Source: Mycobacteroides immunogenum (GTDB lineage: Bacteria > Actinomycetota > Actinomycetes > Mycobacteriales > Mycobacteriaceae). Taken from it: a DNA stretch of 64,000 nt. A program made the translations under genes and the position numbers. Under the pieces are notes generated by a model. It ran no database searches. It was not told the DNA's origin and saw only the letters and a list, made by a program, of their open reading frames with translations. This document shows, one piece after another, positions 1 to 64,000 of the stretch; positions within the stretch are counted from its first letter, which is position 1; each line of letters starts with the position of its first letter. The stretch is taken from NCBI RefSeq assembly GCF_001605725.1, contig NZ_CP011530.1:5394001-5458000 (forward strand), written 5' to 3'.

Positions 1-1
1 C

Positions 2-88
2 CCACCCGCGGACCGAAGACTGGCACTGGGGCTCGCCCTTGAGCTCGCCCAGCACCTGGGGCCGCGAGTGCTCGCACCGAATCAGTAG
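2..88 (+). CDS. possible 3' end of an upstream gene (partial)
   Basis: Reading from base 2, the plus strand is open and ends at TAG 86-88. It encodes a short Leu/Ala-rich, helix-like tail ending in RVLAPNQ. The tail looks more protein-like than the other two plus frames. It would converge on the amine oxidase gene with a 7-bp overlap. The family cannot be identified from 28 residues, so the assignment is tentative. Confidence 0.3.
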   Translation, partial: PPADRRLALGLALELAQHLGPRVLAPNQ

Positions 89-1383
89 GAACCGTCCGCC
101 AATACCCCGGCGACCTCCCGAGCTGCCGCCGCTCCGGTCTCCAATGCACCTTCCACACCGCCAGCACCCAGCCCGGCAATATCGCTGCCGGCGAAGCGAA
201 CTCGGCCACTCACCGCGCGCAGCTGCGCGGCCCCACCCGTCAGGTTCCCCGGCCGATGCCAGATCCAGCCACCCTTGGAGAACTCATCGGCGCCCCAGTT
301 GTGGCTCGCAGTGTCGACCACCTCGATATCGGGGACGAAGACTCTTAGCGCGCGCTGCACGCCCTCGTGATCGTCGGCGTCGATGGCCGACGCGTCCGAG
401 CACAGACACATAATGAGGGTGTCGCCATCATGATAGGAATCGAAGCGCGCGACGTTGATCGGGTTCTGACCGATGGGCGCAACGGTCTGAAACGGCTCGA
501 TCTCGCCCTTCGCCCGCACCCAGATCTTCGACGCCAGCACCGGGTTCTTCTGGTCGATCATGGTGCGTGAGGCAAGTGGGACATCCGGGGTGAAGGCGAT
601 ATCGCCCAAGGTGTTGAGGGGCAGCGCGACGACCGCCGTGCGGGCATCGATCCGCTCGCCGGCGCGAGTGGTCACGGTGACCGAGATCCCGTTGTCCTGC
701 ACCGCCGCGACGGGCGTGCTCAGTCGCACCTCGGCACCCGACTCACAGATGAGGCCGTCGTAGAGCTGCTTGATCCCGCCCTCTACCGGCCAAGACCCGA
801 TGCTCTCGAAGTACCCCGCCCAGTCCCCGCAGTAGGCAGCGACCAACAGCAGCAGCTGCGCGACGCCTTGCTCGTCGTACGAGTGTGAAAGCGAAGCGAG
901 CACACCTTCGACCACATCCCGCTCATACCTGGACAGACCGGACGAGTCGAACCGTTGCGCCATTGTCTGCTGTTCGATCGGCGAGGTATCCACCGCATTC
1001 ACTTCGAACGGGGCGGGAAACCACTGGCGCGCATCGGCCGCGACGCGAGCCATCACCGAGGCCGCGGCCTGCCCGAACTCCTCAGCGGATCCGTGGTGCA
1101 CGCGCCCGTCTGCCAGCCAGTGCACGGTATCGATGTGGTGCGGAAAGTCGAGTTTGAGGCCGTAGTGCTGTAGCTCACGCCAGACGTTCGGCGAGGTCCA
1201 GTGCAGGTAAGTGCCGCCGAATTCAATGGGCCGGCCAAAGGCCTCGCCCGTATAAGTACGCCCGCCGACGCGGTCACGCCCCTCCAAAAGCAACACCGAA
1301 TATCCGCGCGTTCCGAGATCCCGCGCGGCGATGGCACCGGCGAAGCCGGCCCCGATCACCACGACGTCATAGCTGCTAGCCAT
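82..1383 (-). CDS. flavin monoamine oxidase family protein
   Basis: An FAD-dependent amine oxidase of 433 residues, a normal length for the family. The N-terminus has the Rossmann dinucleotide-binding motif (VVVIGAGFAGAIAARDLG), then the LLLEGRDRVGGRTYT stretch typical of monoamine, polyamine and putrescine oxidases. The C-terminus carries the second FAD contact, RFAGSDIAGLGAGGVEGA. There is no signal peptide, so it should be cytoplasmic. It would oxidatively deaminate an amine to an aldehyde, ammonia and H2O2; the substrate cannot be read from sequence. It is divergent from a TetR gene across a 41-bp palindrome, so local repression is likely. Confidence 0.88.
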   Translation of the reverse strand: MASSYDVVVIGAGFAGAIAARDLGTRGYSVLLLEGRDRVGGRTYTGEAFGRPIEFGGTYLHWTSPNVWRELQHYGLKLDFPHHIDTVHWLADGRVHHGSAEEFGQAAASVMARVAADARQWFPAPFEVNAVDTSPIEQQTMAQRFDSSGLSRYERDVVEGVLASLSHSYDEQGVAQLLLLVAAYCGDWAGYFESIGSWPVEGGIKQLYDGLICESGAEVRLSTPVAAVQDNGISVTVTTRAGERIDARTAVVALPLNTLGDIAFTPDVPLASRTMIDQKNPVLASKIWVRAKGEIEPFQTVAPIGQNPINVARFDSYHDGDTLIMCLCSDASAIDADDHEGVQRALRVFVPDIEVVDTASHNWGADEFSKGGWIWHRPGNLTGGAAQLRAVSGRVRFAGSDIAGLGAGGVEGALETGAAAAREVAGVLADGSY

Positions 1384-1431
1384 CGCCTTCTCCCTCGTCG
1401 ACCTTGTTGGACCGCACTGCGCGGCACATGA

Positions 1432-1472
1432 CCACTCTAACTCGATTTCGATTCGAATTCGAGTTAGAGTGG
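1432..1472. promoter_or_regulatory. large palindromic operator between amine oxidase and TetR genes
   Basis: Perfect 14-bp inverted repeat: left arm CCACTCTAACTCGA (1432-1445), right arm TCGAGTTAGAGTGG (1459-1472), 13-bp spacer. It lies between the divergent amine oxidase and TetR starts. Inferred to be the TetR binding site controlling both promoters. Confidence 0.75.
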
Positions 1473-1501
1473 ATCACAGATAGCCCGTACGATCTCGAAT
1501 C

Positions 1502-2125
1502 GTGATCGAGAACAATGCTGCACCGACGACGACACGCTCCACCGCGGTACAACGCCGCGGTATCGAGCGGGTTCAGGCGATCCTGGATGCCGCCGAGGAT
1601 CTGCACAGCACGCAGGGCTACTCGGCCGCCACGCTCAAGGCGATCGGCGAGCGCGCCGGCATTCCCACCGCATCGCTGTATCACTACTTCGCGGACCGGC
1701 ACCGAGTCGACGCCGCGCTCCTCGAACGTCACTTGACCGCGCTCAACGAAAGCGTGCGGTCAGCGATTCAAGATCACCCTCCGCGCACCCTGCGAGAAGC
1801 GGTCGAGGCGAGCGTCAATCCGTTGCTTGCCTACTTCCGGGCGCATCCCAGCCTCGTTCAACTCTGGTTTGTGGGGCGCGACGCGACGAGAGGCCTCTCC
1901 CCTTCACCCGATGCGGCATGGGCCGAACAGCTGTGGCGCCTCTTGCTCGATGCGGAGCTGATCCGCGCCGAAACACCAGTGCTTGTCCTCCAGTTGGCTT
2001 TTGAAGCCGGCGACCGGCTCTTCGATGTCGCCTTCCAGCGCTCCCCGACCGGGGACGAAGCCATCATCGAAGAGCTACGAGGCATGATCACCGCATACCT
2101 GCAGACCTACGCGCCGCAGGCCTAG
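1502..2125 (+). CDS. TetR/AcrR family transcriptional regulator
   Basis: A 207-residue regulator starting at GTG. An N-terminal TetR helix-turn-helix covers roughly residues 20-66 (ILDAAEDLHSTQGYSAATLK, then GIPTASLYHYFADRHRV). The variable C-terminal domain should bind a ligand. It is divergent from the amine oxidase gene with a long palindrome between them, so the likely role is ligand-relieved repression of that gene and its own. Its TAG stop shares a CTAG tetranucleotide with the convergent DoxX-like gene. Confidence 0.85.
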   Translation: MIENNAAPTTTRSTAVQRRGIERVQAILDAAEDLHSTQGYSAATLKAIGERAGIPTASLYHYFADRHRVDAALLERHLTALNESVRSAIQDHPPRTLREAVEASVNPLLAYFRAHPSLVQLWFVGRDATRGLSPSPDAAWAEQLWRLLLDAELIRAETPVLVLQLAFEAGDRLFDVAFQRSPTGDEAIIEELRGMITAYLQTYAPQA

Positions 2126-2484
2126 GCGGGTAGCGCGAAGTACGCCACAGACCCGACCGCCAGCGCCAGGAATACGGCTGGGAACGCGATGTTGTACAGC
2201 ACCCTGGCGCGGATGTGGACGGCGATGGCGACAACGAAGAACACCACCAAGCCAATTGCCGCCGCAAGACCGAGCACCTTCACACCGGCAAGGCCGATGA
2301 CAAGGCCCACTACCCCGGCGCCCTCGATCACCGCAAGATACGGAAGCCAGCGTGGCGCCAGCCCCACTTCTCCCGAGTTCTTGAGCACGGCTTCCGCCTT
2401 GACCGCCTTGGCAGCCACCTCATATCCATTGGCGATAACGCACAGGACCGTCGCGACCAGCAGGCCGCCTTCGAGTATGGACAT
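2122..2484 (-). CDS. DoxX-like small integral membrane protein
   Basis: A 120-residue, very hydrophobic protein with about four membrane segments (near residues 5-18, 45-68, 70-90 and 97-117). Size and topology match the DoxX-like family. Such proteins often accompany ECF sigma factors and oxidoreductases, and their biochemical role is poorly defined. Its ATG overlaps the TGA of the upstream 98-residue gene by one base (TGATG), so the two are probably translationally coupled. The pair lies divergent from the ECF sigma gene. Confidence 0.7.
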   Translation of the reverse strand: MSILEGGLLVATVLCVIANGYEVAAKAVKAEAVLKNSGEVGLAPRWLPYLAVIEGAGVVGLVIGLAGVKVLGLAAAIGLVVFFVVAIAVHIRARVLYNIAFPAVFLALAVGSVAYFALPA

Positions 2485-2780
2485 CAGCCCTCATACCTTC
2501 CCAGCACCGTGAAAGGTTGGGGTGCAACGGGCTCTCCGGCCCAACCCGTGACCTTCGAGCGAAAGTCGAGTGCAGCGGGGATGCCGAGCAGCGGATTGTC
2601 TACGCCGTCAGCCAACTGCAGCATAAACACGAAATCGGGACCATCGCCCACCCTGCCCGCGGTGTACGTCATGCCCTCCGGTGCGGCCGCACCCACCGCC
2701 GTGAACAGCGCGGCGATGGCACTCTCCACCTCCTGGATCTGTTCCGCCGCTGTGCTGAACCGGACCATCTGTACGCTCAT
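2484..2780 (-). CDS. conserved hypothetical protein, possibly dimeric alpha/beta-barrel fold
   Basis: A 98-residue soluble protein. It begins with a beta strand (MSVQMVRFSTA) and a helix (EQIQEVESAIAALFTAV), and ends with VLGRYEG. The size and strand-helix pattern suggest an antibiotic-biosynthesis-monooxygenase or ferredoxin-like barrel, but I see no catalytic motif. It is first in a two-gene unit with the DoxX-like gene. The divergent ECF sigma gene starts 76 bp away, so it may be a sigma target. Confidence 0.6.
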   Translation of the reverse strand: MSVQMVRFSTAAEQIQEVESAIAALFTAVGAAAPEGMTYTAGRVGDGPDFVFMLQLADGVDNPLLGIPAALDFRSKVTGWAGEPVAPQPFTVLGRYEG

Positions 2781-2856
2781 ATTTGCCCTCCTATCTAGTC
2801 GGATTCGCTAACCTCACCCCTCTTGACGACCGGCATGACGGAAAGGTGACCTCCCC

Positions 2857-3717
2857 GTGGGTCTCATCGAAAAATTCGACGCGGCACGTCCGCGGCTGCT
2901 GTCCATCGCTCACCGCATCCTGGGTTCGCACCACGACGCAGAGGACGCGGTGCAGGCGGCCTGGATTCGCGCCCAGGCCGCAGATCTGGAATCGGTGGAT
3001 AACCTCGACGGGTGGCTCACCACAGTCACCGCGCGTCTGTGTCTGGATCAGCTCCGCGTCCGCGAGCGCCACGGCGAGATTCCACTCACCGCGGAACACA
3101 TCCCCGGAACACAGCTGGCCGCAGACGAGGATTTCCTGCGCCGTGAGGAGGTTTCACGGGCGATGCTGGTGGTGCTCGACGAACTCTCCCCCAAGCAGCG
3201 CATCGCCTACGTCTTGCACGATCTGTTCGCCGTACCGTTCGAGGACATCGCCGCCGTGCTCGACACCACGGCCGCCTCGGCTAAGAAGCTCGCCAGCCGC
3301 GCTCGGATACGGCTCAGCGACGCGGACCCCGAGAGTGCCCGCGAGACCGAGAATCAACTCGAGATCGTGGAGGCCTTCCTGTCGGCGGCCCGCGGCGGCG
3401 ACATCGAGCGGCTGATCACTCTGATGGCGCCCGATGTAGTCCGCACAGTTGATCGTGCGCTCATCCCCAGCGGCGCCGCCACACTCGTGCGCGGAGCCCG
3501 GGCGGTCGCCGAGGAGACACGCTCCTTCATCGAGCGCATTTCGGTGGCAACAGCACTGCTCGTCGACGGACGGCCGGGCGCCGTCATCGCACCGGGCGGC
3601 CATCCCCTCGCCGTCATCCACATGGACACCCGAGACGGACTGGTCACGGGAATCAACATCGCCCCATACGCGGCCGGGCGTGTCGAGCTGTCGGTGCCGC
3701 AAGGCCAGATCCCGTAG
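2857..3717 (+). CDS. ECF sigma factor with C-terminal SnoaL-like domain (SigJ type)
   Basis: A 286-residue extracytoplasmic-function sigma factor. Region 2 covers about residues 8-75 (AHRILGSHHDAEDAVQAAWI). Region 4 covers about 105-155 (LSPKQRIAYVLHDLFAVPFE). A C-terminal extension of about 120 residues looks like an NTF2/SnoaL fold. Sigma factors of this architecture, including mycobacterial SigJ, usually lack a classical membrane anti-sigma partner, and the extension modulates activity. No anti-sigma gene is adjacent. The divergent DoxX-like/98-residue pair is the obvious candidate target. The start is GTG, preceded by AAAGGTG. Confidence 0.85.
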   Translation: MGLIEKFDAARPRLLSIAHRILGSHHDAEDAVQAAWIRAQAADLESVDNLDGWLTTVTARLCLDQLRVRERHGEIPLTAEHIPGTQLAADEDFLRREEVSRAMLVVLDELSPKQRIAYVLHDLFAVPFEDIAAVLDTTAASAKKLASRARIRLSDADPESARETENQLEIVEAFLSAARGGDIERLITLMAPDVVRTVDRALIPSGAATLVRGARAVAEETRSFIERISVATALLVDGRPGAVIAPGGHPLAVIHMDTRDGLVTGINIAPYAAGRVELSVPQGQIP

Positions 3718-3732
3718 AACCGACCGACGTAC

Positions 3733-4506
3733 TTAGGCGCTGCTGTACTCGACTGCCCAACTGGGACTGCGCTTTTCGAGAAAGGCAAGCATGCCTTCCT
3801 TCGCCTCGCCAGAGTTGAACAGGCGAGCCGACATGGCGGCGAGCTCATCTGCCTGCGCGTCGAATGCCGCGCGGCGCGCCTGGGTGGTGACGGGCTTGCA
3901 CGCGGCAAGGGCCTGCGGCGAGCACAGTCGCAGCTCGTCGAACAGGGCCTCAGCCGCAGCGGTCACATCATCAACCACCTCCGTGATCAAGCCTGCCCGC
4001 GCCGCGGTCGCGGCGTCGAACTTCTCACCCGTCAGGTAGTAGCGGCTCACCGCACGTTCGGACATGCGACCCATGGTGGTGAGCGCGATCATTGCCGGTG
4101 CCACCCCAATCCGGACTTCGCTGAACGCAAACGAACACGACCGCCCCGTCAGGACGATGTCTGCCGCACCGACCAGCCCCAGCCCGCCCGCACGCACGTG
4201 GCCATCGAGGGTGGCGACCACCGGTTTCGGCGCCTCGACGATCGCGCGTAGCAGGGCGATCATCGAGTCCGTCGACTTGACTCCGGACTTCATCTCAGAC
4301 AGGTCCGCGCCCGCACAAAAGACGGGCCCGGTGTGCGTCAGCTGGATAGCGCGGACGCGCGGGTCCGACGAGGCCTCTGCGAGGCGCTCGCCCAGTTCGG
4401 CGGTCAGCTGACGTGAGAGTGCATTGCGGTTGTGCGGTGAGTCCAGCTCTATCCGACCGATGCCCCGGTCCCGTTGATAGTGAACGAGTTCCGCATATAC
4501 AGCCAT
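3733..4506 (-). CDS. enoyl-CoA hydratase/isomerase family protein
   Basis: A 257-residue crotonase-fold protein, full length. It has the oxyanion-hole region with FCAGADLSEM near residue 65, and the second CoA-binding segment LDGHVRAGGLGLVGAADIVL around 100-120. Expected reaction: hydration of an unsaturated acyl-CoA. It is the last gene of a five-gene operon, 14 bp after the acyl-CoA dehydrogenase. By position it would hydrate the product of the carboxylase, as AtuE (isohexenylglutaconyl-CoA) or LiuC (methylglutaconyl-CoA) do. Substrate assignment is inference. Confidence 0.85.
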   Translation of the reverse strand: MAVYAELVHYQRDRGIGRIELDSPHNRNALSRQLTAELGERLAEASSDPRVRAIQLTHTGPVFCAGADLSEMKSGVKSTDSMIALLRAIVEAPKPVVATLDGHVRAGGLGLVGAADIVLTGRSCSFAFSEVRIGVAPAMIALTTMGRMSERAVSRYYLTGEKFDAATAARAGLITEVVDDVTAAAEALFDELRLCSPQALAACKPVTTQARRAAFDAQADELAAMSARLFNSGEAKEGMLAFLEKRSPSWAVEYSSA

Positions 4507-4520
4507 GATGGTTCCCTTCC

Positions 4521-5678
4521 TCAGTACGATTTGGGCAGGCCCAGGCTGTTCTGGGCGACGTAGTTGAGCACCATCTCGCGGCTGACGGGAGCGATGCGGC
4601 CGAGCGCGGTCATGCTCAGCATCATGGCCATACCGTGTTCGGCCGCAAGCCCGTTGCCACCCATGGATTGCACGGCTTGCTGATTCGCACGAGCGGCAAC
4701 CTCAGCTCCCGCAAACCTGGCCATATTGGCCGCCTCGCCAGCCGCCAGATCGTCGCCCGTGTCATAGACGGTGGCAGCCTTCTGCAGCATGAGTTTGGCC
4801 AGCTCATGCTCGATCTTGATCTGTGCCAGCGGATGCGCGAGTCCTTGGTGTGCGCCGATGGGCGTGCCCCACACCGAGCGAGTCTTGGTGTATCCGACAG
4901 CCTTGTCCAAGAAGTAGCGGGTGACGCCCGCGCTGCCCGCGGCGACCATGAGACGTTCGGGGTTCAGGCCTGCGAAAAGCTGCCACAGCGCTGAATCATG
5001 CTCCCCGACAAGGGCATGCGATGGTAGACGTACATCGTCGAGGAACAGCGCGAACTGGTTGTCGGGCAATCCCAGGTCCAGCTCGATGCGATGTCTGACG
5101 AGGTTGGGACTGTCCGTGGGCATCAAGAACAGTGCGGGCTTGAGCTTGCCGGTCTTGGCGTCCTCCGTGCGCGCGACAATCAGGACCGCGTCTGCTTGGT
5201 CGACACCGGAGATGAATGTCTTACGGCCCGTGAGTAACCAGTCGCTCCCATCCCGGCGAGCCACCGTGGCGATGTTGTGGGAGTTGGTCCCGGCGTCTGG
5301 TTCGGTGATACCGAAGGCGATGATCTTCTCGCCGGTGGCCATACCCGGCAACCAGTATGACTTCTGCTCGTCCGTGCCGAACCTCGTGATGATGGTGCCG
5401 GCGATCGCGGGCGAGACCACCATCATCAGCAAGCCGCACAGCTGGGCCGAGAGCTCCTCGTAAACGATCGTCAACTCGTACATGCCCGCGCCACCGCCGC
5501 CGTACTCCTCGGGAAGGTTTACTCCGAGGAACCCCAGTTGGCCCGCTTCCTGCCACAGTTCACGCAAGGGCTCACGACTACGGCACCGGGGTAGACAATA
5601 TTCCGGACCGTAGCTCTGCGCCAGTTTGGATACCGCATGGCGCAGTGCGATCTGTTCGTCGGTTTCGCTGAAATCCAC
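4521..5678 (-). CDS. acyl-CoA dehydrogenase
   Basis: An FAD-dependent acyl-CoA dehydrogenase of 385 residues when started at GTG 5678 (VDFSETDEQIALRHAV). That start has GGGAG upstream and gives the usual family length. The frame stays open further upstream to 5798, but using it would overlap the carboxylase gene. Visible signatures: FGITEPDAGTNSHNIAT in the middle domain, and YTKTRSVWGTPIGAHQGLAH and QSMGGNGLAAEHGMA in the C-terminal helical domain. In the operon it would introduce the double bond before carboxylation, as AtuD or LiuA do. Confidence 0.88.
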   Translation of the reverse strand: MDFSETDEQIALRHAVSKLAQSYGPEYCLPRCRSREPLRELWQEAGQLGFLGVNLPEEYGGGGAGMYELTIVYEELSAQLCGLLMMVVSPAIAGTIITRFGTDEQKSYWLPGMATGEKIIAFGITEPDAGTNSHNIATVARRDGSDWLLTGRKTFISGVDQADAVLIVARTEDAKTGKLKPALFLMPTDSPNLVRHRIELDLGLPDNQFALFLDDVRLPSHALVGEHDSALWQLFAGLNPERLMVAAGSAGVTRYFLDKAVGYTKTRSVWGTPIGAHQGLAHPLAQIKIEHELAKLMLQKAATVYDTGDDLAAGEAANMARFAGAEVAARANQQAVQSMGGNGLAAEHGMAMMLSMTALGRIAPVSREMVLNYVAQNSLGLPKSY

Positions 5679-5694
5679 TGTTAACAGCTCCCTT

Positions 5695-7665
5695 TCACTG
5701 ATTCTCGGTTGATTCGACGACCGCGAGTACGGCGCCCAATTCCATTTGTTGGCCGATCCGAACCGGCAGCTCGGCGACCACGCCCGCGACGGGAGCATTG
5801 ATCTGGTGCTGCATCTTCATGGCCTCTAACCAGAGGATCGGCTGGCCGGCATCCACCTGATCGCCCGCGCCGACCGCGATCTGAACCACGGTGCCAGGCA
5901 TCGGAGCAAGCAATGATCCCGGTGCGGCAACACTGCTGGGATCGGGAAAGGGGCTCTCACGATGGAGCATCACCGCACCCAGCGCGGAATCGACACAGCG
6001 CAGGTCTCCGTAGCGTGCGACGGAGAAGGCATGGGCCACCCCTGCGACCTCCAAAACCACCTCCGCCGGTGCGGCAGCGACCACCCGTACGTCGTCACGG
6101 TCCACCGCGGCAAATCCGTCTCGGCCCGAGAGATAGCAGACCTCGACCGATTTCCCTGCCGCCGAGTAGCACTTGCGGTGCGGCTGGCTGGTGACATTTC
6201 GCCAACCCGTGGGCACTCCGGGCTGCACGGACAACACCTCCCGGTTCAGGGTGGCATCGGCCAGCGCGGCCGCCAAGGCCGCCAACGTGTGCGTCTCCGG
6301 ATCGGCGAGCGGAGCTGAAAGCGTCTCCAACCCGTGCCGATCAAAGAACGCGGTATCGGTGTCCCCCGCCAGGAAGGCCGGGTGCCGCAACACCCGCACC
6401 AACAGATCTCTGTTGGTGATCATTCCGTGGATTCGGGCGCGGTGCAGCGCCCGCGCGAGTGCTCGGGCCGCCGCCGGCCGGGTCGGGGCGAACCCGATCA
6501 CCTTCGCCAGCATCGGGTCGTAATACACACCGACGGCAGACCCGTCCACCACACCCGAATCGAGCCGGATGCCGTATGTAGAATTCTCGAATTCCGCTAC
6601 CACGCCGGGTATTTCGAATCGACTCAGGGTGCCGGTTTGCGGCTGCCACTGCGCGGCGGGGTCCTCCGCGTACAAGCGGACCTCGATCGCGTGGCCGCGG
6701 GCAGCCGGGGGTTCGGCAGCCAGTCGGCCGCCTTCGGCGATATCGATCTGCAGCGCCACCAGGTCCAATCCCGTCGTTGCCTCGGTGACGGGATGCTCGA
6801 CCTGCAGCCGTGTGTTCATCTCCAGAAAGTAGAACCGGCCAGTGTCATCCGACAGGAACTCGACCGTGCCCGCACCCACATAGTCGATGGCGCGGGCGGC
6901 CGTGCATGCCGCCTCAAACAGCTTGGCGCGCATGCCGTCGACACGCTCAACCAGAGGCGACGGGGCTTCCTCGACCACTTTCTGGTGGCGCCGCTGTATC
7001 GAGCATTCGCGTTCGCCTACCGCCCACACCGTTCCATACATATCGGCCATTACCTGAACCTCGATATGGCGACCGGTTTCCAGATACGGCTCACAAAACA
7101 CGGTGGCATCGCCGAAAGCCGATTGCGCCTCCGCACTTGCCAGCTCGATCTCACCCCGCAACGCATCCAGAGAGCGCACCACTCTCATGCCCCGGCCGCC
7201 ACCGCCGGCGGATGCCTTGATCAGAACCGGCAGGTCGGCTTCGGTGGCAGCATCCGGTGACAGTTCGGCAAGCACTGGCACCCCCGCCGCAGCCATCTGC
7301 CGCTTCGACTCGATCTTGGAACCCATGGTCTCGATGGCCTCGACCGGCGGACCCACCCAGGTGAGACCTGCGCCGATTACCGACCTCGCGAAGTCCGCGT
7401 TCTCAGATAGGAAGCCATAGCCGGGATGCACCGCATCCGCACCGGCCTGCAAAGCAGCGGCGACTACCCGATCGGTGCGCAGGTAGGTCTCCGCGGGCGT
7501 GTTGCCCGCGAGACGGACCCGCGCATCCGCCTCTTGCACGTACGGCGCGCCGGTATCGGCATCCGAATGCAATGCGATGGTGGATATTCCGAGATCTCGG
7601 CAGGAACGGAACACGCGCCGCGCGATCTCACCGCGGTTGGCAACCAGGAGGGCACGCACTGTCAT
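5695..7665 (-). CDS. acyl-CoA carboxylase alpha subunit (biotin carboxylase + biotin carrier)
   Basis: A 656-residue biotin-dependent carboxylase alpha chain. The N-terminal biotin carboxylase domain starts ALLVANRGEIARRVFRSCRD. It has the glycine-rich ATP loop KASAGGGGRGMRVV and the motifs HIEVQVMAD, ERECSIQRRHQKVVEEAPSP and EMNTRLQVEHPVTE. A BT-like linker follows, then a C-terminal carrier domain with the biotinylated lysine in EAMKMQ about 40 residues from the end. It carboxylates biotin with bicarbonate and ATP. Its start overlaps the stop of the carboxyltransferase gene by 4 bp, as expected for a stoichiometric complex. MCC, GCC or PCC specificity cannot be read from this subunit. Confidence 0.93.
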   Translation of the reverse strand: MTVRALLVANRGEIARRVFRSCRDLGISTIALHSDADTGAPYVQEADARVRLAGNTPAETYLRTDRVVAAALQAGADAVHPGYGFLSENADFARSVIGAGLTWVGPPVEAIETMGSKIESKRQMAAAGVPVLAELSPDAATEADLPVLIKASAGGGGRGMRVVRSLDALRGEIELASAEAQSAFGDATVFCEPYLETGRHIEVQVMADMYGTVWAVGERECSIQRRHQKVVEEAPSPLVERVDGMRAKLFEAACTAARAIDYVGAGTVEFLSDDTGRFYFLEMNTRLQVEHPVTEATTGLDLVALQIDIAEGGRLAAEPPAARGHAIEVRLYAEDPAAQWQPQTGTLSRFEIPGVVAEFENSTYGIRLDSGVVDGSAVGVYYDPMLAKVIGFAPTRPAAARALARALHRARIHGMITNRDLLVRVLRHPAFLAGDTDTAFFDRHGLETLSAPLADPETHTLAALAAALADATLNREVLSVQPGVPTGWRNVTSQPHRKCYSAAGKSVEVCYLSGRDGFAAVDRDDVRVVAAAPAEVVLEVAGVAHAFSVARYGDLRCVDSALGAVMLHRESPFPDPSSVAAPGSLLAPMPGTVVQIAVGAGDQVDAGQPILWLEAMKMQHQINAPVAGVVAELPVRIGQQMELGAVLAVVESTENQ

Positions 7666-9260
7666 GGCCGGAACACTCCGAATCGATCGGCCCCACGGAC
7701 GGGAGCATTGTGGATCGCCGATAGCGCGATACCGAGCACGGCGCGGGTGTCGCGGGGATCGATGACGGCATCGTCGTACAGCAGGCCCGAAATCACCAGA
7801 GCCTGTGACTCACTATCGATCTGCTGCTCTACCGCCGCTCGAACCGCCGCGTCGTGCGCCTCGTCATATGGCTTACCGGTTGCCTGGGCGGCCTGGCGCG
7901 CGACGATCGAGAGCACCCCGGCGAGCTGTTGCCCGCCCATCACCGCGGTACGCGAATTCGGCCAATCGAACAAGAAACGGGGATCGTAGGCGCGGCCACA
8001 CATTCCGTAGTTGCCTGCGCCGTAGGATGCACCCATCACGACAGTGATATGCGGGACAGTCGAATTCGAGACGGCATTGATCATCATCGCGCCGTGCTTG
8101 ATCATGCCGCGCTGCTCATAATCCTTGCCCACCATGTAACCGGTGGTGTTCTGCAGAAACAACAGCGGCGTATCACTTTGATTGCTCAACTGGATGAATT
8201 GCGTTGCCTTTTGGGCGTCCTCGTTGAACAGAACCCCCCGTGCGTTGGCCAGGATTCCGATGGGATACCCGTTCACACGTGCCCAGCCGGTAACAAGGCT
8301 GGTCCCGTAGAGCGGCTTGAACTCGTCGAACTCCGAGCCATCGACCAGGCGCGCAATCACCTCGCGAGGATCGAAGGGCTGCTTGGGATCGGAGGGGATA
8401 AGTCCGAGAAGCTCTTCGGGATCATGGACCGGAGGCGGCGCGGTGGCCGACGGCGGGGGGCCCAGCTTGCGCCAGTTGAGCCTGGACACAATCTGGCGCC
8501 CGAGTCGCAAGGCATCTACCTCGTCCACCGCGTAGTAATCCGCGAGCCCAGATGTCCTGGCGTGCATATCGGCGCCACCCAGGGTTTCATCATCGGATTC
8601 CTCGCCCGTCGCCATCTTCACCAGCGGCGGGCCAGCGAGGAACACCTTCGATTGTTCCTTCACCATGACGACGTAATCCGACATACCGGGCACATAGGCA
8701 CCGCCCGCGGTGGCATTGCCGGTCACTATCGAGATCGTCGGGATACCGGCGGCGGACATCCGGGTCATATCCCGGAACGAGCGCCCGCCGGGCACGAAGA
8801 AATCCTTCTGTCCCGGCAGATCACCACCACCCGATTCCACGATCTGAATCAGCGGCATCCGATTTTCAAAGGCAATATCCATGGCCCGCAGACCTTTACG
8901 GAGGCTGTACAGATTCATGGTGCCGCCCTTGACGGTTGGGTCGTTGGCGCCGATAACGCACTCCACGCCGCAGACCACACCGATACCGGTGATCTGACTC
9001 CCACCGACGTGGAATCCACTGCCCCACCCGGCAAGTGAACTCAATTCCAGAAAAGCCGAATCCTCGTCAATGAGTAGCTCGATACGTTCCCGCGCCAACA
9101 TCCTGCCGCGCTTGCGGTGGCGCTCGATGTACTTTTCGCCACCGCCGCCCACCGCCTTGTCATGCTCGGCCCGGACGATGGCGAGTTGTGCCAGCATCGC
9201 CTCCCGATTGATGCGGTAAGCGTCCGATGAGGTGTCCACCGCCGTCGCCAGCACACTCAT
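7662..9260 (-). CDS. acyl-CoA carboxylase beta subunit (carboxyltransferase)
   Basis: A 532-residue carboxyltransferase of the methylcrotonoyl/geranoyl/propionyl-CoA carboxylase beta family. The N-domain has the acyl-CoA oxyanion segment NATAGGAYVPGMSDYVVMV. The C-domain has GASYGAGNYGMCGRAYDPRF, the counterpart oxyanion site. The sequence GGGEKYIERHRKRGRMLARE near the start is typical of AccD1/MCC-beta proteins. It transfers CO2 from carboxybiotin to an acyl-CoA. It lies 64 bp downstream of the SDR gene and overlaps the alpha subunit gene by 4 bp. The neighbouring TetR and SDR genes resemble the atu rather than the liu arrangement. Confidence 0.9.
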   Translation of the reverse strand: MSVLATAVDTSSDAYRINREAMLAQLAIVRAEHDKAVGGGGEKYIERHRKRGRMLARERIELLIDEDSAFLELSSLAGWGSGFHVGGSQITGIGVVCGVECVIGANDPTVKGGTMNLYSLRKGLRAMDIAFENRMPLIQIVESGGGDLPGQKDFFVPGGRSFRDMTRMSAAGIPTISIVTGNATAGGAYVPGMSDYVVMVKEQSKVFLAGPPLVKMATGEESDDETLGGADMHARTSGLADYYAVDEVDALRLGRQIVSRLNWRKLGPPPSATAPPPVHDPEELLGLIPSDPKQPFDPREVIARLVDGSEFDEFKPLYGTSLVTGWARVNGYPIGILANARGVLFNEDAQKATQFIQLSNQSDTPLLFLQNTTGYMVGKDYEQRGMIKHGAMMINAVSNSTVPHITVVMGASYGAGNYGMCGRAYDPRFLFDWPNSRTAVMGGQQLAGVLSIVARQAAQATGKPYDEAHDAAVRAAVEQQIDSESQALVISGLLYDDAVIDPRDTRAVLGIALSAIHNAPVRGADRFGVFRP

Positions 9261-9324
9261 GCGTCATGCCCCTTCGATTGCCCTGATATGCGCGCGCACC
9301 ACAGTGGATCGCACCCCATGACGG

Positions 9325-10185
9325 TCATTTCCGTTCCTCACTGGGTAAGCCGGCCATGGCGCCCATCGCCGGTGTCGGAAAGTTGCTCGAGAAGTTGTCG
9401 CGGCCGCCATCCATCGTGAGCACGCAACCGGTGAAGAAACCCGCGACATCCGCCGCCATGTAGGTGACGAAGTTGGCCCACTCCCATTCGGTACCCACTC
9501 GGGTGAGCGGCTGGCTCTGTTCCACGATCGCTCGGTACTGGGCCGGGTACTTGGTGTTGAAAACCTCCGTACCCATCGTCCCGGGCGCCAAGGCACACAA
9601 GGTGATTCCGTAGCGAGCCCATTCGATCGAAAGCGACCGCGTCATGGATTCCACGGCGGCGCGCGCCGCTCCGGTATGGGTCATCAACGGAAATCCGTGA
9701 TGCGGTGACAACGTCACGCTGAGAATCCGGCCCGCTCCCCGCGGGATCATTGCCTTGGTGGCGGCCGCATGAGTCATGTGCCAGGTACCGAGCACATTCA
9801 ATTCGATGACCGTGCGATACCCCTTCGGGGTGATGTTCTCGGCTGGGCAGAGAAACTGACCGCCGGCGTTGTTCAGCAGAACATCAACGCGGCCATATTC
9901 TTCCAACACACCGTCGAAGAACTCGTCGACCGCGTCCGGGTCGCGAATGTCCAGCGGTCGCGCGTCCGCTCGGCCGCCAGCAGCTCGAATCATCTCGGCC
10001 GTGGCCTCGATCGGGTCGGCTCGCCGCCCGCAACCCACAACCGTCGCACCGGCGCGTGCCATCTCCAGTGCCGCCGCTCGCCCCAGTCCACTGCCGCTCC
10101 CGGACACGACGCACACCTTTCCCGCCAACAGATCCGGCACCAGGACGGAGCGCGGCGGCCCGGATTGACCATCCTGAACGATCAT
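9325..10185 (-). CDS. short-chain dehydrogenase/reductase (SDR)
   Basis: A 286-residue classical SDR. Cofactor motif VVSGSGSGLGRAAALEMARA is near residue 30, NNAG at about 106-109 and GRILSVTLSPHHG at the Ser position. The usual YxxxK is replaced by HTGAARAAVESM, so the catalytic Tyr is not where expected. This resembles 2,4-dienoyl-CoA-reductase-like and peroxisomal trans-2-enoyl reductase SDRs, so it may be a reductase rather than an alcohol dehydrogenase. It is first in the carboxylase operon and divergent from the TetR gene. Confidence 0.8.
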   Translation of the reverse strand: MIVQDGQSGPPRSVLVPDLLAGKVCVVSGSGSGLGRAAALEMARAGATVVGCGRRADPIEATAEMIRAAGGRADARPLDIRDPDAVDEFFDGVLEEYGRVDVLLNNAGGQFLCPAENITPKGYRTVIELNVLGTWHMTHAAATKAMIPRGAGRILSVTLSPHHGFPLMTHTGAARAAVESMTRSLSIEWARYGITLCALAPGTMGTEVFNTKYPAQYRAIVEQSQPLTRVGTEWEWANFVTYMAADVAGFFTGCVLTMDGGRDNFSSNFPTPAMGAMAGLPSEERK

Positions 10186-10209
10186 GCAAGGAAGATTGCA
10201 CGATCATTC
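10176..10209. promoter_or_regulatory. imperfect palindrome over the SDR start, probable TetR operator
   Basis: Inverted repeat with 13-bp arms, 11 of 13 paired: GAACGATCATGCA (10176-10188) and TGCACGATCATTC (10197-10209), 8-bp spacer. It overlaps the SDR start codon and precedes the divergent TetR gene. Inferred operator for the carboxylase operon. Confidence 0.5.
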
Positions 10210-10241
10210 AAACAGTGTCAACACCGTGTCATACTCATCGA

Positions 10242-10904
10242 GTGAACCCGTCCGCCGATATCCGCCGGAAGTTCCGCACACCCGACGAGCCCGAGCCGCT
10301 ACGAGGCGCGGACGCCTCCCGGGAGCGCTTACTGCAGGCGACCCATGAGTTGCTCATCGAGACCGGCGGGGCCGAACCATCCGTCAGCCAGATCTGCGCG
10401 CGGGCCGGGATGCAGGCCGGGATGGTCAGCTACTGTTTTGGCGGCAAGCGCCAGCTGTTGAATGCCCTGTTGTACCGGTCAACCGACGACGTGCTGGAAG
10501 AACTGCGCAATCTCGCCGCCTCCGACCTGTCACCGACGGAAAAGTTGCGCAAGCATGTCCGCGGCATGATCGCCAACTTTGTGCGATACCCGTACGCACA
10601 ACACATCAGCGAGATACTGGCGGCCACTGAGCCCGAAACACGGCCCGTCACAGAACGTTTCGCGGCGCCCACGCTCGACTTCTACCGAGATCTCGTCGCA
10701 GAGGGGGTCACCGCCGGCGAATTTCGCGCCGACGTCGACTCCAACCTGTTGTTCTTCACAACGGTGGGCATGTGCGAATTCCTGTTCGCCGCCAAGAGCT
10801 GGTTGCCGCTCGCGGGAGAGCAGCTGGACGACCAGTTGCTCGAACGATTCGCCGAGCATTGCGCCGGGGTACTGCTCAACGGGATCGCGGGCACAGGCAC
10901 CTAG
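10242..10904 (+). CDS. TetR/AcrR family regulator of the carboxylase operon
   Basis: A 220-residue TetR protein if started at GTG 10242. The frame extends upstream to 10056, but that would run through the SDR gene on the other strand. The HTH covers about residues 24-70 (LLQATHELLIETGGAEPSVS, QICARAGMQAGMVSYCFGGK). The C-terminal domain is large and presumably binds an acyl-CoA or related ligand. It is divergent from the SDR-accD-accA-fadE-echA operon with a palindrome between them. By analogy with AtuR it probably represses that operon. Confidence 0.8.
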   Translation: MNPSADIRRKFRTPDEPEPLRGADASRERLLQATHELLIETGGAEPSVSQICARAGMQAGMVSYCFGGKRQLLNALLYRSTDDVLEELRNLAASDLSPTEKLRKHVRGMIANFVRYPYAQHISEILAATEPETRPVTERFAAPTLDFYRDLVAEGVTAGEFRADVDSNLLFFTTVGMCEFLFAAKSWLPLAGEQLDDQLLERFAEHCAGVLLNGIAGTGT

Positions 10905-10950
10905 AGACACCAATCTGGAATAGATCCAAATTAATGCTGTTGTACCTGAC

Positions 10951-11442
10951 ATGACGAACACAGCCCGTCTCTCAGAATCCGATGTCAAGCACTTCAGCGC
11001 CTCGCCGACGCTGTCGAACAACCTGCAACGCGTCCTCGTGGACCTGATCGAGCTTCACTTGCAGGGCAAGCAGGCGCACTGGAACGTCGTCGGCACCAAC
11101 TTCCGCGATCTGCATCTGCAATTGGATGAGCTGGTCGACTTCGCTCGCGAAGGCAGCGACACCATCGCCGAACGCATGCGTGCCCTGTATGCCGTGCCCG
11201 ACGGCCGGTCGGACACCGTCACGGCCAGCACCTCACTGCCCCAATTCCCGCCGTATGAGCGCAGCACCGGCGATGTGGTGGACCTCATCACCATCCGGAT
11301 TCAGGCCGCGGTCAATACGCTGCGCGCCGTACACGACGAGGTGGACAACGAAGATCCCACCACAGCCGACATCCTGCACCAGCTGATCGATGGGCTGGAG
11401 AAGCTGGCCTGGCTGATCGCATCCGAGAACCGCAAGGTGTAG
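10951..11442 (+). CDS. dps: Dps-family ferritin-like DNA-protection protein
   Basis: A 163-residue Dps protein. The dinuclear ferroxidase ligands are in the expected spacing: His43 in KQAHWNV, with Asp70 and Glu74 in EGSDTIAERM. Family members form dodecamers that oxidise and store iron using H2O2 and can bind DNA during starvation. The length is normal. It stands alone between the TetR gene and a secreted thioredoxin-fold protein. Which mycobacterial paralogue (Dps1 or Dps2 type) it represents is not decided here. Confidence 0.9.
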   Translation: MTNTARLSESDVKHFSASPTLSNNLQRVLVDLIELHLQGKQAHWNVVGTNFRDLHLQLDELVDFAREGSDTIAERMRALYAVPDGRSDTVTASTSLPQFPPYERSTGDVVDLITIRIQAAVNTLRAVHDEVDNEDPTTADILHQLIDGLEKLAWLIASENRKV

Positions 11443-11464
11443 CCGACTGCGCGATGATGGACCG

Positions 11465-12115
11465 ATGCACGCAGTGAAACGTCTTGCGATGATCATCGGT
11501 CTGGCCACCGCGGTCCTGGTCTGGACTCCCAGTGTCGCGGTGGCCCGTGCGGCCGAATCGGTGCCCGCGGGCGATGTGTTGTCTATCGGCAACCCCGAAG
11601 CGCCCGGACAGGTCGATCTCTATCTCGACCCGCTGTGCCCGTACAGCGGGAAGATGGTTCAAGACCAAGGCGAAGAAATCGGTCGGCGCATCGAATCCGG
11701 AAAGCTGCACATCAACCTTCGATTCGTGGATTTCCTCGATAAGTACTCGGCCAGCGGCACATACGACACTCGTGCGATCTACGCCAGCTTTGTGGTCGCC
11801 GACCAATCGCGCTCAAGCGATGTCACCTGGCGGTTTATCCGACAGATCTACGCGAAGGATCAGCAGCCCCAGGAAGAAGGGGATACCGACTTGGGCAATG
11901 ACCAGCTGGCAACACTGGCCGAGCGTGTCAACGCGCCCCAGGCCGCACAAGATCTGATCCGGCTCGGGCTGCCAGTCCCGTTTGACGGCCGCGTCATCGC
12001 GGCGAGTAACCTGCCGCTGTTACGCGCATTCCCCAAATCCGGCGTACCCATGGTTGTCATCAATGGTCAGCCCGTCGACGGAGAATCCAACTGGCTGAGC
12101 CGCATCCCTCGGTAA
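11465..12115 (+). CDS. secreted DsbA/thioredoxin-fold protein with CPYS active site
   Basis: A 216-residue protein with an N-terminal signal sequence: a hydrophobic stretch at residues 8-20 and probable cleavage after the AVARA region. The thioredoxin fold begins with DLYLDPLCPYSGKM. Cys58 occupies the nucleophile position, but Ser61 replaces the resolving Cys, so it is not a standard dithiol oxidase. No other Cys is visible. It retains the cis-Pro region (GVPMVVINGQPVDG). Extracytoplasmic; possibly an isomerase, a monothiol enzyme or a binding protein. Its TAA overlaps the ATG of the CitE-like gene by one base. Confidence 0.75.
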   Translation: MHAVKRLAMIIGLATAVLVWTPSVAVARAAESVPAGDVLSIGNPEAPGQVDLYLDPLCPYSGKMVQDQGEEIGRRIESGKLHINLRFVDFLDKYSASGTYDTRAIYASFVVADQSRSSDVTWRFIRQIYAKDQQPQEEGDTDLGNDQLATLAERVNAPQAAQDLIRLGLPVPFDGRVIAASNLPLLRAFPKSGVPMVVINGQPVDGESNWLSRIPR

Positions 12116-12993
12116 TGTCGATAACTCTACGCAATACTGGTGTGGTGACAGTGAATTCGAAGGTTTCACGCTCATGGCTGCTGGTCAATCCATCCCGGGA
12201 GCCCGATCTCGACGCCGCCGTTACCTCCACGGGTGCCGACGAGGTAATCCTGGATCTGGAAGATGCCGTCGCGCCCAATGAGAAAGAGCCAGCACGGGCA
12301 CGCGTGCTGGAATATCTCAACTCCGGCGGTCGGGCATGGGTGCGTGTCAATGACGCCTCCAGCGATTTCTGGTCCGCCGACTGCCGAACACTCGCTGACG
12401 CCCACGGCCTCAAGGGCGTAGTCCTCGCCAAAACCGAGGGTGGAAATCATATGTGGGACACTGCCAATCGCCTGGGCGGTGAAATTCCGGTGATCGCGCT
12501 CATCGAGACCGCGCGCGGGCTCTCCCGCGTGCACGACATCGCCGCCGCCCGCCCCTGTTTTCGCATCGCCTTCGGCGTCAACGACTACACGCTTGACATC
12601 GGCGTCGAGCAAGACCCACTGGCGCTGGCGTACAGCCGTTCTCAACTGGTGGTGGCCTCACGCGCCGCGCATCTCCCTGGGCCTATCGACGGCCCGACAC
12701 GCGATCCTGCTGACCTGCCCCAAGGAGTTGCGCTGGCACGCCGCATGGGCATGACCGGAAAGCTCGCCCTGCACTCATCCGATGCCGACACCATCAACAA
12801 GGGCTTGAGCCCGTCCGATGAAGACGTTTCGTGGGCACAGGACTTCGTGGAGCGCTTCAACAGCCAGGGCGGAAAGCCCAAAGACGGCAGTGATCTGCCC
12901 CGGCTCAACCGCGCCCGGATCATCCTGGAACGGGCCAAGATGCTCGGACTGATCAGCTCGGAGCGGTCAGCCGGGACAACGCCGCCACGGTGA
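12115..12993 (+). CDS. CitE-like HpcH/HpaI aldolase/citrate lyase family protein
   Basis: A 292-residue TIM-barrel protein of the CitE/Mcl1 group. Signatures: RSWLLVNPSREPD at the N-terminus, VILDLEDAVAPNEKEPAR, the metal-ligand glutamate in ALIETARGL, and FGVNDYTLDIG. Relatives act on malyl-CoA, citramalyl-CoA or similar compounds. ATG 12115 is coupled to the upstream stop, but GTG 12142 or 12145 is also possible because homology starts around residue 18. It lies outside the carboxylase operon. The 3' end overlaps the convergent amidohydrolase by 41 bp. Confidence 0.8.
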   Translation: MSITLRNTGVVTVNSKVSRSWLLVNPSREPDLDAAVTSTGADEVILDLEDAVAPNEKEPARARVLEYLNSGGRAWVRVNDASSDFWSADCRTLADAHGLKGVVLAKTEGGNHMWDTANRLGGEIPVIALIETARGLSRVHDIAAARPCFRIAFGVNDYTLDIGVEQDPLALAYSRSQLVVASRAAHLPGPIDGPTRDPADLPQGVALARRMGMTGKLALHSSDADTINKGLSPSDEDVSWAQDFVERFNSQGGKPKDGSDLPRLNRARIILERAKMLGLISSERSAGTTPPR

Positions 12994-14203
12994 GCGCCTC
13001 AATCCCCGTTACGAGTGTGGGTTCGAGCACCGGCGCGAATTCGGGAGAGTGGTTGGACGGCACCGGCTTTCCGGCCGCTGCCGCGTCTTCGAAGCGCTGT
13101 TGCTCGTAGCCTCCCCAGAACCAGAACGCGGTGGGGACGCCTGCGGTGGTCCCGAAGACTCCGACATCCTCGCTGCCCGCCAGCGGGCTCGGAGACTCCA
13201 GTATCCGTTCGGCGCCGAAGTGCTCACGGAACACCGCGGCTATCGCCTGCATCGCGGCGTCATCTACGACGGTGACCGGGAACGTGTGCATCGATGTGAC
13301 CGCCGGTTCCTTCTCGGAGCCAGATGCCGCCGACTCCGCCTGCGCGATCCGTGTGATGGAGGCCAATGTCTTCTTCCGGACGTCCTCGTTGAAGGTGCGG
13401 ACATTGATGCCGAGCTCGGCGTCGTCGGGGATGATGTTGTCCTTCGCTCCCGCGTGTAGATAGCCGACGGTGACCACAGCGGGTTCGAACGGCGACAGCT
13501 CGCGCGAAACGATCGTCTGGAGACGCTGCACCACGTTCGATGCCATCACTACCGGATCGATCGTCGATTCCGGTTGCGAGCCATGGCCACCCCGCCCGAA
13601 GAGCTGCATCTTCAACGAGTCCGAGGCCGCAAGGGCGGTACCCGTCTTGTAACCGATCATGCCCGCCGGAAGCGGACCGACGTGCTGGCCTAGGACGATC
13701 TCGGGTTTGGGGAATCGGTCGAGGATGCCGTCGGCGATCATCGCGTTCGCGCCGCCGCCCACTTCCTCGGCCGGCTGGAACACCGCGACCACCGTTCCCG
13801 ACCACGTCGGCTTGAGTTCATTCAGCAGCCGCAACGTGCCCACCAGAGCGGCGACATGCATATCGTGGCCACACGCATGCATGACGGGAACGTCCTTGCC
13901 GTCGGGATCGGTAGCGCGGGCCGTGCTCGCATAGGAAAGGCCCGTTTGCTCCAGCACGGGCAGTGCGTCGAAGTCGGCCCGCAACCAGACCACCGGACCA
14001 GGTCCGTTGCGCAGCACGGCAACCACCCCGGTGCCGCCGACACCCGCCGTCACCTCAAGCCCGAGGGGCGCGATGGCCTCCTCGATTTTTCCGGCGGTTC
14101 GATACTCCTGGAACGACAATTCCGGATTCTGATGCAGATCGCGATAGAAGTCGGCCAAGTCGTCCACATGGTCAGCCCAGTTGTCGGGCAACGTAATCGG
14201 CAT
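12953..14203 (-). CDS. M20 family amidohydrolase (hippurate/N-acyl amino acid hydrolase type)
   Basis: A 416-residue M20D-type metallopeptidase. The ATG at 14203 (MPITLPDNWADHV) is preceded by GGGAGG at ideal spacing, so I prefer it over the longer frame starting at 14266. Metal-site motifs: HACGHDMHVAALVG and QPAEEVGGGANAMI, with a dimerisation insert between. Expected reaction: hydrolysis of an N-acyl or N-aroyl amino acid. It is cytoplasmic, as there is no signal peptide. It is divergent from the DadA-like oxidase, suggesting amino-acid derivative catabolism. Confidence 0.85.
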   Translation of the reverse strand: MPITLPDNWADHVDDLADFYRDLHQNPELSFQEYRTAGKIEEAIAPLGLEVTAGVGGTGVVAVLRNGPGPVVWLRADFDALPVLEQTGLSYASTARATDPDGKDVPVMHACGHDMHVAALVGTLRLLNELKPTWSGTVVAVFQPAEEVGGGANAMIADGILDRFPKPEIVLGQHVGPLPAGMIGYKTGTALAASDSLKMQLFGRGGHGSQPESTIDPVVMASNVVQRLQTIVSRELSPFEPAVVTVGYLHAGAKDNIIPDDAELGINVRTFNEDVRKKTLASITRIAQAESAASGSEKEPAVTSMHTFPVTVVDDAAMQAIAAVFREHFGAERILESPSPLAGSEDVGVFGTTAGVPTAFWFWGGYEQQRFEDAAAAGKPVPSNHSPEFAPVLEPTLVTGIEALTVAALSRLTAPS

Positions 14204-14314
14204 TCGGCCTCCCAGGCTCTGTGAGGTGCTAAGGCTCGGTACCGACAATACGGCGCTTTTCAGCACCTACCCTCGAACTCAACAGACATTCATCCTTACC
14301 GAGACGGAGGTCAC

Positions 14315-15475
14315 GTGAGTCACCCCATCGAGACCAAACTCTCCGTCGATGTCATCGTCATCGGCGGCGGTATGTCGGGAGCCTCGATCGCGTATGAGTT
14401 GGCCCAGCACCGAACCGTGGCGCTGCTCGAGCGAGAATCCACGCTGGCCTTCCACACCACCGGGCGATCAGCAGCCACCTTCATCGAGAACTACGGAAAT
14501 CCCGTCATCCGGATGCTGACCGCGGCCAGCCGCGACTTCTTCACCGATCCCCGCGAGGGCTTCGACGCGCCACTGGCCACCTCGATCCCGCTCCTGATCA
14601 TCGCGGACGCGGCGCACACGGAAGCGCTCCGCGACGCACACCGCCAGGCCGCCGCGCTGGGAAGCAACACCGAGCTGGTCGACGGCGCGGTGGCCGGCGA
14701 GATCAACCCGTACCTGCGCCCTGGGTACACCCAACTGGCGACAATCGATCTGTCCCCGATGGAGCTGGACGTCCACGGGCTGCACCAGGGTTATGTACGC
14801 GGTCTGCGCGGGCGCGGCGGAACCATCGTGAAGTCGGCCGGGATCACGCGCGCGACCCGGCAGGGTAGCCGCTGGGTCCTGCAAGACTCCTCGGACCGGG
14901 TATTCGAAGCGGGCACCGTCGTCAACGCCGCTGGTGCCTGGTGCGACGAACTCGCTCAGCTCTTCGGCGCTCGTCCGGTGGGTATCCAGCCGCTGCGACG
15001 TACCGCCTTCATGGCCTCTGCTCCGCGCCCCGATGCGCACGGCTCGCTTCCGATGACCCTGGACGCGTCCGATGCCTTCTACTTCAAACCCGATGGCGCG
15101 CAGTTCCTCTGCTCGCCTGCCGACGAGACCCCGCAGGCGCCCGGAGACCCCCGGCCCGACGAATTGGAGATGGCACGGGCGATCGGGATGATCAACGAGG
15201 CAACCACACTTGGCATCCGGTCCGTCAATTCCGCGTGGGCAGGCCTGCGTTCCTTCACCGCCGACCGCACGCCCGTAGTCGGTGCCGATCCGGGGGCCGA
15301 GGGATTCTTCTGGTACGCGGCCCAGGGCGGCTACGGCATCCAGATGGCACCTGCTCTTGCCCGCGTTGGCGCCGCGCTGGCAATGAGCGCACCCATGCCG
15401 GACGATCTGGCCATTCGTGGCCTGACGGCGGAAGTGCTGGCACCCGGCCGTGACTCGTTGCGCGTGCACGGCTAG
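14315..15475 (+). CDS. FAD-dependent amino acid oxidase/dehydrogenase (DadA/DAO family)
   Basis: A 386-residue DAO-family flavoprotein. The FAD motif VIVIGGGMSGASIAYELA is at residues 13-30. FHTTGRSAATFIENYG follows, with VVNAAGAW in the middle and YAAQGGYGIQMAPALA near the C-terminus. The GTG start has GGAGG 5 bp upstream. Members oxidise D-amino acids, glycine or sarcosine; the substrate cannot be assigned. It is divergent from the M20 amidohydrolase with 111 bp between starts, so the two may share regulation. Confidence 0.85.
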   Translation: MSHPIETKLSVDVIVIGGGMSGASIAYELAQHRTVALLERESTLAFHTTGRSAATFIENYGNPVIRMLTAASRDFFTDPREGFDAPLATSIPLLIIADAAHTEALRDAHRQAAALGSNTELVDGAVAGEINPYLRPGYTQLATIDLSPMELDVHGLHQGYVRGLRGRGGTIVKSAGITRATRQGSRWVLQDSSDRVFEAGTVVNAAGAWCDELAQLFGARPVGIQPLRRTAFMASAPRPDAHGSLPMTLDASDAFYFKPDGAQFLCSPADETPQAPGDPRPDELEMARAIGMINEATTLGIRSVNSAWAGLRSFTADRTPVVGADPGAEGFFWYAAQGGYGIQMAPALARVGAALAMSAPMPDDLAIRGLTAEVLAPGRDSLRVHG

Positions 15476-15531
15476 CAGCCGTTCCCACGCGCCGGGACCA
15501 ATTCGGGCAAATCCTGTTATGGTCGGCCACG

Positions 15532-16365
15532 ATGGTGAACATGGATAGGCGCCGCATGATGGCGTTTTCAGGGCTTGGAATGTTGGCGGCCGCGGCTTCT
15601 ATGCCGGAGGCGTGGGCGCAACCTTCTCCACAGAACCCACCGATGCGGCCGCCCGCGGCTCCCCCCACCGGCAAGTACGTCTTCGTCGACGAGTTCGACG
15701 GACCGGCGGGTTCGGCGCCCGACGGTTCGAAGTGGGCAATCTCGAAGGCTCGCGAGTCCATGAAGGACCCGACTTTCTGGGAGCTTCCCGAGAACGTCGG
15801 CCAGTACCGCGACGACCGCAAGAACGTGTTCCTGGACGGAAACTCGAGCCTGGTAATCAAGGCCGCCAAAGAGGGAAACACCTACTACGGTGGCAAGATC
15901 TACAGCACGACCGAACTGGGTATCGGCTACACCTGGGAAGCGCGCATCAAGTTCAACTGTCTGACGCCGGGGGCATGGCCCGCGTTCTGGCTCGGCAGCG
16001 ACCAAGATGGTGAGATCGACATTGTCGAGTGGTACGGCAACGGCAGCTGGCCAGCGGCAACCACCGTGCACGCCAAAGCAAATGGCTCGGAGTGGAAGAC
16101 ACACAACCTTTCCCTCGACAGCGCCTGGCACACCTGGCGTACTCAATGGGATGACAAGGGCATTCGGTTCTGGAGGGACTACACCGACGGGGCTGCACCG
16201 TATTTCGAGGTTCCGGCCAATTCCCTGGCGGACTGGCCGTTCAATAATCCGGGACACAAGGCCTTTGCCGTGCTGAATCTGGCCGTGGCGGGATCCGGCG
16301 GCGGCGATCCCCGCGGGGGCACCTACCCCGCGGAGATGCTCGTCGACTGGATTCGTGTCTGGTAG
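15532..16365 (+). CDS. Tat-exported glycoside hydrolase family 16 protein
   Basis: A 277-residue family 16 glycosidase. The N-terminus has a twin-arginine signal (DRRRMMAFSGLGMLAAA) and probable cleavage after EAWA. A Pro-rich linker (residues 31-46) precedes the jelly-roll domain. The catalytic motif E161-I-D163-I-V-E166 is intact, with nucleophile E161 and acid/base E166. Mycobacterial relatives such as Rv0315 are reported as beta-1,3-glucanases. The start could also be ATG 15541. Its stop abuts that of the convergent DoxD gene. Confidence 0.88.
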   Translation: MVNMDRRRMMAFSGLGMLAAAASMPEAWAQPSPQNPPMRPPAAPPTGKYVFVDEFDGPAGSAPDGSKWAISKARESMKDPTFWELPENVGQYRDDRKNVFLDGNSSLVIKAAKEGNTYYGGKIYSTTELGIGYTWEARIKFNCLTPGAWPAFWLGSDQDGEIDIVEWYGNGSWPAATTVHAKANGSEWKTHNLSLDSAWHTWRTQWDDKGIRFWRDYTDGAAPYFEVPANSLADWPFNNPGHKAFAVLNLAVAGSGGGDPRGGTYPAEMLVDWIRVW

Positions 16366-17394
16366 CTAGTCGCCGACCTGTACGGCCTGCGCCCACACCG
16401 CACCGCTGACGTCGGCAAGCGACAGCGTGTAATGATGTCGCGGCTCGATTGGTGCGTGCCGAGTATCGATGTTCAGCTCGGCCTTGGCACCCAGCGGCAC
16501 AATCACGCCGTACGCACCGGTTTTCACCGTCGCGATGTACCGATTCTTGATGGACTCGGCCGATAGCCCACTCAGCTGATCCGCTCGTAGGTCCACAACG
16601 ACCCGTCCGGTCTCGCTTTCAGTAACGGTGACGCCCACCAGGAACGATCCGTAGACATCGACACCCTCGGTTCGGTACACGGTGAATCGCAGATTTCGAT
16701 CGGAGAGATGTGCATCCGATATCTCGATGCCGGGCGTCACTGACTTGTTGTGCAGCGGACCATAGACACCGCCGTGGAAGTGCTGGTTGGTGAACAGCGC
16801 GATCGCCAGTACCGCCGCCGCGCCACCGAGAACCAGACGGCGGGGAACACCAACGGGCCCCGATGTCAGCCAGATAAACCAGCGCCGTGTGGTGAGTGGG
16901 CAATGACGTTCCGCCACACAGTGATCCACCGAGTATCGGCCGCCGCCGGCGAGAAACAGGGTCAGTCCCGAGGCAATCCCGAGAATCCCGATCTGCCATT
17001 CGTCCAGACACGTCGTGCCCAGCCAGCCCGATCCCAGCAGTATCCCCAGCGCGAGCAGGAAGACACTGACACTCATCGCCCTGGTGAGAATCCCCGCCAT
17101 CAGACACAACCCCGTGATGCCTTCCACCACGGTGAACACGACCATCACCCATTTCAAGAGGTCCGGATGCTCTACCAGAAAGCCGATCACCGGTTTGATG
17201 CCGAAGGCCTGCGGCAGGAAGTGATTGAACTTCGCTCCTACGTAGCCCGAGACATCGGGGTCCAGCTTGTTCTCGAGCGCGACCCTTCTCCAAAAAGCGG
17301 AGAAATAGGTCCATCCGACCACCAGCCGGATCGGAAGTGCGATCAGCCCGGCGCTGTCACGCCAGGAGTTATTCGGGGAAACGTCAGCAGTCAT
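16366..17394 (-). CDS. DoxD-type thiosulfate:quinone oxidoreductase-like membrane protein
   Basis: A 342-residue protein. The N-terminal half (about 1-150) has four membrane segments like DoxD/DoxX (LPIRLVVGWTYFSAFWRR, WVMVVFTVVEGITGLCLMAG). A further segment near 185-200 is followed by an external DoxA-like C-terminal domain (about 205-342). In Acidianus, DoxD and DoxA form the thiosulfate:quinone oxidoreductase that moves electrons from thiosulfate to quinone. It ends the leftward set containing the SQR-like flavoprotein, which makes a sulfur role plausible but unproven. Confidence 0.75.
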   Translation of the reverse strand: MTADVSPNNSWRDSAGLIALPIRLVVGWTYFSAFWRRVALENKLDPDVSGYVGAKFNHFLPQAFGIKPVIGFLVEHPDLLKWVMVVFTVVEGITGLCLMAGILTRAMSVSVFLLALGILLGSGWLGTTCLDEWQIGILGIASGLTLFLAGGGRYSVDHCVAERHCPLTTRRWFIWLTSGPVGVPRRLVLGGAAAVLAIALFTNQHFHGGVYGPLHNKSVTPGIEISDAHLSDRNLRFTVYRTEGVDVYGSFLVGVTVTESETGRVVVDLRADQLSGLSAESIKNRYIATVKTGAYGVIVPLGAKAELNIDTRHAPIEPRHHYTLSLADVSGAVWAQAVQVGD

Positions 17395-17518
17395 CGATTG
17401 TCGACCTCAAGTCCTTGGGTTTGTGCAACGGAAAGGGCAGCCTCGCGCGCACGTGCCTGCGAGTGCGCAGCACGCGGCAGCAGCCCATCAGGGTGTGAAA
17501 GATGTCGGGGCGCGTGAA

Positions 17519-17914
17519 TCAGCGCCGGATCACACTGATCCGATACAGAAGTGAGCGACCATCCAGCGCCGCAAGAGGATTCACGTTCCCGGGTGGATAT
17601 GCGCCGTACATCCCGTCATGGATCGGCGGATCCCGAAAGGAGGTGATGAGTGCGGGCGCCGCCAGTAGCGGCCGGCCCACATGCTTCACATCCTCGGAAA
17701 CGACCACCTCGGCAGATGCGCAGGTGCCGCCTGGTTGTTCCGCCGAATCCTGCGTCAGGATACCGCTCGACACCGCGGTATGAGTCAGTGCGGCAACGCC
17801 CTTAGGGCAATGCACCAGAGACAGCGAGGCCAGTACACCTACGAGCACCACAATGGCGGCCACAAGAAGCCGGCGGTGCGCTATCGATCTCCGATCGCGT
17901 TGCGCCAGCGGCAT
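17519..17914 (-). CDS. hypothetical single-pass membrane or secreted protein
   Basis: A 131-residue protein with basic N-terminal residues (RDRRSIAHRR) and one strong hydrophobic segment (LLVAAIVVLVGVLASLSLV, about 16-34). The rest is a Cys-containing external region with no recognised domain; Cys is at about 36 and 64. The start has AGGA upstream. It lies 27 bp after the methyltransferase gene and 124 bp before the DoxD gene on the same strand, so it could belong to the DsbA-SQR transcription unit. I do not recognise a family. Confidence 0.6.
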   Translation of the reverse strand: MPLAQRDRRSIAHRRLLVAAIVVLVGVLASLSLVHCPKGVAALTHTAVSSGILTQDSAEQPGGTCASAEVVVSEDVKHVGRPLLAAPALITSFRDPPIHDGMYGAYPPGNVNPLAALDGRSLLYRISVIRR

Positions 17915-17941
17915 ATACCGGATCCTAACAGTGCTGGTGCG

Positions 17942-19018
17942 TCATCTCCTGGCGATGTAGAAATAGTTGGCGGTGTCTTCGGCTATATCGCGGACCGTGA
18001 CGTCCGAGAATCCCGCCTCGGCCAACATCGACTCGGCCCGCTGCCGTCCCCACATGGTGCCCAGCCCGGCGCCTTCCAGACCCAGTGAAACCGGCATGCA
18101 ATGTGTCAGCGAGACGGTGTATCGGTACGTGCTCATGGCGACGCCGATGTTGTCTTCCAATCGACTGGACGCCTTGATATCGGCCATCAGCAGGACTCCA
18201 CCCGGACGCAGTGCCCGATGAATATTGGCGAGCACCGCCGCCGGATGCGCCTGGTCATGAATCGTGTCGAAGGCTGTGATGAGGTCATAGGCGGCCGACG
18301 CGGTCACGGTGGCCACGTCCGCACTGAGGAATGCCGCGTTGCGCAGCCCCTGCCGGGTGGCATCGGCGGCCCCCGTGGCAATCGCCTCGTCCGAGAAATC
18401 GATACCCGTGAACCGGCTGGCGGGAAATGCCCGCGCCATGAGATTGAGCGCATATCCACTGCCGCAGCCGAAATCGGCAACATCCAGACCTTGCTCCAGG
18501 CGTTCCGGCAGCCCGTCGACCAGTGGAAGCACCGTCCCGATCAGCGCCTTGTCGAAGACCTCGCGGCTGCGCTCCGCCATCACCGCGTGAAAACGTGGGT
18601 AATCGCTGTAACTCAGCCCGCCTCCCTGGCGGAAGCAGTCGACGATCTTCTGTTCGACCTCGCCGAGCAGCGGCATGTACTGGGCCAGGCGTGCCAGATT
18701 GTTCAGACCGGCACCACGCGTCAACGTCACGGCACGATGGCCCGGCAGCGTGTACGTCGCGCTCATCGGCTCGTAGTCCACAACGTGCGCAACGGTCATC
18801 CCGGCGAGCCACTCGCGAACATAACGCTCCTCCAGCCCGGCGGCATCCGCGAGCTGATCGCTCGTCGAACCCGGCGACGCCGCCAAGGTGTCCAGCAAGC
18901 CGGTCTGATGCCCGATGCTCATCAGCAAGACCAGGCCGGCGCTGTCGATGGCCTCGGTGAGTCGCGCGGAAAACTGCTCGGCGGTCTCTGGCATGGCGTT
19001 TTCACTGAGCGCGGTCAC
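17942..19018 (-). CDS. SAM-dependent methyltransferase with N-terminal winged helix
   Basis: A 358-residue methyltransferase resembling the mycobacterial Rv2258c type. Residues 30-110 form a winged-helix dimerisation region ([20 protein letters not shown]). SAM motif I is [19 protein letters not shown] near residue 180, then [22 protein letters not shown] and [11 protein letters not shown]. The substrate is unknown; small hydrophobic molecules are typical of the class. The start is GTG. It lies 42 bp after the SQR-like gene, consistent with co-transcription. Confidence 0.82.
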
Positions 19019-19060
19019 GCTTACCCACCCTACGCGAACGCATATCGCGACAGCGAGATG

Positions 19061-20230
19061 TCAAGCACCGGAACGTGACTCCCACATGGCACGCCATTGG
19101 GACTCTTCATCCTGCTTGTCGTGATGCTGACTTGAGGAAGGTTCGGTAAGGGTGATAGCCGGGTGCGGCAACGAGAAGAAGTCGCCCTTACCCTGCGCCG
19201 CGCGATGCTGACCGGTATCGAGGTAGCAGTACCCCAGTCCCGACAGGGCACCGCCGCGATCGGACCGCCCCAGATAGCGAAGCACGTTCTGGGCAGCGGC
19301 TTTCGCGCCGTTCTTGGCGAAAATCGCTGCCTTCGGCAGTGGTTTACCGGAGGGTGACGTCACGGCCGCGGTGTCCCCGATCGCCCAGATCCCGTCGTAC
19401 CGGGTTTGCATGGTTTCCGCATCCACATCGATCCACCCCGATCCCTCGATAGTGACCGACGGCTCGTGCGGGGGCACAAACACCAGCAGATCAAAGCTCA
19501 CCGTGGTCCCATCGGCGAATACGACCACCTTGCCGTCGGGGTCGATGCGCTCCGTCCTATGTTCGCCGTGAAACGCAATACCGTTGTCCCTGAGTAACTG
19601 CACCAGCTGTGGTCCCGCATAGGGGCCCGCCGAGGGCATGGGGTGTAGCTCCGGGGTGTACACGCTGAGATCGACGTTGGACCGTACATCCTTTTCGCTC
19701 AGCAGATCCGAGGCCAACAGGGCGCCCTCGTACGGAGCCACCGGACATCGGAATGGCTGCGACGTCACCAGGAAGACAAGCTTGCCTGCCGAGAAGTTCG
19801 CCAGTGCGCGACGCGCATCACCGGCTCCGGCAACGCTGTAATAGTGCACCGCGTCGCCCCGAGCGGCGGATTCGGCCAGACCGGGAACCTTGTCCAGGGC
19901 ATTGCGGGCGCCGGTGGAAATGATGAGGGCATCGAAGGACAGGGTCGATGTGTCGGACAGGGTCACCGTGCGGGCAATGGGATCGATTCCGGTAACAGAG
20001 CCCGTGATGGTGTTTATCCCCGACAATGCCTGGGCACTGGGCCGAATCGGCACACTATCGGCTTCCCGCCAACCTCTCATCACCCAGGGCAAGGTAAAGC
20101 CGAGAAAGTGCGCGAAGTCCTCGTCGACCACCGTGATGTCCAGGTCATCCAGCGGTACTCCGGACTCGCGGATCTCATTGATCACACTCAGGCCGCCGAT
20201 TCCGGCACCCAGGATGACGATCTTCTTCAT
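19061..20230 (-). CDS. sulfide:quinone oxidoreductase/flavocytochrome-c-type FAD oxidoreductase
   Basis: A 389-residue pyridine nucleotide-disulfide-type flavoprotein starting at ATG 20230 (KKIVILGAGIGGLSVINEI); the longer frame to 20305 lacks homology. The second FAD motif is YDGIWAIGDTAAV near 278-290. It has just two Cys. Cys162 in FRCPVAPYE and Cys335 in GLGYCYLDTG are at the positions of the redox-active pair in SQR and sulfide dehydrogenase flavoproteins. Expected chemistry: sulfide oxidation to persulfide or polysulfide with electrons to quinone. There is a 183-bp gap to the upstream DsbA-like gene. Confidence 0.8.
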   Translation of the reverse strand: MKKIVILGAGIGGLSVINEIRESGVPLDDLDITVVDEDFAHFLGFTLPWVMRGWREADSVPIRPSAQALSGINTITGSVTGIDPIARTVTLSDTSTLSFDALIISTGARNALDKVPGLAESAARGDAVHYYSVAGAGDARRALANFSAGKLVFLVTSQPFRCPVAPYEGALLASDLLSEKDVRSNVDLSVYTPELHPMPSAGPYAGPQLVQLLRDNGIAFHGEHRTERIDPDGKVVVFADGTTVSFDLLVFVPPHEPSVTIEGSGWIDVDAETMQTRYDGIWAIGDTAAVTSPSGKPLPKAAIFAKNGAKAAAQNVLRYLGRSDRGGALSGLGYCYLDTGQHRAAQGKGDFFSLPHPAITLTEPSSSQHHDKQDEESQWRAMWESRSGA

Positions 20231-20412
20231 CTTTCGCGCTCCTTCTTCCTGAATAGGCCCCCGCGTGCGGGAGCAGATGGCGATGAGCGGTGCCCCCCAC
20301 ACCATTGACTCTCGGGGACTTGCTTTTTGACGGATTCAATGTGGTGACCACAGCCCGACCACGTGGTCTTCGCACACACTCTGCACTTCACGGGGTGACA
20401 CATCGCGCGCTC

Positions 20413-21033
20413 CTAGTGGGCGGGCCGCGGCCGCTGCAGCTGCGCGAACTCCGGGACCCGGGCGAGCCCGGTGACCGCATCAAAGAGCACCTGGCCACCG
20501 TCTTCATCGGGTACTTCCGTGAGGACCGGCCCAAAGAATGTGCGCCCCTGCACCTGCACGAGCGGACTGCCGCCGACATCACCCAGCGCGCGCTGCCCCT
20601 CCTCGTGGGATTGTCGGATGACCTCATCCAACGAGGTGTCCGACAGCGACTCCCTCGTTGTCCGCAACGGCGCCACCGCACCCAGCACCCGATCCGCGAG
20701 TTCGGCATCGACAGGTAGTGACTCGTCGAAATAGAGCCGACCAAAAGCGAAGTAGGCCGCGTGCACACCTCGCTGGCCCAGGTCGCGCTGAACGCCTGCC
20801 ATGAGCCGCCCCACCTGTCGTGAGTCGCGCATCCGGGCCTGTAGAGCGGGCGACAACTCCTTGCCCTCGTTCAATACCGCCAGGTTCATCAGCCGCCAGT
20901 CGACCCGTACGCCAGACCTGGTCGCGATCGCGTCAAGCCATCGCGCGGTATTCCAGGAGAACGGGCACACCGGGTCTAGCCAGATCCTCACATCGAAGGA
21001 TTCCCTTGGCGCCGCATCGCTATCGGTTGACAT
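20413..21033 (-). CDS. DsbA-family protein, mycothiol-dependent nitroreductase (Rv2466c) type
   Basis: A 206-residue thioredoxin-fold protein with a helical insert (about 60-150), matching the Rv2466c group. That enzyme uses mycothiol and has a CPWC centre. Here the motif is DPVCPFSWNTARW: Cys23 is present and the second Cys is Ser26. The cis-Pro region GSPLVQVQGRTFFGP is retained. No signal peptide, so cytoplasmic. It is the first gene of the leftward set controlled by the palindromic region at 21123-21202, which points to a thiol-stress role. Confidence 0.75.
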   Translation of the reverse strand: MSTDSDAAPRESFDVRIWLDPVCPFSWNTARWLDAIATRSGVRVDWRLMNLAVLNEGKELSPALQARMRDSRQVGRLMAGVQRDLGQRGVHAAYFAFGRLYFDESLPVDAELADRVLGAVAPLRTTRESLSDTSLDEVIRQSHEEGQRALGDVGGSPLVQVQGRTFFGPVLTEVPDEDGGQVLFDAVTGLARVPEFAQLQRPRPAH

Positions 21034-21122
21034 CCAGCATCTCCCATCACTTGTGAAACAAGGCCGGCGCCACCAAAACAGATCTCATCCACGTCGGCGC
21101 GCGGGTTCGTCCCGACTCATTC

Positions 21123-21143
21123 ATACCATACCCCCTAAGGTAT
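21123..21143 (-). promoter_or_regulatory. CsoR-family-like operator, DsbA/SQR-side copy
   Basis: The 16-bp core ATACCCCCTAAGGTAT (21128-21143) is preceded by ATACC. It has ATACC/GGTAT half-sites and a C-rich centre, the pattern bound by CsoR-type repressors. It lies 90 bp upstream of the DsbA-like start and is an inverted near-copy (20 of 21 bp) of the site at 21182-21202. Confidence 0.7.
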
Positions 21144-21181
21144 TTGCACAAGCCGAGGCGAGTCAGGGCGAGCGGGGGGAT

Positions 21182-21202
21182 ATACCGTAGGGGGTATGGT
21201 AT
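21182..21202 (+). promoter_or_regulatory. CsoR-family-like operator, mmpS-side copy
   Basis: The core ATACCGTAGGGGGTAT (21182-21197) is followed by GGTAT. Its reverse complement differs at one base from the site at 21123-21143. It lies 49 bp before the preferred mmpS start, probably over the promoter. Inferred to bind the CsoR-like repressor encoded at 24565. Confidence 0.72.
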
Positions 21203-21251
21203 TTATGATGCTGAAGATCCCGTGATCTACAGCAGAAAGGTGGGCGAGACC

Positions 21252-21691
21252 GTGCGCACAGCCATGGTTTCCGGACTGAAGCGGGCGTGGGTGCCCTTGG
21301 TTGTTGCGTGCGCGGTCGGGCTTGGCGCCATCGCGGTCAACAATCTGCGCGGCGCATTCGGGTCCGAACCGATCTTCTCGGCGACAGGCGCGAACGCGGA
21401 ACCACTCGCGTCATCCACAGTCAAACAGGTGCGCTACGAGATCTACGGTCCCAGCGACACTACCGGCTCGGTGAACTACCTGGATAAAGACGCGCACCCA
21501 CAGAGGGTCGACTTCACCAGCCTGCCGTGGACCTACACGATCGAGACCACCGTACCCGCCGTGATTGCCAGTGTTGTGGCACAAGGAGATAACGCTACGT
21601 TGAGATGCCGGATAACCGTCAATGGCCGGGTACGGGACGAGCGGTCCACGGACGGGCGCCACGCCCAGACCTCCTGTCTGGTGAAGGCCGC

Positions 21692-21695
<4 letters not shown>
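21252..21695 (+). CDS. mmpS: MmpS family membrane-anchored accessory protein
   Basis: A 147-residue MmpS protein: short cytoplasmic N-terminus, one membrane segment (WVPLVVACAVGLGAIAV, about 13-29), then a periplasmic beta-sandwich domain with KQVRYEIYGPSDTTGSVNYL and a Cys pair (RCRITVNG, SCLVKAA). MmpS proteins assist MmpL transporters of lipids, siderophores or drugs. I chose GTG 21252 because AGAAAGG lies upstream and the length matches; GTG 21222, GTG 21240 and ATG 21264 are alternatives. The stop overlaps the mmpL start (ATGA). Confidence 0.85.
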
Positions 21696-24834
<3,139 letters not shown>

Positions 24835-24868
24835 CACGGGCCGCGGCGGGCACGCTCGATCAGACGGC

Positions 24869-25300
24869 TCAGAGGTCACCCGAGAAGTCGGCGGTGAACC
24901 AACGGTCCGGCCTGATGGTGAACAGCACCGTATCGGCGTTGTCGTAACCGCGCGCGAACTCACGCCCGGCCTCCTCGCCGAGATAGCGGATGGCGATCTC
25001 CTCCCGCGCCGACGCAGACGCCGGCCGCTCCGCGCCGACGACCGCGCCCTCGACAACGACGTACTGGTACGGCGGCTCTTCGTGCTGCACGGTGAGGGTT
25101 ATGGCGGCCGCCTGCTCAATCAGGCGTGCCTTGCGATTACCCGCGCTGGTGTTGATCCGGATGTCCCCACCCGGCGTGTAGTCGTACCAGATCGGCACGC
25201 TGGCGGGCGGGCGTCCGCTGTCGGCCGCGACCGACAGCACCGCGACATGCTTTGCGGCAAGAAACTCCTGGCGTTCTGCTTCGGTGAAAGGGCGTGGCAT
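24869..25300 (-). CDS. PPOX-class pyridoxamine-phosphate-oxidase-like flavin/F420 protein
   Basis: A 143-residue split-barrel protein, full length for the family. It starts RPFTEAERQEFLAAKHVAVL and contains SVPIWYDYTPGGDIRINTSA, a common layout in mycobacterial F420/FMN-dependent PPOX proteins. It probably binds FMN or F420 and reduces a small molecule. It converges on the CsoR-like gene, 34 bp away. The TetR gene upstream on the same strand ends 44 bp before its start. No substrate can be assigned. Confidence 0.75.
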   Translation of the reverse strand: MPRPFTEAERQEFLAAKHVAVLSVAADSGRPPASVPIWYDYTPGGDIRINTSAGNRKARLIEQAAAITLTVQHEEPPYQYVVVEGAVVGAERPASASAREEIAIRYLGEEAGREFARGYDNADTVLFTIRPDRWFTADFSGDL

Positions 25301-25344
25301 GTGGCCTCAAACCATCTAATCCGCCGAACTTATTCCCGCCTGCC

Positions 25345-25947
25345 TCACGCCCTGATCCCGCCGAGCAGGTTATCCAGCAGCGCGTCCACGAAGCCCTCGG
25401 TCAGCGGCTGGTCGGGGATGAGCAGGCGGTGATAGCAGGCGCCCCATAGCTGATCGACCACAACTTCCGGATCCACATCCGTTCTGAGCTGACCACGATC
25501 CTGGGCCCGGCGTATCGCCGCAACGGCAAGGGCTCGACGGGGCCCCGAATATCGTTGCAGAAAAGCGGCTTTGAGCTCGGGGTCGACCTGGGCTTGCCCG
25601 ATCAACTCCCCGATGATTCCGCCGCCGGCAGTGTCTCGAAGGACGCCCAGGAAGGCCCGCAGCTGAGCGCGCAAGTCACGTTCGATGTCTCCACCGTCGG
25701 GGAAACCCAATCGCGGTTCAACCTTTCGAAAGTATCCGTCGAGCGCGAGGGCCCCTTTTGAGGGCCACCACTTATAGATCGTCATTTTGCTTGCCCCGGA
25801 AAGGGCCGCGACCTTGTCGATGGTGAATCCGGTCATCCCTTCGTCGAACAACAGATCACCGGCCGCCTTCAAGACCTCCTCGCGCACTTCCTCCGCGGGC
25901 CGACGACCTCGTCGAGGCAATTTCGCCTCGCCCGGCACTGCGACCAC
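25345..25947 (-). CDS. TetR/AcrR family regulator
   Basis: A 200-residue TetR protein. The N-terminal RRGRRPAEEVREEVLKAAGD leads into an HTH with VAALSGASKMTIYKWWPSKG. The C-terminal part belongs to the common TetR_C_33-like class (LRDTAGGGIIGELIGQAQVD). It is divergent from an SDR gene across two related palindromes at 25980-26018, so the SDR gene and itself are the probable targets. Confidence 0.83.
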   Translation of the reverse strand: MVAVPGEAKLPRRGRRPAEEVREEVLKAAGDLLFDEGMTGFTIDKVAALSGASKMTIYKWWPSKGALALDGYFRKVEPRLGFPDGGDIERDLRAQLRAFLGVLRDTAGGGIIGELIGQAQVDPELKAAFLQRYSGPRRALAVAAIRRAQDRGQLRTDVDPEVVVDQLWGACYHRLLIPDQPLTEGFVDALLDNLLGGIRA

Positions 25948-25979
25948 CCCTTGCCTCCCCTAAATCCTTGCCAACTATG

Positions 25980-26018
25980 TGTACGTACCGTACGTTATTT
26001 ATGTGTACGAATCGTACA
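25980..26018. promoter_or_regulatory. tandem TGTACG-type palindromes, probable TetR operators
   Basis: Site 1, TGTACGTACCGTACG (25980-25994). Site 2, TGTACGAATCGTACA (26004-26018), with perfect 7-bp arms. Their centres are exactly 24 bp apart. Both lie between divergent TetR and SDR genes, and site 2 ends 24 bp before the SDR start. Confidence 0.7.
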
Positions 26019-26041
26019 TATAAATAATGAGAGGACGTCCG

Positions 26042-26809
26042 ATGCAGATCTCGGGCAACACCGTGTTCATCCCAGGGGCCACCAGCGGGATCGGTTTGGA
26101 ACTCGCGCTGGCCCTGCAGGCCAAGGGCAATACGGTGATAGTCGGCGGTCGCCGTGCTGAGCTGCTGGAACAGATCGGCGCGGAGCACCCCGGCATCGCC
26201 ACCGTGCGCATCGACGTCGCCGACCCGGCGAGTATTCGCACCGCCGCCCATCAGATACTCGCCGCGCATCCCACCCTGAATGTCCTGATCGCGATGGCCG
26301 GGATCATGCGCGTGGAGGATTGGCACCATCCCGAGTCGTTCCTGCGATCCGCCGAAGAAATCATCATCACGAATGTTCTCGGCCCGATTCGCCTGATCGC
26401 CGGCTTTATCGAGCACCTCCAGAAGCAGCCTCAATCCACCATTGTCACGGTGTCCTCGGGGTTGGCTTTCGCTCCGCTGAAGGTCACGCCCAGCTACAAC
26501 GCCTCCAAGGCGGCCATCCACATGCTCAGCGAGTCCATCCGGTTGCAGCTCGCCGACACCCGAATCGAGATCAAGGAGTTGCAACCTCCTGCCGTTCGCA
26601 CCGATCTCATGCCCGGTCAGCAGGAAAGTGACTTCGCCATGCCTCTGAGGGACTTCATCGACGAAGTGGTCACCCTGCTGGAGACCGAGCCTGATGCCAC
26701 CGAGATCCAGGTGGAGCGAGTGAAGTTTCTGCGGTACGGCGAGGCCCGTGGTGACTACGACCAGGTCGTCGCGACGCTCAACGCATCCGATCCCCACGCC
26801 CGCGAATAG
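26042..26809 (+). CDS. SDR family oxidoreductase (DltE-like)
   Basis: A 255-residue classical SDR. NAD(P) motif IPGATSGIGLELALALQAKG, then AMAG, catalytic VSSGLAF and YNASKAAIH (YxxxK). I chose ATG 26042 because GAGAGGA lies 6 bp upstream; ATG 26027 is an in-frame alternative. The substrate is unknown. It is controlled most plausibly by the divergent TetR gene through the TGTACG palindromes. Confidence 0.85.
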   Translation: MQISGNTVFIPGATSGIGLELALALQAKGNTVIVGGRRAELLEQIGAEHPGIATVRIDVADPASIRTAAHQILAAHPTLNVLIAMAGIMRVEDWHHPESFLRSAEEIIITNVLGPIRLIAGFIEHLQKQPQSTIVTVSSGLAFAPLKVTPSYNASKAAIHMLSESIRLQLADTRIEIKELQPPAVRTDLMPGQQESDFAMPLRDFIDEVVTLLETEPDATEIQVERVKFLRYGEARGDYDQVVATLNASDPHARE

Positions 26810-26862
26810 CCCCTGTCGCGGACCTCACCTGGCCACGCGGTCACACTCTTGCCAAGATTGAG

Positions 26863-27801
26863 GTGATGACTGGCGAGGCGAGTACGGGCGCACCCGGCAC
26901 ACAGATCGCGCTGGCGCTGGGCGCCGGCGGGGCACGCGGCTATGCACATATCGGCGTGATTCAGGAGCTGCACGAGCGCGGCTTTGAGATCTCCGGCATT
27001 TCCGGATCATCCATGGGCGCGTTGGTAGGGGGCCTGGAGGCCGCCGGGGCTCTCGACGAATTTGCCTCGTGGGCAACATCTCTGACTCAACGCGCGGTGC
27101 TCAGACTCTTGGACCCTACCTGGACCAGCCCCGGATTCTTCCGCGCGGAGAAGATTCTTGACGTAGTGCGCGAGCTACTCGGCGATGTCGCGATAGAAGA
27201 CCTTCCGATCCCATTCACGGCCGTTGCGACAGATTTGATCGCCGGCAAGTCGGTGTGGCTGCAGAGTGGCTCATTGGCCTCCGCCATTCGAGCATCCATC
27301 GCGATTCCCGGAATGATCTCACCGCATGTTCTCAACGGACGGGTGCTGGCAGATGGCGGAGTTCTGGATCTACCGGCCGTCGCACCCCTGGCCGGGGTGC
27401 ACGCGGAACTACGGGTGGCGGTGACCCTCAGCGGAGGCGATGAACGGCGCGCTCCCGCGCCGCCATCGGAGCCAGAGCCACGCGAGCCTCGTGTGACAAC
27501 GGAGTGGCTCAACAGGCTGATGCGGAGCACCTCGGCGCTGTTCTCAACCGATGAAACAGAGACAACCGGGCAACCAGACCCGGCCGCGAAGCTGACGAGC
27601 TTCGAGGTGATGAACCGCACCATCGAGGTCATGCAGTCGCAACTTGCCCGCATGCAGCTCGCCGCGCACCCGCCGGATGTCCTCATCGAAGTCCCGCGCA
27701 GTGTCAGCCGCAGCCTCGACTTTCACCGCGCCACCGAAGTGATTGAGGTCGGCCGTCGTTGCGCGGCTGAGGCTCTCGATTCCTATGCGAACACCAACTA
27801 G
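26863..27801 (+). CDS. patatin-like phospholipase (RssA/NTE type)
   Basis: A 312-residue patatin-fold hydrolase. The oxyanion-hole glycine motif GAGGARGYAHIGV is at residues 20-32, the nucleophile serine is in GISGSSMGALVGG, and the catalytic Asp is in ADGGVLDLPAV. No signal peptide. Expected activity is serine lipase or phospholipase; the substrate is unknown. The start is GTG 26863 followed by ATG 26866. A long palindrome just after its stop belongs to the next gene. Confidence 0.85.
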   Translation: MMTGEASTGAPGTQIALALGAGGARGYAHIGVIQELHERGFEISGISGSSMGALVGGLEAAGALDEFASWATSLTQRAVLRLLDPTWTSPGFFRAEKILDVVRELLGDVAIEDLPIPFTAVATDLIAGKSVWLQSGSLASAIRASIAIPGMISPHVLNGRVLADGGVLDLPAVAPLAGVHAELRVAVTLSGGDERRAPAPPSEPEPREPRVTTEWLNRLMRSTSALFSTDETETTGQPDPAAKLTSFEVMNRTIEVMQSQLARMQLAAHPPDVLIEVPRSVSRSLDFHRATEVIEVGRRCAAEALDSYANTN

Positions 27802-27814
27802 GCATTCACCACCT

Positions 27815-27859
27815 GGTCATCAGTCAAATGACTGATGACCCCTTCAGTCATTTGACGCA
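27815..27859. promoter_or_regulatory. double TCAGTCA-N2-TGACTGA palindromes upstream of the pyruvate oxidase gene
   Basis: Site 1 is a perfect 26-bp palindrome with 12-bp arms (GGTCATCAGTCA at 27815-27826, mirrored at 27829-27840). Site 2, TCAGTCA-TT-TGACGCA (27844-27859), matches its core with two changes. Centres are 24 bp apart. The same core recurs at 32508-32523. Confidence 0.75.
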
Positions 27860-27906
27860 GGCTACGACCGACCGTCCCACCGCCACTAACACCTGGAGCA
27901 CACACC

Positions 27907-29646
27907 ATGGCCCGCACAGTTTCGCAACTCATCGTCGATACCGTGAAAGCCGCTGGTGTCCAACGTATTTATGGTCTGCCGGGTGACTCGCTGAATGGCT
28001 TCACCGAAGCGCTGCGACGCGATGGCACGGTGGAGTGGGTCCACGTGCGGCACGAGGAAGCCGCCGCCTTCGCCGCGGGCGCCGAGGCAGCGCTGACCGG
28101 CAACCTCGCGGTGTGCGCCGCGAGCTGCGGCCCAGGCAATCTGCACCTCATCAACGGGCTCTTCGACGCGCATCGCAGCCGGGTTCCCGTCCTCGCTATC
28201 GCGTCCCACATACCCAGCGCCGAGATAGGCAGCGGCTACTTCCAGGAGACCCACCCACAGAATCTGTTCGCCGAATGCAGCGTATACAGCGAGCTGGTAA
28301 GCAGTGTCGAACAGCTACCGTACGTCCTGAACACCGCCATCCGCGCGGCCCTGGACCAGCAGGGAGTGGCCGTCCTGACCATCCCCGGTGACATCCTCAG
28401 CGCCAAGGTGGATGCGTCGCCCCCGTCGACCAAAATCGTCGCGGGCGCGGGGACCCGGCTGCCTGACCCCGACGCCCTGCAGCGCGCCGTCGGTGTGTTG
28501 AACGGATCGAGCGCGGTAACCATCCTTGCCGGGGCCGGCTGTGAAGGCGCCCATGCCGAGCTGCTGGCGGTTGCGCACACCCTGCAGGCCCCGATTGTGC
28601 ATACGTTGCGTGGCAAAGAATTCGTCGAATACGACAATCCGTTCGACGTCGGTATGACAGGACTGCTTGGATTCCGTTCCGGCTACGACGCACTCGAAGA
28701 CACCGAGGTGCTGTTGATGCTCGGCACGGATTTTCCCTACCGGCAGTTCTATCCGCCGAAGGCCACCGTCATCCAGGTCGACATCCGCGGTGAACACATC
28801 GGCCGACGCGTCAATGTGGATGTTCCGCTCGTCGGTTCGGTGAAAGACACTCTGCAAAAACTCAATTCGATGCTTCTGCCCCACTCCGACGACAAGCATC
28901 TTGAGCGGGCCAAGGAGAACTACACACGTACACGTGCCCAGCTCGATCGGCTGGCTGTCGGCGACGGAAACCAAACGCCCGTGCTGCCGGAGCTGGTCGC
29001 GCGCAGGATCGACGAGTTGGCGGATGACGACGCGGTATTCATCGCCGACGTCGGCACACCCGTCATTTGGGCGGCGCGGTATCTGTCCATGAACGGCCGG
29101 CGCCGACTGCTCGGATCGTTCAATCACGGCAGTATGGCGAACGCGGTACCGCAGGGAATCGGTGCGCAGGCCTCCCACCGGGGTCGTCAGGTCGTGACTC
29201 TCTCTGGTGACGGCGGACTGGCGATGATGCTGGGCGATCTGATCACCCTGACCCAGTCCCAGCTGCCCATCAAGATGGTGGTGTTCAACAACGGTGCGCT
29301 CAGCTTTGTGGAGCTGGAGATGAAGGCCGCCGGTATCGTGAATTACGGTACCGCCCTGGATAACCCGGTCTTTGCCGATCTCGCGCGGGCAGTCGGGATT
29401 CACGGCGTTCGGGTAGAGCGCCCCGATCAGCTCGACGCCGCCCTGCGGGAGGCTTTCAGCCACCAGGGCCCGGCCCTTGTCGAAGTGCTGACCGCGCGCC
29501 AGGAACTATCGATACCGCCGACCATCACCGCCGCTCAGGTGGCGGGGTTCTCATTGTGGGCGACGAAAACCCTGCTCTCCGGACGCGGCGACGAACTCAT
29601 CGACCTGGCAAAGACCAATCTCGGCGCGCGCCTGCGCCGCCGATAA
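27907..29646 (+). CDS. poxB: pyruvate oxidase/dehydrogenase (PoxB-like) ThDP enzyme
   Basis: A 579-residue thiamine-diphosphate enzyme with the three-domain acetohydroxyacid synthase/pyruvate oxidase layout. The activating Glu is in WVHVRHEEAAAFAAGAEAAL (about residue 50). The central FAD/nucleotide domain spans about 190-330. The C-terminal ThDP/Mg motif is LSGDGGLAMMLGDL ending in VVFNNG. PoxB-type enzymes decarboxylate pyruvate to acetate or acetyl-phosphate and pass electrons to quinone or O2. An E. coli-style C-terminal membrane peptide is not obvious; the tail is basic (GARLRRR). It is preceded by two palindromes. Confidence 0.85.
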   Translation: MARTVSQLIVDTVKAAGVQRIYGLPGDSLNGFTEALRRDGTVEWVHVRHEEAAAFAAGAEAALTGNLAVCAASCGPGNLHLINGLFDAHRSRVPVLAIASHIPSAEIGSGYFQETHPQNLFAECSVYSELVSSVEQLPYVLNTAIRAALDQQGVAVLTIPGDILSAKVDASPPSTKIVAGAGTRLPDPDALQRAVGVLNGSSAVTILAGAGCEGAHAELLAVAHTLQAPIVHTLRGKEFVEYDNPFDVGMTGLLGFRSGYDALEDTEVLLMLGTDFPYRQFYPPKATVIQVDIRGEHIGRRVNVDVPLVGSVKDTLQKLNSMLLPHSDDKHLERAKENYTRTRAQLDRLAVGDGNQTPVLPELVARRIDELADDDAVFIADVGTPVIWAARYLSMNGRRRLLGSFNHGSMANAVPQGIGAQASHRGRQVVTLSGDGGLAMMLGDLITLTQSQLPIKMVVFNNGALSFVELEMKAAGIVNYGTALDNPVFADLARAVGIHGVRVERPDQLDAALREAFSHQGPALVEVLTARQELSIPPTITAAQVAGFSLWATKTLLSGRGDELIDLAKTNLGARLRRR

Positions 29647-29663
29647 GCCGCTGGCCCAGCGGC
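29647..29663 (+). terminator. hairpin immediately after the pyruvate oxidase stop
   Basis: GCCGCTG-GCC-CAGCGGC directly follows TAA 29644-29646: a 7-bp perfect G+C-rich stem with a 3-nt loop. There is no U-tract, which is usual for mycobacterial hairpin terminators. Confidence 0.45.
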
Positions 29664-29668
29664 AGTGC

Positions 29669-29707
29669 CGAGGTCATGGCGTTACCATCGCAAACGCCAT
29701 GACCTCG
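29669..29707 (+). promoter_or_regulatory. perfect 15-bp inverted repeat enclosing the LAL regulator start codon
   Basis: Left arm CGAGGTCATGGCGTT (29669-29683), 9-nt loop, right arm AACGCCATGACCTCG (29693-29707). ATG 29699-29701 lies inside the right arm. As RNA, the stem would bury the initiation codon. As DNA, it could be an operator. No Shine-Dalgarno motif is visible upstream. Confidence 0.7.
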
Positions 29708-32491
29708 CCTACTTCTGCTTCCCGGTTCGTCGGACGCGACGACCTACGCCAGGCGGTCAGGCATGCCGCGACCACGACGGACAACCCGCCCAACGTGCTA
29801 CTTCTGGTGGGAGCGCCCGGGGTCGGTAAGTCAGCGTTGTTGATGGACGCGACTGCCGCGGCCTCCGAGGCGGGCGCTGCGGTGCTGTTCGCCGCCGGCG
29901 GTCAGCCCGATCTGCTGCGTGCATATACGTCGCTGGCCGAGCTCATCTGTCCGCTACACGATCACGTCAACAGCCTGCCGCAGCCACTGCGTGACGCTCT
30001 CGGCGGCATCATCGGGACAAGCAGCACACCTTCGCACCGTGCACCGGAAACCGTCCGGCAAGCACTCCTTGCCCTGCTGCAATCCGCCGCCCGCGAACGT
30101 CCGCTGCTCCTCGCACTCGACGACGTCGACCTGCTCGACCGCGATACACGTGAAGTGCTGATCTCTGTGTCCCGCCGGCTCGTGGACACCGCCGTGTCGG
30201 TGATCATGACGGCCCGGTACCGAGAAAGCCTGCCGGGTTTCGACTCGGTCATCGCCATCATCGATGTGCCGCCACTGACCGATCGTGAGGCCAGCGATCT
30301 GCTCGAGATCCAATCACCGCCTCCGCCGCGCGGTATTCGTGGTGAGCTCATCCGGTGGGCAGACGGAAATCCGTTGGCACTCATCGAAGGGGCGCGTTAC
30401 TACGGACTTTCCGGCGCCACGGTCTTTCGCGGAAACAACATGTCCGGATATCGGGGGGCCTACTCCATCTTCTCAATGGAGCTAGCGGAGCTCGACCAGG
30501 AGACTCGAAAACTGCTGTTATACAGTGCTTCCGGATCAGGATACGAAACCGTCGATATCATCACCGATGTCGCTGGGCACGGCTCCGACGTGTCGGTCTG
30601 GGCTGCGGCGGAGAAGACCGGGATGCTGACCATCACTGCAGACCGGCTGGTCAAGTTCTGTCATCCGCTGCTGCGTACCCTCGCCTACACGGATGCCAGT
30701 CTCACCGATCAGCGCAGTGCCCACCTCGCCTTTGGACGATCACCCTTGTTGGACGATGCCTGCCGCGCCTGGCACTTGGCCGCGGCCGCCAGCGGACCCG
30801 ATGAAGCCATAGCGACCGCACTGCAACAGTCGGCACGTCAGGCCCAGGGCCGCGGCGGCTATCTGGAGGTCGCGCGCGTTTTACAGCGTGCGGCCGAATT
30901 GAGCCCACACAGTGACGATGCCGGACGCAGGTACTCCGGAGCGGCTGCCGCCGCCAACTTCGGTGGCGACACTGCGTGGGCACTTGCACTGTGTGACAAG
31001 TCGTCTCAGAGTACATACCACCCAGATGTCCTCGGCTACGCATCACTGACCCGCAGTTCCATCCGACTGCAATCGGGCCGGGCCACCGAGTCCTTCGAGT
31101 TGGTCGGCCGATGCATGGAGGGCCCGACACCACCCGAGGGCCGGCTCGCGCTCACCCTGGCCCACTTGGGAGCCACTGCGGCGTACTACACCGGGGACAT
31201 CGCCCACCACGAAGCCGTCCAGAAATGGATACCCCGCCTCCCTGTTGACGATTTCGAGCAAGAAGCAACAGACCTCGAATTCCTCGCTTTCCCAGCGGGA
31301 TCGGCCGCACTGCAACGCACGTACGTCAGTATCTTCGCCGATACCGCCTCCAGCGGAAATTCCAGGCCGACGCATTTCGACCGGTGCTGGCTGACCCCCC
31401 AGGCGCCAATCCTTGAACCCTTCCGGCATCTCGTCGTGGGGGTGATGGCCGCCGTCACCGAAGAGTCCGATCTTGCCGTCAGCCAGCTCACCGAGGCTGT
31501 GGAATCGCTCAAAGCCACTGGAGGAATGCGCGGCTTCACCTATGCGATCGCCCCACTCGCCTGGGCGCTGCTCGACACTGGGCGTTGGGAGATGCTCGAC
31601 GAACTGCTGGCCATGACTGAGGCTCTGTGTGAGATCCATGATCTCGCACTGCTACACAACGAGACAATCGTGTGCCGCGCACAACTACTCACGTACCGCG
31701 GCGACTCTGCCGGGGCCGCAACAGCGCTGCGCCGGATCGACATGTCCGCGTTGGGCCCGAAATCAGCGGCCACGCGCGCAGCGCTGGCACGTGCGCGCGG
31801 ATGGATCGCCATCGTCGAAGGAGATTTCGACAGTGCGTACCTGCACCTGCATGAACAGTTTCATTCCGATGGAACACCGACGCACTTCGTCGTATCACAC
31901 CGAGGGATGGCCGAATTGGGATGGGCTGCGGCGCGCAGCGGCCGCGCCACGGAAGTGGCGCCGCTGATCAAGGCCATTGGAGCACAATTCAACTCATCGT
32001 GGCCCAAACGACTTCAGCTCTTGCATCACCAGGCGGCGGCCATGGTGTCTTCAACCCCAGACGCGGAGAGTCACTTTCAGCTTGCGGCGCACGACGCTGC
32101 CGGCGATCAGTGGCCGCTGGAGCGGGCCCGTGCTCAGCTGCACTACGGCGAATGGCTCCGGCGTGCGCGGCGGCTCGCAGAGGCCCGGCCACTGTTGTCC
32201 GCAGCTCTATCCGCCTTCGAATGCCGCGGCGCGGAGTCCTTGGCGGCAGTTGCCCGAGCAGAATTACGCGCTGCCGGCGTCGTCTCCAAATCTGCTCGGA
32301 CCACGGCGGGATTCGACTCGCTCACCGCACAGGAACAGCAGATTGTCAGGCTTGCCGCCTCCGGTATGACCAACCGTCAAATCGGCGATCAGCTCAACCT
32401 CTCGCCCCGCACCATCGCCTCGCATCTGTATCACGTCTACCCCAAGCTCGGAGTCAGCCGCCGGCACGAGCTGCGTGACCTCGTCACTTAG
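29699..32491 (+). CDS. LAL/MalT-type ATP-binding LuxR family regulator
   Basis: A 930-residue regulator. It has an N-terminal AAA-16 ATPase (FVGRDDL; Walker A GAPGVGKSALL near residue 40; Walker B LLLALDDVDLLD near 140) and a long TPR-like helical middle region (about 400-860). A C-terminal LuxR helix-turn-helix follows (LTAQEQQIVRLAASGMTNRQ ... SPRTIASHLYHVYPKLGVSR). LALs are generally activators gated by nucleotide and an effector. The homology starts at residue 8, supporting ATG 29699 although it sits in a stem-loop. It lies between the pyruvate oxidase gene and the Rieske-fusion pair, both with the same palindrome. Confidence 0.9.
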   Translation: MTSPTSASRFVGRDDLRQAVRHAATTTDNPPNVLLLVGAPGVGKSALLMDATAAASEAGAAVLFAAGGQPDLLRAYTSLAELICPLHDHVNSLPQPLRDALGGIIGTSSTPSHRAPETVRQALLALLQSAARERPLLLALDDVDLLDRDTREVLISVSRRLVDTAVSVIMTARYRESLPGFDSVIAIIDVPPLTDREASDLLEIQSPPPPRGIRGELIRWADGNPLALIEGARYYGLSGATVFRGNNMSGYRGAYSIFSMELAELDQETRKLLLYSASGSGYETVDIITDVAGHGSDVSVWAAAEKTGMLTITADRLVKFCHPLLRTLAYTDASLTDQRSAHLAFGRSPLLDDACRAWHLAAAASGPDEAIATALQQSARQAQGRGGYLEVARVLQRAAELSPHSDDAGRRYSGAAAAANFGGDTAWALALCDKSSQSTYHPDVLGYASLTRSSIRLQSGRATESFELVGRCMEGPTPPEGRLALTLAHLGATAAYYTGDIAHHEAVQKWIPRLPVDDFEQEATDLEFLAFPAGSAALQRTYVSIFADTASSGNSRPTHFDRCWLTPQAPILEPFRHLVVGVMAAVTEESDLAVSQLTEAVESLKATGGMRGFTYAIAPLAWALLDTGRWEMLDELLAMTEALCEIHDLALLHNETIVCRAQLLTYRGDSAGAATALRRIDMSALGPKSAATRAALARARGWIAIVEGDFDSAYLHLHEQFHSDGTPTHFVVSHRGMAELGWAAARSGRATEVAPLIKAIGAQFNSSWPKRLQLLHHQAAAMVSSTPDAESHFQLAAHDAAGDQWPLERARAQLHYGEWLRRARRLAEARPLLSAALSAFECRGAESLAAVARAELRAAGVVSKSARTTAGFDSLTAQEQQIVRLAASGMTNRQIGDQLNLSPRTIASHLYHVYPKLGVSRRHELRDLVT

Positions 32492-32504
32492 CAATCTGCA
32501 CAAC

Positions 32505-32528
32505 GCGTCAGTCATCTGACTGATGCGC
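32505..32528. promoter_or_regulatory. TCAGTCA-N2-TGACTGA palindrome upstream of the Rieske-fusion operon
   Basis: The core TCAGTCA-TC-TGACTGA (32508-32523) is flanked by GCG and TGCGC, extending the near-palindrome. It has the same half-sites as the site at 27820-27835 before the pyruvate oxidase gene. It lies between the LAL stop and the preferred start at 32541. Confidence 0.75.
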
Positions 32529-32540
32529 GCAGGGTCACCC

Positions 32541-34187
32541 ATGATGCACAGTGCATTCATGACTACTCTGCCCACGGCGGCACTGCAGGTGGCAGAGCTA
32601 TCCGCGCTGCCCGATGGCGCGCCCTACGCCACGAAAGCAGGGGGCGTCGATATCGTTCTCGTCCGCCGGGGTGACGATGTCTCGGCGCTGTACGGGCGTT
32701 GCGCACACCGTGGCGCGTTGATGTCCGACGGCCACCTCGACGGCGATCTTCTCGTCTGCGGAGTGCACGGTTGGCGCTACGAGGTCGACACGGGTGTCTC
32801 GCCGGTCAATCCCGCGGTGACATTGACCCGGTTCCCCGCCTGGGTCACCAATGGCTCTGTGTACGTGGATGAGTCGGCCGTGTCGACCTTCGCGAAGGCG
32901 AATCCTGTGTCCTATGCGGACGACGGCTATCAAGGCCGCTGGATCAAGCCCACCAACACCCCCGAAGAACCCTTCGTCACGCAGATCCACGACCTGGCCT
33001 CGCACGGGCTGGACAAGGTCGGACACCACGGCCCGATGTCCGCGATGGGAGTTCCACGCGACCAGTTGCCCTCGTGGGATTCCATTCAGGTGATCACCGG
33101 TCAGCTGGCCCGGCTGCCGCTGCTGGACAACGAGCCGGTGGACACGCGGACAGTGATCGGTCCGCGTGCCCAGCGACCGCTCACCCTGGACATCCCGCTC
33201 TTTGTCAGCGATATGAGTTTCGGCGCGCTCTCGCAAGAAGCCAAGGTCGCGCTGGCCGCGGGAGCCGAGCTCGCCGGGACGGGGATCTGTTCGGGCGAGG
33301 GAGGCATGCTCCCGGAGGAGCAACAACATAATTCACGATACTTCTACGAGCTGGCCTCGGCCCGATTCGGGTGGAGCTTCGAGCACCTCAAGAAGGTGCA
33401 GGCCTTCCACTTCAAGGGCGGGCAGGGCGCCAAGACCGGTACCGGCGGGCACCTGCCGGGCAACAAGGTGATCGGAAAGATCGCGGAGGTCCGGGGCCTC
33501 GCCCCGGGAACGCCGGCCATTTCGCCGGCCCGGTTTCCCGACTGGACATCCCTTGACCAGTTCCGCGACTTCGCGGAGCAGGTCCGTGCGGCCTCTGGTG
33601 GAATACCCGTCGGCTACAAGATGAGCGCACAGCACGTCGAACGCGATATCGATGCCGCGCTCACGATTGGTGTCGACTACATCATCCTCGATGGCCGCGG
33701 TGGCGGTACCGGAGCGGCGCCAATCCTGTTTCGCGACAACATCTCCGTCCCGACCATCCCGGCATTGGCGCGCGCCCGAAGGCATCTGGACCACTCCGAC
33801 GCACGAGACGTGACCCTGGCCGTCACCGGCGGCATTCGCACCGCCGCGGACATGGTCAAGGCGCTCGCGCTGGGCGCCGACGCCATCGGGCTGTCCAATG
33901 CCGCGCTGCAGGCAATCGGATGTGTCGGCATGCGCGCCTGCAACACCAACACCTGCCCCGTCGGCATCGCCACGCAGGACCCCCAGCTGCGGGACCGGTT
34001 ACCCGTCGAGCTGGCCGCGACGCGCTTGCAACGGTTTCTGGAGTCCACCGTCGAGCTGATGACCATACTGGCCAGGGCATGCGGACATCATCGCCTCGGC
34101 GACCTTGGGCTCGACGACCTCGTCACTTTCGACCGCGACTTCGCCTATCTCAGCGCAGTCCCCTACGCAGGAGCGATACCACTGTGA
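32541..34187 (+). CDS. fusion: Rieske [2Fe-2S] domain + FMN-dependent glutamate synthase domain
   Basis: About 548 residues. Residues 5-110 form a Rieske domain with GRCAHRG and CGVHGW supplying Cys/His pairs (C54/H56 and C73/H76). The remainder is the glutamate-synthase FMN barrel (LFVSDMSFGALSQEAKVALA, GICSGEGGMLPEEQ, ILDGRGGGTGAAP). It includes the [3Fe-4S] ligands in C-x5-C-x4-C (GMRACNTNTCPVG). There is no glutaminase domain, so it is not a complete glutamate synthase. The start is chosen as ATG 32541, after the palindrome; 32523 and 32559 are alternatives. It overlaps the next gene by 4 bp (GTGA). Confidence 0.85.
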   Translation: MMHSAFMTTLPTAALQVAELSALPDGAPYATKAGGVDIVLVRRGDDVSALYGRCAHRGALMSDGHLDGDLLVCGVHGWRYEVDTGVSPVNPAVTLTRFPAWVTNGSVYVDESAVSTFAKANPVSYADDGYQGRWIKPTNTPEEPFVTQIHDLASHGLDKVGHHGPMSAMGVPRDQLPSWDSIQVITGQLARLPLLDNEPVDTRTVIGPRAQRPLTLDIPLFVSDMSFGALSQEAKVALAAGAELAGTGICSGEGGMLPEEQQHNSRYFYELASARFGWSFEHLKKVQAFHFKGGQGAKTGTGGHLPGNKVIGKIAEVRGLAPGTPAISPARFPDWTSLDQFRDFAEQVRAASGGIPVGYKMSAQHVERDIDAALTIGVDYIILDGRGGGTGAAPILFRDNISVPTIPALARARRHLDHSDARDVTLAVTGGIRTAADMVKALALGADAIGLSNAALQAIGCVGMRACNTNTCPVGIATQDPQLRDRLPVELAATRLQRFLESTVELMTILARACGHHRLGDLGLDDLVTFDRDFAYLSAVPYAGAIPL

Positions 34188-36127
34188 GTGATCAAGAACT
34201 GGTCTGGCACAAGGCACTCGATCACGATGCCCTCGATGAGGGCCAGGTGACAGTCTGCCCGGTGGGATTGAAGTCGGTGGCGCTGACAAAACTGCACGGT
34301 CAATTCGGCGCCATCGACAACCGCTGTCCGCACCAAGGCGGCCCGCTCGGACAGGGCACCCTGGAGAACGACAAAATTCGTTGTCCCTGGCATGGATTCG
34401 ACTTCGACCCGTTCACCGGCGAGGCAGCGGGCGGGCCTGACTTCGATGTCCCGACTTATCCCGTCGAGGTGCGGGCCGACGGCGTGTATGTGGGCACGGC
34501 ACCTCCAGCACCCCATGTCCGCACGGTCAGCGATGTGCTCATCGAGACCATGACCAACTGGGGTGTCGATACGGTCTTCGGTATGGTCGGGCACTCCAAT
34601 CTCGGTGTCGCCGAGGCCATGCATCGCGCCGAAAAAGACGGAAAGTTGCGGTACTTCGGCATCCGCCACGAGGGTGCCGCGGCGTTCGCGGCCTCCGCCT
34701 ACGGAAAACTGACCGGACGTCCCGCCGCATGCTTCGGTATCGCCGGGCCCGGCTCCACGAACCTGTTGACGGGGCTGTACGACGCGAAGGCCGATCGCGC
34801 ACCCGTACTTGCCATCTCCGGCAACGTGGACTCCTCGGTGGCCGGCAAGGGCGCCTTCCAGGACATCGACCTACTGGCCGCCTTCTCCGACGTCTCCGTC
34901 TACTCGGCGATGGTCCGGGCGGGCTCCGACCACGCCGAGCTGATGACGATGGCGCTCAAACACGCGATCTTGGAGCGTGGTGTCGGCCATCTGGTGCTCC
35001 CGGATGAGGTGCAAGTGCTCCCCAGCCCGGGCAATCCTGCCTCCGGGCCGCAGGGCCGGATGCCGGACCTGCGGGTGGGCCCGCCTGCGGCGGCGCTCGC
35101 GGAGGCGCTGGATCTCATCGAATCTGCCACGCGCCCAGTGATTGTGGTGGGTGCCGGTGCGAAGTTCGACATGCCTGCGGTGGTCGCACTTGCCGAGCGG
35201 CTGAACGCCCCGATCCTCACCACGTTCAAAGCGAAGGGCCAGGTTTCCGAACGCCATCCGCTGGCCGGCGGGGTGCTGGGCCGCTCGGGGACACCTGTCG
35301 CATCGTGGATGATGAACAAGGCCGATCTACTGTTGGTGTTCGGCGCCTCGTTCTCCAATCACACCGGCATCTCGCCGTACAAGGCGACGGTCCAGGTCGA
35401 TACCGATCCATTGGCGCTCGGCCGGTTCCGCCCCGTCGCGGTCCCGATCCTCGGCGATGTGGGGGTGACAGCCTTGGCACTGTCGGACGGACTCGGCACA
35501 GGCCCAGCCGTGACCGACCAGCGCCCCGAACTCGCCGAGCGCTGGACGGTGTGGCGAGCGGAGAAGGCCCGCCGGGCCGCGGCGTCGGCGCACGGGCGCG
35601 TGCCCGCTGCCGCCGTCTTCCATGAACTCAACGACCTGGTGCCCGAAAACGCGGTGCTGACAGTCGATGTGGGCAACCACGCCTACTCGTTCGGCCGCTA
35701 CTTCGAGCCCACCGCGCAATCAGTGCTCATGTCCGGCTACCTGGGCTCGATAGGATTCGGGTTCCCCGCCGCCATGGGCGCATGGGCGGCGGCCCCGGAC
35801 CGGCCGATCGTCGCCGTCACCGGAGATGGCGGATTCGGTCAGTATCTCGCCGACTTCACCACCGCGGTGAAGTACAACATGAACATCACCCACATCCTGC
35901 TCAACAACGGCGAGCTGGCCAAGATCAGCGAGGAGCAGCGCAGCGCCGAGTACGCGGTGTGGCAGACCTCCCTGCACAATCCCGATTTCGCGGCGTTCGC
36001 ACGAGACTGCGGGGCGTACGGCAAGCGCGTCACTGATGCCACTGAATTGCGTTCGGTCATCGCTGAAGCTCTCAGCCATCCGGGCCCGGCACTGGTGGAG
36101 ATCCTCACCGATCCCCGTTCCCACTAG
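34184..36127 (+). CDS. fusion: Rieske [2Fe-2S] domain + ThDP-dependent pyruvate-oxidase-like enzyme
   Basis: 647 residues starting at GTG 34184; the frame is open upstream, but homology begins here and the start overlaps the previous stop. Residues 5-105 are a Rieske ferredoxin domain with NRCPHQGGPLG (C48, H50) and RCPWHGFDF (C67, H70). From about 113 a full ThDP enzyme follows: activating Glu163 in GIRHEGAAAFAA, the central domain, then VTGDGGFGQYLADF ... ILLNNG. Covalent attachment of a Rieske cluster to a pyruvate-oxidase-type enzyme suggests electrons leave the ThDP site through Fe-S. It is co-translated with the Rieske-GltS fusion. The substrate is unknown. Confidence 0.85.
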   Translation: MSDQELVWHKALDHDALDEGQVTVCPVGLKSVALTKLHGQFGAIDNRCPHQGGPLGQGTLENDKIRCPWHGFDFDPFTGEAAGGPDFDVPTYPVEVRADGVYVGTAPPAPHVRTVSDVLIETMTNWGVDTVFGMVGHSNLGVAEAMHRAEKDGKLRYFGIRHEGAAAFAASAYGKLTGRPAACFGIAGPGSTNLLTGLYDAKADRAPVLAISGNVDSSVAGKGAFQDIDLLAAFSDVSVYSAMVRAGSDHAELMTMALKHAILERGVGHLVLPDEVQVLPSPGNPASGPQGRMPDLRVGPPAAALAEALDLIESATRPVIVVGAGAKFDMPAVVALAERLNAPILTTFKAKGQVSERHPLAGGVLGRSGTPVASWMMNKADLLLVFGASFSNHTGISPYKATVQVDTDPLALGRFRPVAVPILGDVGVTALALSDGLGTGPAVTDQRPELAERWTVWRAEKARRAAASAHGRVPAAAVFHELNDLVPENAVLTVDVGNHAYSFGRYFEPTAQSVLMSGYLGSIGFGFPAAMGAWAAAPDRPIVAVTGDGGFGQYLADFTTAVKYNMNITHILLNNGELAKISEEQRSAEYAVWQTSLHNPDFAAFARDCGAYGKRVTDATELRSVIAEALSHPGPALVEILTDPRSH

Positions 36128-36212
36128 TGGATTTCGATCGGTTATCCACAGTTCGAGATTCATCCACAAGCACATCCCCGCGCCCACCACTGTCCGGTCG
36201 GCCGCACTAATA

Positions 36213-36228
36213 TCAAACATGTGTTCGA
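36213..36228 (+). promoter_or_regulatory. LexA (SOS) box-like site at the DUF222/HNH gene start
   Basis: TCAAAC-ATGT-GTTCGA matches the mycobacterial LexA consensus TCGAAC-N4-GTTCGA with one mismatch, and overlaps the GTG start codon at 36221. SOS control of 13E12-family genes is known in M. tuberculosis. Here it is inferred from the motif. Confidence 0.6.
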
Positions 36229-37558
36229 TTCGCTGACCGATGGAGACCTGATCGAGGTGATCACGGCGGCGCATCGTGCCGAAGCGCAGGCGTGCGCCCG
36301 CAGATTGGGCGCCATCGGCGTGCTTGTCGACCGGTACGCCGATCTGGATAAGCCTGATGAACGTGACCATCACCCGTTGGATCGCTGGGATCGGGTCGCT
36401 GCGGAGATCGCGGCGGCTCAAGGCATCACGCAGGCGCTGGCCTCCAGCCAGATGCGCTACGCACAGGTTCTGCGGCACCGTCTTCGAGCGGTCGCCGAAC
36501 GTTTCGCCACCGGCGATCTGGACTTTCGCACCGTCGCGCTGATCATCAATCGCACCGAGCTTCTCGAAGACGACGCCGTGGTCATGCGGGTGGACGCCGC
36601 CATCGTTCAAGCCCTGCCGCGCTGGGCGCGATGGTCACGCAAACGGATCGCGGCAGCACTCGATGCCCTGGTGCTTCGCTTCGATCAAGACGCCGTCCGG
36701 CGCAACAGATCCGCCACCGAAGGTCGGCATGTGGAGATTCGCCCTCTCGGCAACGGAGAACCGGTTGCCGAGATCTGGGGCACTCTGCAGGCCACCCACG
36801 CCGTAGCGCTGGACAAACATCTCGACCTCTTAGCCGACACCGTGTGTCCCGCAGATCCACGGACCAAGGCCCAGCGCCGCGCGGATGCTCTCGGGGCACT
36901 GACCAGCGGGCTTACTCAGATGCGCTGCAGCTGCGAACGTCCCGAATGCGCCGGTCGCGATATTGCCGACGTCTCGGTGGTGGTCAATGTGGTCATCAAT
37001 CAGTCCTCTCTAGACGACGAGGATGACCTTCCCGCTTACCTCCCGAGTTTCGGCGTATTGGCAGCCGAGCAAGCCCGTTTCGCCGCCGTGCACGCGCGCA
37101 GCCGCAGACTCACCGATTCGGTGACCAACGGATACCGCCCGTCCAGTGGGCTTGCCGCTTTTGTGCGTGCGCGTGACCAGCTGTGCCGATTCCCGGGTTG
37201 TGACGCGGCCGCCGATCGCACGGATCTCGACCACACCGTGCCCTGGGGCGCCAGCGGACCCACCACCGGCAACAATCTGAAGGCGTTGTGCCGCAAGCAT
37301 CATCTACTCAAGACGTTCGGCGGCTGGCGCGAGATCCAGGAGCCCGATGGGACCGTGATCTGGAAGGCGCCGACCGGACATACCTACACCACCAGCCCCG
37401 GCGGTGGGCTCCTTTTCCCCACCCTTACCCGCCAACGTACTCGAAAGCAGGAACGCCAGAACCGGCGCCAGCATGAGCGAAACCTCAATCACCAGAATCG
37501 GTTACAACGGGAAGCGGCGCTCGCTACCATCGCCGCCAAGGACCCGCCGCCCTTCTAG
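36221..37558 (+). CDS. DUF222 / HNH endonuclease protein (13E12 family)
   Basis: 445 residues. The N-terminal 300 are the DUF222 region (LTDGDLIEVITAAHRAEAQA). The C-terminal HNH nuclease has CRFPGCDAAADRTDLDHTVP, then NNLKALCRKHH, with a Cys pair for zinc and the His-Asn-His metal site. This is the family of the M. tuberculosis REP13E12 repeats, whose copies are dispersed and serve as phage integration sites. The protein is intact here. Its role is unknown: a DNA nuclease, possibly damage-induced. I see no flanking repeats indicating a recent insertion. Confidence 0.85.
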   Translation: MFDSLTDGDLIEVITAAHRAEAQACARRLGAIGVLVDRYADLDKPDERDHHPLDRWDRVAAEIAAAQGITQALASSQMRYAQVLRHRLRAVAERFATGDLDFRTVALIINRTELLEDDAVVMRVDAAIVQALPRWARWSRKRIAAALDALVLRFDQDAVRRNRSATEGRHVEIRPLGNGEPVAEIWGTLQATHAVALDKHLDLLADTVCPADPRTKAQRRADALGALTSGLTQMRCSCERPECAGRDIADVSVVVNVVINQSSLDDEDDLPAYLPSFGVLAAEQARFAAVHARSRRLTDSVTNGYRPSSGLAAFVRARDQLCRFPGCDAAADRTDLDHTVPWGASGPTTGNNLKALCRKHHLLKTFGGWREIQEPDGTVIWKAPTGHTYTTSPGGGLLFPTLTRQRTRKQERQNRRQHERNLNHQNRLQREAALATIAAKDPPPF

Positions 37559-37567
37559 CGAAGCGCT

Positions 37568-38203
37568 CTACTCTGGCCAGCTGTTCGCGCGGATGATCTC
37601 GACAAAATCGTCCCGGACGAAGGCCGGATCGAAGTGCTCGAGGACATCGGCGTTCATATTGCCGAAGGTGCTACGCGGCCGATGCCGGTTTCCCTCGAAG
37701 AAGGCCTGCAAGATCCTGTTCTTGAAATCAGGTCGGGGGTGAGCCGCAACCACCGCATCTAAATCCTGAGTGGACAACGCATTCCGCTCAATACCAACCA
37801 CATCAGTCTCGACACCGGCAGTCACCAGCGCCACCTCAGGGCTGAGAAACTCGGGAACACCGGGTGTGGTGTGCAACGCGATGGCCAGCCACACGTTCTG
37901 CGCATCCTCGGTGCTGATCCCGCGCTCGGTCAAAAAGTCCCGGGCGGCGTTGGCGCCATCGACCTCGAACCGCAGCTGCGAACTCCGGTACGCCGCGGTG
38001 AGCCCGATGTCGTGGAACATCGCACCGGCGTACAACAGCTCCAGATTCGGCTTCACGCCGCGCCGCTGGCCCTGCAGCGCACCGAACAGATACACCCGGC
38101 GCGAGTGATGGAACAACAGATCATCCGCTGTGTCGCGGATGTACTCGGTGATCTCACGCACCAACGGGGTATCGGGGATTTCAATTCCGGCAATGTCGGT
38201 CAT
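37568..38203 (-). CDS. HD-domain protein, cyanamide-hydratase-like
   Basis: A 211-residue HD-superfamily protein starting at ATG 38203 (MTDIAGIEIPDTPLV). The frame is open further upstream, but that part overlaps the divergent regulator's control region. Metal-site motifs: LLFHHSRRVYLFGA (first His) and YAGAMFHDIGLT (His-Asp), with LAIALHTT later. The order and the FHHSRR/HDIGLT signatures resemble fungal/bacterial cyanamide hydratase-type HD proteins, but the substrate is not proven. It is divergent from a GlxA-type regulator, which often controls detoxification genes. Confidence 0.75.
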   Translation of the reverse strand: MTDIAGIEIPDTPLVREITEYIRDTADDLLFHHSRRVYLFGALQGQRRGVKPNLELLYAGAMFHDIGLTAAYRSSQLRFEVDGANAARDFLTERGISTEDAQNVWLAIALHTTPGVPEFLSPEVALVTAGVETDVVGIERNALSTQDLDAVVAAHPRPDFKNRILQAFFEGNRHRPRSTFGNMNADVLEHFDPAFVRDDFVEIIRANSWPE

Positions 38204-38339
38204 GGCATGTCCTTCGTGTCGTGAAACTCTGTCTCCTACGAGTCTGTGGGCCCCCAGACCGCAGGTGATAGGTGTCCAACCGTCATCGATCCCACAGATC
38301 CGGACATGTGCACGAGCGTGCATCTGCGATCCTGGGGGC

Positions 38340-39299
38340 ATGTCCGATGAGCGGCTGGTCATGATCGTCGTGTTCGACGGCATGAAGCTGCTTGACTTGG
38401 CGGGACCCGCCGAGGTGTTCGCCGAGGCCAACCGATTTGGTGCCAACTACCGGCTGGTGGTCGCGTCCGTCGATGGCCAGGATGTGGCCACGTCCATCGG
38501 ATCGCCCTTCTCGGTGGCCGCAACGATCGACTCCATCGAGTCGGCAGACACCGTGCTCGTGGCGGGCGGCGACGTCCTGATCGGCCGCCCGCTCGACACC
38601 GCGCTGGTCGACGCGTTGGGCCATGTGCAGGCACGCTGCAGGCGGATCGCATCGATTTGCACCGGCGCCTTCCTGCTGGCACAGGCGGGAGTGCTGAACG
38701 ATCGCCGTGCCACCACACACTGGCGCCACACCGGCCTGCTGCAACGCGCCTTCCCCAACACCACCGTCGAACCCGATGCGATATTCGTCAGGGATGCAAA
38801 CGTTTTCACCTCGGCAGGGGTATCAGCGGGCATCGATCTGGCCTTGGCCCTGGTCGAGGACGACCACGGTTCTGACATGGTCCGGGACGTGGCACGGTCA
38901 CTGGTCGTCTACCTCAAACGAGCAGGAGGGCAATCACAGTTCTCCGTCTTCGTGGAGTCGGCGCCACCCGCGGGTTCGGCGCTGCGTCCGGCTACCGACG
39001 CGATAGCCGCCGATCCCGCCGCCGACCACAGCGTGGCCAAGCTGGCCGCGCGGGCCGCACTCAGCGCGCGCCAGCTCACCCGGCTCTTTCACACCGAACT
39101 GGGTATCACCCCGGCGCGATACGTGGAGCTCGTCCGCATAGATACCGCGCGCGGGGCGTTGGATGCCGGCAGCACTGTCGCCGAGGCCGCCCGGATCGCC
39201 GGGTTCGGGAGCTCGGAAACGCTGCGGCGAGTGTTCGTCGGCGAGCTGGGTGTCTCACCGAAGGCCTACCGCGACCGATTCCGCACCGCGGCACGCTAG
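38340..39299 (+). CDS. GlxA family regulator (DJ-1/PfpI domain + AraC HTH)
   Basis: 319 residues from ATG 38340. Residues 5-170 form the DJ-1/PfpI-like domain (MIVVFDGMKLLDLAGPAEVF), with the elbow ASICTGAFLLAQAG. The C-terminal AraC domain (about 215-315) contains two helix-turn-helix units (LAARAALSARQLTRLFHTEL; VAEAARIAGFGSSETLRRVF). GlxA-type regulators usually activate an adjacent enzyme gene on sensing its substrate. The HD-domain gene, 136 bp away and divergent, is the likely target. Its TAG shares CTAG with the convergent MBL gene. Confidence 0.87.
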   Translation: MSDERLVMIVVFDGMKLLDLAGPAEVFAEANRFGANYRLVVASVDGQDVATSIGSPFSVAATIDSIESADTVLVAGGDVLIGRPLDTALVDALGHVQARCRRIASICTGAFLLAQAGVLNDRRATTHWRHTGLLQRAFPNTTVEPDAIFVRDANVFTSAGVSAGIDLALALVEDDHGSDMVRDVARSLVVYLKRAGGQSQFSVFVESAPPAGSALRPATDAIAADPAADHSVAKLAARAALSARQLTRLFHTELGITPARYVELVRIDTARGALDAGSTVAEAARIAGFGSSETLRRVFVGELGVSPKAYRDRFRTAAR

Positions 39300-39919
39300 T
39301 GGCCGCGTGCTACCCACTCGTCGTAGTGCACGATCTCGTCGCCAATCGTGGTGGTGTCGCCGTGGCCCGTGTAGACCACGGTGTCCTCGGGCAGCGGGCC
39401 GAGCCGGCCCGAAATGGATCGCAGAATGGTCGGGAAATCGGAGAACGACCTCCCGGTAGCACCCGGGCCGCCCTGGAACAGCGTGTCCCCCGAAAAGACC
39501 GAGCGCAGCTCGGGCGCGTACCAGCACACCGATCCCGGTGAGTGGCCCGGCGTGTGCAAGGCGTGCAGCTCCAGGCCACCGACCGGCAGCACCATATCGT
39601 CCTGAACCTTGCGGAAGTCCTTGTCCGGATGCGTCATTCGCCACAGGACCTCGTCCCCAGGATGCAGCAGCACCGGAGCGTCCAGCGCTTGACCCAGCTC
39701 TGGAGCGACGGTGATGTGATCGTTATGGCCGTGAGTGCATACCACCGCGACCACATTGCGGCCCGCGACCGCCTCGATGATCGGTTCCGCGGAATGGGCG
39801 GCGTCGAAAACCACCACATCGTCACCTTCGCCAACGATCCAGATGTTGTTGTCGACTTCCCAACTGCCGCCGTCAAGTTCGAAGGTTCCGCGAGTTATGA
39901 CCCGTTCGATTCCACTCAT
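39296..39919 (-). CDS. metallo-beta-lactamase fold hydrolase (glyoxalase II-like)
   Basis: A 207-residue MBL-fold protein, full length. The zinc motif is CTHGHNDHITVA (HxHxDH variant HGHNDH). Downstream ligands are in HTPGHSPGSVCW, FSGDTLFQGGPGATG and YTGHGDTTTIGDE. This set matches hydroxyacylglutathione/mycothiol-ester-hydrolase-like proteins (Rv2260/Rv0634c style). It lies 21 bp downstream of the epimerase gene in a leftward three-gene set with an FAD monooxygenase. Confidence 0.85.
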   Translation of the reverse strand: MSGIERVITRGTFELDGGSWEVDNNIWIVGEGDDVVVFDAAHSAEPIIEAVAGRNVVAVVCTHGHNDHITVAPELGQALDAPVLLHPGDEVLWRMTHPDKDFRKVQDDMVLPVGGLELHALHTPGHSPGSVCWYAPELRSVFSGDTLFQGGPGATGRSFSDFPTILRSISGRLGPLPEDTVVYTGHGDTTTIGDEIVHYDEWVARGH

Positions 39920-39940
39920 TCATCGACCTTTCGCATGCCC

Positions 39941-40996
39941 TCAGTATCGCGGATCACCCCAGCACCGTTCTATGGCACGCCACGGATCTGCGAACTGTCC
40001 GCCGAGACCACGGTACGGCGACCGCGACTTCAACCCGGCTCGCACGATCGGGACCAACAACCGCAGCGGGGCGCGTCTCCACCCCACCGCAGCGCTGGTC
40101 TCCGCGTGCATCGCGTGCAGTGAATGACTCTGGAATGCAAGGACTTCCTGGGAGCGTTGGGTATCCATCCAATCGGTGGCGAACCATGCTCCGTCCTTGT
40201 CCGGATCTCCGCGGCGCCCTGGTGGGATGCCGCCGGCAAGCCCCATGGCCGCGGCCGTTTCCGACGCGACCGCCAGCTGGGTGGTGCGATGGGACTCGTC
40301 GCCACCGATGAGAAACACCTCGCCGATATGGCTTGTTGTTATCGCGGCACAGAAGGCACTGGCGACATCGCGCACGTCGACGGTCTGGATGCGGCCGTCG
40401 GCCGGAAGGACCGCCTCGAACCGCACCAAGTTGGGATCGATGCTCCAGCGCGGTGCCGCCGTCAGTACACCGCCAAGCCGCAACACCACCCAGTCAAGCC
40501 CCGACGCCCTGACGAGTTCTTCTGCCGCGACCTTATGGGCACCGTAAAGGTCGCTCGGACACACCGGCGTATTCGCCGTCAGCAATTCGTTGTCGCGATA
40601 GGGATTACGCGCCCCATAGACCGCGACGCTGGAGGCGAGGACGAAACGTGAGGGTGACGGCAGCCGCGAAGCCGCGGCGATCAAATGCCCCACAGCTTCG
40701 ACGTTGACCTGCTGTGCCAGCGAGCGATTCATGTAGCAGAAAGGTGGGATCAGCGCGGCCAGGTGAACGATTGCCCGTGGGGCGACGGACCCCAGCAAGG
40801 ACTCGACCTCTGCACCGGAGGTGAGGTCTGCCCAGCGCACCTCGGCACCGCGGGGCAGGCGCTGCGCGCTGCGCAAATTGGCCGAGGTGCGCAGGTCAGT
40901 GGCGACCACGGGGTATCCCTGGGCGGCCAGTGTTGCCACGACCTGCGACCCGACCAATCCGAACGCACCGGTCACCAGGATTTGACTGTCGCCCAC
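39941..40996 (-). CDS. NAD-dependent epimerase/dehydratase
   Basis: A 351-residue extended SDR. The GTG at 40996 (VGDSQILVTGAFGLVGSQVV) has GGAGGT upstream; the frame extends to 41128 without homology. The NAD motif is TGAFGLVG, followed by VHLAALIPPF, the active-site Ser region VLASSVAVYG and YGAHKVAAEE (YxxxK). The substrate is unknown and may be a sugar nucleotide, steroid or acyl compound. It lies between the FAD monooxygenase (61 bp) and the MBL hydrolase (21 bp). Confidence 0.82.
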   Translation of the reverse strand: MGDSQILVTGAFGLVGSQVVATLAAQGYPVVATDLRTSANLRSAQRLPRGAEVRWADLTSGAEVESLLGSVAPRAIVHLAALIPPFCYMNRSLAQQVNVEAVGHLIAAASRLPSPSRFVLASSVAVYGARNPYRDNELLTANTPVCPSDLYGAHKVAAEELVRASGLDWVVLRLGGVLTAAPRWSIDPNLVRFEAVLPADGRIQTVDVRDVASAFCAAITTSHIGEVFLIGGDESHRTTQLAVASETAAAMGLAGGIPPGRRGDPDKDGAWFATDWMDTQRSQEVLAFQSHSLHAMHAETSAAVGWRRAPLRLLVPIVRAGLKSRSPYRGLGGQFADPWRAIERCWGDPRY

Positions 40997-41057
40997 GCAT
41001 ACCTCCGATAGACAGGTGTCCACTATCGCCCAGAAACCAGACACCTGTCCAGCAGGC

Positions 41058-42299
41058 CTAGGCGCTGACCACCGCGGCGGCCCGCCGGGCGTAGTCCGGG
41101 GCGTGTTCGGGTCGCACACCGATGCCAATGAAGTACGCCGGGATCACGGTGAGCCACCGGAAACGGGAGATGATCGGCAATAGCCGCCCAGCACCGCTGA
41201 GCTTCCTACCGGTGAAAATCGGGTCCAGCAGATACCGGTGCGCCACGAGCTGAACGGCCTGGGTGACCACCGCTGGGAACATGCGCCGGCCCTGCACTGC
41301 GGCCAAATCCTCACGGGTAAGGCGCTTGTGACGCAGCGGCTCGGCGAGGATGCGCGCCGCCGCAACGGCGTCTTGCACCGCGAGGTTGATCCCCACACCA
41401 CCCAAACCCGACATCGCGTGGGCCGCATCGCCTATGCACAGCAGCCCGTCGGTGTACCAGCGGGACAACCGGTTGACCCGAACGTCCAGCAGTTTGACCT
41501 CATCCATGGATTCGATCTCGTCGACCACATCGGCCAGCTCGGGCACCACATCGGCAAGGTCGCGGCGGAACGCCTCGACACCCCGCGCCCGCAACCGCGC
41601 GTCGTCGCCCTTGCGTATGAACTGGGGAATCTGCAGGTAGCCCTGTCGCGGGATGATCCCGAGCAGTTTTCCGTCCTTGAAGCGCGGGACCAGCTCCTCG
41701 CCGATTCCCGGCACCCGCGGCGCGCGGAACCACCAGATGTCGGTGCCCACCGCGAATTCGCGGGGCACGAGCCCGGCTTCCCGACGGCACAGCGACCAGC
41801 GTCCGTCGCACACGAGGGTCAGATCCGCACGCAGCTCACCGGCGCCGTCCGGGCTCTCATACTGGACACCGGCAACCCGGCCGGACTCATCCCACAGCAA
41901 GCCGGTCACCTCGTGACGCATGCGCAGGTCGAAATCCGGTTCCTCCCTTCCCGCTTCGGCCAACATGTCCAGCAGGTCCCATTGCGGCACCATTGCGATG
42001 TAGGGGTGCGGGGTACGTAGCCGAGTCAAATCGGCCATCGGGACCCGTCGGCCATCCGGCGTGGTCACCATCATCCGCTGAAGCTTTGTGTGGGGCAGTT
42101 TGTCGAATCGTTCGAACAGGCCCAGCTCGTCGAGCACCTGCAGGGTGGATGGGTGCACGGTGTCGCCCCGAAAGTCTCGTAAGAAGTCTCCGTGCTTTTC
42201 CAGCACGACCACCTCCACCCCGGCCCGGGCTAGGAGCAAGCCCGCGAAAATCCCTGCCGGACCGCCACCCACCACGACACATGTCGTCTTCTCGCTCAT
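41058..42299 (-). CDS. FAD-dependent monooxygenase (PHBH fold)
   Basis: 413 residues. The N-terminal FAD motif is CVVVGGGPAGIFAGLLLARA, with FRGDTVHPSTLQVLDELGL typical of UbiH/PHBH-like hydroxylases. The second FAD motif is LLCIGDAAHAMSGLGGVGIN. It hydroxylates an aromatic or polyketide-like substrate with NAD(P)H and O2; antibiotic-modifying monooxygenases belong to the same fold, but I cannot assign resistance from sequence. It is divergent from a two-HTH TetR-like gene and heads a three-gene leftward unit. Confidence 0.85.
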   Translation of the reverse strand: MSEKTTCVVVGGGPAGIFAGLLLARAGVEVVVLEKHGDFLRDFRGDTVHPSTLQVLDELGLFERFDKLPHTKLQRMMVTTPDGRRVPMADLTRLRTPHPYIAMVPQWDLLDMLAEAGREEPDFDLRMRHEVTGLLWDESGRVAGVQYESPDGAGELRADLTLVCDGRWSLCRREAGLVPREFAVGTDIWWFRAPRVPGIGEELVPRFKDGKLLGIIPRQGYLQIPQFIRKGDDARLRARGVEAFRRDLADVVPELADVVDEIESMDEVKLLDVRVNRLSRWYTDGLLCIGDAAHAMSGLGGVGINLAVQDAVAAARILAEPLRHKRLTREDLAAVQGRRMFPAVVTQAVQLVAHRYLLDPIFTGRKLSGAGRLLPIISRFRWLTVIPAYFIGIGVRPEHAPDYARRAAAVVSA

Positions 42300-42390
42300 G
42301 TTCTCGCCCCTTCCAGGTATTCACTCACCGTTGAAATTCAAGTACAGATTACATTTAATCAAGTTCCATGTCTAGGGGTATCATCGGACT

Positions 42391-43212
42391 GTGACCTCAG
42401 CAAAGGCAGCTACCCACGTCACGGAAGACTTGGTGAACGCGGCGCTGCAGGCGGCGCACACACTGGGCAAGGACGTCGCGGACGTGCCCCTGGTGGAAGT
42501 CGCCCGCGCCGCCGGGGTGTCCCGAAGCACGCTGTTGCGCCGTTTGGGTGGCACCCGGCAGGCCCTGGACGCCGCGGTGCGAGAGACGGGTGTCGACCCG
42601 GGAGGCCGGGCGCCGGTGCGCGAGCGTGCGACCTTCGCCGCTGCTGAACTGATCGACGAACGCGGTTTGGCAGCAGTCACTCTGGAAGCGGTGGCGGCCA
42701 GAGCGGACTGCTCTGTACACAGTCTCTATGCCACGTTCGGTGGCCGAGACGAACTGATGCGGGCCACCTTCGACAGGTTCGGGCCCATCGTGGACATCGA
42801 AGACACCGTGGCCGATCCATCAGCCGATACGGAAGAGAAGCTGCACCGCATCTATCAGCGCCTCGCGGAGGCTTTCAGCCACAAGCCCCGGGTCATGCCC
42901 GCGATGTATGCCGAGATCATTTCGCGCCCCTCCGATCCCTCGGTGCGCAAGCTCATCGAGCACAACGCACCACGCATGCTCGCCAGCGTCGGTCAGTGGC
43001 TGTCCAGTGAGATTGCCGCGGGCCGCATTCGGGATCTGCCGGTTCCTGTGCTGACGCAACAGCTCATCGCGCCCGTCGTCATGCATACCGCTTTCCGCCC
43101 CGCGGCGGAGGGAGTGCTCGGATTGGACTTCCCGGACATTCAAGAAGTCTGCAAGATGTTCGCCGAGGCCTTCCTCCATGGCGTCCGGGTTCCGGCGGCG
43201 CCGCGTGGCTAG
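42391..43212 (+). CDS. TetR-type regulator with two N-terminal HTH units
   Basis: 273 residues, longer than the usual 190-220. A first HTH-like unit lies at about 28-50 (VPLVEVARAAGVSRSTLLRR). A second, classical TetR HTH is at about 72-120 (FAAAELIDERGLAAVTLEAV, ADCSVHSLYATFGGRDEL). The C-terminal domain resembles TetR ligand domains. Having two DNA-binding units in one chain is uncommon. It is divergent from the FAD monooxygenase and starts 9 bp upstream of the patatin gene. Confidence 0.82.
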   Translation: MTSAKAATHVTEDLVNAALQAAHTLGKDVADVPLVEVARAAGVSRSTLLRRLGGTRQALDAAVRETGVDPGGRAPVRERATFAAAELIDERGLAAVTLEAVAARADCSVHSLYATFGGRDELMRATFDRFGPIVDIEDTVADPSADTEEKLHRIYQRLAEAFSHKPRVMPAMYAEIISRPSDPSVRKLIEHNAPRMLASVGQWLSSEIAAGRIRDLPVPVLTQQLIAPVVMHTAFRPAAEGVLGLDFPDIQEVCKMFAEAFLHGVRVPAAPRG

Positions 43213-43221
43213 TGTCATTTC

Positions 43222-44067
43222 ATGACAACGGCGTTCGTGCTCTCCGGTGGAGCCAGCCTGGGCTCGATCCAGGTGGGCATGCTGCTCGCCATGGCCGAGG
43301 CCGGCATCACGCCCGACCTGATCGTCGGAACGTCGGTCGGGGCCCTCAACGGCGGCTGGATCTCCTCACGGCCCGACGTTGACGGCATCAACGGCCTGGC
43401 CGACCTGTGGCGGTCCCTCTCGCGTAAGGACGTATTTCCCACCAATCTTTCGGTGGGATTCCTTGGCTTCATCGGCCAGCGGCAAAGCCTGGTATCGGAC
43501 TCGGGGCTGCGACGTCTCCTCAAGGAACACTTACTGTTTCGCAGGCTTGAAGACGCACCGATCCCTCTGCATGTGGTCGCGACCGACGTACTCACCGGCA
43601 AGGACGTCCTGCTGTCCAGCGGGAATCCGATCGACGCCATCGCCGCCAGTGCCGCGGTCCCCGCGGTGTTGCCGCCGGTACGGATCGTCGGGCGCGACCT
43701 CATGGACGGCGGCGTGGTGAACAACACCCCGCTCTCGCACGCCGTGGCACTCGGCGCCACCGAGATCTGGGTGCTGCCCACCGGATATGCCTGTGCTCTC
43801 ACCGAAACACCCAGGGGTGCAGTGGCTATGGCTTTGCATGCGATGACTCTGGCCATCAACCAGCGCCTGGTCGCCGATGTGAGTCGATTCGAGGGTAGCG
43901 TCGATCTACGAGTGGTGCCGGGGCTATGCCCGGTCCGTACCTCACCGGCAGATTTCTCGCACGCCGACGAACTCATCGGCCGCGCACGCGAACAGACCCG
44001 CAGATGGCTACTCATGCCGAGATTCAAGATCAATCAGGCCGATCTGCTGGAACACCACCACAACTGA
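43222..44067 (+). CDS. patatin-like phospholipase family protein
   Basis: 281 residues, complete. Glycine motif LSGGASLGSIQVGML at the N-terminus, nucleophile serine in IVGTSVGALNGG, and catalytic Asp in LMDGGVVNNTPLS. Its organisation as a short cytoplasmic patatin resembles bacterial NTE-type lipases. It follows the two-HTH TetR gene by 9 bp on the same strand, so the two are probably co-transcribed and may be connected to the divergent monooxygenase unit. The substrate is unknown. Confidence 0.85.
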   Translation: MTTAFVLSGGASLGSIQVGMLLAMAEAGITPDLIVGTSVGALNGGWISSRPDVDGINGLADLWRSLSRKDVFPTNLSVGFLGFIGQRQSLVSDSGLRRLLKEHLLFRRLEDAPIPLHVVATDVLTGKDVLLSSGNPIDAIAASAAVPAVLPPVRIVGRDLMDGGVVNNTPLSHAVALGATEIWVLPTGYACALTETPRGAVAMALHAMTLAINQRLVADVSRFEGSVDLRVVPGLCPVRTSPADFSHADELIGRAREQTRRWLLMPRFKINQADLLEHHHN

Positions 44068-44144
44068 GTGCCGGGCGCCTCGCCCTAGCCATAGGACTCA
44101 GCACTCAAAGCCTCGTCGAATAAAGCGACTACTACAGTGGCGGC

Positions 44145-44819
44145 ATGGAGCTCTACGACGTCATGCGCACAACATTCGCTGCACGTGAGTTCACCGGGGA
44201 GCCGCTGCCCGACAACGTGTTAGACCGCATCCTGGACAACGCCCGATTCGCGCCGAGCGGCGGCAATCGTCAGGCCGGTCACATCATTGTGGTGAACGAC
44301 CCGAATATGCGAGAGAGCCTCGCCAAGGCGACAGCGCCAGGTGCACGCCGGTATTTCGCGCAGATCAAAGCCGGAGAGTCACCGTGGAACCCGGTCAGCC
44401 CCACCACCGTCAGCGCAGCATCCATCGCCGCCACCGCGGTTCCCGAGTCGGTGCTCAGCCCACTGCGCACCGCGTCGGTTGTCCTTGTCGTCTGCGTCGA
44501 CCTGCGATTGATCGCCGCGACGGATCAGGACCTGCATCGTGTCGGGGTCATCAGCGGTGCTTCGATCTACCCCTTGGTGTGGAACATCCTGCTGTCCGCG
44601 CGGGCAGAGGGATACGGCGGCACCCTGACCACCATGGCAGTGGCACAAGAACCTCAGGTGCGTGACCTGCTGGGTATCCCCGATACCCATGCGGTCGCAG
44701 CAGTCTTGCCCATCGGCAAACCGGTCAAACAACTGACGAAGCTACGTCGCAATGGTGTCGATGAGTTCGTCACCCGCGAAAGGTTCGACGGGGCACCGTA
44801 CCTCACCGGGAACAGCTGA
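44145..44819 (+). CDS. nitroreductase family protein
   Basis: A 224-residue FMN-binding nitroreductase-fold protein. The N-terminal RTTFAAREFTGEPLPDNVLD and FAPSGGNRQAGHIIVVND provide the FMN phosphate and isoalloxazine contacts. AEGYGGTLTTMAVAQEPQVR is the typical C-terminal block. It reduces nitro compounds, quinones or enones with NAD(P)H; the natural substrate is unknown. It stands alone, 77 bp after the patatin gene. Confidence 0.85.
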   Translation: MELYDVMRTTFAAREFTGEPLPDNVLDRILDNARFAPSGGNRQAGHIIVVNDPNMRESLAKATAPGARRYFAQIKAGESPWNPVSPTTVSAASIAATAVPESVLSPLRTASVVLVVCVDLRLIAATDQDLHRVGVISGASIYPLVWNILLSARAEGYGGTLTTMAVAQEPQVRDLLGIPDTHAVAAVLPIGKPVKQLTKLRRNGVDEFVTRERFDGAPYLTGNS

Positions 44820-44853
44820 GCTTCTGAGCGTGAGTAGCGCTTATCTTCTGGTG

Positions 44854-45564
44854 TCATGCGGCATCGTGGAAGACCAGACCCAAGGTGTACCGGGTACCGC
44901 TGCGGATCACTGATACCCCGTGCCGCACCGGTGCCGCCGACCAGCCACGCACCGATTGCACCGGCCGATCCCGGGTAGTGAAAACCAGCCCATGTCCGTG
45001 CGGGATTGTCACGGCAGTTCCGCGCGATTGAGCCCGGGGGCGCTGCTCATAGAGCAGAAACTCCCCACCCGTATGGTCGACATCCGGGGTGCTGAGATTG
45101 ACGACCACTTGGAGCGGAAATATCAATTCGCCGTAGAGATCTCGATGCAACGCGTTCCAGTCACCCACGCCATACTTGAGCAAGATGACCGTCGACTTGT
45201 CCTGCCCCGCGTCATGGCACATTCGCAGCCATTGGTCTAGATCATCGGGCCAGGGGGCCCGTCGACCAAGCCGGCCCCACCAATCTCGTGCGATGGGAAG
45301 CAATCTGGGATACAGCGCGTGCTTCAGCGCCACCACTGCCTCGGGATAGGGCTGAGCGAAGTATCGATACTCACCTTCCCCGAAACGGTGCCTGCTCATG
45401 TTGACCGTCGAGCGAAATCGGCTCGCATCGGAATACAGCCCCGCAATCTCGGCAGCCTCCCCGGCGGTCAGCAGTTGCCCAGTGATGGCGCACCCCAGAG
45501 CATCCAAATCAGCCTGAACACGGCACCAGTCGGTGCCATCGACTCTTTCTCGCCACGAACTCAT
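44854..45564 (-). CDS. 2-oxoglutarate/Fe(II)-dependent oxygenase
   Basis: A 236-residue dioxygenase with the double-stranded beta-helix iron site H140-R-D142 (WNALHRDLYGE), distal H215 (APVRHGVSVI) and a 2OG-binding Arg near 221-225. It resembles prolyl-4-hydroxylase/AlkB-like proteins annotated beside alkyltransferase genes. Its ATG overlaps the ogt stop by 4 bp, and ogt in turn overlaps the sigma factor gene. The three form one operon. Oxidative demethylation of alkylated nucleic acid is plausible from context but unproven. Confidence 0.8.
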   Translation of the reverse strand: MSSWRERVDGTDWCRVQADLDALGCAITGQLLTAGEAAEIAGLYSDASRFRSTVNMSRHRFGEGEYRYFAQPYPEAVVALKHALYPRLLPIARDWWGRLGRRAPWPDDLDQWLRMCHDAGQDKSTVILLKYGVGDWNALHRDLYGELIFPLQVVVNLSTPDVDHTGGEFLLYEQRPRAQSRGTAVTIPHGHGLVFTTRDRPVQSVRGWSAAPVRHGVSVIRSGTRYTLGLVFHDAA

Positions 45565-46169
45565 GCAACGCGCTCCAGGTCAAGCAACAGTCGTTTGGCT
45601 TCCACCCCGCCGAGGTAGCCGCCCATCGTGCCATCACTGCGCACCACCCGATGGCACGGCACCACAACCGGCAGCGGGTTGGTCGCGCACGCGGTGCCCA
45701 CTGCGCGAACAGCTTTCGGGTTACCGGCGAGTTTGGCCACCGCGGCATAACTTGCGGTCTGCCCGTAGCCGATCTCGTGTAAGTGATGCAAGACTGTGCT
45801 GCGAAATCCTGCCGACAAGCGCCAGTCCAGCGGCACTCCGAAGTCGTGGCGGGCGCCCGCGAAATATTCATCGAGTTCTCGGGCCACCGCGTCAAGACGC
45901 CCTGGTACATACAAGATGCGGGGGCTGATCTTGTCCGCGAGATGCTGCAGAACCGCGTCGTGGTCCTCGCGGGCGTAGGCGACACGAATGAGACCTTGCT
46001 CGGTGGCCGCCACCAAGAGCGGCCCAACCGGTGCGTCGAGAACCCGGTAGGCGATGTCTAGGACGGCGTCGCGCTGGGCCGCCGCGGCCAAACGGGCCCG
46101 AAGTTCGGACAGCTTGTCGGCATCGTCGCCGACGCGCACCAGGCTATGAATGAATTCAGTGTTGTTCAT
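45561..46169 (-). CDS. ogt: methylated-DNA-[protein]-cysteine S-methyltransferase
   Basis: A 202-residue O6-alkylguanine-DNA alkyltransferase. The suicidal Cys is Cys172 in VVVPCHRVVRSDG. The DNA-binding helix-turn-helix has YAAVAKLAGNPKAVRAVG, with the GYLGG loop following. It directly reverses O6-methylguanine damage. Its 5' end overlaps the sigma factor gene by 4 bp (ATGA), and its 3' end overlaps the 2OG oxygenase gene by 4 bp. Production is therefore probably linked to sigma factor activity. Confidence 0.92.
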   Translation of the reverse strand: MNNTEFIHSLVRVGDDADKLSELRARLAAAAQRDAVLDIAYRVLDAPVGPLLVAATEQGLIRVAYAREDHDAVLQHLADKISPRILYVPGRLDAVARELDEYFAGARHDFGVPLDWRLSAGFRSTVLHHLHEIGYGQTASYAAVAKLAGNPKAVRAVGTACATNPLPVVVPCHRVVRSDGTMGGYLGGVEAKRLLLDLERVA

Positions 46170-46648
46170 TGTGCTCTCCCAGGTAGGGCATATGTGCGTC
46201 TGAGCGCGGCGATGCCGTCGGCGGCCGCCCGACGCGAGGCAGCTGCGCTGCCACCGAGAATCGCGGCTACGTCGTTGTAGGGCAGACCGGCCAGGTAGTG
46301 GTAGGCAACCGCGTGTTTCTGTTTGTCGGGCAAACGATCCAAGGCCTCGATCAGATCGTCGTCAGGTTCAGCGTCCGGAGCCGTCGGCGTCTCGGGGACG
46401 GCATCGGTGGGAATCGCTCGCCGGGTACGGGCGCGGGTGATGTCGACCGACTTTCGATGCGCGATCGTCACCAGCCAAGCCTCGATGTTCGCATCGGCAG
46501 GAAGGTCCGGATAGGCCTTCATGGCAGCCAGAAAGGTGTCCGACCATGCGTCGTCCGCATCGGTCGGTCCGACAACAGCGCGGCACACCCGCAACACCGT
46601 GGGGCCGTGATCGCTCACCACGGTCTCGAAGGGCTGTTTGGCTTTCAC
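46166..46648 (-). CDS. ECF-type sigma-70 family factor heading an ogt operon
   Basis: A 160-residue ECF sigma factor if started at GTG 46648 (VKAKQPFETVVSDHG), which has AGGAG upstream; the frame extends to 46771. Region 2 is DADDAWSDTFLAAMKAYPDL with AWLVTIAHRKSVDITRAR. Region 4 is ALDRLPDKQKHAVAYHYLAG. No anti-sigma gene is adjacent. Coupling to ogt by ATGA overlap suggests a sigma-driven response to alkylation. Confidence 0.83.
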   Translation of the reverse strand: MKAKQPFETVVSDHGPTVLRVCRAVVGPTDADDAWSDTFLAAMKAYPDLPADANIEAWLVTIAHRKSVDITRARTRRAIPTDAVPETPTAPDAEPDDDLIEALDRLPDKQKHAVAYHYLAGLPYNDVAAILGGSAAASRRAAADGIAALRRTYALPGRAQ

Positions 46649-46870
46649 ACTGGGTAGACGCTCCTGCGCACGGTTTCGTGAGGTCTCAATGTTGCCCGAT
46701 CCTGCGCGTTCCAAGTCCAAGAGATAGCGTTTGCGGCCCCGGTAGTGATGCGGTGACCCCGCCGGCGTCACTCACGCTGTCACGAATATCGGAGATCACA
46801 CTGATTTCCCCAGGCAGCCTCGTGTTTGATCGAATGGACGTGCCAGTCAGCGATCTGAAACGAGCAACCC

Positions 46871-47596
46871 GTGAACGCACAAGACGAACCGGACACCGCA
46901 CCGGACGAAACAGATACCGCTATGCCTGAGGAGACAAACACCGAGGCTCCGGCATTGATCACCGCAGCCGGGTTGGGCGTGGACGGCGAGCACGGTCCGC
47001 TCTTCTCGGGCATCGACCTCGAACTCTCCGCTGGCTTTCATGCCATCCAGATGCCTGGTGGCCCCGGACAGCACTGCCTGCTGCTCGCCCTGGCCGGCCG
47101 GCTCCAAGCGAGCCACGGCACCGTCACCGTGATGGGCGACAGCCAACCGCGGGCAATCCGTCGGCACTGCGCTATCGCCGCGTTCGCCGATATCGACGAG
47201 CTTGAAGAAACCGTGACGGTCCAGACCGTGCTCTCCGAACAACGCAACTGGCTCGCGCCGTGGTTCTCCCGTGTCCCCACCGGCTCCGGGCGCGACAAGC
47301 TGCACGAGGTGTTCGGCGAGCTCCCGCCTCCCTCGGGCGAGACATTCATTGTCGAACTGTCCGACCTGGATCTGTTTTTGCTGCGCATCACCCTGGCGCT
47401 GCTCTCGGACCGGCCCATCCTGGTGGTAGGCGACTTGGAACAGGTGCGTGACAACGCGCGCCGGACCCTGGCGGTCGAGCGGCTCGGCGTGATCGCGCAA
47501 AGCCGCACCGTAGTTGTCGGGGTGACCAACCCGCTGGGCGCCGAGGCACCCATCCATGACTTACACGATCACCGCATCCTCACCGGGAGGGACTAG
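46871..47596 (+). CDS. degenerate ABC-type ATPase subunit
   Basis: A 241-residue ABC-fold protein paired with a YhgE/Pip permease. The Walker A region reads PGGPGQHCLLLALAG: Gln and His stand where Lys and Ser/Thr are needed. The signature region is ELSDLDLFLLRI rather than LSGGQ. The Walker B end is ILVVGDLEQ with no catalytic Glu directly after Asp. It therefore probably does not hydrolyse ATP normally. The first 30 residues are acidic and Thr-rich; ATG 46922 is an alternative start. The permease gene starts 3 bp after its stop. Confidence 0.7.
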   Translation: MNAQDEPDTAPDETDTAMPEETNTEAPALITAAGLGVDGEHGPLFSGIDLELSAGFHAIQMPGGPGQHCLLLALAGRLQASHGTVTVMGDSQPRAIRRHCAIAAFADIDELEETVTVQTVLSEQRNWLAPWFSRVPTGSGRDKLHEVFGELPPPSGETFIVELSDLDLFLLRITLALLSDRPILVVGDLEQVRDNARRTLAVERLGVIAQSRTVVVGVTNPLGAEAPIHDLHDHRILTGRD

Positions 47597-47599
47597 CCC

Positions 47600-49546
47600 A
47601 TGCTCGCTGGACTCGCATTCGGCTCAGAAATAAAGCGTTTCGGGCGCAGTCGCATGACGCGCGCCGCCATCGTGGTTCTCATGCTGCTGCCGCTGGTGTA
47701 CGGCGCGCTGTATCTATGGGCCTACTGGGACCCCTTCGGCCACGTGAACAAGATGCCAGTGGCGCTGGTCAATGCCGACAAGGGCGCCACCGTTTCCGGC
47801 CAACACGTCAACATCGGCGAGGAGATCTCCAAGAGCCTGACCGCCGACGGCAGTATGGATTGGCACGTCCTGAGCCTGGACGAGGCACGCAGTGGAGTCG
47901 ACCACGGGAACTACTACTTCATGTTGGAGCTGCCGCCGGACTTCAGTGAGGCCATCGCCTCACCGCTGACCGGAGAACCCAAGCAGGCCAACCTGGTTGC
48001 CGTGTACAACGATGCCAACAACTACATCTCCTCCAGCATCGGGCGCACTGCCATCGATCAGGTCCTCAACGCCGTCTCCACCCGCATCTCCGGACAGGCC
48101 GTCAATCAGGTTCTTTCCGTAGTAGTTTCGTCGGGCACCGGTATTCAACAGGCCGCCGACGGCGCTCGACAGCTCGCTGACGGCGCGGCGAAGGTCGATG
48201 ACGGTGCCGGTCAACTGGCTACCGGGCTGCACACCGCGCGGCCCGGATCGGCGCAACTTGCCACCGGGGCCAAACAGCTGTCCGACGGCATCACCCAAGC
48301 TACCGATCCCTTACTCACCGTGAGCAAGGCCGTCGCTAACATCGGCGGAAGCACCGACAAACTGCAGCAGGGCACCGAAGCGCTCCGGCAGGCCAATGAT
48401 CAAATCGACGGCATCGCAAAAGCACAGGACAGCGCCGCCAATGCACTCACCGCGGTGATCGATCAGCTCGCCGGACGGCAGGATCCGGCCGCCAACACCC
48501 TGCGCGGAATACAAGATCAGCTGCGTGAGCATCAGTTCACGCCCCAGGTTCGTCAACAGCTGACCGATGCCGAGAACGCCTCCATCGCGATGACCGAGAC
48601 ACTCCGCGGACCGGGCAGCCCGCTGAAGTCCGCGCTCGATCAGGTCGGCGGCAAGGGGCAGGAACTCACCAACAAGCTCAATCAGATGCGCAACGGGGCA
48701 CAGCAGCTCGCCACCGGGAACGCACAATTGGCCAGCGGGATCGCCCGAATGGACGACGGTGCGCAACAACTAAAGTCGGGCACCGCGCAGCTGCGGTCTG
48801 GTTCGGCCGAACTGGCAACCAAGCTCACCGACGGCGCCAAGCAGGTGCCCACCTGGAGCAATCAGCAGAAGGACGCCATCGCCGACACCATCGGCGGCCC
48901 CGTCCATCTGGAGACCTCGCACGAGAATGCCGCACCCAACTTCGGCACCGGAATGGCACCGTTCTTCGTCACGCTCGCCTTGTTCTTCGGGGCACTGGTT
49001 CTATGGATGATATTGCGGCCCTTGCAGACTCGGGCCATCGCCGCAGAGATCCTCCCCCTCCGCGTAGCGTTGTCCAGTTATCTGCCGGCCGCAACCATCG
49101 GGATCTTCCAAGCGATCATCCTGTACTGCGTGGTCCGATTCGCCCTGGGAATGCATGCCGCGCACCCCGTCGCGATGCTGGCCTTCATGGTGCTGATCTC
49201 CTTCGCGTTCGTCGCCGCGACCCAGGCCGTCAATGCGCTGGTGGGGCCTGCCGTCGGCCGTGTACTGCTGATGGCATTGCTCATGCTGCAACTGGTGAGC
49301 GCTGGCGGAATGTATCCCGTGGAGACCACGTCGCGGCCGTTCCAGATTCTGCACAAGTACGACCCCATGACCTACGGTGTCGACGGATTACGTCAGCTGA
49401 TCCTCGGAGGCATCGACGGTCGGCTCTGGCATGCGGTGGTCACGCTGCTCTTCATTCTCCTGGGCGGCCTACTCATCACCAGCCTGTCCGCCCGGCGCAA
49501 TCAGTTGTGGAATCTGACGCGGCTGCTGCCTTCGATCAAGATGTGA
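47600..49546 (+). CDS. YhgE/Pip domain ABC-2-type membrane protein
   Basis: 648 residues. One N-terminal membrane segment (AAIVVLMLLPLVYGALYLWA), then a large external domain of about 430 residues. This contains tandem coiled-coil repeats of the 'GAxQLAxGxxQL' type (for example NGAQQLATGNAQLASGIARM). About five C-terminal membrane segments follow. YhgE/Pip proteins are phage-receptor or ESX-associated-like exporters with ABC-2 permease folds. It is co-transcribed with the degenerate ATPase. Its 3' end overlaps the convergent whiB gene by 11 bp. Confidence 0.85.
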   Translation: MLAGLAFGSEIKRFGRSRMTRAAIVVLMLLPLVYGALYLWAYWDPFGHVNKMPVALVNADKGATVSGQHVNIGEEISKSLTADGSMDWHVLSLDEARSGVDHGNYYFMLELPPDFSEAIASPLTGEPKQANLVAVYNDANNYISSSIGRTAIDQVLNAVSTRISGQAVNQVLSVVVSSGTGIQQAADGARQLADGAAKVDDGAGQLATGLHTARPGSAQLATGAKQLSDGITQATDPLLTVSKAVANIGGSTDKLQQGTEALRQANDQIDGIAKAQDSAANALTAVIDQLAGRQDPAANTLRGIQDQLREHQFTPQVRQQLTDAENASIAMTETLRGPGSPLKSALDQVGGKGQELTNKLNQMRNGAQQLATGNAQLASGIARMDDGAQQLKSGTAQLRSGSAELATKLTDGAKQVPTWSNQQKDAIADTIGGPVHLETSHENAAPNFGTGMAPFFVTLALFFGALVLWMILRPLQTRAIAAEILPLRVALSSYLPAATIGIFQAIILYCVVRFALGMHAAHPVAMLAFMVLISFAFVAATQAVNALVGPAVGRVLLMALLMLQLVSAGGMYPVETTSRPFQILHKYDPMTYGVDGLRQLILGGIDGRLWHAVVTLLFILLGGLLITSLSARRNQLWNLTRLLPSIKM

Positions 49547-49940
49547 GCTGATCCGCTGCGACGGACTTACGCTGCGACCGCGACATGGCCAGCCGCCGCT
49601 CGCGAGTCGTCATCGCACCCCAAACTCCGTGGGGTTCATCAGTTCTTATGGCATGAGCCGCGCACTGCATGCGCACGGGACACTCGTTGCATATCTGCTT
49701 GGCCTGCACCTCGTACTGCTTACGCAGGGCACCACGCTGGGTTTCGGCGTAGTAGAAGATATCCGTCGAAACTCCGCGACAGGCCGCTTTGACCTGCCAC
49801 TCCATTTCGTCCAGCCCCGCTGCCGCGGCGCGAAACTTTGGTCGCGTCACGGCCTTGCTCCAGACCGCCGGCAAGCATTCGGGTGCGTCGAAGCCATCCG
49901 CATCCACCGAGTGTGGAACCAACCGCCACCGGGACGCCAT
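49536..49940 (-). CDS. WhiB-family iron-sulfur transcription factor (WhiB3-like)
   Basis: A 134-residue Wbl protein from ATG 49940 (a TTG at 49955 is in frame). Four cluster Cys are at about 54, 84, 87 and 93 (ACRGVSTDIFYYAE; QICNECPVRMQCAAHA), the C-xn-C-x2-C-x5-C pattern. The turn GVWGAM is followed by a basic tail (TTRERRLAMSRSQRKS). The CRG...FF/YY spacing and the GVWG turn resemble WhiB3 more than WhiB6 or WhiB7. Wbl proteins sense NO and redox state through a [4Fe-4S] cluster and bind the housekeeping sigma factor. Confidence 0.88.
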   Translation of the reverse strand: MASRWRLVPHSVDADGFDAPECLPAVWSKAVTRPKFRAAAAGLDEMEWQVKAACRGVSTDIFYYAETQRGALRKQYEVQAKQICNECPVRMQCAAHAIRTDEPHGVWGAMTTRERRLAMSRSQRKSVAADQLTS

Positions 49941-49984
49941 GGCCACTGTGGACAAATCGCACCGGGAAATTAATCAGACTGGCT

Positions 49985-51142
49985 CTAGGATTCGACTGCG
50001 CCAACCGCTATCCTGCGCGCGGTCTCGCCTCCACCTGCAGACGCCACAATGGTCCAGGCAGCGATTGTGCTCGCCGCGGCGACGCCAAGACAAATCACGG
50101 CGTACCACAGGCTGCCGATCGGATCACCCGTGGCGGTAACGCCGTTCGTGGCCCCGAAGTAGTCCGGTAGCGCGGCGGCCCACAACACCGTCATCACCGT
50201 CAGGTAGCCGCCGGCATAGATCAGGATCGCCGGATGCGTGAGGTAGCCATCCGTGCCGTCACGGCGAAGAGCCAACCATTGTTTGATGAGCACGGGTACA
50301 GCCAGTGTCACCAGGACGATCAGCTCCAGGGCGTACACAACACCAACCACAGTGGTGCTTCCCGATATCGCGCCCGCGACGGTCGCGGGCAGCGGCAGCA
50401 CTGCGGTGCCGATCGACGCCAGCACACCAATACTCACCGTGCGCCAGACGATCTGGCCCCCCGTGAAGGATCGCCCCGCGTCCACATGGCGCCCGACAAA
50501 CATCTGTGCGCAGAACGCCAGGGACATCGGCCATAGCGCGGCGAAAACTACGACACTGCCCATGGGCACCGAGTCGAAGAACGGCTTGTTCAGCGGATTG
50601 TCCAGAGTCCATTCCCACCAACGCAATTGGGGACCCAGGTGGTCGAAGATCTCATAGAACGCGTGGTGGATCAGCCCCACGCAGGCCGCGCCGATCAGCG
50701 CGCCATAGCGCCGGAAGACTCCGAGCGTCCTGACAATCTCAAAGGCCACCGTCGCCATCATCGGATAGATGGCGATGATGTACAGCGGCAGTCGGCCCCA
50801 CAGAAAGTCCACCGTGAATACATTGTGCGCGAACATCGTGTCGACGTGATCGCTGATGCCGAACGCACCGGGGAAATACAGCGGCGGCTCAATGATCAAC
50901 AAGTAGGCGATCGCTCCGAACCACACCGCGATGTTGGTTGGATCGTTGTGGCGGCGCAGTCTGACGATCGCGTAGATCAAGGCCAACACGGCTCCCGCGA
51001 TCACGGTCAGCTCCAACACCGGTAACGTCCAGTTCTCCAGCGAGAACGGGCTGCGCACCGCGGCGATACCTCCCGCGGTGTCACACGAGAACCCCAGCCG
51101 CGCTGCCAATTCGGCGAAAGTCGGCGCACAGAGATCAGACAT
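49985..51142 (-). CDS. polytopic membrane protein of unknown function
   Basis: 385 residues from ATG 51142 (MSDLCAPTFAELAARLG), with about ten hydrophobic segments (for example LELTVIAGAVLALIYAIVRL and YLLIIEPPLYFPGAFGI). I recognise no transport or enzyme motif. It starts 2 bp after the stop of the PF10118-type gene upstream on the same strand, so the two are almost certainly co-transcribed. It may act with that putative metal-dependent enzyme. Confidence 0.75.
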   Translation of the reverse strand: MSDLCAPTFAELAARLGFSCDTAGGIAAVRSPFSLENWTLPVLELTVIAGAVLALIYAIVRLRRHNDPTNIAVWFGAIAYLLIIEPPLYFPGAFGISDHVDTMFAHNVFTVDFLWGRLPLYIIAIYPMMATVAFEIVRTLGVFRRYGALIGAACVGLIHHAFYEIFDHLGPQLRWWEWTLDNPLNKPFFDSVPMGSVVVFAALWPMSLAFCAQMFVGRHVDAGRSFTGGQIVWRTVSIGVLASIGTAVLPLPATVAGAISGSTTVVGVVYALELIVLVTLAVPVLIKQWLALRRDGTDGYLTHPAILIYAGGYLTVMTVLWAAALPDYFGATNGVTATGDPIGSLWYAVICLGVAAASTIAAWTIVASAGGGETARRIAVGAVES

Positions 51143-51144
51143 GC

Positions 51145-52080
51145 TCAGACTCCCACCCGCGCCGTCTGACCTGCCGTGTACCACTGCGTCACCTCGTAGC
51201 CCGCCGCGTATCGTGCGAACCATTCGTCGGCCAGAGCGGGCAACTTCTCGTGGGCGGGGTTGTGGCCCGGTATCTGACTGCGCACCGCGCCCGACATCGC
51301 CACCATCACCTCTCGTACCGGCAGATGACGGAAGGCGTTCGCTATGGGCCCGTCATTCGGTCCATCAATGAGCGGGAGGCGTTGCAAGAGGGCTTTTTTA
51401 CGCGCCTGCATGCCGAACATCGACAACGCATCGATCCTGCGATCCTCAAGGGGAACGTGCTTGTTGAATCCTTCACAGGCGATGCGCAGCACCGCCCAGA
51501 CGTGCCGGAAGATCGAGGGCGCCATCCGCATCCGGTACCACGGGTCGTCGGCCACCGCGTCATAGATGATCAGGGCCGAGCTGCGATGCTCCACCTCTTC
51601 GACGAAGTGCCACAGGAACAACGAGGCGACGCGATCGTCGCCCGGAGCGAACAGGGTGTCGTCGTGATCGAGCATCAACTTGAACACCGGGGTAAACGTG
51701 GCCTCCAGGTCGGCGGTGTAGGCCAACCGGTATTTCAAAGACTTATTGGCGGTCAGGTCATCGAAGGCGGCGATCACCTCGTCCAGGGTCTCCTTGAGTC
51801 CCGGGTAACTCTTGATCAAACCCTTCGCATGTTGGCGGTGGCCCATCGAGTGCTGGCCCTCCTGCCGGACAAACGCGTCGGCCTCTTCAGCGATCGCCGG
51901 GTCGGTGATCAACGGCATGGCCTCGGGGATCATCTGCCCGATCATCTTCTCGAATGCGATGGCCAGGAAGGAAACCGCGTTGGCCATGCTCGAGAACGCC
52001 GGGTTGGACTCGTTCCACAGGAACGGGACGTGATGGTCGGCGAATGCGAACCGCAGCTTGCGCACGATCAGTTCCGTCAT
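51145..52080 (-). CDS. predicted metal-dependent hydrolase/ferritin-like di-iron protein (PF10118 type)
   Basis: 311 residues from ATG 52080 (MTELIVRKLRFAFADHHVPF), with GAGGTG upstream. Clusters of carboxylate and His residues (FVRQEGQHSMGHRQHAKGL; WHFVEEVEHRSSALIIYDAV) match the ExxH-type iron ligands of a ferritin-like helical bundle. The family is named 'predicted metal-dependent hydrolase', but oxygenase-like chemistry is equally possible. It is divergent from a TetR gene with interlocked palindromes between them, and it leads the adjacent membrane protein gene. Confidence 0.8.
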   Translation of the reverse strand: MTELIVRKLRFAFADHHVPFLWNESNPAFSSMANAVSFLAIAFEKMIGQMIPEAMPLITDPAIAEEADAFVRQEGQHSMGHRQHAKGLIKSYPGLKETLDEVIAAFDDLTANKSLKYRLAYTADLEATFTPVFKLMLDHDDTLFAPGDDRVASLFLWHFVEEVEHRSSALIIYDAVADDPWYRMRMAPSIFRHVWAVLRIACEGFNKHVPLEDRRIDALSMFGMQARKKALLQRLPLIDGPNDGPIANAFRHLPVREVMVAMSGAVRSQIPGHNPAHEKLPALADEWFARYAAGYEVTQWYTAGQTARVGV

Positions 52081-52100
52081 GGAGAAGCACCTCGCTTGAA

Positions 52101-52141
52101 CATACAATAAGACAGTAATTTGTTGATCTGTATGATTACTG
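52101..52141. promoter_or_regulatory. interlocked inverted repeats between PF10118 gene and TetR gene
   Basis: Two overlapping palindromes: CATACA (52101-52106) with TGTATG (52129-52134), and CAGTAAT (52113-52119) with ATTACTG (52135-52141). All arms are perfect. They lie in the A+T-rich promoter region of divergent genes. Inferred TetR operators. Confidence 0.55.
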
Positions 52142-52204
52142 GAATCAACTCCCGCTGTCAACGGCGATATGCTGCAGAGATGCCGACGGCCGGGGAGTTC
52201 AGGG

Positions 52205-52810
52205 ATGGCACGTAGGCGGGGATGGGACGGGCGCCCGCCCAGTAGCGACGCGGAGGCTTCCGAGCGGATCGTCGCCGCCGCAGTGAAGCTGATCGGCGAG
52301 ACCGGCTCCGCGGTCAGCCTTGCCGATGTCGCCGCAGAACTCGGCGTGATTCGACAGACGGTCTACCGGTACTTCCCCACTGCCGATGCACTCATGCATG
52401 CCGCGTCCATCGCGTCGGTCGACGGATTCCTGGACCGACTGACAGAGGTGGTGCGCGGCATCGCCGATCCGGCCGACGCACTCACCGAAGGTGTGCTCTA
52501 CACCCTGGAAGAGGTGACTCGTACACCACATTTGGGCATCATGATGTCTGAGCCGTACGCGCATTCGCATACCAGCGACATGACATCAGATGAGGCGCAG
52601 GCATTCGGCCTGCGCATGCTCGAACGCTTCGACGTCGACTGGGATCGGTACGGATACGACGATGAGTCCAAACGCGGGCTAGTGGAATTCGCCCTGCGCA
52701 TCATGCTGTCGTTCTTTGTCTCACCCAACGAGACCACCCGATCTCACGACGAACTACGCCGCTTCCTCAAGCGATGGCTGGGCGGCGCGATTCTTGCGCA
52801 AAAGCGCTGA
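52205..52810 (+). CDS. TetR/AcrR family regulator
   Basis: A 201-residue TetR protein from ATG 52205, which follows GGGAG and TTCAGGG; the frame is open from 52169. HTH about residues 18-64 (IVAAAVKLIGETGSAVSLAD, LGVIRQTVYRYFPTADALMH). The acidic C-terminal domain is probably ligand-binding. The start is 125 bp from the divergent PF10118 gene, with interlocked palindromes in between. Confidence 0.82.
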   Translation: MARRRGWDGRPPSSDAEASERIVAAAVKLIGETGSAVSLADVAAELGVIRQTVYRYFPTADALMHAASIASVDGFLDRLTEVVRGIADPADALTEGVLYTLEEVTRTPHLGIMMSEPYAHSHTSDMTSDEAQAFGLRMLERFDVDWDRYGYDDESKRGLVEFALRIMLSFFVSPNETTRSHDELRRFLKRWLGGAILAQKR

Positions 52811-52815
52811 CCGCT

Positions 52816-53940
52816 TCAGGCGAGATCGTGCCGCAGCGACGGCATGGCAAGGGGTTTCAGCAACGCCGCTCCCGCCTTGTCCAGTGGGCTCCCTGTCATA
52901 CGGGCGATGAGCCACATCACCGCGGGAGGCATGATCGTCGAGAGCCTCTCGGGTGCGCAGTGCGTGCCATCGCGTACCACCCAGGCTTCGCAGCCCGGTA
53001 GCCCGGTGAATACCGTCGTGTCGGCGAGCGGAACGAAATGGTCATGATCGCCGTTGATCGCGAGCACCGGCGATACCGGCGGGCGATCGAAGTAACCCTG
53101 ACGCCTCAGCGAGAACTCGGTGATGAAGCCCTGGTAGTCCTCGACGGCTGGAAGCTCGTTCAACTGTGCCGCGTGCGCGAGGATGCCGGGCATACCATTC
53201 GGCAGGGCGCGCACATCTTGGATGATCTGCGCTCCAACCGGGCCGCCAAGGCTTATCGCAGCGTCCACTCGCCCATCGAGGGCCAGCTTGGCGGCCCACA
53301 AGCCCGCGAAGCTCACCCCGACCATCCCGACCGGCCCACTGCCGTTTGCTACCGCGCTGATGGTTTCGGCAACAATGCGATCGGCATGTGGACTGATCGG
53401 CGCGGTGGTCTCACCTGTTCCGGGATTATCCAGTGCCACAACGGCGAATCCGGTCAAGCGGGCCATTCGCACCGCCGCGTTGTGCAGCTCGACCTTCCAA
53501 GTGTCGACACCGCCGCAGATCACAAGGAGACCGTCACGACGGCGCCGACGACGCTGAAAGATGTGCGCGGCCACCTCGGTGGCGCCGTCGGGGCCTGCCA
53601 CGACCAAGCGGCGACGCTCGAAGGACACCGGAAACGATGGTGCCGCCTTCTCATAGGCCGCCAACTGCCGCCCGAACGCCTCGGCCCGGATAGGCGTCGC
53701 AATGGTCGGAAATTTGGCGGCACCCCAGCAGAGTGCGGCAAGCAACCAGTCACCCTGGGATTCAGCGGTCTCGGCTTCGCGGCCCCATTCCGGCGTCCAC
53801 CCGCCGGCCTGGTCACTCCACATATCGCGAATTCGGGCGCGGACCCGAGTGACGATCGGCGCCGGGATGCCCCAGGCCCCGACAAACTGCTTGGCCCGCT
53901 CCTCGAAGAGATCCTCGCTGTCGAGATCGAAAGTGAACAT
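52816..53940 (-). CDS. alpha/beta-hydrolase (FrsA/DUF1100-like esterase)
   Basis: 374 residues from ATG 53940 (MFTFDLDSEDLFEERAKQFV), preceded by GGAAAGG. A helical N-terminal domain of about 130 residues precedes an alpha/beta hydrolase core. Nucleophile serine is in VGMVGVSFAGLWAAKLA, with NGDHDHFVPL and the terminal RDGTHCAPE His region. It resembles the FrsA/2,6-dihydropseudooxynicotine hydrolase group. The substrate is unknown; the helical cap suggests small aromatic or acyl substrates. It is divergent from a TetR gene across a perfect palindrome. Confidence 0.8.
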   Translation of the reverse strand: MFTFDLDSEDLFEERAKQFVGAWGIPAPIVTRVRARIRDMWSDQAGGWTPEWGREAETAESQGDWLLAALCWGAAKFPTIATPIRAEAFGRQLAAYEKAAPSFPVSFERRRLVVAGPDGATEVAAHIFQRRRRRRDGLLVICGGVDTWKVELHNAAVRMARLTGFAVVALDNPGTGETTAPISPHADRIVAETISAVANGSGPVGMVGVSFAGLWAAKLALDGRVDAAISLGGPVGAQIIQDVRALPNGMPGILAHAAQLNELPAVEDYQGFITEFSLRRQGYFDRPPVSPVLAINGDHDHFVPLADTTVFTGLPGCEAWVVRDGTHCAPERLSTIMPPAVMWLIARMTGSPLDKAGAALLKPLAMPSLRHDLA

Positions 53941-53969
53941 GTCGCTGAGCCTTTCCGCGCGGCACTTCA

Positions 53970-53992
53970 TTAACGCATGAATCCTGCGTTAA
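53970..53992. promoter_or_regulatory. TTAACGCA palindrome, probable TetR operator
   Basis: TTAACGCA-N7-TGCGTTAA: perfect 8-bp arms at 53970-53977 and 53985-53992, 30 bp from the hydrolase start and 56 bp from the TetR start. A half-site TTAATGCA lies near 54015. Inferred binding site for the adjacent TetR protein. Confidence 0.7.
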
Positions 53993-54047
53993 GTGACGCT
54001 AGAGTAGGTGCGCGCTTAATGCAAGAAAATTGCAGTAGATTGTTCGA

Positions 54048-54638
54048 ATGCCAGACGCCGAGATCCGCCGCCGCACCGGCGGCCGCTCGGCCGCCGTTCG
54101 CGAGGCGGTCCTGCGTTCCGCGCTGCAGCTGCTGGCCGAGCGCGGCGTGGGCCAGATCTCGATCGGCGCGATCGCCCATCAAGCAGGCGTGCACGAAACA
54201 TCGATCTACCGCCGGTGGGGCACCGTGGACGCCGTCCTTCTCGACGCACTCTTGGCATCGAGCCTCGAAAATCTCCCCATTCCCGACACCGGTTGCATCC
54301 GAGAGGATTTGGTCGCCTTTATGCGGGAAACCGCGGACTACATGACCTCGCCCGTAGGGCAGGCCCTGGTCCGAAGCATGGTCGCGGTAGAAGACGGCAC
54401 CGACCTTGCCGCGCACCGAGATCGCTTCTGGCAGGCTCGGTTCGAGACCGCGAGGGTGATGATCGAGCGTGCTGTCATGCGGGGCGAGCTGGCCGAGAGC
54501 ACCAACGCGGCATTGGTCCTCGAGCTGATCACCGCACCAGTGCATTTCCGCGTCATCAGCGTTCGGTCATCTCTCGATGATCACACGGCTCGCCTCATCG
54601 TCGATACGGTGTTGCGGGGAATCAGCGCGGCTAATTAA
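54048..54638 (+). CDS. TetR/AcrR family regulator
   Basis: A 196-residue TetR protein. The N-terminus has the HTH covering about residues 15-62 (LRSALQLLAERGVGQISIGA, HQAGVHETSIYRRWGTVDAV). The C-terminal domain has LAVSNRACQ-type shadow reads only in other frames, so this frame is the real one. It is divergent from the alpha/beta-hydrolase gene with a TTAACGCA palindrome between, suggesting repression of that gene and itself. Confidence 0.83.
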   Translation: MPDAEIRRRTGGRSAAVREAVLRSALQLLAERGVGQISIGAIAHQAGVHETSIYRRWGTVDAVLLDALLASSLENLPIPDTGCIREDLVAFMRETADYMTSPVGQALVRSMVAVEDGTDLAAHRDRFWQARFETARVMIERAVMRGELAESTNAALVLELITAPVHFRVISVRSSLDDHTARLIVDTVLRGISAAN

Positions 54639-54710
54639 TCGCGATATTCGATACTAATAATCGATTCTATCGCCTTTCGCAATCAGTTCGCACGGCCCTA
54701 CCGTCGCAAT

Positions 54711-55406
54711 ATGAAGCCAATCAATCGACGCACCGTGCTCGGCGGTGTCGGCGTCGCCGGGGTCGCAGCCGCCGCGGGCGCCGGTACCGACTGGGCGTTT
54801 TCGACCCCCCGCTCCCATGACAATCCAGAGGACGTGACCGTGACCGATGACGCCGCCCGCTTTGGCGACCCCCGCATCCCCGCCGAACTGAACACTGCCC
54901 AGCCGCATCTGTTTCATCTCAGCGCACTGGCACCACAAACCTTCGACGGCGGCGACTTACGTCAAGCCCACGAAGGCAACTTCCCCATCCTTACCGGGCA
55001 GCAGGCCAGCATTGTCATGGTGACACTCCAACCGGGCGGAATCCGGGAACCGCACTGGCATCCCAGCGCCTGGGAGATCAACGTGATCACCAGCGGCGTC
55101 GCCAAGTGGACGTTGTTGGATCCGGAAGGGCATTCGGAGACCTTCGATGCCCACGTGGGCGATGTCGTCTTTGCGCCGCAGGGCTCATTGCACTATTTCG
55201 AGAACAAGGGCACCGAGGATCTCAAGCTACTGATCGTATTCAATGCCAGCACCGCAGAAGGCAAGGATGACATCGGAATTGGTGCCTCGATCAGCAAGCT
55301 GCCCCCCGACGTACTCGCCGCGGTGTTCGGGGTTCCCACCGACGTCTTCTCAAAGCTCAAGAAGATCAACGAGTCCGTCACCATCCTGCGCAGACAGCAG
55401 ACGTAG
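54711..55406 (+). CDS. Tat-exported cupin protein (oxalate-decarboxylase-like)
   Basis: 231 residues. It begins with a twin-arginine signal (NRRTVLGGVGVAGVAAAAGA), so it is likely exported. The cupin metal motif is REPHWHPSAWEINVI (His115, His117, Glu122), with a later His in GSLHYFEN. One cupin repeat and the HxHx5-E pattern resemble bacterial mono-cupin oxalate-decarboxylase or oxidase-like proteins. Chemistry and metal are unknown. The next gene, a PepSY membrane protein, starts 69 bp later. Confidence 0.8.
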   Translation: MKPINRRTVLGGVGVAGVAAAAGAGTDWAFSTPRSHDNPEDVTVTDDAARFGDPRIPAELNTAQPHLFHLSALAPQTFDGGDLRQAHEGNFPILTGQQASIVMVTLQPGGIREPHWHPSAWEINVITSGVAKWTLLDPEGHSETFDAHVGDVVFAPQGSLHYFENKGTEDLKLLIVFNASTAEGKDDIGIGASISKLPPDVLAAVFGVPTDVFSKLKKINESVTILRRQQT

Positions 55407-55475
55407 CCACCCGTTGCGCGCTCGACGTCGCTAGCCTTACTCCAGGCAGCGATCAGTGCGGCTACGGAGGAGAAG

Positions 55476-56771
55476 GTGTCCACACCCCGGCGCCGTCGGT
55501 TGTCATTGAAGGCCCGACGCGCTTTGGTTTTGAGCCACCGCTGGGTCGGTCTCATTTGTGGGCTCCTGGTGGTGATGGTCAGTACCAGCGGCGCGATCCT
55601 CGTCTATCAGCCGGAACTGGTACGGGCCATGCACCCAGAACTGTTCCACACCACGCCGACCGGCAACCCGGCTGGATTCACCCAGGCGATCGCCGAAGTA
55701 CGGTCGCACTACCCCGAAATACAGCTTGCGAGTGCATCTCTCAAGGACGGGGTGTATCTGCTGCGCGCAGGATCCGATACACATGACACCTTCTTCGTGG
55801 ACGCCGGAACCGGGCTTCTCAACGGACGGCTAGATCTTGGCGCGGGCACATTCGGATTCCTGGTGAACATGCACGACTGCGGGTTCACCTGCGAGGGCTA
55901 CAGCGGGTACCTGCCATTCCTGGCACAGCCATGTCCGCTCGGAAAACTCGGCGCGCTCTCGGGGCTGTCCTGGGGATCAGCCTTATTGGCCTTGGCGGCC
56001 ATCGTCCTGCTGGCATTGGTGATTCCCGCGCCATTCATCTGGTGGAAAGCGATCCGTAAGTTAGGCAACGCTTTACGTGTCCGATGGAGTTCGGGAAGAT
56101 TCGCCCGCGATTTCGATCTACACGCCGTCATCGGCATCATCGCCACGGGGCCGCTGCTGATCTGGGCGCTGACCGGGCTGCAGTTCGAAGCTCCGGGGCT
56201 CACCGACCTCTGGTACTCCCTCACCGGCGGACACGCTTCCGAACAAACCGCTCCGGAGAGTTCCGGCGACAAAGAAGTCACCATCGCACAGGCAATTGCC
56301 GTGGCGATAAACCACTTTCCTGAATCCGAGGTGACCTGGATCGGCCTGCCGGACAAAGATAGGCCGTACTACACGGTCGACCTGCTGGATTCCGGCAGCC
56401 CGGATCTGCGGGCGTACAGCCTCAACTACCACGCGAATCGGTCCATTGGTGTGGATGCCCACGATGTCGGCCATGTGCAAATCCTGCGGGCAAAACCGGC
56501 GACAGTGTCGAACGCGATTGCCGACGAATGGGCCGGTTCTGCCGCCCATTTCGGCCTCGCCGTTAATGGCTACTGGCGCGCGCTCTGGTTCGTGCTCGGG
56601 ATGACTCCCCTACTACTTGCCCTCACCGGCCTGAGCACCTGGCGCTGGCGTCGCCGGGCCAAGCGACGCACGCGTGTCAGGAACGTACAGATTCTCGGGG
56701 CGGCCGGGCCAGCACCCGCGTCGGCCACCAGAACCACGTCCCCAGCAAGCGAACAAGTGAAGGCACGATAA
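55476..56771 (+). CDS. PepSY-associated membrane protein (iron-reductase-like)
   Basis: 431 residues with a strong start (GGAGGAGAAG before GTG). Four or so membrane segments: about 25-45 (GLLVVMVSTSGAILVYQPEL), 165-190, 215-240 and 355-380. Two PepSY-like external domains lie between. The family (PiuB/PepSY_TM) includes putative iron-uptake reductases. The N-terminal HRW ... QPEL region is typical. It follows the cupin by 69 bp. Its 3' end overlaps the convergent mmpL gene by 95 bp, an unusually long overlap. Confidence 0.82.
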   Translation: MSTPRRRRLSLKARRALVLSHRWVGLICGLLVVMVSTSGAILVYQPELVRAMHPELFHTTPTGNPAGFTQAIAEVRSHYPEIQLASASLKDGVYLLRAGSDTHDTFFVDAGTGLLNGRLDLGAGTFGFLVNMHDCGFTCEGYSGYLPFLAQPCPLGKLGALSGLSWGSALLALAAIVLLALVIPAPFIWWKAIRKLGNALRVRWSSGRFARDFDLHAVIGIIATGPLLIWALTGLQFEAPGLTDLWYSLTGGHASEQTAPESSGDKEVTIAQAIAVAINHFPESEVTWIGLPDKDRPYYTVDLLDSGSPDLRAYSLNYHANRSIGVDAHDVGHVQILRAKPATVSNAIADEWAGSAAHFGLAVNGYWRALWFVLGMTPLLLALTGLSTWRWRRRAKRRTRVRNVQILGAAGPAPASATRTTSPASEQVKAR

Positions 56772-59508
56772 ACGAGCGCACAATCAGTGTGTCGAGCAAC
56801 AGACCGATGCAAACGGTGGTGCCCACCTGCCCGATGGTTCGCAGATCGCTAGACAGCATGGCCAGCATCGTGAAGGCGAACACCAAACCGGCCGACGTCA
56901 CTACTCCGCCCGTACTGCCCAGTGCCCGAATGAGTCCGGTGTTCAGCCCGGCGTGAGTCTCCTCTTTGAGCCGGGCAATCAGCAATAGGTTGTAGTCCGA
57001 ACCCACCGCCACCAGGATGATGAATGTCAGCGGCAGGATCAGCCAATGCAGGGGCAACCCGACCAGATGCTGCCAGATGAGCACCGAAAGACCGAACGCC
57101 CCTGCGAACGAGAAGGCCACTGTTCCGATAATCACGAAGGGCGCCACCAGGCTTCGCGTAATCACCATCATGATCAGGAATATCAGGGTGAAGGCCGCGA
57201 TAGCCGCGATGAGCAGATCCGAAGCGGCGTACTCCTTGATGTCCTTGTTGTTTGAGCCGGCGCCGCCGATATAGACCTTCGACCCGGCCAACGAGGTTTC
57301 TTTCAGTGCCGTCGTGATGGCATCGGGAAAGTCGTTGACATGCTCAATACCCTCCGGCCCCATGGCGTTACCCATATGGGTGACGATGAACCGGGCCGCC
57401 TTGCCATCCGGTGACATCATCAGTGTCATACCGGTTTTGATGTCTTCGTTGTCGAAAGCTTCATGCGGTATGTAGAAGAAGTCGTCACTACGAGATGCGT
57501 CGAAGTCATTACCGACGTTGATCATGTCGTCGAAGGTCTGGTCCGTCGCCGTGGCCTGCAGGTTGGTCTGGCCATAGGTGTTGACGATGAGCGCCTGCAA
57601 GGCTTCCTGGTCATTGGCCGTCAGTTTCAGCAGCGCCACCATCTGCGGCAGCAGCCGGTCCACGACTTCCAGGGAGCCCACCGCATCCTTGATATCGGCA
57701 GCCAACTTGTCGATGCTGTCCAGCATGTCGAATAGGGATCTGAAGGACAAGCAGACCGGAATGTCGAAACAGTGCGGTTCCCAATAGAAGTAGTTGCGCA
57801 GTGGACGCATGAAATCGTCGAGGTTCGAGACCTTCTCGTTCATGTCTTGGGTGACTTGCTGCATGTCCTCCATCGTCACGACGGTGTTGTGCATCTCGTC
57901 CGCGAGTTTTTGCGTCAGGTCGGTGGTTTGTCTCAACACGGCGACCGAGTGCGCCATGATCTTGGCTTGCTTGTCGGTATTGGCGTTCTGCGCCTTGGTG
58001 AACGGGAGCTGCTGGCCGTTTCCGCTTCCCTGGGTCGTGAACAGGTACGGCAGGGACGCATGTTCGAGCGCGCGCCCCATGGGCCGGGTGATGCTTTGCA
58101 CCATGGCGACACCGGGGAGCCGCACCAGGCTCTTCGACACTCGGTCCAGCGATATGAAATCGGCTGAGTTGCGCATGTCGTGATCCGACTCGACCATGAG
58201 CATCTCGGTGAACAGCTTGCTTGGCGGGAAGTGCCTGTCTGCCGCCGCGAATCCTTCCTTGGCGGGGGCATCCGACGGCTGATAGGCGCGGTCGTCATAG
58301 CTCACTTGGTAGGTCGGCACGAAGACCGCACCAACCAACACGGCCGCGGAGCTCGCCACCAAAATCGGTTTAGGCCAGCGCACTACGCTCGCCCCGATGC
58401 GCCGGTACAGATGTGCCTTGGCCCGCTGCTTGGGATCAAAGAGCCCAAACAGGCTGCCCAGGTGCAGCATCGCCGGCCCGAGGGTGAGCGCCGCCGCGAT
58501 GGTCAACAGCATGCCGATCGCGACCGCCGGGCCCATGGTGTGGAAGTAGTTGAGCCGCGCGAAGCTCAGGCACAGACCGGCTCCCGCGATCGTCAGGCCC
58601 GAACCGATGATGACATGTGAGACGCCGCGATAGGCCGCGTAGAAGGCGTCCTCGCGATTGAGTCCGGAGTTCCGCGCCTCGTGATACCGCCCCAATAGGA
58701 AGATTCCGTAGTCGGTTCCGGCACCGAGCGTCAGCGAAATGACGATGTTGACGGCGAAGGAGGACAGCTCGATGTATCCGAAATGTCCGAGGGTGGCGAC
58801 AACTCCTCGCGCCACAAGCATCTCGACCAGGACTCCGAACAACGGCACCAGCATGGTGGTAACCGAGCGGTAGACCATCAACAGCATGAAGATGATCAGG
58901 AAGATGGTCACGATGGTGATGTTGTTCAGGCTGGAGTTCGCGACGCTCAAGGTATCCGAGGCGAGTGGCGCCGCACCGCTGACATAGACCTTGAGCCCGC
59001 CTGGTGGCGTGTCCTTGTCGATCATGTCCCTGACCGCTTCGACGGACCTGTTCGCCTGCATCTGGCCGATATCACCTGCCAGGCGCAACAACACGAACGC
59101 GGACTTGCCGTCGAGGCTCTGCGCCCCGGCCGCGGTGATCGGCTTCCCCCAGGTGTCCATGACGTACTGGACATGCGCGGTGTCGTTCTTCAATCTGCGC
59201 ACCAGTTCGTCGTAGTACTGGTGGTCGGCCTCGCCCAGCGGCCGGTCTGCTTCCAGCACCAGCATGGTCAGGCTGGTGGATGTGGACTCCTGGAACTTCT
59301 CGCCGATCTGCAGCATCGCGCGCTGCGACGGGGCGTAGTGCGGAATCATCGGTCCGGCGAGCTCGGCCGCAACATCTTCCACGTGCGGCACAAAGGTATT
59401 CGTCGTCACGGCGACGATCGCCCAGAACACGATGATCGGCACCGCGAAAACGCGGACCATCCGGGGGACGAAGGGCCGCTTCACACTGTGCTTGCTCTGC
59501 TCGCTCAC
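56677..59508 (-). CDS. mmpL: MmpL family RND transporter (second copy)
   Basis: 943 residues from GTG 59508 (VSEQSKHSVKRPFVPRMVRV), overlapping the mmpS stop by 4 bp (GTGA); the frame is open to 59526. Twelve membrane segments in two halves. Asp-Tyr relay pairs are in GTDYGIFLLGRYHEAR and VGSDYNLLLIARL. The LRNYFYWEPHCFDIPVC block is present. Its architecture matches the first MmpL in the window. Substrate is unknown. The gene pair is controlled upstream by a TGTCA palindrome rather than by the CsoR-type sites. Confidence 0.92.
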   Translation of the reverse strand: MSEQSKHSVKRPFVPRMVRVFAVPIIVFWAIVAVTTNTFVPHVEDVAAELAGPMIPHYAPSQRAMLQIGEKFQESTSTSLTMLVLEADRPLGEADHQYYDELVRRLKNDTAHVQYVMDTWGKPITAAGAQSLDGKSAFVLLRLAGDIGQMQANRSVEAVRDMIDKDTPPGGLKVYVSGAAPLASDTLSVANSSLNNITIVTIFLIIFMLLMVYRSVTTMLVPLFGVLVEMLVARGVVATLGHFGYIELSSFAVNIVISLTLGAGTDYGIFLLGRYHEARNSGLNREDAFYAAYRGVSHVIIGSGLTIAGAGLCLSFARLNYFHTMGPAVAIGMLLTIAAALTLGPAMLHLGSLFGLFDPKQRAKAHLYRRIGASVVRWPKPILVASSAAVLVGAVFVPTYQVSYDDRAYQPSDAPAKEGFAAADRHFPPSKLFTEMLMVESDHDMRNSADFISLDRVSKSLVRLPGVAMVQSITRPMGRALEHASLPYLFTTQGSGNGQQLPFTKAQNANTDKQAKIMAHSVAVLRQTTDLTQKLADEMHNTVVTMEDMQQVTQDMNEKVSNLDDFMRPLRNYFYWEPHCFDIPVCLSFRSLFDMLDSIDKLAADIKDAVGSLEVVDRLLPQMVALLKLTANDQEALQALIVNTYGQTNLQATATDQTFDDMINVGNDFDASRSDDFFYIPHEAFDNEDIKTGMTLMMSPDGKAARFIVTHMGNAMGPEGIEHVNDFPDAITTALKETSLAGSKVYIGGAGSNNKDIKEYAASDLLIAAIAAFTLIFLIMMVITRSLVAPFVIIGTVAFSFAGAFGLSVLIWQHLVGLPLHWLILPLTFIILVAVGSDYNLLLIARLKEETHAGLNTGLIRALGSTGGVVTSAGLVFAFTMLAMLSSDLRTIGQVGTTVCIGLLLDTLIVRSFIVPSLVRLLGTWFWWPTRVLARPPRESVRS

Positions 59509-59948
59509 GCCGACTTCACCCTGCACATCACGTTCGCGTCCGGATGATCATCGGATTGTTCGTCACGGACAACGTCGTTCACCCTCATCCGGCAGCCGAT
59601 CTGGCCTCCATGCACCTGCGCCGAAATACTGCCGGACACCACGGTCAGAGTCGTTGTCTCCGTGTGAGACCACGGAAGCTCGGTCAAGTCGACCTGATGC
59701 GGATGACCGTTGATATCGATGTAGCTCAGCATTCCGCCATTCCCGACCGAACCGAACACCTCGTAGGTGAGCGTCTTGGGGGTGAACTCAGGAGGAGCCT
59801 GCGGCGGGTTCACGGTGAGCACCGGGCCGGGGGCAGAGAGCTCATGTACCTTCAACATCGAGCCACCGGCCACACCGAGCGCGATGACAGCGACCAGCGG
59901 CATCCAGGCACGTGCCAGGAATCTCCTGCCGACCGAACGTGGACTCAC
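59505..59948 (-). CDS. mmpS: MmpS family membrane-anchored accessory protein
   Basis: 147 residues from GTG 59948, with AAAGGTGG upstream. One membrane segment (AWMPLVAVIALGVAGGSMLK), then a periplasmic beta domain with TYEVFGSVGNGGMLSYIDIN and a Cys pair (IGCRMRVND, VMCRVKSA). It works with the overlapping mmpL gene. The palindrome at 59980-59998 lies just upstream, so the pair is likely repressed by a TetR-type regulator located elsewhere; the nearest TetR gene is at 61678-62247. Confidence 0.87.
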   Translation of the reverse strand: MSPRSVGRRFLARAWMPLVAVIALGVAGGSMLKVHELSAPGPVLTVNPPQAPPEFTPKTLTYEVFGSVGNGGMLSYIDINGHPHQVDLTELPWSHTETTTLTVVSGSISAQVHGGQIGCRMRVNDVVRDEQSDDHPDANVMCRVKSA

Positions 59949-59979
59949 CCGACCACCTTTCCGGACCTCACCCCGCTAT

Positions 59980-59998
59980 ATGTCAATAAAACTGACAT
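59980..59998. promoter_or_regulatory. TGTCA palindrome upstream of the second mmpS
   Basis: ATGTCA-N7-TGACAT, perfect 6-bp arms, 32 bp before the mmpS start, in an A+T-rich stretch. TetR-type regulators of mycobacterial mmpS-mmpL operons bind comparable palindromes. The regulator is not adjacent. Confidence 0.55.
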
Positions 59999-60080
59999 GA
60001 GCACGGTCGAGAATGCTATCAGCCAAACCTGGGAACACGCGCGTCAACTTTTACGGCTCGGAAAGTCCGTCAGATAGGCG

Positions 60081-60527
60081 CTATTGCACTCGCGGCAGCC
60101 GCCCCCTGAGACGTCTCATGCGGAGCACCTGCGCGGTGATGTTGATGGACGAGATCATCGGAATCACGCCGAGAAAGGTTCGCTCCGAGGGCGTTGCGCC
60201 ATGCAACTGCTCCATACTGCCCAATACATAGAAACAGCCGAGACTGAAGATACTGGCGGGGATGGAAAACGCCCACAATGACCCCCTATCGGCAATTGCC
60301 TGGCGTGCGAAATGCAGCTCGTCCGCCGACATCTGCTCGCGCTTGCGCACTTTCCTGAGCACAAACGGATAGCCACCGACACTTTCGGCCAGCGGTGATG
60401 CCGCCTGTTTCCTCAGGCGCGTGGTGTACACAAACATGCAGGTGGCGAAGACCAACAGGGCCACGAAGGCGAGAATCGCCAGATGCCCGAAGAGGTGCCA
60501 GTTATGTCCCAAGAAGTTCCAGTTCAT
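60081..60527 (-). CDS. small integral membrane protein of unknown function
   Basis: 148 residues from ATG 60527 (MNWNFLGHNWHLFGHLAILA); the frame is open to 60689. About three membrane segments: 17-36, 85-105 and 115-130. A basic connecting loop (RLRKQAASPLAESVGGYPFV) and an Arg-rich C-terminus (MRRLRGRLPRVQ) flank them. I recognise no domain. It is on the same strand as the mmpS-mmpL pair, 132 bp upstream of the mmpS start, and divergent from the adenylate cyclase. Confidence 0.65.
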   Translation of the reverse strand: MNWNFLGHNWHLFGHLAILAFVALLVFATCMFVYTTRLRKQAASPLAESVGGYPFVLRKVRKREQMSADELHFARQAIADRGSLWAFSIPASIFSLGCFYVLGSMEQLHGATPSERTFLGVIPMISSINITAQVLRMRRLRGRLPRVQ

Positions 60528-60635
60528 CGCACCGTCCCTTTGCCCCGTCGTCGAGGAATGCCCTTGGAGATACTCGGGGTTTCCTGTCCACAAGTCAAGG
60601 TTCCTGACACCGCATACCCGGTGTGCTGTACTGGC

Positions 60636-61640
60636 GTGGTGTCCGAGGCCGGCGAGCTCAGCGAGGCAGTTGACGCGGCGGTCGAGCAAGTCTTACTCGG
60701 GGGCCCGCGAAAATACACCCGCTCGCAGGTATCCGAGCTATCCGGGGTGCCGGTCGGGCGCGCGCGCAAGCTGTGGGTGGCGCTGGGATTCGCGGCAGCG
60801 GACAACGATGAGGAGGTCATCTTCACCGACGCCGACGTCGCGGCCATCCGCACCTTCGCGGCGCTCGGCCCAATCACCGCCACCGACGAGCAGAGCCAAG
60901 TGGCCGCTGCACGCAGTCTGGGGCAGGCCATGGCGCGGCTGGCCGAATGGCAAGCCGACCTGCTGACGCGAGTGGTCGGCGAGCACATCACCACCGCCGC
61001 GAGCACCGAGGCGGCTGCGTCGAGCGTCGAAGCCGCGACACAAACCATCGCGACGCTGACGGCCTTGCAGGACTATGCGTGGCAGCGGCACCTGGCCGCA
61101 GCGCTACAGCGCACCAACGAATCCGGCAGCATCACAAGGCCATTACTTGTCGGGTTCGCGGACATGGTCGGCTATACCCGGCTCTCCCGCCATTTGGATC
61201 CCGACGAACTCACCCATCTGTTGGAGACATTCGAGACCGCTCTCACCGAAGCGATCACCACGCACGGCGGCTGGGTGATCAAAAATGTCGGCGATGAGGT
61301 CATGTTCGCGGCACTGAGCGCGGAAGCGGGCGCCCGCATCGCGGTAGCCATGAATACGGCTATTACCGAAGCCGCACAGACTATTCCGGACATGCCGCAG
61401 ATACGCGTGGGCCTGGCCTACGGACAGGTGTTGAGCCGCTTCGGAGACCTCTACGGCACCGTGGTCAACGTCGCGGCGCGACTGACCGGTGTCGCGCGGC
61501 CTGGAACCATCCTGCTCGACGATGGCGCCGCGGCCGCTTTGGGCGACAACAGTGAGTTCACCCTCCGGCACCTGCGCGGGGTTCGCGTCAAGGGCTTCTC
61601 CCGGCTGGGTTCGCATGTTTTGCGGGTACGAAAGCGCTGA
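60636..61640 (+). CDS. class III adenylate cyclase with N-terminal regulatory domain (Rv1264-like)
   Basis: 334 residues from GTG 60636; the upstream part of the frame overlaps the divergent membrane gene. Residues 1-150 form a helical regulatory region with a MerR-like helix-turn-helix (RKYTRSQVSELSGVPVGRAR). The C-terminal class III domain starts VGFADMVGYTRLSRHLDPDE (metal Asp about 176). It has IKNVGDEVMFAA (substrate Lys, metal Asp about 220) and RFGDLYGTVVNVAARLTG (substrate Asp and transition-state Arg), consistent with adenylate specificity. Rv1264 has this layout and is pH-regulated. Confidence 0.87.
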   Translation: MVSEAGELSEAVDAAVEQVLLGGPRKYTRSQVSELSGVPVGRARKLWVALGFAAADNDEEVIFTDADVAAIRTFAALGPITATDEQSQVAAARSLGQAMARLAEWQADLLTRVVGEHITTAASTEAAASSVEAATQTIATLTALQDYAWQRHLAAALQRTNESGSITRPLLVGFADMVGYTRLSRHLDPDELTHLLETFETALTEAITTHGGWVIKNVGDEVMFAALSAEAGARIAVAMNTAITEAAQTIPDMPQIRVGLAYGQVLSRFGDLYGTVVNVAARLTGVARPGTILLDDGAAAALGDNSEFTLRHLRGVRVKGFSRLGSHVLRVRKR

Positions 61641-61677
61641 TTCCAGAGCTCTTCCGATTCGTCAGGACAGCTCTGGA

Positions 61678-62247
61678 CTAATCCGCAGGGGCGATGATGC
61701 GGCGAGCGGCCTCCACTGCATCGGCGCGCCGCCGCGCAATGACCTTCTTGTTAGTCGTGTCGGCGGAGGGGTCCGGGGACTGCACCCACGACAGACCCAG
61801 ACCAAAGAGCATCGTCAGAAGGTCTGCTGGGTCCCACCGCTCATCGACCAATCCGCGTGCCTGCGCCTCCCGCAGAGCCCCGCGCATCTTCTCGACGAAA
61901 TGCACGCTGTCGCCGTCCGGCAGATTCAGCCGCACCCTTTCGAGACGGGCCCAATCGACCATACGGATATGGTCGGGGCGCTCCCGGACCATATCGAAGA
62001 TCTGGCCGACGAAACCCGCAACGTCATCGGGAAGTAGCTCGATAGCACCGAACATCTCGCCTGCATCGGCCAACACCACCTGGTTGAATAGACTTTCCTT
62101 GTCTCCGAAATGGGCGTAGAGACGCTCCTTACTTGCGTTGGCCTCCTTCGCAATCCGATCAATACGGGCTCCGGCTAGACCGTATTGGGCAAACTCGGCA
62201 CGCGCGGCAGCCAGTATCTCGTCTCGCAGCTCGGCGGTGTTACGCAT
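61678..62247 (-). CDS. TetR/AcrR family regulator
   Basis: A 189-residue TetR protein from ATG 62247 (RNTAELRDEILAAARAEFAQ); the frame is open to 62514 but only low-complexity sequence lies upstream. HTH about residues 8-55 (IAKEANASKERLYAHFGDKE). The C-terminus contains VGQIFDMVRERPDHIRMVDW. It converges on the adenylate cyclase gene. No divergent partner is adjacent, so its target is not apparent; it is one candidate for the second mmpS-mmpL pair. Confidence 0.82.
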   Translation of the reverse strand: MRNTAELRDEILAAARAEFAQYGLAGARIDRIAKEANASKERLYAHFGDKESLFNQVVLADAGEMFGAIELLPDDVAGFVGQIFDMVRERPDHIRMVDWARLERVRLNLPDGDSVHFVEKMRGALREAQARGLVDERWDPADLLTMLFGLGLSWVQSPDPSADTTNKKVIARRRADAVEAARRIIAPAD

Positions 62248-62324
62248 CCGCCTATGGTATGACGCTGCATCATTTTGCTGAGCAGCGCTTCCGCTGCCGT
62301 CAAACACGATCCCTCCTCGGCGAA

Positions 62325-62357
62325 GGCTGGGCCCCGCTATGTGTGCGGGACCCAGCC
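62325..62357 (-). terminator. strong hairpin terminator after the Gly/Pro-repeat protein gene
   Basis: A 13-nt stem with one C-A mismatch (GGCTGGGCCCCGC, 62325-62337; GCGGGACCCAGCC, 62345-62357) and a 7-nt loop, starting 8 bp after the stop at 62366. No U-tract. It would also separate the downstream TetR gene transcript. Confidence 0.65.
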
Positions 62358-62365
62358 TCCGTAGA

Positions 62366-62707
62366 TCAGCGCCAGGGGCCGCCGGGGCCCGGCGGACCGA
62401 AATCAGGCCCCCGTCCGGGACCGAAGTCCGGACCGGGTGGACCGAAATCAGGCCCGCGGCCCCCAAACCCGGGACCGAAGTCCGGACCGGGTGGGCCGAA
62501 GTCGGGACCCCCAAAAGGCCCCGGCGGACCAGGGGGCCCCGGCGGGCCGGGTGGACCAGGCGGCGGTAGTTGAATGCTCGCCGTTGCCGGCGCTACCTCG
62601 GCCTGCGCAACCACGGGCGTGAAACCAACGAACGCACAGGCAACGGCGCCCGACGCAAGTGCGGCGCGGATAACCACGCGGCGCACTGGGTGTCCACGAA
62701 ACTCCAT
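62366..62707 (-). CDS. secreted collagen-like Gly/Pro-repeat protein
   Basis: 113 residues from ATG 62707, which follows GAGGATT; the frame is open to 62779. A signal peptide has basic RRVVIRAALASGAVACAFVG, with likely cleavage after VVAQA. The mature part is almost entirely Gly, Pro, Phe and Asp: GPPGPPGPPGPPG, then repeated GPDFGPPGPDFGPG units. The Gly-Pro-Pro run resembles a collagen triple-helix motif, while the Asp-Phe units do not. Function is unknown. A hairpin terminator follows. Confidence 0.75.
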   Translation of the reverse strand: MEFRGHPVRRVVIRAALASGAVACAFVGFTPVVAQAEVAPATASIQLPPPGPPGPPGPPGPPGPFGGPDFGPPGPDFGPGFGGRGPDFGPPGPDFGPGRGPDFGPPGPGGPWR

Positions 62708-62852
62708 GTCAATCCTCATTTCATGTGGAAGGGATGCCCAATATCGCGGTACTCGACCCACCGCACTGCGCAAGATCACACTCGCACGCTAGCAGACAAA
62801 CTAGTTCGTTCGGTACTGTGAATGTAATTGCCGAATATCTGAGGAGGTCGCG

Positions 62853-63683
62853 GTGAACCAATCGACTGCTGGAACCGAGAAGTGGGTAGGGGCGATGCCT
62901 CGGGGCGGGCCGCGTGCGTCCTGGCTGGACCGGCGACTGCAAACCGACATCCTTGAATACACCGATCGCTACGACATTCCCGACAGCGTCAAGCAGAAGG
63001 TGATTACCGCGTTGGACCGCATCGGCACGGTGTCCGACGAGCACGAGAAGAACGCCCGTACCGCACTGCAGCTAGTTTCTGACGTTCCGAATCCCCGGAT
63101 CCTCGAGCTGGGCGCCGGCCACGGCAAGCTCTCCGCGCAGATCCTTCAACTACACTCCACGGCCACGGTGACGATCAGCGATCTGGATCCGGTCTCCGTG
63201 CAGAACATCGCGAATGGTCCGCTGGGTTCACATCCACGCGCCCGAACCCAGGTCATCGACGCCACCCAGATCGACAGTCCCGATGACAGTTACGACCTGG
63301 TCATCCTCGCACAGGCATTCCACCATTTGCCGCCCGCGATCGCCTTCCGAGCGATCGCGGAAGCCACCAGGGTGGGCGGGCAGTTCCTGGTTATCGATCT
63401 CAAACGTCAGAAGCCAATACCTCTGGCTATCAATGTGGTTGCGGCGGTATTGGTCTCCCCACTGCTACTTCCATTTTCCGCCATTCGCCCGGTACTGCAC
63501 GACGGCCTGATCAGCGCGCTGCGCGCATACAGCCACTCAGCCTTCATTGCCCTCGGTAGCTCCGTCGACCCCCACATGCGAATCAAATTTCTGCGCCCTC
63601 GCGCCAGGTTCCTCAATCCAACTATCGTGACCTTCTCCCGGAGATCCCACGAAACCGATACACAGCCAAGGGAACTGGCATGA
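62853..63683 (+). CDS. class I SAM-dependent methyltransferase
   Basis: 276 residues starting at GTG with GGAGG upstream. SAM motif I is RILELGAGHGKLSAQIL near residue 84. TISDLDPVSVQNIA is the acidic-loop region. LVILAQAFHHLPPAIAFRAI is motif III and VGGQFLVIDLKRQKPIPLA follows. A hydrophobic stretch at about 188-215 suggests membrane association. The following acyltransferase overlaps its stop by 4 bp, so it may methylate a lipid or lipid precursor. Substrate unknown. Confidence 0.82.
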   Translation: MNQSTAGTEKWVGAMPRGGPRASWLDRRLQTDILEYTDRYDIPDSVKQKVITALDRIGTVSDEHEKNARTALQLVSDVPNPRILELGAGHGKLSAQILQLHSTATVTISDLDPVSVQNIANGPLGSHPRARTQVIDATQIDSPDDSYDLVILAQAFHHLPPAIAFRAIAEATRVGGQFLVIDLKRQKPIPLAINVVAAVLVSPLLLPFSAIRPVLHDGLISALRAYSHSAFIALGSSVDPHMRIKFLRPRARFLNPTIVTFSRRSHETDTQPRELA

Positions 63684-64000
63684 CCGAGACTTCTGACATC
63701 GCTGCGATCATGAACCCGCCCGAACGGGTCCAAGCCCTACGGCGCACACTGCACAGCGCACAGCCCACCATCACCGCGTTGATCAACCTCTACCGGCCCT
63801 ACGTCGACGGGCTGAAAAACCTACCCCGTGATGGTCGATTCCTGTTGGTCGGCAACCACACTCAGATCGGCATCGAAGCGCCGTTGATTTCTCATTTCAT
63901 CCATCGTGAACTCGGAAGACGCGTGCGGCCACTGGCGGAGCGTGCCATTGGCCAAGCGCCCGAACCGATCCGCGACATGCTGGCAGCCTATGGAGCCGTA
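63680..64000 (+). CDS. lysophospholipid acyltransferase family protein, cut by window end
   Basis: Only the first 107 codons are in the window. The protein begins MTETSDIAAIMNPPERVQAL and contains DGRFLLVGNHTQIGIEAPLI, the NHxxxxx block of the PlsC/LPLAT family; the classic H-x4-D is not strictly preserved (HTQIGIE). Homologous mycobacterial proteins are larger acyltransferases. Its ATG overlaps the methyltransferase stop (ATGA), giving a lipid-modifying operon that continues beyond the window. Confidence 0.7.
   Translation, partial: MTETSDIAAIMNPPERVQALRRTLHSAQPTITALINLYRPYVDGLKNLPRDGRFLLVGNHTQIGIEAPLISHFIHRELGRRVRPLAERAIGQAPEPIRDMLAAYGAV

Follow-up and report, generated by a model that had tools for sequence, protein, structure and literature searches.

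A conserved pair of Rieske fusion genes with glutamate-synthase and pyruvate-oxidase-type cores in Mycobacteroides immunogenum

Two overlapping genes of Mycobacteroides immunogenum each join an N-terminal Rieske [2Fe-2S] domain to a different redox enzyme, the first to a glutamate-synthase (GltS) core and the second to a pyruvate-oxidase-type ThDP enzyme. They lie within the 64,000-nucleotide stretch of contig NZ_CP011530.1 that was analysed (the window). We tentatively read them as a conserved pair of iron-sulfur–wired dehydrogenases that may carry out consecutive oxidations and discharge onto Rieske carriers, with a probability of roughly 0.38. Domain make-up, ligand conservation, gene coupling, co-occurrence and carrier swapping are the observed part of this scheme.

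All features given here are on the + strand. The Rieske-GltS fusion, P0001 (542 aa), lies at 32559..34187, and the Rieske-ThDP fusion, P0002 (647 aa), occupies 34184..36127. The preliminary description had started P0001 at 32541, where an ATG does exist; the ortholog alignments begin at a second ATG, at 32559, and the choice between the two is ambiguous. At 34184..34187 a GTGA was confirmed in which the start codon of the second gene overlaps the stop codon of the first. Equal production of the two proteins, formerly deduced from it, overreads four nucleotides, and the overlap implies translational coupling instead. Of 25 loci in which both genes are present, 20 show the same 4-nt overlap (two non-mycobacterial, L070 and L071), a count that depends on the start-picking rule applied to the loci. 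Upstream lie an ordinary PoxB-type pyruvate dehydrogenase, P0003 (27907..29646), possibly in the same transcription unit, and an AAA_16/LuxR regulator, P0004 (29699..32491; separated from the 32559 start by 67 bp), a possible regulator of the pair.

The P0001 Rieske domain spans residues 10-86 (32586..32816; Pfam Rieske, E 1.9e-14), with its ligands present as C48-x-H50 and C67-x2-H70. A Glu_synthase FMN barrel follows at residues 199-509 (33153..34085; Pfam E 3.1e-90) and includes the [3Fe-4S] cysteine motif C455/C461/C466 (33921..33956). Both the sequence and the predicted fold, which is of middling quality (pLDDT 74), point to an FMN/[3Fe-4S] synthase barrel. Across the 542 residues Pfam matched only Rieske, Glu_synthase and a generic FMN barrel, with no match for the glutaminase and GXGXG domains, and the chain stops at 542 after a Glu_synthase match ending at 509, leaving no C-terminal GXGXG domain. 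Pfam matches and ligand residues agree with the composition first proposed, a Rieske domain with a full ligand set joined to a glutamate-synthase barrel without glutaminase. Hydroxy-acid dehydrogenases are characterized by a catalytic His motif, and this assignment for P0001 (Pfam FMN_dh, E 1.3e-8) was rejected because the stretch DGRGGGTGAAP holds no counterpart of that motif.

In P0002, the Rieske domain covers residues 8-93 (34205..34462; Pfam E 2.8e-15; ligands C48/H50 and C67/H70) and the three-domain, pyruvate-oxidase-type ThDP enzyme residues 114-640 (34523..36103). All three ThDP domains were found by Pfam and the ThDP-activating Glu is present at E163, which together with the four Rieske ligands upholds the earlier view of a complete ThDP enzyme carrying a fully liganded Rieske domain. 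The fold matches PoxB and the pyruvate:quinone oxidoreductase of C. glutamicum. The middle domain and the fold also match FAD enzymes, although this fold is common to enzymes with another nucleotide or none at that site. In the alignment, Lys580 (35921..35923) replaces the Phe of a PoxB loop that presumably lies at the ThDP/FAD interface. The C-terminus aligns with PoxB residue 531-532 of 572, and the membrane/quinone tail is therefore missing. The best NCBIfam pyruvate oxidase score, 379.7 bits, is below the equivalog cut-off of 742.

Conservation was counted over distinct cores, with the window copy and other duplicate rows collapsed. All four Rieske ligands were kept in 112 of 113 ThDP-fusion cores, the lone exception being a C-terminal fragment, and the ThDP-activating Glu likewise in 112/113. 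F225-Q226 and E584-Q585, which we take to be motifs with pyruvate-oxidase meaning, were kept in 111/113, as in pyruvate oxidases, and Lys occupies position 580 in 111/113, the other two being gaps (116-row alignment). Among GltS cores, 79 of 87 kept all four Rieske ligands; four of the eight exceptions are truncated by a contig end ahead of the Rieske region, three have CDGSH instead, and one (L249) is without the last His. Each of the three [3Fe-4S] cysteines was kept in 85/87 cores, and K286, Q289 and K292 in 87/87. Ligand conservation in both fusions is far beyond chance.

The two fusions also occur together. In a genus sample of 248 genomes, which included the genome of the window, the ThDP fusion was found in 30 and the GltS type in 29, all of them among the 30 (29/30; Fisher p 5e-37, relatedness not corrected for). 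In a second set, the best 80 ThDP-fusion loci from a multi-phylum scan, a GltS ortholog adjoins the ThDP fusion at 38 loci (3 of them mycobacterial) and lies elsewhere in the genome in 23 of the remaining 42, so that 61/80 genomes have both proteins, adjoining or apart, as does the genome of the window. Judged by record titles, the ThDP fusion is spread over approximately 15 phyla. Among 37 pairs on one strand, the GltS gene precedes the ThDP gene in 31. Distances of the GltS and ThDP proteins correlate across 49 non-mycobacterial pairs (r 0.61) and among the 19 of these that are non-adjacent (r 0.49), species relatedness not being corrected for in either; none of 2000 permutations reached either value. 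Since the same pair recurs across many phyla, it looks like a conserved, apparently unstudied redox module.

Co-occurrence is thus nearly perfect in the genus and adjacency recurs in many phyla, but each fusion is also found singly, which argues against a strict pair. A GltS ortholog was undetected in 19 of the 80 multi-phylum genomes, mostly metagenome assemblies and including six cyanobacteria. Of the other genomes positive in the phylum sample, 4 out of 8 carry the ThDP fusion by itself and 2 out of 6 the GltS fusion by itself; G209 and G102 have a lone GltS fusion. Genome G534 has the ThDP fusion only, and in G530 a second GltS copy is present without an adjoining ThDP fusion. The undetected orthologs and the lone GltS fusions run counter to the scheme of consecutive oxidations.

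Such solitary occurrences, the location of GltS orthologs apart from the examined ThDP fusion in 23/42 genomes and the 27% identity of the two Rieske domains (over 89 residues) would suit enzymes that work independently but share a stress or nutrient regulon. Each Rieske domain would then serve as an adaptor to the general Rieske/ferredoxin reductases of the cell, and neither electrons nor substrates would pass between the two enzymes. We consider this unlikely in view of the near-perfect co-occurrence in the genus, the overlapping genes and the gene order conserved across phyla; moreover, no pyridine-nucleotide ferredoxin reductase was present among the recurrent neighbor families typed, one of which is an FMN reductase family found at 7/80 loci. 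The same low identity leaves a recent shared origin of both fusions through one Rieske duplication unsupported.

Variation at the N-terminus indicates what the Rieske domains may do. Three GltS orthologs have tandem CDGSH in place of Rieske, the more distant GltS proteins L132 and L134 have a rubredoxin-like domain (Pfam matches below cut-off), and the ThDP fusions at L072 and L074 bear an additional CDGSH-Fer4_19-CDGSH (CDGSH-4Fe4S-CDGSH) string. Because CDGSH or rubredoxin-like domains replace Rieske and such strings are added, the N-terminal domains appear to be exchangeable carriers of single electrons, which makes an electron-relay role credible. These replacements and additions, together with the strict ligand conservation, render it highly improbable that the Rieske domains serve for sensing or structure rather than for electron relay. 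At L209 and L203, a CDGSH-GltS protein adjoins a Rieske-ThDP fusion (the L203 ThDP protein also has CDGSH), and Rieske-to-Rieske contact is therefore not required.

Rieske, CDGSH, rubredoxin and 4Fe-4S–string carriers are generally of relatively high potential, although Rieske potentials vary, which favors electrons leaving the flavin. This bears on the link originally suggested, in which ThDP-dependent oxidation of a 2-oxo acid would feed electrons through two Rieske clusters to the GltS-type FMN. In that case, the GltS-type enzyme would form an amino acid by reduction, using a 2-oxo acid together with free ammonia or another amine. The relay role is credible from the swappable carriers and the pairing, and the link is partly supported; the direction into the GltS FMN is conjectural. 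The paired and coupled genes agree with that link, as do the GltS-type lysines and glutamine kept in every distinct core, and the net reaction is thermodynamically possible. However, given their potentials, Rieske, CDGSH and rubredoxin would donate poorly to a GltS flavin, either fusion exists singly, and the CDGSH-GltS neighbors at L209 and L203 make contact between Rieske domains dispensable; we regard the reductive direction as rather improbable.

For the consecutive oxidations that we favor, we infer cofactors, direction, substrates and physical contact. In the most economical scheme, P0001 would convert an amino acid to a 2-oxo acid, and P0002 would convert a 2-oxo acid to the acid (or acyl phosphate) and CO2. 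As a ThDP and probably FAD enzyme, P0002 would pass the electrons of oxidative decarboxylation to the cluster of its own Rieske domain; the exit route of PoxB, a membrane/quinone tail, is absent from it. The FMN/[3Fe-4S] enzyme of P0001 would exchange electrons with its own Rieske cluster while interconverting amino (imino) acid and 2-oxo acid, and both enzymes would discharge onto Rieske clusters, from which a further acceptor would take the electrons. Counter to this scheme, the conserved GltS-core residues belong to a synthase that normally runs reductively.

In the samples covering the order and the phyla, the Rieske-free proteins closest to the P0001 core (mostly 38-45% identical in the core) are presumably MgsC, a subunit of N-methylglutamate synthase (MgsABC), and relatives with GltS only. 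Both MgsC-like loci typed (L143 and L137) have an amidotransferase neighbor, and L143 also has GXGXG and glutamine synthetase families. In contrast, P0001 has an N-terminal Rieske domain and no amidotransferase or GXGXG neighbor, and it keeps the GltB-type Lys K286 that is missing from four aligned MgsC-like sequences. Compared to GltB and ferredoxin-dependent GltS, to which it is approximately 30% identical, P0001 is without glutaminase and GXGXG and has Rieske added. P0002 differs from PoxB, pyruvate:quinone oxidoreductase and pyruvate oxidase by its N-terminal Rieske domain, and from PoxB also by the absent C-terminal membrane tail and by Lys in place of the loop Phe. The best PDB matches for both Rieske domains included soluble Rieske-type dioxygenase ferredoxins (NDO ferredoxin and CarAc); here the domains are fused to non-oxygenase redox enzymes. 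In 2-oxoacid:ferredoxin oxidoreductase, ThDP-dependent oxidation of a 2-oxo acid is coupled to a low-potential [4Fe-4S] cluster. P0002 similarly pairs ThDP chemistry with an iron-sulfur cluster, but with pyruvate-oxidase domain order and a Rieske cluster instead.

Neighboring genes were considered as further parts. The typed window neighbors of P0001 are the PoxB, LuxR regulator, ThDP-fusion and DUF222/HNH genes. LuxR-AAA genes also lie near some other mycobacterial pairs, but frequencies of 8/34 and 6/34 for two blast families (33 loci, 23 mycobacterial, plus the window) rule out such a regulator as a fixed part. Ten genes beside single fusions were typed in the phylum sample, an FMN reductase being the one redox gene followed further. 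A profile built in-house, with seeds that included some of the loci later counted, found DUF5996-like genes at 22/80 multi-phylum loci, 5/25 mycobacterial loci (26 rows minus L079, which comes from another family and has neither gene), 4/13 phylum loci and 5/20 loci around non-adjacent GltS genes. Pfam confirmed DUF5996 at L170, L196, L092 and L086 and gave no match for it at L191, L067, L150 and L176, and the counts therefore concern DUF5996-like genes. As an obligatory third part, DUF5996 was rejected for the genome of the window, where Pfam gave no match.

Our literature search, within the combinations of terms used, found no paper on either Rieske fusion, in line with the initial remark that no characterized system of this composition is known, although an earlier description of CDGSH-glutamate synthase fusions may exist; DUF5996 was likewise found in no paper. 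Excerpts of M. smegmatis expression data list a "glutamate synthase" and a "pyruvate dehydrogenase" (PMC4881515, PMC8866557), probably the same pair; in M. smegmatis mc2 155 the two genes are probably MSMEG_5594/5593. Despite these names, defining parts of both enzymes are missing from the proteins of the window.

It is possible, if doubtful, that the pair represents a widespread, unnamed NAD-independent pathway in which a GltS-type flavoenzyme deaminates an amino acid and a ThDP oxidase decarboxylates the resulting 2-oxo acid, both wired via interchangeable high-potential iron-sulfur plugs, with a DUF5996-like third part in some lineages. If the idea of modular carriers is true, these proteins would exemplify how flavin and ThDP enzymes are rewired to different electron acceptors, and two very conserved protein families for which no study was found would gain a function.

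Both Rieske fusions named in the preliminary description were found in the window on the forward strand. The P0001 gene (32559–34187, or from an alternative ATG at 32541) encodes 542 residues with a Rieske domain (residues 10–86), a linker and a Glu_synthase barrel (residues 199–509) containing the cysteine triplet C455/C461/C466. The P0002 gene starts at a GTG at position 34184, overlapping the P0001 stop as GTGA, and encodes 647 residues comprising a Rieske domain (residues 8–93) and a ThDP enzyme with full N, M and C parts (residues 114–640). Upstream on the same strand lie genes for an ordinary PoxB (27907–29646) and an AAA/LuxR regulator (29699–32491). A DUF222/HNH gene (36221–37558) lies directly 3′ of the pair, and two patatin-like phospholipase genes (26863–27801 and 43222–44067) flank the region. 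The source genome is a single contig of 5.57 Mb, and the closest named relatives come from Mycobacteroides franklinii (87% identity for P0001 and 92% for P0002).

In sequence and predicted fold (model pLDDT 89), P0002 is closest to PoxB, to the pyruvate:quinone oxidoreductase of C. glutamicum and to pyruvate oxidase. The activating glutamate, F225-Q226 and E584-Q585 are retained, whereas a PoxB phenylalanine is replaced by Lys580, and the invariant H137-S138-N139 of the P0002 type reads D-S-L in the window's own PoxB. The C-terminus of P0002 is level with residue 531–532 of the 572 in PoxB, and the membrane tail is missing. P0002 would hold FAD, and because the tail is missing its electrons would exit through the Rieske domain. 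The likeness of P0001 to GltB and ferredoxin-GltS is confined to the synthase barrel, their glutaminase and GXGXG parts being absent, and its predicted structure is mediocre (pLDDT 74, pTM 0.74). Since K286, Q289 and K292 are kept in all 87 distinct GltS cores and the hydroxy-acid dehydrogenase His motif was not found in P0001, the protein would act on an amino or imino acid. Among sampled proteins without a Rieske domain, those nearest to P0001 are mostly 38–45% identical in the core. Their neighbors were typed in L143 and L137; an amidotransferase gene adjoins the relative in both loci, with GXGXG and glutamine-synthetase-family genes also adjoining in L143, an MgsABC-like arrangement. The [3Fe-4S] cysteines are missing from MgsC-like proteins at L143:7957–9276 and L144:8088–9386; the L137 and L140 proteins have them.

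Among 248 genomes of the genus, that of the window included, the ThDP fusion (E ≤ 1e-150) was found in 30 and the GltS fusion (E ≤ 1e-120) in 29, all within the 30 (Fisher p 5e-37, genome kinship ignored). G534 carries a divergent ThDP fusion without the GltS fusion; G403, G530 and G554 each carry two GltS copies, the second of G530 (L146) in a neighborhood without a ThDP fusion. In a phylum sample of 296 genomes, the ThDP fusion occurs in eight beyond the window's own and the GltS fusion (61–64% identity) in six. Both are present in four, adjacent in G357 and G388 and apart in G155 and G272; the ThDP fusion occurs alone in G183, G189, G199 and G341 and the GltS fusion, at the thresholds used, in G209 and G102.

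GTDB species genomes were also scanned with an alignment of ThDP fusions; both of its search words lay in the ThDP part, outside the Rieske. At least 517 stretches were confirmed, and the record titles of the best 80 name roughly 15 phyla. These 80 are mostly metagenome-assembled, with a few isolates (e.g. Leptothoe kymatousa, Xenococcus sp. PCC 7305 and Mycolicibacterium vaccae), and most of the distant loci come from incomplete assemblies. A GltS ortholog lies in the fetched flank of 38 of the 80 loci, leaving out a 39th flank row, L214 (33%); three of these pairs are mycobacterial, and in L153, L155, L181 and L217 the GltS gene is truncated short of its Rieske region. Where at least 2.5 kb was present on both sides, 26 of 48 loci have the GltS neighbor. 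Another 25 of the remaining 42 genomes match GltS at E ≤ 1e-60, and 23 are orthologs by identity (58–67%), of which those on short contigs may be adjacent; the G598 and G617 matches are of a 39–44% type outside the 23. For 19 of the 23 the match begins at the Rieske region, G589 carries CDGSH, and in the other three the N-terminal part is unmatched; in G616 (L241) the GltS gene adjoins a second, cut ThDP fusion. With 38 adjacent and 23 elsewhere, 61 of the 80 genomes thus hold both. The co-occurrence of the fusions holds in the genus and in most of the multi-phylum set, but not for the single fusions of the phylum sample or for 19 of the 80 genomes, six of them cyanobacteria, in which no GltS ortholog was found.

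Adjacent pairs share a strand in 37 of 38 cases, 31 in the order GltS-ThDP. When the start closest to the expected position was chosen, a 4-nt overlap was scored in 20 of 25 loci holding both genes, window included, two of the 20 being outside the mycobacteria (L070, L071); four others scored 2, 2, 29 and −1, and L091 was left unscored. In L091 (G014:C12, about 7054–10929) the GltS ortholog is in two frames with a break near residue 445, the first frame staying open into the ThDP gene; the split may be a sequencing error or a true mutation. GltS and ThDP protein distances correlate in non-mycobacterial pairs, both adjacent (n = 30, r 0.73) and non-adjacent (n = 19, r 0.49), with neither value reached in 2000 permutations; kinship among the hosts can contribute to these correlations. 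For the mycobacteria (n = 25) r is 0.93, with two loci counted twice. Set against the co-occurrence in the genus, the overlaps and the gene order, and with the single fusions on its side, independence of the two enzymes appears doubtful.

Other genes were observed nearby. The pair is repeatedly accompanied by DUF5996 or DUF5996-like genes (L170:5126–5962, L196:9578–10555, L086:10606–11946 on the minus strand, and others), which a home-made profile placed in 22 of the 80 multi-phylum loci; a Pfam search found no DUF5996 in the window's genome. Near the ThDP fusion are Rieske plus ferric-reductase-like membrane proteins (L185:2371–3414 and L201:4075–5106, both minus strand; L206:10386–11492), a eukaryotic-type carbonic anhydrase (L193:8057–8881; blast family in 4/80 loci) and a Na+/H+ exchanger (L170:2207–3499; 6/80).

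The N-terminal module is exchanged in several homologs. Two CDGSH motifs replace the Rieske domain in three GltS orthologs (65–67% identity in the matched core), located 61 bp before the ThDP fusion (L209:672–2291), adjoining it (L203:7972–9501) or not adjacent (L252:5681–7228). In a further GltS-core group at 44–49% (L131–L134), two members were typed by Pfam, L132:7987–9480 (minus strand) and L134:7816–9258; their weak N-terminal rubredoxin matches score 18.9 and 20.4 bits against a cut-off of 23, and two C-x2-C motifs support the one in L134. In L203 the ThDP fusion bears tandem CDGSH ahead of its Rieske domain, and those of L072:8032–10680 and L074:7994–10765 (both minus strand), in genomes without the GltS fusion, read CDGSH-Fer4_19-CDGSH-Rieske-ThDP; a stand-alone CDGSH-Fer4_19-CDGSH gene lies next to the ThDP fusion in L162 (5061–5804, minus strand). 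These architectures speak for a role of the N-terminal modules as electron carriers, and since CDGSH-GltS stands beside a ThDP fusion in L203 and L209, they speak against the need for the specific Rieske-to-Rieske bridge proposed initially.

In M. smegmatis the pair probably corresponds to MSMEG_5594/5593, assigned by names and order (a ferredoxin-dependent glutamate synthase next to a pyruvate dehydrogenase), not by locus-tag sequences; a 76% P0001 homolog from MC2 155 bears the former name. MSMEG_5593-5595, with a MarR gene, are listed as downregulated both when altRP is deleted and in wild-type cells in ZRM (PMC8866557), which we read as zinc-replete medium, so that they would be relatively up in zinc-limited cells. 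MSMEG_5594 is among listed glutamate synthases (PMC4881515), and one of the two appears in a proteomic table of each of PMC8281650 and PMC8525676; the portions available of these four sources contain no study of the proteins themselves.

Beside the observed anatomy, conservation, gene coupling and carrier exchange, redox potentials bear on the direction of electron flow. Rieske ferredoxins lie at about −150 mV and CDGSH and rubredoxin near 0, above the GltS FMN at about −240 mV, which favors electrons leaving the flavin. The scheme of the preliminary description, in which ThDP oxidation of a 2-oxo acid drives electrons into the GltS FMN, runs against this direction and is unlikely, slightly more so than independence. 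On the basis of the same potentials we favor, tentatively and with a probability of roughly 0.38, consecutive oxidations in which an amino acid would be converted to a 2-oxo acid and then to an acid and CO2, with the electrons passing to the Rieske domains.
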